Part shown: one piece after another, positions 1 through 36,702 of the stretch
How positions within the stretch are numbered: position 1 is the first letter of the stretch
How the letters are laid out: each line of letters starts with the position of its first letter
DNA from: an uncultured Acholeplasmatales bacterium
GTDB taxonomy: Bacteria > Bacillota_I > Bacilli_A > Acholeplasmatales > Anaeroplasmataceae
Direction: 5' to 3'
Assembly: GCA_944323055.1 (NCBI GenBank)
Contig: CALUQZ010000016.1
Span: 1 to 36,702 of the forward strand
Length of the DNA: 36,702 nucleotides
Made by a program: the position numbers and the translations under genes
Notes under the pieces: generated by a model
Told to the model about the DNA's origin: nothing
The model's input: the letters and a program-made list of their open reading frames with translations, nothing else
Databases searched by the model: none

Positions 1-48
1 AACACCACTTGTGTAGTGATATAACCATCAAATTTCTTAATCTTTTTT

Positions 49-78
49 TGTCAATGTCCTTAAGTTAATGACATTGAG
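49..78. repeat. Inverted repeat at the left edge
   Basis: An 8-base inverted repeat, TCAATGTC and GACATTGA, surrounds an 11-base AT-rich loop and is preceded on the plus strand by seven T. The T tract is on the wrong side for a terminator of the giant gene on the minus strand, and nothing T-rich follows on the plus strand. It may be the edge of a mobile or intergenic repeat whose other part lies outside the window. Confidence 0.3.
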
Positions 79-118
79 TTAATTCTCTACCATTTTATTT
101 TAGTTTGTTATTTAAAAT

Positions 119-144
119 CTAAGGTAGCTACCTAACTACCTAAG
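119..144 (-). terminator. Possible weak terminator after the giant lipoprotein gene
   Basis: About 40 bp past the stop of the giant gene, two 9-base arms (119-127 and 136-144) can pair with one mismatch around an 8-base loop. In the minus-strand RNA this hairpin is followed by a short, imperfect U-rich stretch. The region also contains three copies of a CTACCTAA-like word, so it could simply be a short repeat. It is the best candidate found for ending this transcript, but the U tract is poor. Confidence 0.3.
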
Positions 145-183
145 TTTGGAAAGAACCATTTTATGTGTGTTTTAATTTGCTAA

Positions 184-3100
184 TTAAGTCCAATATATTG
201 AATACCTATTTATTAGATAATAAATATCATCCCACGTCAATATACCTTTACCTATAGCTACATTAAAGTATTTTGCTGGGAAAGCTAAATATACTTCATA
301 CGGAACTAAACCTTCAAACACAGAATAATCTAGTAGACCATATTTAGTAATATCCGCTTCCATTAATTCTGAATCGTATTGTAGATTATTATCATATTCA
401 AATATGTTAAATAATCCATCTATACCGCCTGGCATAGATAATAGACCTTCTGTAAAGTAATTTAAATGATATGCAGCAACAGGACTATATACTCTTACAG
501 TTTCTTTAGTTAAATAGGCGTCTGTAAGAACAAATTCAATGCCAGCATAATCACCATCTAATCCATAGAATTTATGCCCAATATAACTACGATAATTTGT
601 TGCTGTAATATATACATATTTATTTAAATCTAAATCAAAGAAACCATGTTCTGATACAACTCTAACTATAGAACCATTAGAGAATTTTAAATTAATTATT
701 GTGTATTCAGCTAATGATTCAGAATCGTTAAATAATACTTTAGCAACATCTAATTTACCAGATTCATGATTAAATACTAATAAGTAATCATCACTAGTTA
801 TATCTTCAACTTTCTTAGTAGTTCCATCAGCTAATGTAATTAAAGTACCTTCAACTAAACAAGAAGATGATGCATTTATATTGACAGGTCCTGTTGCCAT
901 GTAAATAGTACTACTATCATAATTTTGATTATTTCCATCGATTGTTATCGTTATACTTCGGTCTTCATCCCCACCATAATCAACACTAATTGTAAATTGT
1001 TTATCTACTAAAATATAAGAGCCATTACTATATGATGTTCCGTCAGTATCTTTCATGGTTACTGTTGCATTACTTGTATCAATTGTTACTAAATAATATT
1101 TATTATAATTTCTATATAAAGTAAGTGTTTGAGAAGCCCCTGTAAATGTATATGATGTTCCGTCATAATAAGTATTATTGCCATCATACCATTCACCACT
1201 AATAAATGAGTACTTAATACCATTAGAAACATTATTATATGTTTCAAAGTAATCATTAATATTGTCTGATATTATTTCTATGTTAGCATTTTTTGCAGCA
1301 TAATATTGAATTTGATTAAAGATATCTGTTCTTTCAATACCATCGATTTTAGCTATATATCTTACAACGTATTCTTTATCTAACCACTTAGCATATAAAG
1401 TAACAATACCTGTACTATTATCTGCATAGTCAGCTAATACAATATCACTTGTAAATGGTATAGTACCATCTTTATCTAAGTACCAACCAACAAAGTATTT
1501 TGAATATTCGCTATTACTATCGTATGTTAAGTATTTATCATTATAATCATCAATATTTACATCACTTGCAGAATTAATTGATTCTAAGTTATCTATAGCA
1601 ATATCAACATCATCATTATTGTTATCAAATACTATTGTATAACTTGATTTAAATTCACAATATAATGGTATATTATTGCCATATTGAGCTAATAATTCTC
1701 TTAATAAATCTTCTGTTATAGTATCTATCTTTACACCATCTTTATTTGAACCAACATACCAACCATCAAAGAAGTAATTATTGTAGGCCGCTTGTTCTAA
1801 TGTTAATGGTAAATCTGATATAGTAAATGATATTGTACTAGGTAAATCCACTTTATCTGTTATATCTGTTGTAGTTTCATCATCTACAGCTAATCCTACA
1901 CTATAATCAATTGTATAAATTGTTTCTTCAAACTTAGCATATAGATCAATTGATTCTCCACTATTTAATGTTTTAGTTGTAAATTTAGTATTAAAATTAG
2001 CATCTAAATACCAACCAACAAATTCGTAAAATTCCTTATCAGGAGTTAGCTCATTACCTGTTACAGTATAAGTAGTATTATCAAAAGGTTGATAAATAAC
2101 TCTTTTTTCAACTTCTCCATCAATATGGAAATTAATAGTAAAGCTATTTTCTACCCACATTGAACCATTATAAACATAATTTGTTTTGCTCAAATTACTT
2201 TGATCTATGTTTTTAGCTGTATTTGTCAATGTATTGGTTTCGTGGAAGAAAATCAATTTTTCTCCCCAACCTTCTTTACTAGTTATACTTAATTCACTAG
2301 CATCAGCTAAATTTAAAACAGCTCCTTGATTTTCGGAAGTTATAGTGCCAGCAAGAGAACCACCACTAACATTTAATGTCCCATTTACTAATATCATAGC
2401 ATTTTGATAAACTGTCGAATATTTATATGACCCATTATTTCCATTGCTTGGATTTAAACCAGCATCTTCCCAGTTTTCATAGCCTATAATTTTACCAGAT
2501 AAATTAACAATACCACCATCATCTATTATTAAAGAACTACCAGGTAATAATTTATAATATTGAGTGATATTAAATACACTACCAGAAGAAACTTTAATAT
2601 ACAAATTATGTGTTATTCCAAAATATAATCCAGCTGTATTAATATCATAACTTGCTACTGTTAATTGTCCAGAGTTATCGTGACCCTCACCGACTATTTC
2701 TAAAGTTACAATATTTGTATTAGAATCAAAATATTTTTTAACATGCCCAGAATTTAACTCAATAATTGCACCATCACCTATTAATGGATAGGTTGCACTA
2801 TTCCATTGATCAGGACTATTTGTTTTAATAGATGCAATGCCATAATAATTAGCACCCTTATTTATAATAATAGTACTTTCTATATTATGCATTTTATATT
2901 CATTAAATGGTACAATTTTACCAACTAGATATGATGCAGAAGCATTATTTCCACCACGCCAATTATATATAGCAAATGGTTCATATATATAAGAACCTTC
3001 GTTAGCTGTAATAGTGCCTGAACCAACAATATAGCCAAAACAATAAATTTTTGCAGCACTATCCAGAATCAAATCTGCATTTAAAGTTAACATGGCATAG

Positions 3101-6100
3101 TTAGAACAAACCTCACCTTGAGTACCATTTGCGCCATTAGAACTACCACGTGCCGCACCAATGGTAATTTTGCCAGAAACAACTAATTTTTGCTTTATCG
3201 TTATATTGAGATAGTTTTCATAGCTAGCTCTTATTTTTTCATTCGTTGAAGTTGCAAAATCGGTGCCTGTTTTAACACCATTTTCAATTAAATAAACTTC
3301 AGCGGTGTCAACATTCATATACTTACTTGCATTATCCATATCTTCATGTGGCAAATATAATTCAGTATTAGCACCTAATACTAGATCATTATTCCTATTA
3401 TCTAATTCACCTATTACAGCATTTCCATATACAAAGATATATGAACTTTCTTTTGCATGCTGACTAGCACTAATAGCATTATCTAAACTTGTATAAGATT
3501 TATAAATAGTATTTTCTGTAGTTTCAGTTATATTTTCGTAATTAATATCTGCACTATTCGTTGTTAATCTTGCTATATAAATATCAAAGTTAACTTTAGT
3601 AGAAAAACTATTGAAGTTAGAATCATCAACATTAAATTTATATGTATAAGTACCATAATTATCTAGGTAATTAGATAAATCAATCCTATTATCAAATCTA
3701 TCTAATGTAACATTAACTGTTGGATAAACATTAGTTTCAGTTCCTTTAATATAATATGTGTAGCCTATAGATAATTGATGTTCGTCATTCATTACATAAT
3801 ATTCACTATGTAATGTTTCACCATCATGAAGATTATCATTATTGATAGTTATACCACTTGGACTACCATCAAATTTTAAATTAATATCTAAATCAGCTTT
3901 ATAAATTATTAAAGTACCACTATAAGTATCATGTAAGACATATCTATCATCTGTTAATGTTAATTTATATCCATAACTACCAGCATCAGTTTCTTCTACA
4001 TTACCTAAAATTTCTACCTTATCTTCAGCAACTAAATTATCTATTTCATATGTAACATTATGTGGAGTTGCATCATATGTGTATTTATCTTTAATAATAT
4101 TTAGATATATAGTACGTTTATCTACGTTTAATGAAATATTAAATGTTGTTGTATAAGCTTGATTTTTATTATAAGTAAACTTAACGGTAGCTTCTGTACT
4201 ATCCATTGTAATCAAATCATTACTTTCAACTGTTAAAATACCATATTCAGAACTTAGATTAATATCACTAAATGCATCACCATATGTAACAGATACTGTT
4301 GATATACTTTCTATAACAATTAGAGTTACTTCTTTTGTAATACCTTTATATTCAGAAGTTTCTTCTTGAGTAATAATGATATTATAAACACCATGATTAT
4401 TAATAGATTCAATATTATATGTTAACTTACCACTACTAGATTTATTTATCTTATCTGTAAAATAATCACTAATATAGAAAACAGATTTATACATTTTTAT
4501 ATAATACTCATTAACCTGTAAATCATTATCGGCAGGTGTAACATTTATTGTAACACTAATATTAGGAATGACATTATAATTATCAGTATCTGTAGGTGTA
4601 TATGTAAGTGTTGTTTCATATGAAGGGGCTTTATTAATCTTATCATCTAGATTTGTAAAGCTAAATCCTTTTGGCAATGAAATAGAACTTAAACTATCAC
4701 CATATACAGCTGTTAAACCTTGTGGAACTTGATATTCCGGATCAGCTTTATTAATAGTTAAAGTAATTTCCTTAGGACTTGCTTCATAATAATCTGATTC
4801 TAATGAAACATTATATTCATAAGTATCTGCATTAGTATATTTAGCTGTATGACCAGATAATGTGTATTCATCATCTATTGCGCCTGACACACTAACTGTA
4901 ATACCGTGTCCTATGCCATCATAATTAATATTTAAGTCACTTGTTGTTTCAATAGTTACTTGTTTCTTATTAACTGTAAAAGTTACATTCTTATATTCAG
5001 TCTCATAATTAGTTTCATCATTTGGTGTAAATTTAGCCTCAAGTGTAATAGTTAATTTAACATAACCATTAGCTACACTAATAACTGTATCTAAGCTATC
5101 TACATTTAATTCCCACTTACCATTACTTGAGTTAGTTAATTTAATATCACTTAATTTATCTCCATAAGTAATATCATTTGTAACTTCAACATTTTCATTC
5201 CATTTATTCTTATTAACAGTTAAAGTACCCTTAACAAAAGTGAAATTATAATTATTATTTGTTGCAGTTATAACATAATCATAAGTACCTACATTATAAT
5301 TATCGCTTTCTTCTAAAGTAACTTCAATATTAGATAAAGACTCATCAGCATTATAGAATTTACCACTAGTAACTTTATATGTTCCTTTTGGATTATCTTC
5401 ACTATATTTAATGTCATATGAATCAGCAGTTAAAGTAATATCAGCAGGTTTAATTGTTAACTTAACTACTTTACTACCTTTATAATTTAAAGTATTAACT
5501 GTTAATGTAACTTCTTTTGATTCAGACACATTAGTAATACTAATATTTCCTGATACTTCTGGTTCACTATCATCGCCAACCATACCGGTAACATGATATT
5601 TAATAGTATGAGACGCGCCATCATAAATAAACTCATGTTCATCAACAACAATCTCTACTTCTTTTTGTTGAACTTCAATTTGAATTTCATATTTATAAGT
5701 TAACTCTGAAGTATTTGATTTAAAGACTACTATTCTTGTCTTAGTACCAACATCACCTAAATCTGAAGTGTCTTCAAAATACCATGCACCATATTCACTT
5801 GTTGGTAATTCTAACTTAGTTATATCATCACCATAAGTTAAAATGTTATTAGCATTTTCTAAAATGCCTTCTTTAGCTAATACAATAACTGTCGTTGTTG
5901 TAGTTGCTTCATTATAATGTTCACTTTCAGGTAAAGTAATAGTAACTTCATAACTACCAGATTCATTAGTAATACTATATTCAGGAGTTGATTCACTATG
6001 ACTAGGTTTAACATTATCTAATATTAAATCATCATCAACCATAAAGATATACTCTTTATCAGCTGTAACACTAGCTTCTGCTTTATTAACTGTTACAGAT

Positions 6101-9100
6101 ACACTTACTGTTACACTGTTATAGTTATTTTCATCTATTGGTGTATAAATTGCATTATATGATTTAGTTTCACATACATCTAAATTAGTAGATGCTTCTT
6201 CCCATGACCATGTACCATTATCGTCATTATATTCTGATAAACTAATATCATTTAATGTTAAACTATCATTCCAAACAACACTTAAGTTTTCTGGTGTTTT
6301 ACTTGGTTTTGCATCTACCTTATTAATAGTTAAATAAACTGTAATTTGACTTGCTTCATAATAATCAGATTCTAATGTTACATTATATGTATAAGGCCCA
6401 ACATTAGTATATTTAGCTGTATGACCAGATAATGTATATTCATTATCTATAGCACTAGGAACACTAACATTAATACCATGTTCATCGCCATCATAAGGAA
6501 CTGTAACATTCTCACCTACAATAGTTACAGTTTTCTTATTAATAGTAATTGTAATTTGTTTAGTAACTGTTTCATAATTTATTTTATCTTTTGGTGTAAA
6601 TAATACATTAATTACTTTACTTAAGCCATTATTATTAGTTATATTATCTTTATTTAATACTATACCTAAATCATCACTAATAGACCATTCTCCTAAATCA
6701 CTAGTTTGATTTAATATAATATTACCTAATGTATCACCATAATAAATTGTATTACTTATTGTAGGAACATCTACTTCTGGAGTAGCTTTTCTAACTGTTA
6801 ATTTACCAGGTGTAACGATAACTTCATAATTGCTATTTTCATCATATGTAATTACATAAGGATAACTAGAATCAGCATTTAAAACTCCTGTAGGATTTGC
6901 AATTTGAACATTTAAATCGTCACCTTTAATTACACCTTCAATGCTTAACACAGATTCAGGTACTTTATTACCATAAACCATAGATGTATTAGTCGATGTA
7001 ATTGTTACAGATTTAGGATTTATTGTTAAAGTTTTTGATACTTTAGATGCTTCATAATATTTAGATTCTAAAGTATAAGTTGCTGTATATTTACCAACAT
7101 TAATACCACTAGTATTACCAGCTATAGTAACCTTATATTTAGTTTCATCATTTAAATCATTTTCTAAAACATTAATAGAATAATCATCTAAACTTTGAGT
7201 CGTTTTATTATAAGTAACTTCTTTATCAGTAACACTAATAGTTACAGGTCGCTTATTAACTGTTACTGTAACAGTTGTTTCTTGCGTAACTTCACTACCA
7301 CTTGTTGGAGTAAATAATAATTTATACTCATCCTCATATGTGCCAGGTTTACCTAAAACAACATCAGGAGTTTCCCATGACCATTTACCTGTACTTGAAG
7401 TAGGAATATATACTGTATCAAGTGTATTGCCATAAATACCAATATATTCATATTCATTTATATTTCCTTCTGTAACTGTTACTTTAAAACTTAAAGGACT
7501 AGTTTCATCATAATGTGCACTTTGAGATAAATATACTGTTACTTCATATGTACCTACATCAATAATAGTACCTACTTCTTCATTATCTTTCTTAATAACA
7601 AAGACTAGTTGCCCTTCACCTTTATCAATTACTACATTATTTTTAACATTAGTAATAAAATCTTGACTATTAGCTATAAATGTTAAACTATCTTCTTTTA
7701 AACTAATCCTTGCATCTGTTCTTCTATTTACCGTAATTGTTAATGTTTCATGCTTAACATTATAATTACTATTTGTAGGTGTATAAGTAGCACTATAAGT
7801 TGTACCATCTATTAACTCTTCCGGATTATCCCAAGTCCAATTGTCTGGTAATGTTATTGTATTTAATTTTTCATTCCATGTACCAGCTAAATCAGAAGGA
7901 ATAGTATAGTTAGGATCATCTACCTTATTAATAGTTAAAGTAATTTCCTTAGAAATTGCTTCATAATAATCAGATTCTAATGAAACAGTATAATTATGAG
8001 AGCCTGCGTTAATATAAGTTTCTTCATGACCAGATAATGTGTATTCATCATCTATTGCGCCTGACACACTAACTGTAATACCGTGTCCTATGCCATCATA
8101 ATTAATATTTAAGTCACTTGTTGTTTCAATAGTTACTTGTTTCTTATTAACTGTAAAAGTTACATTCTTATATTCAGTCTCATAATTAGTTTCATCATTT
8201 GGTGTAAATTTAGCCTCAAGTGTAATAGTTAATTTAACATAACCATTAGCTACACTAATAACTGTATCTAAGCTATCTACATTTAATTCCCACTTACCAT
8301 TACTTGAGTTAGTTAATTTAATATCACTTAATTTATCTCCATAAGTAATATCATTTGTAACTTCAACATTTTCATTCCATTTATTCTTATTAACAGTTAA
8401 AGTACCCTTAACAAAAGTGAAATTATAATTATTATTTGTTGCAGTTATAACATAATCATAAGTACCTACATTATAATTATCGCTTTCTTCTAAAGTAACT
8501 TCAATATTAGATAAAGACTCATCAGCATTATAGAATTTACCACTAGTAACTTTATATGTTCCTTTTGGATTATCTTCACTATATTTAATGTCATATGAAT
8601 CAGCAGTTAAAGTAATATCAGCAGGTTTAATTGTTAACTTAACTACTTTACTACCTTTATAATTTAAAGTATTAACTGTTAATGTAACTTCTTTTGATTC
8701 AGACACATTAGTAATACTAATATTTCCTGATACTTCTGGTTCACTATCATCGCCAACCATACCGGTAACATGATATTTAATAGTATGAGACGCGCCATCA
8801 TAAATAAACTCATGTTCATCAACAACAATCTCTACTTCTTTTTGTTGAACTTCAATTTGAATTTCATATTTATAAGTTAACTCTGAAGTATTTGATTTAA
8901 AGACTAATATTCTTGCCTTATGACCTACATCACCTAAAGGTGAAGTGTCTTCAAAATGCCATTCACCATATTCACTTGTTGGTAATGTTAATTCACTTAT
9001 ATCATCACCATAAGTTAAAATGTTATTAACATTTTCTAAGATACCTTCTTTAGCTAATACAATAACAGATGTTTGAGTAGTTGCTTTCTTATAATGTTCA

Positions 9101-12100
9101 CTTTCAGGCAAAGTAATGGTAACTGTATATTTACTAGGTTCATTAGTAATATTATATGTAGGTTCTGATTCACTATGACTAGGTTTAACATTATCTAATA
9201 TTAAATCATCATCAACCATAAAGATATATTCTTCATCAGCTGTAACACTAGCTTCTGCTTTATTAACTGTTACAGATACACTTACTGTTACACTGTTATA
9301 ATTTTTTTCATCTATTGGAGTATAAACTATATTATATGATTTAGTTTCACATACATCTAAATTAATAGATGCTTCTTTCCATGACCATGTACCATTATCG
9401 TCATTATATTCTGATAAACTAATATCATTTAATGTTAAACTATCATTCCAAACAGCACTTAAGTTTTCTGGTGTTTTACTTGGTTTTGCATCTACCTTTT
9501 TAATAGTTAAAGTAACTGTAATATTATCTGCTACATAATAATCTGATGCTAATGAAACAGTATACGTATAAGTGTCTACATTAATATGTTTAGCTATATG
9601 ACCAGATAACGTATATTCATCATCTATAGCACTAGGAACACTAACATTAATACCATGTTCTTGACCATCATAAGGAACTGTAACATTATCACCTGTAATA
9701 GTTACAGTTTTCTTATTAATAGTGACAGTAATTTGAGCTTTAATAGTTTCATAATTTGTTATATCATTTGGTGTAAATAATACATTAATTACTTTACTTA
9801 AGCCATTATTATTAGTTATATTAGCTGAATTTAGAATTATTTCTTTACCATCACTAATAGACCATTCTCCTAAATCACTTGTTTGATTTAATAAAATATC
9901 ACCTAATTTATCACCATAATAAATTGTATTACTTATTGTAGGTACATCTACTTCTGGAGTAGCCACATTAACAGTTAAAGTACCTTTATTAAATATAACT
10001 TCATAATTTTCATTATGATAAGAACCTAAAATATCATAACTACCAACACCATTATATTCTCTATCAAGATATAAACTAATATTTAATTCATCATCTTTAT
10101 AAATAATTCCATCTTTTTGATAGCTATCATCATTATAACTAAAACTATATTCAGGGTAGTAAGTTACTTCAATATCATTAATAGTAACATTTACTTGAGC
10201 TTTATTAACTGTTAGAGTGCCTCTATATCTACCATAATAATTATTATCACTAATAGTTAATGTATATTCTTGACTACCAGCATTCGTTCTAGTTGTATTA
10301 GTTCTACTAACCTCAATACCAGATACTTCAAGTTCATAAGTTACTTCATGTTCTTCTCCATCATAAGTAAATGTATCAACAACACTATTAAATGTTAATT
10401 CTTTTTGTAAAATATTAACAGATAATGTTGTTTCTTTGCTTAAATCATTAGCCATTTGATATTTAGCTCTAAATTGTTGATTTTGACCAGCATTTAATAA
10501 AGTGCTAACAACACTAACCCATGACCATTCTCCTAGTTCATCACTACCAAGTTTTATATCTGCTAATGTTAAACCTTCTTCATATGTTACATTATCTAAA
10601 TTTAATAGATTAACAACATATACCATAACTTCTTTTGTTGCACCTAAATAATGATCTGTTTCTTCTACTTCATATCTAACTATATAAGTTCCAGCTTGAT
10701 TAAAGTCTTCTACACTATCACCATTTAAATAATACGTAGTTTTTATATTTGTTTCATTATTATTTGTGCTAGGTCTACTAATGTTAATACTTGAACCATC
10801 TAGAATAAATAAATATTCATTACTTGTTGTTTCAATTGTTGATGTTAATTTACTAACTTCAATTTCAAGTTCAACATTATTTAAAATATTATAATTATTA
10901 GTATCTTCTGGAGTGTAGGTTGCTATAAAAGTTAAGGTACCTACATTATTAATTCTTTGATTTTCGTTATTCCATTTATAACCTTTTGGTAGAACGACAC
11001 TACTTAAAGTATCTAAATAAGTAGCCTTTAGTTCTGGTTTAGTTAATATAGGATCAGCTTTTTCAATTACTAATCTTTGACCATTTAATTCGCCACTATA
11101 ATTAGAATCATCTATTACTAAATTGATATTATTAATACTACCAACATTAGTTAAACTTTCATTTCCTAAAACATTAGGAACATCATCACCATCTACTAAA
11201 CCGATGATCTCATATTCTAAACTATGAGACATGCCATCATAAGTAAATATGTTTTTAGTTATACTAATTTGAACATTTTTCTTATTGACAGTTATCGTAA
11301 TATCTTTTGTATAACTTTCATAATTTGTACTATCAGTAGGGTAGAATGTGAAATTAACAACAATATTACCAGCTTGATTTAAATAAAAATCACCATTTGT
11401 TAATTCCCAATGTCCACCACTGACATTATGAATATTTTGATTAGTTAAAGTATCGCCATAATATAAAGTATCAAATTCTGGGTCATTAGCTTCATATGAA
11501 GCCTTAGTAACTGTTAATTTGGCATTATTAAATACAACTTCAACATTTGTATTAGCTGCTTCATCGTATTCACAAACAAAATCATATTCACCAGCATTAG
11601 CAATATCAGTAGGGTAACTAACTCTAATATTTAAACTATCAATAATACTTTTGTCTAAATCACTAGTTATTTTATATTCTGGTGTACCTAAACTACCAAT
11701 TTTATCATAAGTTACAGTTTCAGGTGTAACGTCAACAATGACTTGTGCCTTATTAATGTACCAAAAACCACTAGTTTCACCGTAATAGTTAGGATCATCA
11801 ACTTTTATTGAATAAAAATAACCATCTTCATTAACATCTGTAGCCGTTATACCTTGCGTAACAACATCAAGGCCTGGAACAGACAAAGTATAAGGAAGGG
11901 TGATTTCACTACCTGTATAAGTAAATGTTTTATTACTAACTTCTATTGTTACTTCTTTTTGACTAACTCTAACTTTAACAACATCTTCTACTTCTTTATA
12001 AGTTAAAGGGTCATTAGGTATAAATTTTACCTTAAATTCATTAACACCGACTTCACCTACTGTAGTAGTTAAATCATCTATAAATTCAAAATGACCAATG

Positions 12101-12657
12101 CTATTTGATGGCAAAGTTAAATTAGCTAAAGTATCTCCATACACTGCATTAAGTTCTGTTAATGATGGTGTATCTGGTTCAATATCTAATTTAATTTTAG
12201 CATTTATTTGAATATTATCATTAATGCTTGAAGGAATATCTTCCCAACCGGCAAAACCAGAAATACTAGGAGTTTCAGTAGGAAGTGTTATTTCTTGAGC
12301 ATTTTCTACTAAAATTGTATCAAAAACACTGCCATTAACTACAAATTCAACTTTATAATAAACATTATATTTAAAAGTTGTAGTTATGCTATTATGACTT
12401 AACACTAATTGATTTTCCCCGATTGTATTAGTATTACCACCAGATACGACCATATCGCTAGTAACAGGAGTTTTTTCTTCACTATTTTGATCAACAAAAT
12501 ATAAGCCTGTTAAATCAACTAGTCGATTATCTGCATCATAAATTACTTCTTTGTTAAAACTTTCATCAACAAATGAATAAATATGTGTTCCTTGACAAGC
12601 AACTAATAATATGATGCAACTAAGAATACCTAACAATGTCAAAGTTAATTTTTTCAT
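184..12657 (-). CDS. Giant MBG-repeat surface lipoprotein with C-terminal Hint domain
   Basis: Predicted 4157-aa exported lipoprotein. An ATG nine bases further upstream directly abuts AGAAGGG, whereas the ATG used here has that ribosome site at 9-base spacing, so this start is preferred. Residues 1-21 form a lipoprotein signal (LLVAC, Cys21). About residues 170-3040 are tandem MBG-type Ig-like modules. Each set alternates a 'YGD.L..L' module, a 'TYDG..H' module and a third module ending in 'GTLTVNK'; at least 16 copies of the YGD-type motif are visible. About 3050-3485 looks like a beta-helix. About 3500-3850 holds three or four InlB/Listeria-Bacteroides-type repeats (FVGWYLD). From Cys3933 a Hint-like domain begins (CLVEGTLITLADG, then VVSEHGFFD). 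An 881-bp stretch is exactly duplicated inside the gene. It is last in an operon with an ABC exporter and an Ig-like protein. A role in adhesion or cell-surface structure with self-processing is inference; no enzyme domain was seen. Confidence 0.85.
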   Translation of the reverse strand: MKKLTLTLLGILSCIILLVACQGTHIYSFVDESFNKEVIYDADNRLVDLTGLYFVDQNSEEKTPVTSDMVVSGGNTNTIGENQLVLSHNSITTTFKYNVYYKVEFVVNGSVFDTILVENAQEITLPTETPSISGFAGWEDIPSSINDNIQINAKIKLDIEPDTPSLTELNAVYGDTLANLTLPSNSIGHFEFIDDLTTTVGEVGVNEFKVKFIPNDPLTYKEVEDVVKVRVSQKEVTIEVSNKTFTYTGSEITLPYTLSVPGLDVVTQGITATDVNEDGYFYSIKVDDPNYYGETSGFWYINKAQVIVDVTPETVTYDKIGSLGTPEYKITSDLDKSIIDSLNIRVSYPTDIANAGEYDFVCEYDEAANTNVEVVFNNAKLTVTKASYEANDPEFDTLYYGDTLTNQNIHNVSGGHWELTNGDFYLNQAGNIVVNFTFYPTDSTNYESYTKDITITVNKKNVQISITKNIFTYDGMSHSLEYEIIGLVDGDDVPNVLGNESLTNVGSINNINLVIDDSNYSGELNGQRLVIEKADPILTKPELKATYLDTLSSVVLPKGYKWNNENQRINNVGTLTFIATYTPEDTNNYNILNNVELEIEVSKLTSTIETTSNEYLFILDGSSINISRPSTNNNETNIKTTYYLNGDSVEDFNQAGTYIVRYEVEETDHYLGATKEVMVYVVNLLNLDNVTYEEGLTLADIKLGSDELGEWSWVSVVSTLLNAGQNQQFRAKYQMANDLSKETTLSVNILQKELTFNSVVDTFTYDGEEHEVTYELEVSGIEVSRTNTTRTNAGSQEYTLTISDNNYYGRYRGTLTVNKAQVNVTINDIEVTYYPEYSFSYNDDSYQKDGIIYKDDELNISLYLDREYNGVGSYDILGSYHNENYEVIFNKGTLTVNVATPEVDVPTISNTIYYGDKLGDILLNQTSDLGEWSISDGKEIILNSANITNNNGLSKVINVLFTPNDITNYETIKAQITVTINKKTVTITGDNVTVPYDGQEHGINVSVPSAIDDEYTLSGHIAKHINVDTYTYTVSLASDYYVADNITVTLTIKKVDAKPSKTPENLSAVWNDSLTLNDISLSEYNDDNGTWSWKEASINLDVCETKSYNIVYTPIDEKNYNSVTVSVSVTVNKAEASVTADEEYIFMVDDDLILDNVKPSHSESEPTYNITNEPSKYTVTITLPESEHYKKATTQTSVIVLAKEGILENVNNILTYGDDISELTLPTSEYGEWHFEDTSPLGDVGHKARILVFKSNTSELTYKYEIQIEVQQKEVEIVVDEHEFIYDGASHTIKYHVTGMVGDDSEPEVSGNISITNVSESKEVTLTVNTLNYKGSKVVKLTIKPADITLTADSYDIKYSEDNPKGTYKVTSGKFYNADESLSNIEVTLEESDNYNVGTYDYVITATNNNYNFTFVKGTLTVNKNKWNENVEVTNDITYGDKLSDIKLTNSSNGKWELNVDSLDTVISVANGYVKLTITLEAKFTPNDETNYETEYKNVTFTVNKKQVTIETTSDLNINYDGIGHGITVSVSGAIDDEYTLSGHEETYINAGSHNYTVSLESDYYEAISKEITLTINKVDDPNYTIPSDLAGTWNEKLNTITLPDNWTWDNPEELIDGTTYSATYTPTNSNYNVKHETLTITVNRRTDARISLKEDSLTFIANSQDFITNVKNNVVIDKGEGQLVFVIKKDNEEVGTIIDVGTYEVTVYLSQSAHYDETSPLSFKVTVTEGNINEYEYIGIYGNTLDTVYIPTSSTGKWSWETPDVVLGKPGTYEDEYKLLFTPTSGSEVTQETTVTVTVNKRPVTISVTDKEVTYNKTTQSLDDYSINVLENDLNDETKYKVTIAGNTSGINVGKYTATYTLESKYYEASKVSKTLTINPKSVTITSTNTSMVYGNKVPESVLSIEGVIKGDDLNVQIANPTGVLNADSSYPYVITYDENSNYEVIVTPGKLTVRKATPEVDVPTISNTIYYGDTLGNIILNQTSDLGEWSISDDLGIVLNKDNITNNNGLSKVINVLFTPKDKINYETVTKQITITINKKTVTIVGENVTVPYDGDEHGINVSVPSAIDNEYTLSGHTAKYTNVGPYTYNVTLESDYYEASQITVYLTINKVDAKPSKTPENLSVVWNDSLTLNDISLSEYNDDNGTWSWEEASTNLDVCETKSYNAIYTPIDENNYNSVTVSVSVTVNKAEASVTADKEYIFMVDDDLILDNVKPSHSESTPEYSITNESGSYEVTITLPESEHYNEATTTTTVIVLAKEGILENANNILTYGDDITKLELPTSEYGAWYFEDTSDLGDVGTKTRIVVFKSNTSELTYKYEIQIEVQQKEVEIVVDEHEFIYDGASHTIKYHVTGMVGDDSEPEVSGNISITNVSESKEVTLTVNTLNYKGSKVVKLTIKPADITLTADSYDIKYSEDNPKGTYKVTSGKFYNADESLSNIEVTLEESDNYNVGTYDYVITATNNNYNFTFVKGTLTVNKNKWNENVEVTNDITYGDKLSDIKLTNSSNGKWELNVDSLDTVISVANGYVKLTITLEAKFTPNDETNYETEYKNVTFTVNKKQVTIETTSDLNINYDGIGHGITVSVSGAIDDEYTLSGHTAKYTNADTYEYNVSLESDYYEASPKEITLTINKADPEYQVPQGLTAVYGDSLSSISLPKGFSFTNLDDKINKAPSYETTLTYTPTDTDNYNVIPNISVTINVTPADNDLQVNEYYIKMYKSVFYISDYFTDKINKSSSGKLTYNIESINNHGVYNIIITQEETSEYKGITKEVTLIVIESISTVSVTYGDAFSDINLSSEYGILTVESNDLITMDSTEATVKFTYNKNQAYTTTFNISLNVDKRTIYLNIIKDKYTYDATPHNVTYEIDNLVAEDKVEILGNVEETDAGSYGYKLTLTDDRYVLHDTYSGTLIIYKADLDINLKFDGSPSGITINNDNLHDGETLHSEYYVMNDEHQLSIGYTYYIKGTETNVYPTVNVTLDRFDNRIDLSNYLDNYGTYTYKFNVDDSNFNSFSTKVNFDIYIARLTTNSADINYENITETTENTIYKSYTSLDNAISASQHAKESSYIFVYGNAVIGELDNRNNDLVLGANTELYLPHEDMDNASKYMNVDTAEVYLIENGVKTGTDFATSTNEKIRASYENYLNITIKQKLVVSGKITIGAARGSSNGANGTQGEVCSNYAMLTLNADLILDSAAKIYCFGYIVGSGTITANEGSYIYEPFAIYNWRGGNNASASYLVGKIVPFNEYKMHNIESTIIINKGANYYGIASIKTNSPDQWNSATYPLIGDGAIIELNSGHVKKYFDSNTNIVTLEIVGEGHDNSGQLTVASYDINTAGLYFGITHNLYIKVSSGSVFNITQYYKLLPGSSLIIDDGGIVNLSGKIIGYENWEDAGLNPSNGNNGSYKYSTVYQNAMILVNGTLNVSGGSLAGTITSENQGAVLNLADASELSITSKEGWGEKLIFFHETNTLTNTAKNIDQSNLSKTNYVYNGSMWVENSFTINFHIDGEVEKRVIYQPFDNTTYTVTGNELTPDKEFYEFVGWYLDANFNTKFTTKTLNSGESIDLYAKFEETIYTIDYSVGLAVDDETTTDITDKVDLPSTISFTISDLPLTLEQAAYNNYFFDGWYVGSNKDGVKIDTITEDLLRELLAQYGNNIPLYCEFKSSYTIVFDNNNDDVDIAIDNLESINSASDVNIDDYNDKYLTYDSNSEYSKYFVGWYLDKDGTIPFTSDIVLADYADNSTGIVTLYAKWLDKEYVVRYIAKIDGIERTDIFNQIQYYAAKNANIEIISDNINDYFETYNNVSNGIKYSFISGEWYDGNNTYYDGTSYTFTGASQTLTLYRNYNKYYLVTIDTSNATVTMKDTDGTSYSNGSYILVDKQFTISVDYGGDEDRSITITIDGNNQNYDSSTIYMATGPVNINASSSCLVEGTLITLADGTTKKVEDITSDDYLLVFNHESGKLDVAKVLFNDSESLAEYTIINLKFSNGSIVRVVSEHGFFDLDLNKYVYITATNYRSYIGHKFYGLDGDYAGIEFVLTDAYLTKETVRVYSPVAAYHLNYFTEGLLSMPGGIDGLFNIFEYDNNLQYDSELMEADITKYGLLDYSVFEGLVPYEVYLAFPAKYFNVAIGKGILTWDDIYYLINRYSIYWT
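4849..5729 (-). repeat. Internal duplication, copy B (identical to 8026-8906)
   Basis: Comparing the two stretches line by line, I found no difference over 881 bases at a constant offset of 3177 bases (1059 codons, in frame). The first mismatches are at 4848/8025 and 5730/8907. The stretch encodes about residues 2309-2602 of the giant lipoprotein. Flanking sequence out to roughly 4740-6790 is also homologous to 7917-9967 but visibly diverged. The exact block therefore looks like recent gene conversion or recombination inside an older duplication of about 2 kb. Confidence 0.9.
8026..8906 (-). repeat. Internal duplication, copy A (identical to 4849-5729)
   Basis: Partner of the block at 4849-5729. 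It encodes about residues 1250-1543 of the giant lipoprotein, spanning a 'TYDG'-type, a third-type and a 'YGD'-type repeat module. Repeats this long and exact are also where short-read assemblies can collapse or rearrange, so the true copy number may differ from two. Confidence 0.9.
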
Positions 12658-12671
12658 ATTTGTCATCCCTT

Positions 12672-15668
12672 CTAACTTTGGTAAATGAACTTATAGGCTT
12701 CACCAGAAGCTATAAGTGCATCTTGAACTCTTGGGGTAAAGGCAGCTGATGTAGAGTCACATAATAAGAAATAAAAATCAGTATTACCTGCAGCGGCTAT
12801 TAAAGCCTCACCCATTGCCCCTACTGCGCTTGATACATCATCTAAGCCTATTTGATAATCATATAATGTATAGCTATTATAATTAGGACCATATTCAACA
12901 ATATCATAATTATAGCCACCACCAAAGAAAGCTATGCCACCATGTACATAATCTTTATAATTTCCATCATTATATAAAATGTCTTCATAACCACTTCCAG
13001 GTGTAGATAATTCTCTAACTAAAGCTGCCACATCAAATCTTAAACCAGCTAATATACTTTCTTCTGAACCAGCTGGCAAGTTAACATCAATTAAAGTTGA
13101 ACTATCAACTGAATCAAGTGGTTTCCAGTCATAAATCCTAACTGTATTTTCTAAAATTAATTTAGCTCCATAACTTGTTTTAGCTAAATTTTTCCAATAT
13201 TCTAGTAAACCACCTTCTGAGCCCATACCAGCAAAGGCGCCAATACCCATTAAAGCTGGTCCGGCAAAATGTGAATCAAGGCCAATACTAAAGATACCAC
13301 AATGTTCTAAAGCTACATTATTTAAAGTGACATAAGTCTTGATATATTTTTCATCATATGTTTTTTTATCTTCTTCTCTTAACTTACTATAATATTCATT
13401 AATTGACCTATTACTTGTACCATTAACTGGGAATTTTAATTTTTCATTTTCGTCTAAATATAAGCTATCATAATCTAAAGTGCCTCCTGTACCTTCACCT
13501 ATTGTTTTGGCATCTTTAAATTTATTAGAACCCATTCTAATAATAAATTCACGAGCATTTGATAAAATTGAATTATTAATAGTTAAATTACATACTTTAT
13601 CTGCATCTTTTTCATCGCCAAAAGCTCTTAAAACTGTTCTACCATTACTAATTCTTGAATAACTAATTGTCGCATTATCACCTAATAATTCAACTGTTGT
13701 ACCTACATAATTTAACTTAGTTAAATCATCGACATCATCACAACTTTTAACTATGACATTATTTAAATAAGCATTATCATGTAAAGCTACAAATATATTA
13801 TCTTGTGCCCTAACATTTGCTGCCCCAATGCCATCACTACCAATACCTACAAAGTTAAGTGGACCATCAAATAACAAAGTAGGCATTGCCCCTACAGCTT
13901 CATCATATTTATAAGTGACATTATGCGCATTAATTTCATAACCATTGCCATAAATAGTATTATAAACATCAAGTAAAACATTAACAGTAGGTTGTAATTC
14001 ACCTCTATTAGTATAATATCCATAGTCATAAGTCGTAAGCATTTCTCTATAATCAACACCTAAAACTAATTCTGTCGGGAAATCTTTAATACTATTTTTT
14101 AATACAACTGCTTCCTTATTATTTGTTGCTTCTTTTAATTCACTATAATTTGAAACATTTCTAGCATTACCTACTAATTTAACAACAAACTCACCATAAG
14201 TTTTAGTTATACCGTCATAATTTAATTCAACTCTAAATGTGACATCATTTGTAAAAGTAGTAGGGAAAGTTATCTCATAATTACTATTAGTTTGATTATA
14301 ATTAACTGTAACTTGATTAGCTACACTATTATTATTTACATAAGGAACTAATGTAATATATTCACCAAATAATTCTAATGCTTCCTCGCTAAGTTGAGCT
14401 AAACTTAATGTGTTTGTTCCTGAACCAAAAACTAATTCATTAGATATACCATAAACATTAGCTGATTCTAAAATATTAATGTTTCTAGGTAGGACAACTA
14501 TTCTAATATTATGAGATTTAGTAGTGTTATTATATGTAGCACTAACATTTAAATTGTAAAAACCTAATTTAGTAGCTTGTACAATTAATCTGTTATTACT
14601 TACAGTTGCTACTAAACCATCTACACTTGTAATATTATAAGATAGTCTAGCATCACTAGGACTAACAATAATTTCTACGCTATCTGTTTGATTTAAAGTT
14701 AAAGATATTACATCTTCAGTAAAACTAAAATCAAAATCAACCATAAAATTGACATTACAACTTACACTTCTTTCAATACCTGAAGGAAGTTTAAAATAAA
14801 CTTCAATTCGGTAAGTATCGTTACTAGTCAATTCCTTATTTAAAACATAATGTAAAACATAACCTGTATCATTAGGGGTTAAAGATGTTGTTATATCATT
14901 TGATAAAACATTATCATGATAAACAAATATTTCTAAATTAGATTCGTCATATTCTTCAATCGTATTAATACTTAAATATATATCTCCTTCATTACTTGAA
15001 GTATCAACACTAGTACTAGAAATATCAATAACATCTCTATTTAAAACAGTAATATCAACACTATCACTAACCCCATATCTTTCGCTTGAAACAGTAATTG
15101 TAGCAGTTCCTCTACTTCTAGCAATTAAATTTCCTGAGGCATCAACTAATAAAATGTCTTCATTACTAGAACTATATTCTAAAACCTTATTAGTCGGTTC
15201 GCTTGGTTCTAGTCTTGTTTCTACTTTTTTAGTATCACCAATATATAGATTGCTTAAAGCTTCTTTATTAGTTATTTCAATACTAGAAACAGCATTTGAA
15301 CTAACCTCGACAATAACGCTATCTCTAAAACCTCCATCATTTGTAACTACATTAACTCTAGCATACCCTGTTGATGTAGGTGTAACAATGCCATCATCTG
15401 TAATATCTAAACTAGCTAAAGGTAAGTCATTATAGCTTTCTACTTCAAAAGTAACTTCTCTATTAGCCGCATTAGTAGGGTAAACTGTATAATCAATTTT
15501 AGTTGGCAAAACGTCATCAATATCAAAATTTAAAAACTTTTCACTATTAACTTCAACGCCTGTAACAGCTATATCAATTGCTAATGAGACTGTCTCCGAT
15601 GTAGCATATAAACTAATCATAATGACAAGCGGAATAACAAGCATTAACAAAATTAATTTCTTGGCCAT
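12672..15668 (-). CDS. Exported Ig-like (BIG2) protein with beta-helix-like C-terminal half
   Basis: Predicted 998-aa protein. Residues 1-25 form a hydrophobic signal peptide or membrane anchor with no lipobox cysteine. Two BIG2/Ig-like domains follow (about 30-125 and 130-210; the second has the typical 'EYSSSNEDILLVDASGNLIARSRGTATIT' pattern in part), then further beta-rich, Ig-like segments to about 500. The C-terminal half has short strand-turn repeats rich in N, G and I ('LNNVIVKS', 'NLTINNSIL') resembling a right-handed beta-helix. The start is preceded by AGGAGG at good spacing. It sits 9 bp after the ABC permease gene, and its stop codon overlaps the ribosome site of the giant lipoprotein gene. 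The two surface proteins are therefore probably co-expressed and may act together. No catalytic motif was recognised. Confidence 0.8.
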   Translation of the reverse strand: MAKKLILLMLVIPLVIMISLYATSETVSLAIDIAVTGVEVNSEKFLNFDIDDVLPTKIDYTVYPTNAANREVTFEVESYNDLPLASLDITDDGIVTPTSTGYARVNVVTNDGGFRDSVIVEVSSNAVSSIEITNKEALSNLYIGDTKKVETRLEPSEPTNKVLEYSSSNEDILLVDASGNLIARSRGTATITVSSERYGVSDSVDITVLNRDVIDISSTSVDTSSNEGDIYLSINTIEEYDESNLEIFVYHDNVLSNDITTSLTPNDTGYVLHYVLNKELTSNDTYRIEVYFKLPSGIERSVSCNVNFMVDFDFSFTEDVISLTLNQTDSVEIIVSPSDARLSYNITSVDGLVATVSNNRLIVQATKLGFYNLNVSATYNNTTKSHNIRIVVLPRNINILESANVYGISNELVFGSGTNTLSLAQLSEEALELFGEYITLVPYVNNNSVANQVTVNYNQTNSNYEITFPTTFTNDVTFRVELNYDGITKTYGEFVVKLVGNARNVSNYSELKEATNNKEAVVLKNSIKDFPTELVLGVDYREMLTTYDYGYYTNRGELQPTVNVLLDVYNTIYGNGYEINAHNVTYKYDEAVGAMPTLLFDGPLNFVGIGSDGIGAANVRAQDNIFVALHDNAYLNNVIVKSCDDVDDLTKLNYVGTTVELLGDNATISYSRISNGRTVLRAFGDEKDADKVCNLTINNSILSNAREFIIRMGSNKFKDAKTIGEGTGGTLDYDSLYLDENEKLKFPVNGTSNRSINEYYSKLREEDKKTYDEKYIKTYVTLNNVALEHCGIFSIGLDSHFAGPALMGIGAFAGMGSEGGLLEYWKNLAKTSYGAKLILENTVRIYDWKPLDSVDSSTLIDVNLPAGSEESILAGLRFDVAALVRELSTPGSGYEDILYNDGNYKDYVHGGIAFFGGGYNYDIVEYGPNYNSYTLYDYQIGLDDVSSAVGAMGEALIAAAGNTDFYFLLCDSTSAAFTPRVQDALIASGEAYKFIYQS

Positions 15669-15677
15669 AGTTACCTC

Positions 15678-17336
15678 CTATAACACTAAGTTAATAAATC
15701 TTTCCTCTAATTTATATAAATAGAAGAGAATTGTTATACCTAGATAAATTAAACTAACTAACAACGCAGATATTACAACTAATACATCGACAATATTAGT
15801 AGTAATAACTACCGGCAATAATGTATCTAATAAAATTAAAGATACTCCTAAAATGATTGCTATTAAAAGGCCAGTAAAAACTAATTTAGATATCGTTTTT
15901 TCTTGTTTTTTAGCAATCTCATAACTATTTAAAGTTAAATTTGCCTTATTTAAATCCATCTTAGTACCAAGTAAAATTTGGCTTAATGAGAACATTATTC
16001 CTGATAATATCAATACAACAATTTCTAATGCTTTCATATTAGAAAAACAAATAATTATTATACTTGCTACTATAGTTACAATAGATGATATAACAAAAGC
16101 AAATACCACTTTAGCTAAAAAGATTTTTTTAGCAGAATAAGGAAAAACCTTACTCTTTAAAAAAGCAATTCCTTCTCTTGAAATATTAGTTGAAGAATAA
16201 GTATTAGTTAATACGACAAAGACAAATAATAATAGTAAACCTAAAACAAAATCAATCCGCAACCCAATCGCATTATATAATAAGTCTCTAAATAAGGTAA
16301 ATGAAGCAAAAACCATTAAAGGCATTGCTAAAGCTATCGCAAAATAACTAAATAAATTACCATTGTCTCTATAAGTCAACAAAAATTCTTTTCTTAATAA
16401 ACTTATAAAAGGTTTTCTAGCTTTTAACTTAGTTTTATATATTCTATCAACATGACCAGTTGAGGTATATAGCGTATGATTAAATAATATTTTAGCTAAT
16501 AATACACTTCCTATAAAAGCTACAATAATAACTCCTATAATTACTAAATAGGCAACTAAAGAATTTAAACCTAAACTAATATCAGCTAAAAAATTAATAG
16601 GATAAGCATAATTAGCTAAATTATTTAAGATAGCTATATTATTAGTATTAAAAATAAATCTAATATTACCTGTTTCTAGTAATGTTCTAAATATATCTAA
16701 TAATTTACTATATAAATAAAAACCACCACTTAATAAAGCAACATAAACAATTAATGTTAATAATTGTCTATCTCTAAAAAAGTTTAAAACTTTAATATAA
16801 GGAACTAATAAAATAGTAGCTAATAAAAATGGAACAATAGGGAAAAATAATATGTTAAATAGTGTCCCAACAATATATAAGATACTAAAATCACCAATAG
16901 CTACATAAAAAATAATATTAGCTGGTATTATAATTATAGCTCCAGCAAAAGTAGCTAACAGATAAGTAACGATAAACTTAGATAAAAAGATAGTACTAGA
17001 TTTAAGAGGTAATCGTAAAATAATTGCTTTATCTTTAATATCTACTATTATTTTACGCTCTTTTTCTAAAATAAAAAACAATAGGAAAATGCTAAAGACT
17101 AAATATATTAAATTTAATAACTCTTTACTTCTTAATATACTACTACTATTTCCTTCAAAAGATAAAGTAACATAGCTTTTAGCTATAGCTAAAGCTATAT
17201 AAACTAACCCAACAATAACAATCAATAATAAAACAACTGTAAAGATAGTACTTAAAACATCTCTTTTTTCTCCTTTACCACGTGTAAAGAAATGTTCTTT
17301 TAACTCCTTTTTTAACAATACATTAAATTTTCTCAT
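15678..17336 (-). CDS. ABC-2-type exporter permease
   Basis: Predicted 552-aa integral membrane protein with about twelve hydrophobic segments in two halves, separated by a basic cytoplasmic stretch near residues 300-330 (TKLKARKPF.SLLRKEFL). The N-terminal 'LLKKELKEHFF' and the repeat of 'LLRKEFLLTYRD' in mid-protein are typical of fused ABC-2-type permeases. It overlaps the upstream ATPase gene by ATGA, so the two are translated together and form one transporter. The next genes encode two exported surface proteins. Substrate is unknown: it might handle a cell-surface component or a lipid, but the surface proteins themselves carry ordinary Sec signals and need not be its cargo. Confidence 0.8.
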   Translation of the reverse strand: MRKFNVLLKKELKEHFFTRGKGEKRDVLSTIFTVVLLLIVIVGLVYIALAIAKSYVTLSFEGNSSSILRSKELLNLIYLVFSIFLLFFILEKERKIIVDIKDKAIILRLPLKSSTIFLSKFIVTYLLATFAGAIIIIPANIIFYVAIGDFSILYIVGTLFNILFFPIVPFLLATILLVPYIKVLNFFRDRQLLTLIVYVALLSGGFYLYSKLLDIFRTLLETGNIRFIFNTNNIAILNNLANYAYPINFLADISLGLNSLVAYLVIIGVIIVAFIGSVLLAKILFNHTLYTSTGHVDRIYKTKLKARKPFISLLRKEFLLTYRDNGNLFSYFAIALAMPLMVFASFTLFRDLLYNAIGLRIDFVLGLLLLFVFVVLTNTYSSTNISREGIAFLKSKVFPYSAKKIFLAKVVFAFVISSIVTIVASIIIICFSNMKALEIVVLILSGIMFSLSQILLGTKMDLNKANLTLNSYEIAKKQEKTISKLVFTGLLIAIILGVSLILLDTLLPVVITTNIVDVLVVISALLVSLIYLGITILFYLYKLEERFINLVL

Positions 17337-18064
17337 ACTAAAGCTTCTCTTTCTGTTTTAGATAAGAAATACTCTTCTAAATCTTTACCTGTATTATTAA
17401 ACTCTAAAATATTTACTTCTTCTAATAATCTACCTTGGTCAATGACATAACATCTTTGACATAACTTTTGAACATCTGTTAAATTATGACTAGAAAAAAT
17501 AATACCATTACCCATTTTAGCATGAATTTTAAAAAACTCTTTAACCTGATTAGCTGTATAAGGATCAAGACCTACCATTGGTTCATCTAATATAAATAAT
17601 TTCGGATTATGAATTAAGGCAGCCATAATTGATATTTTTTGTTTCATACCATGTGAATAAGTTCTAATAGTCTTATTAATACTAGGTCCTAATTGAAACA
17701 ACTTTTGGAATTCTTCTACCCTTTTTTCTCTATCACTTTGACTTACATTGTAGATATCAGCCATAAAATTAATAAACTCTATACCTGTCATTTTTTCATA
17801 TAAACTAAATTCATCTGGAACATAACCAAAACATTTTTTAGCTTCTATCGGTTTCTTTTGTAAATCATTACCACAAATTGTAATTTCACCTTTATCATAA
17901 GGATGCATGCCACATATACATTTAATAGTTGTTGATTTACCTGCCCCGTTATGACCAACTAAACCTACTATCTCCCCTTCATTTAAATTTAAGTTGATAT
18001 CGTTAATCGCATAATTACCTTTTTTTGTGTATTTTTTATATAAACTTTTCACTTCTAGAATCAT
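17333..18064 (-). CDS. ABC transporter ATP-binding protein
   Basis: Predicted 243-aa ATPase. Walker A is GHNGAGKST (residues 37-45). The signature region reads YSHGMKQK in place of LSGGQ, as is common in ABC-2-type (CcmA/DrrA-like) exporters. Walker B is LFILDEPMVGLDP and the switch histidine is in SSHNL. It is the first gene of the left operon, with a near-consensus sigma-A promoter and a GGGAGG ribosome site 6 bases before the ATG. It powers the permease encoded immediately downstream. The family also includes immunity and self-protection pumps, so function beyond export is open. Confidence 0.9.
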   Translation of the reverse strand: MILEVKSLYKKYTKKGNYAINDINLNLNEGEIVGLVGHNGAGKSTTIKCICGMHPYDKGEITICGNDLQKKPIEAKKCFGYVPDEFSLYEKMTGIEFINFMADIYNVSQSDREKRVEEFQKLFQLGPSINKTIRTYSHGMKQKISIMAALIHNPKLFILDEPMVGLDPYTANQVKEFFKIHAKMGNGIIFSSHNLTDVQKLCQRCYVIDQGRLLEEVNILEFNNTGKDLEEYFLSKTEREALV

Positions 18065-18092
18065 AATAATCCTCCCGAGACTCTACCAATTT

Positions 18093-18122
18093 ATTATAAA
18101 ACTTTACTTATTTGTGTGTCAA
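18093..18122 (-). promoter_or_regulatory. Sigma-A promoter of the left surface-protein operon
   Basis: On the minus strand TTGACA (18117-18122) and TATAAT (18093-18098) are both perfect and separated by 18 bases. The start codon of the ABC ATPase gene lies about 29 bases beyond the -10 box. This is the only good promoter seen for the four genes down to position 184. Confidence 0.85.
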
Positions 18123-18183
18123 CCAAATTAAGTGACTTTTGTATAAAATCAGCTTTAAAAGTTTAGTTTACTTTACTATTTTA

Positions 18184-18211
18184 TTGTTTTTTTAAAAAAA
18201 TAATGTATAAT
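18184..18211 (+). promoter_or_regulatory. Promoter of the MacB/FtsX-like ABC pair
   Basis: On the plus strand TTGTTT (18184-18189) and a perfect TATAAT (18206-18211) are separated by 16 bases, within a T7-A7 run. The start codon at 18245 follows 33 bases later. It is divergent from the left-operon promoter within the same 180-bp gap. Confidence 0.65.
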
Positions 18212-18244
18212 AAATTTAAAGTTTATTTATTTGGTAGGTAAAAT

Positions 18245-20986
18245 ATGTGGCTATTACTGAAAAAACAAATTCTCGATATCAAGAATAAAATTTTATTATA
18301 TTTAGCTCTTTTTTTTATAGTTTTAGTAGGAATGATCTTTTATAGTGGCTTTACAAGTGCTCAAAATAATATCTTAAATTCTATTAATAAATTTTATGAA
18401 TCAGCTAATCTAGCTGATTATACAATTAAAAGTCCTACTACTTTTAATGAAGATGAATTAAACAATTTTTTAAGTAAAATAGATGGTAAATATGATATTG
18501 TCTACAATGAAATGAGTTATGGAACAACTAATTATTTTTATCATCGTAATACTTTTAACACTAATAATATTGAACTTGTTGAAGGTACATTTTCCAAAGG
18601 ACAACATGATATTGTATTAGATTATGATTATGCCATAACTAATGGCTATTTTGTAAATGATTATATAATCATTAACAATAACGCCTATCATATAACAGGT
18701 TTAGTTAAATTCCCAAATCATGTCTTTAAAGGTAATTACTTTCCTGATTTAAGTTCTAGTTTTATAGCTTTAAAATATGAAGATACTATAACTACTTCAA
18801 ATATTATCTTTTTAGATACTAATATGTCATTAGAAACCATTAACGAGTTAGTATCTACTTGTTTTAGTGACGAATATTTATCAATTACTTATAAGACTCT
18901 TGATTATGGTTATCAAAGAGTTGAAAATGATTTGGCTTTAGTTAATTCCATTTTATTTATCTTTCCTTTAGCTTGTTTTATATCAATAGTCATTATCTTA
19001 TTTATTAACTATAACAAAATAATTGATGAACAAAAGCCTTATATAGGTATTTTAAAAGCTAATGGTTTTAAAACATCTTTAATTTATATTTCTTTATTGA
19101 TTATCCCTATTATTCTCGTTTTAGTAGCGGCTTTAATTGGTTCTTGTATTGGTGTTAATACTATTCCTAATTTATATACTAGAATTATTGATAATTATTA
19201 TGCTTTACCGTCTATTTCTAATTCTAATATCCTTTTAAGTGTAATAGTACCAATTATCGTTTTACTTATTACTACTATCTTAACTATTTCAATTCCTATT
19301 ATTTTAACCATAAAACAACAACCTGTTGATTTATTAAAGACAAAAGCCGAATCTAAATTTGGCCGTTCTTTCTTAAGAAAAGTTAAAATATCTTATCATG
19401 TTAAATTAATAATTAGAAACATAATTACATCAAAAAGAAAAAACATATGTTTAACTATTGCGGCATCATTATTACTTGGTATTGTATTAGCTGTTTTCTT
19501 TATTAGTGATTCATTAGCTTATACAGATAATGATTTAGCTAAAGAAACTTATAAAGGTGATTTTGTTTTAGATATAGATGATTTAGATAAAGTATTAGAA
19601 AGTAATTTAATTGAAGATACTTATTTCTATTTTACAATATCAATTAAAACGGAAGTTAGACCTACTAGTGAAAGTTTATATATATTCGATTTAGAAAAAC
19701 CTTCAATATCATTAAAAGATACTAGTGGAAATATCCTTGATTTAACAAAGGATGGTATATTTTTACCTAGTGATTATCAAAAATATGGGTATCAAGTTGG
19801 CGATACTATTAAAATATATCCGGCTCAATATGGCTATGGTCGTGAAATTGAAGTTAAGATTGCTGATTTCTTCGAGGAAATAGGTGTGTTTAAGTTTGCT
19901 ATATCAATAGATTCTTTAGTTAATGCCTACCCACAATTAGGTAATTATGTTCAAACTATTAAAGATAGTATTCCACCTATGGTAAAATTAAATGATGGTA
20001 GTACTATTGATGATATTAATAACTATATTCATGATAACTTTATTTATCAAGCTAATGTAAATGAAGTTAGCATAGAAAATGATGAAACAATTAAAAAAGT
20101 TAGCAATTTATATACTGTAAATACAAATTTAACAAATACTAATTTATCTGATTTTAATATTAATAGAGAATATAAATATAACACTAAACAAATGATTATC
20201 TTAGATGATAATCTAACTATTATGAATTTAAATATTTCAGAAACAAATTTAAGACCAAATATGGCGACAAATGGCGTTTATTTACCAATATCTTATAAAG
20301 ATATGGTCAAAGATAATAAGATTGTTGTCTACATCGATAAAAAAAGTTTTACATTTGATGTTATAGGATATGTAGATGGTAATAGTTGTTATACAACTTT
20401 TGATTATTTAGATAGTATTAAAGATTATAATCATAATTATTCTTATAGTTATTATTATGAAATAACTGATACTAGTAAAATAGAAGATTTAAAGAACTAC
20501 ATAACAAATAATAATGTTTATTCTAATTATACAATTACTACTTTTAATACTTTTGGGGAAAGATTAAATATTATTAACGATTTACTAAATATAACTAAAG
20601 TTATAGCTACTATTTTAGCTTCAATTATCTTTGTTTTATTAGTTTATAATATCGGAGTTATCGGTCTTACTAATCGTTTAGCTGATATTAAAGTGTTTAA
20701 AACAGCAGGGTTAAAAAATGCTAAATTAAAACATATGCTAAGTATTGAAAATATTCTTGTTGTCATTATAGCTAGTGCTATAAGTGTACCAATAGGAATT
20801 AGTATAGCTACTAGCATTTTAAATGATATTTATGAAATAGCCTCAGTTAGAATGGTTTTATCTTTAGATGTATTATCTATTTTTGTTATTATATTTATAG
20901 CTATTATATTAATAATAATCACTTCTTTCTTAATCAATAAAAAGATTGAAAAGTTAAATTTAGCTAAATTATTGAAAGGAGAATAG
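18245..20986 (+). CDS. FtsX/MacB-like ABC transporter permease
   Basis: Predicted 913-aa permease. It has an N-terminal transmembrane segment (about 18-40), a large extracytoplasmic domain, three membrane segments (about 230-370), and another at about 400-425. A second extracytoplasmic domain follows, and the last three segments are at about 785-905. This is the duplicated FtsX arrangement of MacB/BceB/YtrF-type permeases. The loops before the membrane blocks ('GILKANGFKTSLIYISLLI' and 'VFKTAGLKNAKLKHML') are the usual FtsX coupling motif. The partner ATPase gene starts 2 bp after its stop. Members export peptides or lipoproteins or act in antimicrobial-peptide resistance; no BceS/BceR-type kinase gene is adjacent, so the substrate is unknown. 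Confidence 0.85.
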   Translation: MWLLLKKQILDIKNKILLYLALFFIVLVGMIFYSGFTSAQNNILNSINKFYESANLADYTIKSPTTFNEDELNNFLSKIDGKYDIVYNEMSYGTTNYFYHRNTFNTNNIELVEGTFSKGQHDIVLDYDYAITNGYFVNDYIIINNNAYHITGLVKFPNHVFKGNYFPDLSSSFIALKYEDTITTSNIIFLDTNMSLETINELVSTCFSDEYLSITYKTLDYGYQRVENDLALVNSILFIFPLACFISIVIILFINYNKIIDEQKPYIGILKANGFKTSLIYISLLIIPIILVLVAALIGSCIGVNTIPNLYTRIIDNYYALPSISNSNILLSVIVPIIVLLITTILTISIPIILTIKQQPVDLLKTKAESKFGRSFLRKVKISYHVKLIIRNIITSKRKNICLTIAASLLLGIVLAVFFISDSLAYTDNDLAKETYKGDFVLDIDDLDKVLESNLIEDTYFYFTISIKTEVRPTSESLYIFDLEKPSISLKDTSGNILDLTKDGIFLPSDYQKYGYQVGDTIKIYPAQYGYGREIEVKIADFFEEIGVFKFAISIDSLVNAYPQLGNYVQTIKDSIPPMVKLNDGSTIDDINNYIHDNFIYQANVNEVSIENDETIKKVSNLYTVNTNLTNTNLSDFNINREYKYNTKQMIILDDNLTIMNLNISETNLRPNMATNGVYLPISYKDMVKDNKIVVYIDKKSFTFDVIGYVDGNSCYTTFDYLDSIKDYNHNYSYSYYYEITDTSKIEDLKNYITNNNVYSNYTITTFNTFGERLNIINDLLNITKVIATILASIIFVLLVYNIGVIGLTNRLADIKVFKTAGLKNAKLKHMLSIENILVVIIASAISVPIGISIATSILNDIYEIASVRMVLSLDVLSIFVIIFIAIILIIITSFLINKKIEKLNLAKLLKGE

Positions 20987-20988
20987 TT

Positions 20989-21690
20989 ATGTCTTTTATA
21001 TCTTTAAATAATATATCTAAAATCTATAAAACGAAAAAAGTTACTACTAAAGCTTTAGACAATATATCTATAAATATTGAAAAAGGAGAATTTGTCGTTA
21101 TTATAGGTGATAGTGGTAGTGGTAAAACTACTATATTAAACTTAATTGGGGCTTTAGATAAACCAAGTTCTGGTGAAATTTTAGTTAATGACATTAATAT
21201 TACTAGCTTAAATCAAAAAAAATTAAATGATTATAGAGCTAATGTTTTAGGAATTGTCTTTCAAAATTACAATTTAATTTATAACTTAAGTGTCTTAGAA
21301 AATATTCAAATTATGAAAGATATAAAAAAAGATATAGCCGACCCTAAAGAGATGTTAAATGAAGTAGGTTTAAGTGATAAAGAAACTAGTTTTCCACTTG
21401 AATTAAGTGGTGGGCAAAGTCAAAGAGTAGCAATTGCTAGAGCTTTAGTTAAAAAGCCTGAGTTATTGTTATGTGATGAACCTACAGGGGCCTTAGATTA
21501 TGAAAATAGTAGACATATTATATCATTATTACAAAATTTAAATAGAAAGCATAATATGACTACTATTTTAGTAACTCATAATCAAGCCTTTACAAAAGTA
21601 GCTGATAAAGTCATTGAGCTAAAATCAGGGCAAATAAAAGATATATATATAAACGATAATCCATTAGATGCTAATAAATTAGAATGGTAA
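20989..21690 (+). CDS. MacB/LolD-type ABC transporter ATPase
   Basis: Predicted 233-aa ATPase with Walker A GDSGSGKTT (40-48), Q-loop VFQNYNL, signature LSGGQSQRVAIARAL, Walker B LLLCDEPTGALD and switch histidine VTHN. All are intact and typical of the MacB/LolD/BceA branch. Its ribosome site (AAAGGAGAA) overlaps the end of the permease gene, giving tight coupling. It is followed at once by a hairpin terminator. It energises the FtsX-like permease; the substrate is unknown. Confidence 0.92.
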   Translation: MSFISLNNISKIYKTKKVTTKALDNISINIEKGEFVVIIGDSGSGKTTILNLIGALDKPSSGEILVNDINITSLNQKKLNDYRANVLGIVFQNYNLIYNLSVLENIQIMKDIKKDIADPKEMLNEVGLSDKETSFPLELSGGQSQRVAIARALVKKPELLLCDEPTGALDYENSRHIISLLQNLNRKHNMTTILVTHNQAFTKVADKVIELKSGQIKDIYINDNPLDANKLEW

Positions 21691-21694
21691 AAAC

Positions 21695-21866
21695 GAAAAA
21701 GTGACCCTTCACCTAGGGGTCACCTTTTCTTTTCGGAGAGTTATAGTTTGTTTATGAAAAAGATATCTATCATTATTAGGGGAATAATAGATTGCCTTCC
21801 TTAGAAGACACCATTATTATATTAAATACTTATCTCATAAATATCTTATTTTTATGGTAAATTATG
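21695..21866 (+). repeat. Tandem intergenic repeat, copy 1, with a 16-codon ORF
   Basis: A 172-bp unit repeated at 21890-22060. Apart from the terminator arm, the two copies differ at only three bases as read by eye. An ORF at 21754-21804 reads MKKISIIIRGIIDCLP then TAG, with GGAGAG 13 bases upstream. A short hairpin (ATTATT/AATAAT) sits inside it. On the minus strand a perfect TATAAT (plus coordinates 21816-21821) lies just past the ORF and could make antisense RNA, though no good -35 was found. The 425-bp gap 21691-22115 holds these two copies and the rplS terminator; no larger gene was seen. A type I toxin-antitoxin locus is possible but unproven. Confidence 0.85.
21701..21734 (+). terminator. 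Terminator of the FtsX-like ABC operon (works on both strands)
   Basis: GTGACCC (21701-21707) and GGGTCAC (21717-21723) form a perfect 7-bp stem with a 9-base loop, followed by CTTTTCTTTT. Upstream is a run of five A, so the same hairpin also has a U tract on the minus strand. It lies 10 bp after the ATPase stop and forms the 5' part of repeat copy 1. Confidence 0.8.
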
Positions 21867-21889
21867 TTATTAATTAATTGCTAGTAAAT

Positions 21890-22060
21890 GAAAAAGTGAC
21901 CCTTCACCAAAGGCCACTCTTTCTTTTCGGAGAGTTATAGTTTGTTTATGAAAAAGATATCTATCATTATTAGGGGAATAATAGATTGCCTTCCATAGAA
22001 GACATCGTTATTATATTAAATACTTATCTCATAAATATCTTATTTTTATGGTAAATTATG
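21890..22060 (+). repeat. Tandem intergenic repeat, copy 2, with the same 16-codon ORF
   Basis: Second copy, 195 bases downstream of the first. Its ORF (21948-21998) encodes the identical 16 residues; the single change inside the ORF is a silent proline codon (CCT to CCA), and the two other changes fall after the stop. The terminator hairpin has decayed: GTGACC (21896-21901) faces GGCCAC (21912-21917) with one A-C mismatch. The unit is therefore conserved mainly downstream of the terminator. Confidence 0.85.
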
Positions 22061-22069
22061 TAATTTAAA

Positions 22070-22104
22070 CAAAAAAATAAAAGGTATTAGATAAACTAAT
22101 ACCT
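22070..22104 (-). terminator. Terminator of rplS
   Basis: On the minus strand a perfect 9-bp stem (22096-22104 with 22082-22090) closes a 5-base loop and is followed by TTTTATTTTTTTG. It begins 12 bp after the rplS stop codon. This is a textbook Rho-independent terminator. Confidence 0.92.
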
Positions 22105-22115
22105 CCTGACCATTA

Positions 22116-22466
22116 TTAGCGACGTTCTTTAATACGAGCCGCTTTAGCAGATAAGTTACGAATGTAATGTAATCTAGCTCTTCTAACTTTACCTTTACGT
22201 AATACTTCAATTTTATCAACGTTTGGAGAGTGAACTGGGAATGTTCTTTCTACACCAATACCATTTGACATTTTTCTTACTGTAAATGTTTCTGCAATAC
22301 CTGTTCCTTGACGTTTAATAACTAAACCTTCAAAAACCTGGATACGATGAGTTTCACCTTCGATAATCTTTACATAAACCTTTAAAGTATCACCAGGACG
22401 GAAAGCAGGACGGTCTTTTAAATATTGTGCAGTAATTTCATTAATTAATGCTTGACCTTTTGCCAT
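22116..22466 (-). CDS. rplS: 50S ribosomal protein L19
   Basis: Predicted 116 aa, the usual length for bacterial L19. Family-typical stretches are present: '[15 protein letters not shown]', '[12 protein letters not shown]', '[22 protein letters not shown]' and '[19 protein letters not shown]'. L19 binds 23S rRNA at the subunit interface. The gene stands alone with its own promoter, a leader of about 84 nt and its own terminator. In many Bacillota it follows rimM-trmD, but those genes are absent here. The start is preceded by AAAGGAG. Confidence 0.97.
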
Positions 22467-22585
22467 GTTTGTCTTCTCCTTTGCCTAACATCATTCATGA
22501 ACTCATGTGTTTATAATCAGCGGAATAATGTGATTTGCTTTTACAAAAGCTTATATATTGTAACAATATTTTAAGACAATTGCAA
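22467..22585 (-). promoter_or_regulatory. rplS promoter and ~84-nt leader
   Basis: On the minus strand TTGCAA (22580-22585) and TACAAT (22557-22562) are separated by 17 bases. Transcription would begin near 22550, giving a leader of about 84 nt before the ATG. The leader has a small GCTTT/AAAGC hairpin near its 5' end and a weak inverted repeat closer to the gene. Leaders regulated by L19 are known in low-GC Gram-positives, but I could not confirm that structure here. Confidence 0.6.
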
Positions 22586-22605
22586 GCACAATATTTATAA
22601 AGTTA

Positions 22606-23391
22606 TTATAAAAAGTTATAAACTTTATTTCCTTGGTCATCTGTAGTAATAGTGAAATGTTCAATGACGGTTTGGCCATTATCTTTAATTAAAACTTTAA
22701 CTAAGGTTTTTTCTCCTCTTTCAATTATTTCATATTTATAAATTTTATTTTCTGTTTTTTGTTTAATTTCATATTCACTAAAACCATGTCCTTCTTTTTC
22801 TAGTTCAAATTCTAAAACTTTTTTGCCATTTTCATATTTAATATAAGAAAAACTTTCTTCATCATCTTCTGTTTCTTTTTCAACTATGACAACACTGTTA
22901 TCTGAACTAATTTTATAAGTGACTTCTTCTTCATCATAGTCTTCTACTTCTTTAAAACCTATTAAATTATAAGTTTTATCATCATTTAAAATAATACCTT
23001 CTAAACGACTCTCTACTTCATCATCATCTACTTCTAAAACATATTCATTGTAATAATAAATATAATCTTCTTTGCTACCATCATAAAGATTTAAACTAAG
23101 AGTATACTTATATTCATAATCTTCATTATCTGAAGTTTCTTTATTAAAACTTGATAAAGTAGATGCAATAATGTTTTCTAAATTTGAAAAGTTATCGATA
23201 ATAATATTTTCTTCATCATTCATTACATTACTATCTTCTTTATTATCTTCTTTTTCAATTAAACTAACACCACTTACTCCAGATAATAAATAATCATTGA
23301 CAAACGTCTCTTGTTCTATTGCATTTTTACTACAAGAACTAAGAGCTAAAATAGTTAAAGAAATAAAACTTAATAATAATATTTTTTTCAT
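22606..23391 (-). CDS. Lipoprotein of the sigma-factor locus
   Basis: Predicted 261 aa. The ATG used here has AAGGGTGG 8 bases upstream; a GTG four codons earlier lacks a ribosome site. Residues 1-20 are a lipoprotein signal (ALSSC, Cys20). An acidic linker (about 40-70) leads to a beta-rich domain full of D, E, K and Y. That domain resembles the outer domain of the neighbouring anti-sigma-like protein (for example 'YYYNEYVLEVDDDEVE...GIILNDDKTYNLIGF' beside 'FYYNEVNTEYDFDDLDEVS...LLLLNETSYLVRG', each shown in part). A promoter-like motif shared with the sigma gene lies just upstream, suggesting direct control by that sigma factor. The family is not recognised; a role in sensing or buffering the signal is inference. 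Confidence 0.75.
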   Translation of the reverse strand: MKKILLLSFISLTILALSSCSKNAIEQETFVNDYLLSGVSGVSLIEKEDNKEDSNVMNDEENIIIDNFSNLENIIASTLSSFNKETSDNEDYEYKYTLSLNLYDGSKEDYIYYYNEYVLEVDDDEVESRLEGIILNDDKTYNLIGFKEVEDYDEEEVTYKISSDNSVVIVEKETEDDEESFSYIKYENGKKVLEFELEKEGHGFSEYEIKQKTENKIYKYEIIERGEKTLVKVLIKDNGQTVIEHFTITTDDQGNKVYNFL

Positions 23392-23413
23392 GTTTTTTAC
23401 CACCCTTCACCCT

Positions 23414-23443
23414 ATATACAATTAAGGGAAGGTATTTTATTGG
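23414..23443 (-). promoter_or_regulatory. Putative ECF-type promoter of the lipoprotein gene
   Basis: On the minus strand CCAATAAAATA (23433-23443) and AATTGTATAT (23414-23423) are separated by 9 bases. The same two words occur upstream of the sigma gene with an 8-base gap. The position, just before the ribosome site, suits a promoter read by the locus's own sigma factor. Confidence 0.5.
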
Positions 23444-23458
23444 TAATTTTTAAATATT

Positions 23459-24457
23459 TTAAAATTTATTTATTTTAACATCAGTAAAACCATCTAAATG
23501 ATATATATAATGATCATCAAAAATATAAATTATTAAATCTTCTAATTCAAATTCTTCTTCATTATTTTCAATTTCATATTCTACTTCAATGTATTCATTA
23601 TGATATGTAAAGCTAATTTCTGTTTCTTCATTATTTTCTTTAATAGAAATAGACATTTCTCTTTTACCATCATCAAATTCTAAACTTTGGGTTACTTCTT
23701 TTATTATCCTACCATTTCTATAATATGAATATGTATATTCATTTTCATCTTCTTCATTTTCTTGACTAATTCTTAGATAAGGCATATCATCTTGTAATAT
23801 TATTGTTTCTGTTTCAAATTCATCATTACCTTCATTTTCTCTATGTCCTCTAACTAAATAACTAGTTTCATTTAATAGTAATAAACCATTAAAATCAATA
23901 CTCACTTCATCTAAATCGTCAAAATCATATTCTGTATTAACTTCATTATAATAAAAAGTATAGGTAAAATTAGGATAATTTAAAAGCATTTTATATTTAT
24001 AAGGATAATTTTCATCTTCATTTAAATATAGTTTATAATCAACAACGATATCTTCTCTTAATAAATCACAAGTTAATAAATATTCATGAATTGAATTAAT
24101 ATCATTTTCATAATCATTTTGGGTGTATCTTAAATTAATAGGTTGATTAACTTCATCATTTAAAATAGAACTAGCTAACATGACTTCCCTACCAATTACT
24201 AATTTACTTGTAGTTAAATCTATTTCGTTGTTTGTACTTATATTTTTATTGTTTAAAAAGATAGAAAGAATAATAATGATAACACTAGCTACTGCTAAAC
24301 ATGGGGCTAACAAATAACGCAATTTAAATCTTTTTTTAGCTTTAACAGTTGTTTTAGTAACTACATTGACATTATTTATAATGCTGTTTGTTAAATCAGG
24401 CAGTTTAATTTCACTAGCACTTTTTTTTAATATTTCTTTTATGTCATTTTTAGTCAT
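23459..24457 (-). CDS. Membrane-anchored anti-sigma-like protein
   Basis: Predicted 332 aa with a single membrane segment (about 45-68). The basic N-terminal part (about 1-44, cytoplasmic) would contact the sigma factor. The outer part (about 70-332) is acidic and beta-rich and resembles the downstream lipoprotein. There is no zinc-binding HxxxCxxC motif, so it is not a classic ZAS anti-sigma factor. The assignment rests on topology and on the gene pairing: it overlaps the sigma gene by 8 bases (ATGACTAA), the usual arrangement for sigma/anti-sigma pairs. The signal it senses is unknown. Confidence 0.7.
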   Translation of the reverse strand: MTKNDIKEILKKSASEIKLPDLTNSIINNVNVVTKTTVKAKKRFKLRYLLAPCLAVASVIIIILSIFLNNKNISTNNEIDLTTSKLVIGREVMLASSILNDEVNQPINLRYTQNDYENDINSIHEYLLTCDLLREDIVVDYKLYLNEDENYPYKYKMLLNYPNFTYTFYYNEVNTEYDFDDLDEVSIDFNGLLLLNETSYLVRGHRENEGNDEFETETIILQDDMPYLRISQENEEDENEYTYSYYRNGRIIKEVTQSLEFDDGKREMSISIKENNEETEISFTYHNEYIEVEYEIENNEEEFELEDLIIYIFDDHYIYHLDGFTDVKINKF

Positions 24458-24962
24458 CTTGCTTCATCCTTTCTCTTAATTTTTTTATAGCTTTATTATA
24501 TATCCATAACACAGTACCTAAAGGCTTATCAACAATGCTCGCAATTTCTCTAAATTTATAATCTAAAATAATATGATAGGTAATTATTTCTCTTTCAATA
24601 TCTAAATCTAATAAATCTAAGATAGCTTTCACCTTATAATCATGTAAATAATCTTCTTCAAAACCGCTATTTAAAATAAAATTTTCATCTTTTATTTCTC
24701 TTTTTTGTCTATTATAAAAATTAATACTTAAGTTTCTACTAATTCTAACTAAATAACCGATGTGAAATTCCTTTTCTTTAACATTATGAATGTTATTTAA
24801 AAAGTTTAAATAAACATCTTGCATAATATCTAAAGCATCATCACTATTTTTCAAAATACTTAAAGCGGTTAAATATATTTGTTTATTAGTCAGATCATAA
24901 AATGTTTTAAAATTAGAGTAATTACCAATTTTAAACTCTAATATATAACTAGTAAGTGACAA
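24450..24962 (-). CDS. ECF-type RNA polymerase sigma factor
   Basis: Predicted 170 aa. Region 2 is at about residues 20-60 ('YLTALSILKNSDDALDIMQDVYLNF', read in part; the DALD.MQDVYL motif matches the ECF region 2 pattern). Region 4 is at about 115-165 (REI..Y.ILDYKFREIASIVDKPLGTVLWIYNKAIKKL, shown in part), a helix-turn-helix for the -35 element. Start is TTG, with GGGAGGG 6 bases upstream; no ATG with a comparable site lies nearby. It would direct transcription of its own locus, held inactive by the membrane protein encoded next. Two possible promoters lie upstream, one sigma-A-like and one ECF-like. Confidence 0.85.
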   Translation of the reverse strand: MSLTSYILEFKIGNYSNFKTFYDLTNKQIYLTALSILKNSDDALDIMQDVYLNFLNNIHNVKEKEFHIGYLVRISRNLSINFYNRQKREIKDENFILNSGFEEDYLHDYKVKAILDLLDLDIEREIITYHIILDYKFREIASIVDKPLGTVLWIYNKAIKKLRERMKQDD

Positions 24963-24981
24963 AAATATCCCTCCCTATATA

Positions 24982-25010
24982 ATATACAATTTAAATAGCT
25001 ATTTTATTGG
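24982..25010 (-). promoter_or_regulatory. Putative autoregulated ECF-type promoter of the sigma gene
   Basis: On the minus strand CCAATAAAATA (25000-25010) and AATTGTATAT (24982-24991) are separated by 8 bases. Both words recur before the lipoprotein gene at 23414-23443. Shared, otherwise unrelated upstream sequence points to a common regulator, most simply the encoded sigma factor. Confidence 0.5.
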
Positions 25011-25014
25011 TTTT

Positions 25015-25043
25015 ATTGTGCCAAATTAATATATTTTTGTCAA
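25015..25043 (-). promoter_or_regulatory. Sigma-A-like promoter upstream of the sigma gene
   Basis: On the minus strand a perfect TTGACA (25038-25043) and CACAAT (25015-25020) are separated by 17 bases. The -10 box is weak. It could give basal expression of the sigma gene. The -35 overlaps the U tract of the aro-operon terminator. Confidence 0.45.
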
Positions 25044-25082
25044 ATAAAAATCTTAATAAAATGTTATTAACACCTTATTAAG
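25041..25082 (-). terminator. Terminator of the aro operon
   Basis: On the minus strand positions 25082-25052 form a 14-bp hairpin with a 3-base loop (outer arms CTTAATAA and TTATTAAG, two G-U pairs inside), followed by ATTTTTATTTG. It lies 8 bp past the stop of the oxidoreductase gene. This is a good Rho-independent terminator for the whole lyase-aro unit. Confidence 0.85.
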
Positions 25083-25090
25083 TTCCTTTA

Positions 25091-26350
25091 TTATTTATTA
25101 AATTCTTCAATAATGCTTAAAGCACATTTTTTACCTGACATACAGGCTTCAACAACCGTTTTAGCACCTAATGTAACATCACCAATTGCATATACATTTG
25201 GTAGATTAGTTTTAAATGTATTTTGTTCCGTTACAAAATAACCATGGTCTGTGGATAAATCCGTTAATTCTAGTTCTGGCATATCACCAATAGCTTCAAT
25301 TAAATAATCGACTTTTTCATAACTGTAAGTGTTAGTGCCTACTGGTCTTCTTCTACCACTTTCATCTGGTTCACCTAAAGCCATTTTTTCAATTTTTAAA
25401 ACTAGTTTATTGTCTTCTTCTTTAACTTCAACCGGATTTTCTAAAAATCTAAAAATAACTCCATCGGCCATTGCAGCATCTATTTCTTCTTTATTAGCTG
25501 GTGATTCAGCTAAACTACGACGATAGACGATTGTCGTATTACAACCTAATTTTTGGGCAACTCGGCTGACATCCATCGCTACATTTCCAGCACCCATAAC
25601 AAACACATTTCCGCTTATTTCAGGCATTTTTCCTTCATTATATTTAGCTTTTAAATTATATTCTTCAAGTATTTTATTAGCTGAAATAATTCTTTTATTT
25701 TCGCCTAAACCAGCTTTACGCGCTTTTGTTAAACCACAAGCTACAATAACTTTATCATAATTAGCTAATAGCTCTTTAAATTTATCATTATCAATTTTAT
25801 TATTCAAAAAGACTTTAATTTTAAATATATCTAAAACTTCTTCTAGTCTTTTTAATTCTCTAGCACTTAATCTAAAATCAGGTATACCATAACTTAATAC
25901 GCCACCAACATGACTAAAAGCCTCATAAATATCAACTTTAACACCAACTTTAGCTAAATCAAGGGCAGCATAAATACCGGACGGGCCAGCACCTATTACC
26001 GCTACTTTATGATTAGTTTCTTTTATAGCTGGTACTTCCATTAAACTATTATGCGTAATATAAGCTTCAATGCCACCAACATTAATCGGTTCTTTTTTAG
26101 CTTTATTTAAAATACAATGTCCGATACAATTCTTTTCATGAGGACATACTATACTACAAATAAAAGCTAAATTAGAATTATCATAAACTATTTTACGAGC
26201 TTTAGGTAAGTCATCTTCTTTTAGAGCTTTAATAAAGTCTCTAATATGATTAGAAATAGGACAACCTTTTTCACAACTAGGTACTTTACAACTTAAGCAT
26301 CTACTTACTTCTTGTTTGATATTACTTTCATCATAACAACTTACGCGCAT
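25091..26350 (-). CDS. GltD-like NAD(P)H oxidoreductase (Fe-S/FAD)
   Basis: Predicted 419 aa. The N-terminal domain has two four-cysteine sets for 4Fe-4S clusters (Cys18/21/26/30 and Cys65/69/75/79). A FAD-binding VAVIGAGPSG motif follows near residue 118. An NAD(P)-binding VMGAGNVAMDVSR motif is near 250, and the C-terminal FAD motif is 'YAIGDVTLGAKTVVEA'. This is the plan of the glutamate synthase small subunit and of NfnB-like transhydrogenase subunits, though shorter than the usual 450-490 aa. No large subunit (gltB) or NfnA-like gene is adjacent. It is the last gene of the aro operon and overlaps aroC by 10 bases (ATGCGCGTAA). Electron partner and substrate are unknown; supplying reduced flavin for the chorismate synthase encoded next to it is an attractive inference. 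Confidence 0.85.
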   Translation of the reverse strand: MRVSCYDESNIKQEVSRCLSCKVPSCEKGCPISNHIRDFIKALKEDDLPKARKIVYDNSNLAFICSIVCPHEKNCIGHCILNKAKKEPINVGGIEAYITHNSLMEVPAIKETNHKVAVIGAGPSGIYAALDLAKVGVKVDIYEAFSHVGGVLSYGIPDFRLSARELKRLEEVLDIFKIKVFLNNKIDNDKFKELLANYDKVIVACGLTKARKAGLGENKRIISANKILEEYNLKAKYNEGKMPEISGNVFVMGAGNVAMDVSRVAQKLGCNTTIVYRRSLAESPANKEEIDAAMADGVIFRFLENPVEVKEEDNKLVLKIEKMALGEPDESGRRRPVGTNTYSYEKVDYLIEAIGDMPELELTDLSTDHGYFVTEQNTFKTNLPNVYAIGDVTLGAKTVVEACMSGKKCALSIIEEFNK

Positions 26351-27330
26351 TCTAAAGCCTTCTTTCTTAAATATAAATCAGTTAATACAATTTGACACAC
26401 GCTCTCTAATATTACACCCATCCTTAATATAATCGCAATATCATGGCGTCCCCCAATCTCTAAAGGTTCAACTTTCTTATCTTTAAAATTATAAGTCATT
26501 TGAGCTTTACCAATTGACGGAGTTGGTTTAACAGCTACATTAATGATGACATCATTACCATTAGATAGACCACCATTAATACCACCATTATTATTCGTAG
26601 CCGTTTTACCTGTTTCATCAATAATTAAATCATTATATTCACTACCTCTTAAACTACAACCTGAAAAACCACTGCCAAATGATACTCCTTTAACAGCCCC
26701 AACACTAAAAAGGGCATGGCTAAATAAACTTTCAAGAGAGTCAAAATAAGGCTCACCAAGACCAATCTCTAAATTAGGTATGGTTATTTTAATTACTCCA
26801 CCAATACTATCTAAATTATTTTTAACATCTTCTAATAAATCTTTAAATTTTGTTTTATCTTCTTCTTTGCCTAATTTTACAATTTCACTTTTAACATCAA
26901 CATTATATATCTTTTTAGCTACAACCCCAGCCACAACTAGTCCTAAAGTTAAACGACCACTAAAGGCCCCTCCACCTCTAATATCGTTAAAACCTTGATA
27001 TTTACGGTAAGCCGCAAAATCGGCATGACTAGGACGCGGATGTTCTATTAATTTATTGTAATCACTAGAACGCGTATTACTATTTTGAAAAATAACAACT
27101 AAAGGATTACCATTAGTATAACCATTATAGACACCAGATATTATATTAGGGTAATCACTTTCTTTACGCGGTGTGCCATAAGCTTGTGGTTTTCTTCTTT
27201 GTAAAGCTTCTAAAAAATCTTCTTCTTTTAAAGGAATACCCGCTCTTATTCCTTCAAGCATAACCCCGCAACATTCCTCATGACTAGCCCCAAAAATATT
27301 AACTTTAAATATTTGTCCGAAACTATTCAA
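26341..27330 (-). CDS. aroC: Chorismate synthase
   Basis: Converts EPSP to chorismate using reduced FMN. Predicted 329 aa, shorter than the usual 350-390. Start is taken as TTG at 27330 (giving the family-typical M-NSFGQIF) with GGTG 5 bases upstream; a TTG four codons earlier is less likely. Family motifs: 'IFGASHEE' (normally GESHG), 'RPSHADFAAYRKY', 'GGGAFSGRLT' (fits the second chorismate synthase signature), 'NNNGGINGGLSNG', 'VAVKPTPSI' and 'GRHDIAIILR'. The sequence is somewhat divergent but all core motifs are present. It overlaps aroE by 8 bases (TTGAATAG). Confidence 0.93.
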   Translation of the reverse strand: MNSFGQIFKVNIFGASHEECCGVMLEGIRAGIPLKEEDFLEALQRRKPQAYGTPRKESDYPNIISGVYNGYTNGNPLVVIFQNSNTRSSDYNKLIEHPRPSHADFAAYRKYQGFNDIRGGGAFSGRLTLGLVVAGVVAKKIYNVDVKSEIVKLGKEEDKTKFKDLLEDVKNNLDSIGGVIKITIPNLEIGLGEPYFDSLESLFSHALFSVGAVKGVSFGSGFSGCSLRGSEYNDLIIDETGKTATNNNGGINGGLSNGNDVIINVAVKPTPSIGKAQMTYNFKDKKVEPLEIGGRHDIAIILRMGVILESVCQIVLTDLYLRKKALECA

Positions 27331-28075
27331 ATAAATCACCAACTTCTTTAATTAATTCCGCTTTAATATCAATATCTTCCCAAATCTTATCAGCATATAA
27401 AGCTTGCAATATAAGCATAATAAGCCCATTATTATAAGAATTTTTAGCTTTTAAAAATTCTGTTTGTTTAGGATTATAAATTAAATCTACAACCTCTTTA
27501 GTTTTATTTAATATAGACAAACCAACCGGGCACATCTTGACATTAGGATACATCCCAACTGGGGTAGCATTAACTATTAAATCTATATCTTGTTCATTTA
27601 AATCATCATAACTAATAATATTATTACCTGTTTTACCGCGAGAAACTAAATAAACATTTTTAGTTTTTTTACTTAAAGCATAATAACAGGTTTTAGCTGC
27701 CCCGCCTGAACCTAAAATATAACAATTTTTATTTTCATAATCTACCTTATAATAATCTAACATGCCTATAAAACCTAATAAATCGGTATTATACCCATAT
27801 AACTTATTATCAATAATTTTAACTGTATTAACATTAGCTAATTTTTTAGCTTCATCATCTATATAATCTAAATAAGGTAGAATTTGTTCTTTATAAGGTA
27901 TAGTTATATTAAATCCTTTTAAATTAGCTTTAGCATATTTAATAAAATCATCTAAATCTAATGTTTCAATTAATTCATAACTAGCTTTAATATTTAATTT
28001 ATTAAATACATAATTGTGAATCTTAGCCGAATAAGAATGACCTAATTTAGCTCCTATTAATGCATATTTATTCAC
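27323..28075 (-). CDS. aroE: Shikimate dehydrogenase
   Basis: Reduces 3-dehydroshikimate to shikimate with NADPH. Predicted 250 aa with a GTG start. Motifs: 'KLGHSYSAKIHN' (substrate-binding serines), 'NITIPYKEQI' with the catalytic lysine, 'NTDLLGF' with the catalytic aspartate, the nucleotide-binding 'GSGGAAKTCYYAL', and 'NATPVGMYP'. It is slightly shorter than the usual 270-280 aa but complete in motifs. It overlaps the chorismate mutase gene by 8 bases (GTGAATAA) and aroC by 8. Confidence 0.94.
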   Translation of the reverse strand: MNKYALIGAKLGHSYSAKIHNYVFNKLNIKASYELIETLDLDDFIKYAKANLKGFNITIPYKEQILPYLDYIDDEAKKLANVNTVKIIDNKLYGYNTDLLGFIGMLDYYKVDYENKNCYILGSGGAAKTCYYALSKKTKNVYLVSRGKTGNNIISYDDLNEQDIDLIVNATPVGMYPNVKMCPVGLSILNKTKEVVDLIYNPKQTEFLKAKNSYNNGLIMLILQALYADKIWEDIDIKAELIKEVGDLFE

Positions 28076-28340
28076 TATATAAATCCTTTTGATAATCTTT
28101 AGATAATTTTAATATAGTATCTAATAATTCTAAATAATAAGGAGCTAAAATAGAGTCATCTAATAAAGCTAAATTTTTTTCTTTAACAATTTGTTCTCTA
28201 GAACTATCTAAAATAGGAAGATTATTAGCCATTTTATAATTTATAACTTCTTTAACAGCTTCCATTCTCTTTTTAAAAGCTATAACTATCTCTTTATCAG
28301 CCTCATTTATAATCTTTCTAGCTTCTTCTAGTTTATTCAT
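28068..28340 (-). CDS. Chorismate mutase, AroQ type
   Basis: Predicted 90-aa, all-helical, cytoplasmic enzyme turning chorismate into prephenate for Phe/Tyr. The ATG at 28340 is used because AGGTGG lies 8 bases upstream; a GTG four codons earlier lacks a site. AroQ features: 'ADKEIVIAFKKRMEAVKEVINYK' in part (first helix with R and K that bind substrate), 'PILDSSREQIVKEK', then a C-terminal helix. It stands alone, not fused to prephenate dehydratase or DAHP synthase. It overlaps aroA by 8 bases (ATGAATAA). It acts after aroC in the pathway although its gene lies before it. Confidence 0.85.
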   Translation of the reverse strand: MNKLEEARKIINEADKEIVIAFKKRMEAVKEVINYKMANNLPILDSSREQIVKEKNLALLDDSILAPYYLELLDTILKLSKDYQKDLYSE

Positions 28341-29568
28341 AAACTTTGCCACCTATTTCTTTATATATAGTAAAGAAGTTAGGGAATGATTTATTAACTG
28401 GTTTAATTTCATCAATAAATAGTGATTTTGTTTTTAAAGCTAAAATAGCACTAGCCATAACTATTCTATGGTCATTATAAGCTTTAATATATCCTTCTTT
28501 ATAATTACTAGGTCCTCTTACTATTAATGTATTATTTATCGCTTCTACATTAACACCAACTTGTTCTAACATCTCTTTAGTAGATTCTAATCTATTAGAT
28601 TCTTTATAAGCTAATCTTTCTAAATCAACTAGACGACTTTCCCCTTCAATACTAGATAATAAAACCCCTAAAATAGGCGCTAAATCCGGATTTTGTGCTA
28701 GTGAAATAACCTGAGGTTTTAAATCTCTTTTAATTGCTTTAAAATCATTATCAAAAGTTATACCTAATGATTCTAAAATATCAATAATAGCCTCATCGCC
28801 TTGCATCTTACTACGTCTTAAACCTTTTAGCTTAAGTTCTGCCCCTAAAGCATTAGCTACTAAAAAGAAAGCAGCTTGGGAATAATCTCCTTCAACATAA
28901 TAACTTGATATATTAACTTCTTGTTCACCTTTAATATAATATACATTATTATCTTCTTCTATTTGAATACCAAACTCTTTAGCTATTTTAACTGTCATAT
29001 CAACATAAGGTTTAGACTCAAGTTTAGTCGTAATAACTATTTTACTATCACCTTTAATAAAAGGTAATGTTAATAAAAGACCAGATATAAATTGACTAGA
29101 AACATTACCAGGCATCTCATAAATACCAGCTTTTAGACTACCTTTTATAGTTAAAGGTAATTTACCATCATATTGATAAGAAACATCATTATCTTTAAAC
29201 ATTTTAAAATAGTCATCAATTGGTCTAACTTTAAGTCTATTTTCTCCGTCTATTTTAATTTCTTCACTTTGTAATAAAGCATAAGGAATCATAAATCTTA
29301 AAGTTGTCCCACTTTCTTTACAGTTTAAATCTGCTACTTTTTTTATTTTACTAGGTTTAACTACAACACTATCTTCTAACATTGTAATATTTATCCCGAG
29401 ATTTTTTAAACAAGAGATAGTAGCTAAAATATCATTAGAATAACTAATATTATTAATAACAACCTCTTGTTTAGCCATACTAGCTAAAACTAAAGCTCTA
29501 TGAGCTAAAGATTTAGAAGGAGGTATAACTACTTCTCCCTGTAATTTATTAACCTTTAAGTTTATCAT
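28333..29568 (-). CDS. aroA: 3-phosphoshikimate 1-carboxyvinyltransferase (EPSP synthase)
   Basis: Joins shikimate-3-phosphate and PEP to form EPSP. Predicted 411 aa, a little below the usual 425-440. Motifs: 'PPSKSLAHRALVLA' with the PEP/S3P-binding lysine, 'SGTTLRFM', 'SSQFISGLLL', 'EGDYSQAAFFLVA' and 'YNDHRIVMA'. It overlaps aroB by 20 bases, with its own ribosome site AGAGGTG inside the end of aroB. The 'KESGTTLRF' segment replaces the more usual GNAGTAMR; this pocket sequence bears on glyphosate class, which I did not try to assign. Confidence 0.95.
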   Translation of the reverse strand: MINLKVNKLQGEVVIPPSKSLAHRALVLASMAKQEVVINNISYSNDILATISCLKNLGINITMLEDSVVVKPSKIKKVADLNCKESGTTLRFMIPYALLQSEEIKIDGENRLKVRPIDDYFKMFKDNDVSYQYDGKLPLTIKGSLKAGIYEMPGNVSSQFISGLLLTLPFIKGDSKIVITTKLESKPYVDMTVKIAKEFGIQIEEDNNVYYIKGEQEVNISSYYVEGDYSQAAFFLVANALGAELKLKGLRRSKMQGDEAIIDILESLGITFDNDFKAIKRDLKPQVISLAQNPDLAPILGVLLSSIEGESRLVDLERLAYKESNRLESTKEMLEQVGVNVEAINNTLIVRGPSNYKEGYIKAYNDHRIVMASAILALKTKSLFIDEIKPVNKSFPNFFTIYKEIGGKVYE

Positions 29569-30529
29569 CTAATTCACCTCTAGTTGTTTTATATAAATAT
29601 GGTTTAAAATCTTTAACAAATACTAAATTTAAAACACCATTAAAATTCTTTTTATCTTTAAAAATATCATCTAAATAATCATGATAATCATAATTATTTA
29701 AAGTTAAATGATATTTATCTAATAATTCATTAAAATATATTTCTTCTTTAGATACATCAATACCTAAATCTTTTTCTAAAGCAAATATCATTTTAATTCC
29801 ATTAAGAACAGCTAAACCATGCAATAAATTATATTTTAACTCAATTGCATGCCCAAAGGTATGACCTAAATTTAAACACATTCTTAAACCATTGTCTTTA
29901 AAATCAGCTTCTACATATTGTTTTTTAATTAACACTGCTTTTTCTATAGTATCCTTTAAATTAGTTTCTTCACTTAATTTAAAATTATAATCTAAGAAAG
30001 CATATTTAATTAATTCTCCCAAACCTGAATTAAACTCATCTTTGCTTAAAGTCTTTAAAAAGTAAGGTGTTATATAGATTCCTTTAGGTTCATAAAAGGT
30101 ACCGATAATATTCTTACGATTTAAAAAATCAACTCCACATTTACCACCTACAGTAGCATCTACATCAGCAAGTAAGGTAGTAGGAATTAAAATATGTTTA
30201 ATACCTCGATATAAAATACTAGCTACAAAACCACAAATATCTAAAGTTACTCCGCCACCTATACCGATTAAATAATCACCTCTTGTGATATTAGCTTCTA
30301 ATAATTCTTTTAAAATATAGGTTACGGTATCAATATTTTTATATTGTTCTCCACTTGGGATTATAACATATTTAATATTTTTAAAATGATTAGCTAAAAT
30401 ATCTTTATATAATTCATAAACATTACTATCTATTACAATATAGTATTTATCTAACTTAAACTTTTTTAAAAAACTATCTAACTCACTTAAATCATCCGCA
30501 AATTCTATTAAAGTTTCATTAACAAGCAT
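29549..30529 (-). CDS. aroB: 3-dehydroquinate synthase
   Basis: Cyclises DAHP to 3-dehydroquinate, an NAD- and metal-dependent step. Predicted 326 aa against a usual 340-360. Motifs: 'PSGEQYKN', 'GIGGGVTLDICGFVAS', 'YRGI', 'PTTLLADVDATVGGKCGVDF', 'NIIGTFYEP', 'GLGELIKYAFL' and the metal-binding 'NLGHTFGHAIE'. It begins 10 bp after the pectate-lyase-like gene, and its AGGAGGG site overlaps that gene's stop, so it is likely read from the promoter upstream of the lyase. It is the first of five aromatic-pathway genes. Confidence 0.95.
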   Translation of the reverse strand: MLVNETLIEFADDLSELDSFLKKFKLDKYYIVIDSNVYELYKDILANHFKNIKYVIIPSGEQYKNIDTVTYILKELLEANITRGDYLIGIGGGVTLDICGFVASILYRGIKHILIPTTLLADVDATVGGKCGVDFLNRKNIIGTFYEPKGIYITPYFLKTLSKDEFNSGLGELIKYAFLDYNFKLSEETNLKDTIEKAVLIKKQYVEADFKDNGLRMCLNLGHTFGHAIELKYNLLHGLAVLNGIKMIFALEKDLGIDVSKEEIYFNELLDKYHLTLNNYDYHDYLDDIFKDKKNFNGVLNLVFVKDFKPYLYKTTRGELDDKLKG

Positions 30530-30539
30530 TATAGCCCTC

Positions 30540-33239
30540 CTAACTAAATATAGTATCTAACATATTTTCTTTTAAAACACCCGCATATTTAGAAACTAAT
30601 TCTTTAACTTCACTAACTTCATTTAATAAAGTTACATCACTTCTATTATTCTTATAATAGAATAAATCACTATTAACATCAAAATTATTATAACTTGTAT
30701 CAATTATAAGACAATCACAAGTTACACTAGCCGTTCTACTATTAACTACCTGCCATAACATATCAGAATCAGGTAATTTAGATTTTTCATCAACATAATT
30801 ATTATAACTCTTAATGCTAGCTTTTCTATTTACTTTTGTTTCTTCATCTAATGGTCTTACTTTTGGTAATTTAGATTCTTCAAAATAATTATTTTCTAAA
30901 AAGGCATAAGCCCCTGCTCTTAAATCAGTACTAGAATTACTTATCTTATAAAAATAATTATTGTACATATGAATATTAGCTTGTCTAGCTAAAGGTAATC
31001 TTGATTCACATTCATTAAAATAATTATGATGATAAGTCAAATTATATTGAATATGGTCATCTGAACCACCAACTAAACTAGTCTTATGGGTATTGTTAAA
31101 CACATTATAAGCAAGTGTAACATTACCTACCCCTTTAATATCACATGAACCATCACCTTCATGTTTATCTTGTTCGCCACATACATCCCAACTATTATAA
31201 CCTCTATTAAAAGTATTATGATGAACAAAATAATAACCATATAATGTCGGATTTTTTGTATCACCTTCAAATGAACAAGCATCTTCAGGGTTGTTAGTAA
31301 ATGTTAAATTTCTAACTTCAATATAACTAGATTTTTTAAATGTAAAACCAAATTGATTAATACATGCATCCGTTCCAACACCTTCAATAGTTAAATTGTT
31401 AGCATTACTAATATCAATCATATTATAATATGAATCGAATTCATTATTTTTACTATCATAATTTATGCGATTAGTTAATCCTTCTAACACACTTATATTA
31501 TTAGCTATATCATCACTCATTAAATTATAGCCTTTTTCAATAATTGTACTAGCATCTATCTTATCACCATTTAATAAATCAGTTAGTGGTTTATTATTAA
31601 TTCCTAAAACATCATTAGCTTTTAACGAATCACCATAATTCCTATAATTAATTTCATTCCACATAGCCGCATTAATCTTACCAATAATCCTTACGACAAC
31701 CGGAACTTTACTATTTTTAACATTTTGTAAGATATTAACTAATCCTTTATAAGTTTTATTATTAATCTTAGCTTCTACACTATTTTTATTACTATCATTG
31801 ACATATATTACTAAAGCATTATCTTTAAGTGTTCCATCACTATTATAAGCTCCCATATTTTGATTATTAAAAAAAGCATAACCAGACCTATCATAAGGAT
31901 AAACATTAATACTTTTTTTTATAACATTACCTACTTTAACATCATAAATTCCTTCTTTTAAACCTAAGATATCTACTCTAGTAATATTATTTGTAGTCCT
32001 AATTAATTCTTTGCGAACCTCTTGCCAAGTAGTATCATCTTTTAATTTATAACTTATATTTAAATTATTATTTCCTTCATAACTTAACGCAATACTTTCA
32101 TTTAAACCAGCAATATAACTAATCTTTACTCCACTAGTTTCTTGATAAATAACTCTTAAATTATAATTTTTAGTCGTATTATCTTCTGCTTTAACAGTTA
32201 ATATAAATACTTCATCATTTTTACTTAATGTTTTTTGACCAATACCAGTTATACTAGCACTATCACTATTAAGAATAGCTGTAATAGTAAATACTTTAGT
32301 ATCATATAAATAATATGTCATGCTATTTAAATCAACTAAATCACCATTAATTCTCAATTCTTTAATACTAGTATCACTATCTAAACTATTTGTTACAAAT
32401 AATATTTTATATTCTGTAACTAAATCATTATAACTAACTTTAATAGTAACTTCTAAATTACTACCTTTTATAACCTCATAATCACCTAATCCTTCTATTA
32501 AATAACTATCTTTAGCTTTAGCATCAACCTTAACATTAAGCGTATCACCTAAATTATAAGTATAACTAAATTTATCTTCCTTAAAATCAGATAATATAGT
32601 TCCATTAACTGATATTTCGCTTAAATAAGGAGTTATTAATGTTTCATTATAAGTAAATAATATGTTATAAACCTTCTTTTTTTCACCTAAAGTTAACGTT
32701 ATTTCAACCTTAGTGTTATCATCTACTAAAACATTTCCAATTCCTGTAATAACTACATTTGAGTTATTAGATATAGCGTTAATATTAACTGTTTTTGCTT
32801 CATTTATTTTATAAACATAATCAGTCTTATCTTTATTAAAATCTGTCAATAAATTGCCATCAATATAGATAGCTTCTAAATAAAAACTTTCTTCTTCTAA
32901 TACATTAACCTTTAAACTGTAGGTTGTTTTTGACTGATCTTCAGCTATACAAATTAAAGAAAAATCATAGCTACTATTACCTACAATATCTTCTTTTATT
33001 GTATTGCCACTAACAACCGCTTTACTAGATGCTGCAATACCTTTAACTTCTATTATATCAGTATATGGTATAGTTATCTCATATTCTAAAACATCTTGAT
33101 TAAAATTATCTAAATACTTGTCATTAACTACAATATTAGATAATTTTGAATTACTATCTTGCGTTATAGTTTGATTATTACAACTAACTAACATTATAAT
33201 TAACATTGATAAAAATAAAAAATATACTTTCTTAAACAC
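30540..33239 (-). CDS. Pectate-lyase-like (PL1) lipoprotein with cadherin-like domains
   Basis: Predicted 899 aa, GTG start with GGGG 10 bases upstream. Residues 1-20 are a lipoprotein signal (MLVSC, Cys20). Four cadherin-like beta-sandwich domains follow (about 30-375); each opens with a motif such as 'LSEISVNGTILSDF' and ends in 'YKILFV'-like strands. A short Ig/fibronectin-like segment links to a parallel beta-helix of the PL1/Pel family (about 480-890). Diagnostic lines are 'EGDGSCDIKGVGNVTLAYN', 'NTHKTSLVGGSD', 'YHHNYFNECESRLPLAR' (with the expected catalytic arginine region) and 'HMYNNYFYK'. It is predicted to cut pectin or polygalacturonate at the cell surface by beta-elimination. It heads the aro operon, an unexpected pairing. 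Confidence 0.85.
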   Translation of the reverse strand: MFKKVYFLFLSMLIIMLVSCNNQTITQDSNSKLSNIVVNDKYLDNFNQDVLEYEITIPYTDIIEVKGIAASSKAVVSGNTIKEDIVGNSSYDFSLICIAEDQSKTTYSLKVNVLEEESFYLEAIYIDGNLLTDFNKDKTDYVYKINEAKTVNINAISNNSNVVITGIGNVLVDDNTKVEITLTLGEKKKVYNILFTYNETLITPYLSEISVNGTILSDFKEDKFSYTYNLGDTLNVKVDAKAKDSYLIEGLGDYEVIKGSNLEVTIKVSYNDLVTEYKILFVTNSLDSDTSIKELRINGDLVDLNSMTYYLYDTKVFTITAILNSDSASITGIGQKTLSKNDEVFILTVKAEDNTTKNYNLRVIYQETSGVKISYIAGLNESIALSYEGNNNLNISYKLKDDTTWQEVRKELIRTTNNITRVDILGLKEGIYDVKVGNVIKKSINVYPYDRSGYAFFNNQNMGAYNSDGTLKDNALVIYVNDSNKNSVEAKINNKTYKGLVNILQNVKNSKVPVVVRIIGKINAAMWNEINYRNYGDSLKANDVLGINNKPLTDLLNGDKIDASTIIEKGYNLMSDDIANNISVLEGLTNRINYDSKNNEFDSYYNMIDISNANNLTIEGVGTDACINQFGFTFKKSSYIEVRNLTFTNNPEDACSFEGDTKNPTLYGYYFVHHNTFNRGYNSWDVCGEQDKHEGDGSCDIKGVGNVTLAYNVFNNTHKTSLVGGSDDHIQYNLTYHHNYFNECESRLPLARQANIHMYNNYFYKISNSSTDLRAGAYAFLENNYFEESKLPKVRPLDEETKVNRKASIKSYNNYVDEKSKLPDSDMLWQVVNSRTASVTCDCLIIDTSYNNFDVNSDLFYYKNNRSDVTLLNEVSEVKELVSKYAGVLKENMLDTIFS

Positions 33240-33261
33240 TTAATCCAATCCCCTTTTTTTA

Positions 33262-33290
33262 ATTATACTATTATTTTTTTTGATAGACAA
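33262..33290 (-). promoter_or_regulatory. Sigma-A promoter of the lyase-aro operon
   Basis: On the minus strand TTGTCT (33285-33290) and a perfect TATAAT (33262-33267) are separated by 17 bases, ending 22 bp before the GTG start. No comparable promoter was seen inside the downstream genes, so the whole unit to 25091 may depend on it. Confidence 0.75.
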
Positions 33291-33302
33291 TTAAAAGAAT
33301 TA

Positions 33303-33338
33303 AAAGAAAAAAATAAGTTAGAAAAACTCTAACTTATT
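33303..33338 (-). terminator. Terminator of the DegV-family gene
   Basis: A perfect 10-bp stem, AATAAGTTAG (33312-33321) with CTAACTTATT (33329-33338), has a 7-base loop. In the minus-strand RNA it is followed by TTTTTCTTTT. The stem includes the TAA stop codon of the gene. Confidence 0.9.
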
Positions 33339-34197
33339 CGTGATAATTAACTATATAACCTAAACTAATAGTTCCCGGACCAGCATGAGCTCCAACAACT
33401 GGAGTAAGTGGATAAACGGCAATATCTTTAAATTCAGGGTGTACTTGTAACACTGAATCTTTAATTTCTTTTATAACTTCTTCACTAGCATTAGCATGAA
33501 TAATACAAGGAGTTACATCTTTTCCTTCTATTTCTCTTAATATTAAATCAATCATAGCTTGTCTAGCTTTTTTAGTTGTTCTAATAACTTTTAAAGTTTC
33601 AACAGCTCCCATTTTATCTAAATGTAATAAAGGTTTCATTTTAATAAAATTAGCTATTGTTCCAGCAAACTTTGATAAACGACCATTTTTAATTAAATAA
33701 TCTAATGTTTCTACACAAAATACTAAATGATTATTATCTCTAATGAAATCTAATCTTTCAAGTACTTCCTCTAATTCTTTACCTTCATTAAACATTCTAG
33801 CTGCCGTTAAAGCCATCAAAGCTTGTGGGTAAGCTATTGTTCTAGAATCATAAACTATGATATCTAATCCTTCATAATCATCAGCTATCATTCTTACTGT
33901 TTTAGCTAAACTTGATAATTGTTCAGATATTAAAATACATAATACTCTTTCATAACCTTTTTCTTTCATTTCATCAAATATTTCAATCATTTTACCTGGT
34001 GAAACAAAAGCGGTATGCGGAAAAGCGGCTTTATCAGTAGCTAACCTATTATAAAAGTCTTCTGCTTTAATCTCTGTATAATCATCATATTTCTCGTCAT
34101 CACTAAATATAACAACTGATCTAAATACGGGTATATATTCATCATGCGGTATATAATCTAACGCTGCGTTTGAACATACTATAACACCTGTTTTCAT
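33334..34197 (-). CDS. DegV-family fatty-acid-binding protein (FakB-like)
   Basis: Predicted 287 aa, typical DegV length. Family patterns include 'AFVSPGKMIEIFDEM', 'CILISEQLSSLAKTVRMIA', 'YDSRTIAYPQALMALTAARM', 'LDYLIKNGRLSKFAGTIANF' and the C-terminal 'VVGAHAGPGTISLGYIV'. FakB proteins present bound fatty acids to the kinase FakA for phosphorylation; no fakA (DAK-type) gene is visible here. The start has AAGGAG 7 bases upstream. It is a stand-alone gene with its own promoter and terminator. Confidence 0.92.
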   Translation of the reverse strand: MKTGVIVCSNAALDYIPHDEYIPVFRSVVIFSDDEKYDDYTEIKAEDFYNRLATDKAAFPHTAFVSPGKMIEIFDEMKEKGYERVLCILISEQLSSLAKTVRMIADDYEGLDIIVYDSRTIAYPQALMALTAARMFNEGKELEEVLERLDFIRDNNHLVFCVETLDYLIKNGRLSKFAGTIANFIKMKPLLHLDKMGAVETLKVIRTTKKARQAMIDLILREIEGKDVTPCIIHANASEEVIKEIKDSVLQVHPEFKDIAVYPLTPVVGAHAGPGTISLGYIVNYHE

Positions 34198-34252
34198 TTT
34201 TTGTTCTCCTTAATTATAATTACTTATAAAGTCATTAAAATAACTTTTATAA

Positions 34253-34281
34253 ATTGTAACATAATAACAAAAAGATAGCAA
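34253..34281 (-). promoter_or_regulatory. Promoter of the DegV-family gene
   Basis: On the minus strand TTGCTA (34276-34281) and TACAAT (34253-34258) are separated by 17 bases. The rest of the 203-bp gap (34282-34400) is AT-rich, with no clear terminator for the ATPase gene upstream of it. Confidence 0.6.
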
Positions 34282-34400
34282 TTTAACTTTACTTAGTATA
34301 GTATTTAGCGTGATTTAAGCTAATTAATAAATCAATAAAAATGGAAGTTTCTAATAATTGAACTACCTAATATTTAATTTTATAAAGTTATACTTAATAT

Positions 34401-35696
34401 TTAGATACAAAACGCCGCATAGAGAGGAACAATCTTTTTCTTATCCGCAAAGCCAAAGTTTTTAGTAGAAAGTTTAATGGCGTAAGCAGGCTTATAGGTT
34501 TCCATATAGACCTTTAGACTCTTTGCTTTTGGGTTGTCAGCCGACTTTACTTCAATAGGGATAAGCTTACCATCACGCTGAATGACAAAATCTATCTCAG
34601 CCCCACGCTCAGACTCCCAATAGTAAGTCTTGTAGCCATTGATGGTAAGCTGTACATCGACATAGTTTTCAACCATGCCGCCCTTAAAGTCGTTCAAGTC
34701 CTCAACCATATAGAGGACATCGCTTACTTCTAAGTCTTTCTTTGCACAAAGAATTCCCAAGTCGGAAACATAAATCTTGAACGCATCAATATCACGGTAA
34801 TTTTCCAAAGGCTTCTTAATTTGCTCCACCTTATATACCTGTGAAACGATACCAGATAGACAGAGCCATTCGATAGCATTTTCAAACTCGGAAGCCCTAC
34901 CACCTTTCTTTATTAGCTTATACTGAAAACGAGTATTTTTTTTGGAAAGCTGTACAGTAATGTTGTCATAGGCAAGCCTTGTTTTCTTGATTTCATTCAC
35001 ATTGTTGTATTTGCTCATATCGTTAAGATAGCTTGCTAGTATAGTATCCTGCGTGTGGCGTACAAGGATATAATCCTTTGTCTCTTTGAACTGCCAGACG
35101 CACTCAGGCATACCGCCCACAACGAGATACTGCCTGTAAAGCAGCATTGCTGCATCGTGCAGGGCAGAGGGCAGAGGCGTATCGGTTGCGAAACACTTTT
35201 TAATCTGCTCTACAAGAGCATCCTCACCTAAAGCCCGCATAAATTCCTCCATATCCATAGGATACATAGTTTTCATATCGACCTTACCGACAGGAAAAGA
35301 GAATTTTGTTCTACCTACCGCTACGCCAAGCAAACTGCCAAGAGCTACAATATGATAGTCAGGAGCGTCTTCACAAAAGTATTTCAAAGAAGTCAAAGCC
35401 CGTTCGCAAAGCTGTACCTCGTCAAATACAATCAACGTTTTTTCTTTTACTATCGTTTGACCTGCGATGCTCGATAATATAGGTACTAGATAATTTGGAC
35501 TGATATTTTCCTCAAAGGTTTCATTCAGTTTTGGATTTGTTTCAAAATTAAAATATGCCACATTTTCATAGTGGGTACGCCCAAACTCTAAAATCGAATA
35601 TGTTTTTCCAACCTGTCTTGCTCCCTGCAAAACTAAAGGCTTGCGGTGTTTATTTTCTTTCCATGCTTCCAAGAAACTCATTATTTTTCGATACAT
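34401..35696 (-). CDS. AAA ATPase with DUF4143-type C-terminal domain
   Basis: Predicted 431 aa. The ATG at 35696 is used (AAAGG 7 bases upstream); a TTG two codons earlier is possible. Walker A is GARQVGKT (25-32), Walker B is TLIVFDEVQ, and a sensor-like ALGSLLGV follows. The C-terminal part has 'ERGAEIDFVIQRDGKLIPIEVKSA', the PD-(D/E)XK-like core seen in DUF4143 proteins. This large family of predicted ATPases is spread among bacteria and archaea by transfer; its function is not established. Base use is distinctly richer in G and C than in neighbouring genes (for example around 35080-35250), which suggests recent acquisition. No clear promoter was seen in the 76 bp upstream, which hold the terminator of the regulator gene. 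Confidence 0.9.
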   Translation of the reverse strand: MYRKIMSFLEAWKENKHRKPLVLQGARQVGKTYSILEFGRTHYENVAYFNFETNPKLNETFEENISPNYLVPILSSIAGQTIVKEKTLIVFDEVQLCERALTSLKYFCEDAPDYHIVALGSLLGVAVGRTKFSFPVGKVDMKTMYPMDMEEFMRALGEDALVEQIKKCFATDTPLPSALHDAAMLLYRQYLVVGGMPECVWQFKETKDYILVRHTQDTILASYLNDMSKYNNVNEIKKTRLAYDNITVQLSKKNTRFQYKLIKKGGRASEFENAIEWLCLSGIVSQVYKVEQIKKPLENYRDIDAFKIYVSDLGILCAKKDLEVSDVLYMVEDLNDFKGGMVENYVDVQLTINGYKTYYWESERGAEIDFVIQRDGKLIPIEVKSADNPKAKSLKVYMETYKPAYAIKLSTKNFGFADKKKIVPLYAAFCI

Positions 35697-35723
35697 TGTC
35701 AAACCTTTTTCTAAAATTTGAGT

Positions 35724-35748
35724 AAAAGAAAAGGCTCGATTGGGAGCC
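35724..35748 (-). terminator. Terminator of the XRE regulator gene
   Basis: On the minus strand GGCTC (35748-35744) pairs with GAGCC (35737-35733) around a 6-base loop, followed by TTTTCTTTT. It lies 24 bp past the regulator's stop codon. Confidence 0.75.
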
Positions 35749-35772
35749 CTTCATAATCTTTTGTTCTTTTAA

Positions 35773-36426
35773 TTAATAACGATTTAAAACTTTAACTTCA
35801 TCAATAACCGTTTTAACTTGATTTAAATCTTTCAAAGGATAAACAGTATAATTTTCATTAAATGTTCTAACAGTCAACATTCCTGCTGTCCAATTGCCGT
35901 GAGTCTTGATTTCTAATGAAGTTATCTTTTGAAAAGGTATTTCTTTTGTTCCTTTTAACGTTTTTATTCTGATGCCATAATCATTGTATTCGACCAAGAC
36001 GCTACTAAAAGGAATCAATGATTGAATAAGCAGATATATTACGCTTGCAAGAACTAAGCAAAGCAAAGAATTATAAACTGCCAATTCCCATTTTTCTGCA
36101 TTTGCTTCAATTGACAATATATTAAAAGCAGCCATCACACCACCAACAATAAAAAGCATTGCTACATAAAGAATAATAAAACCATAATGTTTGAAACCAA
36201 TAGGTTTATATTCCTTATTCTTTTCATTTTCACTTACATCTAATAAATTGTTCATACTAATTTTAAATTCCTTTGAAATTAAACGAAGAACATCTAAGGA
36301 AGGATAACTTACTCCTCTTTCCCATTTAGATATGGCTTGTCTAGTAACAAATATTTTTTCTGCCATTTCATCTTGGGTAAGGTTATTCTCTTCTCTTATC
36401 TTAATAATTTTTTCGCTTAAATTCAT
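35773..36426 (-). CDS. XRE-family regulator with membrane segments
   Basis: Predicted 217 aa. The ATG at 36426 is chosen because AAGGAGG lies 8 bases upstream; an ATG 12 codons earlier has no ribosome site. Residues 1-60 form an XRE-type HTH ('IREENNLTQDEMAEKIFVTRQAISKWERG' in part, with the typical RQAISKWERG). Two membrane segments follow (about 83-105 and 115-140). A C-terminal PH-like beta domain (about 145-215) has 'IPFQKITSLEIKTHG' and 'LTVRTFNENYTVYPL'. Such membrane-linked XRE proteins are common in Bacillota, but targets are rarely known. It lies 114 bp after a terminase fragment, in a region that appears to be acquired. Confidence 0.85.
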   Translation of the reverse strand: MNLSEKIIKIREENNLTQDEMAEKIFVTRQAISKWERGVSYPSLDVLRLISKEFKISMNNLLDVSENEKNKEYKPIGFKHYGFIILYVAMLFIVGGVMAAFNILSIEANAEKWELAVYNSLLCLVLASVIYLLIQSLIPFSSVLVEYNDYGIRIKTLKGTKEIPFQKITSLEIKTHGNWTAGMLTVRTFNENYTVYPLKDLNQVKTVIDEVKVLNRY

Positions 36427-36540
36427 CGAACTAACCTCCTTACAATTTAATATTAGATGCAATCATATGTAAAATCACGCAACTAGTGGTTTCCTTTGAC
36501 TTTATTGTAAATTTTACCATAAAACCTCGATATTTTCTTA

Positions 36541-36702
36541 CTATTTCACAACACTTTCATAATCTAACTTATATCTAGTAAGCGTTGCATAAGCAATAAT
36601 CGTTGCTACTGTCCCATCAATTCTTTTTAGCCTTGAGTTTAGTTTTGATGGTTGGATATTTCCATTAACATCAACCTTAGCCTGAGTATTAGCTAAACAC
36701 CA
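36541..36702 (-). CDS. Phage terminase large subunit, C-terminal fragment (cut by window edge)
   Basis: The last 162 bases encode, on the minus strand, 53 residues ending in TAG, open to the window edge. The sequence includes 'QAKVDVNGNIQPSKLNS' followed by 'RLKRIDGTVATIIAYATLTRY', which matches the tail of many phage TerL proteins (…K..KRIDG.VA.I.A….). TerL packages phage DNA. Whether the full gene continues outside the window or this is a remnant cannot be seen. It points to prophage DNA at this end. Confidence 0.7.
   Translation of the reverse strand, partial: WCLANTQAKVDVNGNIQPSKLNSRLKRIDGTVATIIAYATLTRYKLDYESVVK

Follow-up and report, generated by a model that had tools for sequence, protein, structure and literature searches.

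The C-terminus of a 4160-residue lipoprotein encoded in the window (the whole stretch of DNA analysed, 36,702 nucleotides of contig CALUQZ010000016.1 from an uncultured Acholeplasmatales bacterium) consists of a Hint domain followed by a conserved helical tail. By sequence comparison, this Hint + tail module is a real conserved family, both bacterial and phage, to which no curated model was matched. Among the carriers, the giant MBG lipoprotein is one of the more extreme. The family probably cuts its carrier proteins and may chemically re-attach them. No description of it was found in the open-access literature, the only part that was searchable.

An earlier note on this DNA had placed the gene at 184-12657 and given a protein of 4157 aa with the cysteine of interest at 3933. 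The open reading frame was intact, but the plus strand at 184-12666 contains stops throughout, and the gene was reassigned to the minus strand (12666 to 184, 4160 aa from the first ATG). The cysteine likewise stood while its number did not: because the earlier numbering was counted from the second Met (MTNM-KK), it is now Cys3936. The features of the gene and its product are as follows.

184-12666, minus strand, giant lipoprotein gene, intact, 4160 aa, a single ORF read from the first ATG
12595-12666, minus strand, signal peptide and lipobox LVAC24
4108-12144, minus strand, 16 YGD-type MBG modules, aa 175-2853
2302-3549, minus strand, probable parallel beta-helix region, aa ~3040-3455
1933-2142, minus strand, InlB-type repeat (Flg_new), aa 3509-3578
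436-861, minus strand, Hint domain, aa 3936-4077
859-861, minus strand, Cys3936, the presumed nucleophile
646-648, minus strand, His4007, the block-B histidine
187-435, minus strand, conserved helical C-terminal tail, aa 4078-4160, putatively adduct-recognition-like

The lipobox reported earlier was found as L-V-A-C24 after a basic and hydrophobic signal, and the host genome encodes both Lgt and Lsp. An iterated profile gave exactly 16 YGD-type MBG modules where at least 16 had been claimed (Pfam MBG_2, 2.2e-14), and the InlB-type repeat was matched by Flg_new (2.4e-7) and TIGR02543 (3.6e-10). Within the MBG stalk, aa 886-1584 and 1945-2642 (~700 aa, ~2.1 kb; window positions 7915-10011 and 4741-6834) form a duplication with 93% DNA identity, which suggests a recent change in length. 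The beta-helix at aa ~3040-3455 is likely from modelling: many relatives have a core homologous to this region, and in a model of aa 3030-4160 short-strand ladders were present at ~3160-3400 with mostly good local confidence. Confirmation of the claimed beta-helix by fold search was not obtained, as none among the 50 Foldseek matches listed for this model was a beta-helix structure, all 50 being Hint structures.

When the whole giant protein was searched as a single sequence, no Pfam or NCBIfam match to Hint was obtained, and an AXH (ataxin) match (0.012) from the single-sequence search was rejected as misleading, family-based searches having given Hint instead. An AlphaFold model of Hint + tail, built with 23 relatives, had a pLDDT of 93.4 and a pTM of 0.88. 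Foldseek against the PDB returned intein 6fre (7.1e-9), with TM-scores by target of 0.83 for the BIL domain 2lwy and 0.80 for Hedgehog 1at0, and the family profile against the PDB matched Tetrahymena BIL2 (6y75) best at 1.6e-6 and Hedgehog at 0.0024. Taken singly, 18 of the 23 members matched Pfam Hint PF01079 (best 1.5e-8) and 12 matched TIGR01445 (intein_Nterm). From the predicted structure, aa 3936-4077 is a genuine Hint domain, with the fold, the N-terminal Cys nucleophile position and the block-B His of the superfamily. The earlier proposal of a Hint domain starting at the cysteine is thus upheld, the HINT fold being predicted and the pair Cys3936/His4007 present.

Conservation was assessed in 51 non-redundant sequences (<80% identity to each other), and Hedgehog residues were mapped using a sequence verified against 1at0. 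Cys3936 is invariant (51/51) and His4007 is found in 49/51, the other two having Gln; Gly3970, Phe3995 and Gly4030 are near-invariant. An invariant Cys with a near-invariant His is consistent with a working N-S acyl shift. The further suggestion of the earlier note, that the part upstream of the cysteine could be released or transferred, is partly supported; the tail, the many other carriers, the missing C-terminal His-Asn and block-B Thr, and the operon with a co-occurring surface protein are additions to that note. Mean pairwise identity was 32% in the Hint domain, 36% in the tail and 11% over the 13-residue linker that precedes the Cys, and the residue at -1 is mostly Gly or Ser but unfixed (Gly in 18/51; Ser3935 here). 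The unconserved linker with mostly Gly or Ser at -1 would fit a cleavage junction. The ~80-residue tail after the Hint domain is confidently helical by DSSP and pLDDT and matched no known family; being as conserved as the Hint domain, it suggests recognition of something, and by analogy with Hedgehog its role may be adduct recognition.

Relatives were found in 18 loci from gut and rumen Clostridia and Bacilli genomes. Of the 395 genomes of the window's class, 34 had a match at E <= 0.001; within the window's own family 5 of 55 genomes had one, besides a single toxin-like match. Genomes with a strong match among the 34 were designated carriers (23 genomes); a further strong match, G293, was left out because it lacks the tail. 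Phage contigs also carry relatives, while INPHARED phages gave no match and plasmids gave none beyond two weak matches to Leptospira polymorphic-toxin HINT domains. In most carriers the module is the extreme C-terminus, with 0-25 aa after it, and N-termini vary, including the lipobox of the window protein, a prepilin motif (L010), a dockerin (L024), PARCEL/DUF285 and a 'GFSSW' exported type. Since the module ends many unrelated surface proteins as well as phage proteins, the giant fibre is one of numerous carriers. The phage carriers are proteins of 760-822 aa with the module at the end and no evident signal peptide, and their genes lie directly after the terminase and portal genes.

L056:8378-10681, phage Hint + tail gene right after the portal gene
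L057:8354-10681, phage Hint + tail gene right after the portal gene
L104:4228-6693, phage Hint + tail gene right after the portal gene

A very long ORF follows the phage Hint + tail gene (>3000 aa in L056). Among the bacterial loci, the Hint carrier of L010 (1954-6675) opens with a prepilin-type N-methylation motif and is adjoined by other prepilin-like genes, and L022 (109-7543) encodes three adjacent proteins (1601, 587 and 276 aa) with a common N-terminal stretch, the middle one ending in Hint + tail.

In the window, the giant gene is the last of a four-gene unit with gaps of <=9 nt, in the order ABC ATPase, ABC permease, P0002 and giant gene after the promoter.

18093-18122, minus strand, sigma-70 promoter ahead of the four-gene unit, 12/12 consensus, by consensus match only
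17333-18064, minus strand, ABC ATPase, from its own sequence
15678-17336, minus strand, ABC permease
12672-15668, minus strand, P0002-family surface protein, 998 aa, with Big_2 and a repetitive region

A homologous ABC arrangement adjoins the Hint genes of L064 and L088, and P0002 relatives adjoin Hint genes in several loci. The P0002 family is present in 18 of the 23 carrier genomes vs 34/395 genomes of the class (p = 1e-17; p = 6e-10 when co-occurrence is tested by genus); shared ancestry inflates such p-values, an effect that the genus-level test lessens without removing. The co-occurrence extends to genomes in which the two genes lie at a distance from each other. P0002 is in itself a recurrent uncharacterised surface-protein family, and genus-mates of the host have P0002 without Hint. 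At other loci, many Hint genes have directly upstream of them, often with an overlap or a gap of up to 20 nt, a gene for a small exported protein having a GFSSW start; the window lacks this gene, and most of the small upstream genes matched no known family. Another lipoprotein-like protein of the window (30540-33239, 899 aa), its sequence judged by eye, has repeated Ig-like segments and a pectate-lyase-like C-terminal half.

The host genome (G000) yielded no sortase, nor did 23 of 24 carrier genomes, and the search for a PBP transpeptidase was negative both in the host genome, which is 96% complete, and in the listed members of its genus. The lack of a PBP transpeptidase indicates that the host, a gut-type bacterium, is probably wall-less, and with no sortase either, the usual attachment to a wall would be unavailable. 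Wall-less hosts as an explanation of the module were rejected, as there was no association (PBPs in 8/23 carriers, p = 0.39).

The closest layout to that of the family is the Hedgehog Hog domain, which likewise has a Hint fold, Cys258 and His329 as equivalents of the Cys and His, a C-terminal helical region of similar size and no splicing C-terminus. The family differs in lacking the Thr of the TXXH motif, in an unfixed Gly at -1, in an only partly conserved Asp303 equivalent and in a tail without a known-family match; its carriers are bacterial and phage, and cholesterol is not implied. The recognition region of Hedgehog is described as a helix-loop-helix, and the conserved helical tail, in the same place, is likened to it by position and helicity. 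On this analogy Hint + tail would work like a Hog domain, a Hint followed by an adduct-recognition-like region, and from it we infer as follows that catalysis occurs, when it occurs, what the tail does and what kind of acceptor is used. The last ~225 residues would be a Hint-superfamily autoprocessing module of Hog-like layout. After export, Cys3936 would attack the Ser3935-Cys3936 peptide bond with the help of His4007 to give a thioester, a step for which described Hint chemistry is the basis by analogy (PMC9163320, PMC7664689, PMC5874633). The thioester would be resolved either by water, giving self-release, or by an envelope molecule that the tail recruits and that reacts through a hydroxyl or amine, giving transfer, like that of cholesterol in Hedgehog. 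The Hint domain and tail would then be discarded, leaving a mature protein with a lipid-anchored N-terminus, a long MBG stalk, and then the beta-helix and repeats with a newly exposed or modified C-terminus.

Autoprocessing at Cys3936, by transfer or release, is on balance probable, and self-processing may go together with transfer of the protein to a molecule of the envelope. A fuller reading is less likely than not: a sortase-independent, Hedgehog-like attachment in which Hint + tail, a module that phages also have, would join the C-termini of diverse bacterial surface proteins by a covalent bond either to an envelope molecule or to the co-occurring P0002 in bacteria without sortases and sometimes without a peptidoglycan wall. 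The phage carriers, having no evident signal peptide, indicate that a surface or membrane lipid would not be the general acceptor. Cholesterol transfer by Hedgehog has been regarded as singular (PMC7242414). The compact, probably self-cleaving module with its conserved tail may define a new ligation chemistry. The family could account for the way in which gut bacteria with neither sortase nor wall complete or anchor their surface proteins and, having the Hedgehog layout in bacteria and being small enough to express, would be a simple system in which to test the origin and chemistry of a Hint plus recognition region.

The main rival is release by water, in which Hint + tail is cut off hydrolytically during maturation (for example as a folding or export aid) and no adduct is formed. 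It is possible, if doubtful as a complete account, and as a sub-case of autoprocessing its confidence overlaps with that given above. The module also occurs in the portal-adjacent phage proteins, where a membrane acceptor is unlikely, and BIL domains are described as yielding mainly cleaved products (PMC7664689); plain hydrolysis, however, would not require the tail, whose conservation matches that of the Hint domain.

Hint + tail is unlikely to have kept the fold without catalysis, as a domain for assembly or binding. Position 4004, which corresponds to Thr326 of the Hedgehog TXXH motif (the block-B Thr, which inteins have as well), is I, V, A or L and never Thr among the 51 sequences, and Asp3981, which aligns with the Hedgehog general base Asp303, is acidic in just 27/51 and was therefore dropped as a conserved catalytic mark. 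This loss of the block-B Thr, the variable general-base position and the two members without His all count against autoprocessing, as does the unfixed -1 residue, and the first three favour a non-catalytic domain; against such a domain, the Cys is invariant in all 51 sequences though most positions vary.

The likeness to PT-HINT (PF07591) polymorphic toxins is the place of Hint, close to the C-terminal end of exported proteins that are long and repetitive. In such systems HINT domains sit just upstream of toxin tips (PMC3482391), and a weakly related protein of this look is encoded in a genome of the window's family (L006), so that the tail could be a toxin released by the Hint domain. This is very improbable, since the tail is short and conserved above the Hint domain's own mean identity, not polymorphic, and no recurrent downstream gene, as a candidate immunity gene, was found beside the Hint loci. 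Membership of PT-HINT was rejected, there being no variable toxin tip and no adjacent immunity gene.

Protein splicing or an intein-type mobile element, to which the Hint fold and the intein_Nterm matches might point, has next to no likelihood. By an alignment to 6y75 and by counts over the 51 relatives, the end of the Hint domain (positions 4078/4079) is mostly M or I and then P or T, without the C-terminal His-Asn of inteins and BIL domains; hence splicing is unlikely and N-terminal chemistry alone is expected. The module ends the protein and leaves no C-extein, and it contains no homing endonuclease region. Membership of the inteins was accordingly rejected (no C-terminal Asn or Gln with a following nucleophile, no C-extein), as was that of the BIL domains for the missing His-Asn. 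BIL domains (2lwy; Tetrahymena BIL2 6y75) resemble the family in providing its best PDB profile match and in sitting in variable secreted proteins, and differ in that the family lacks the His-Asn of BIL2 and carries an extra conserved tail.

Thioester-domain (TED) adhesins of Gram-positives share the idea of a surface thioester able to bond covalently, but the cysteine domain here has the Hint fold, on which ground membership was rejected. TED adhesins contain a stable internal Cys-Gln thioester and do not use a main-chain acyl shift. A likeness to TasA/SipW biofilm-matrix operons is seen in L084 (5098-7969) and L024 (223-7399), in which genes for a SipW-type signal peptidase and a SipW-type matrix protein lie beside the Hint gene. 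The small GFSSW-start protein encoded upstream of many other Hint genes is a further likeness; the differences are its absence from the window and the lack of a known-family match for most of the small genes. Finally, a predicted giant-virus Hint protein (BFVD A0A3G5A239, Gaeavirus) matched over 219 columns with a TMq of 0.66 vs ~0.5 for Hint-only matches, and from the models this match possibly takes in the tail.
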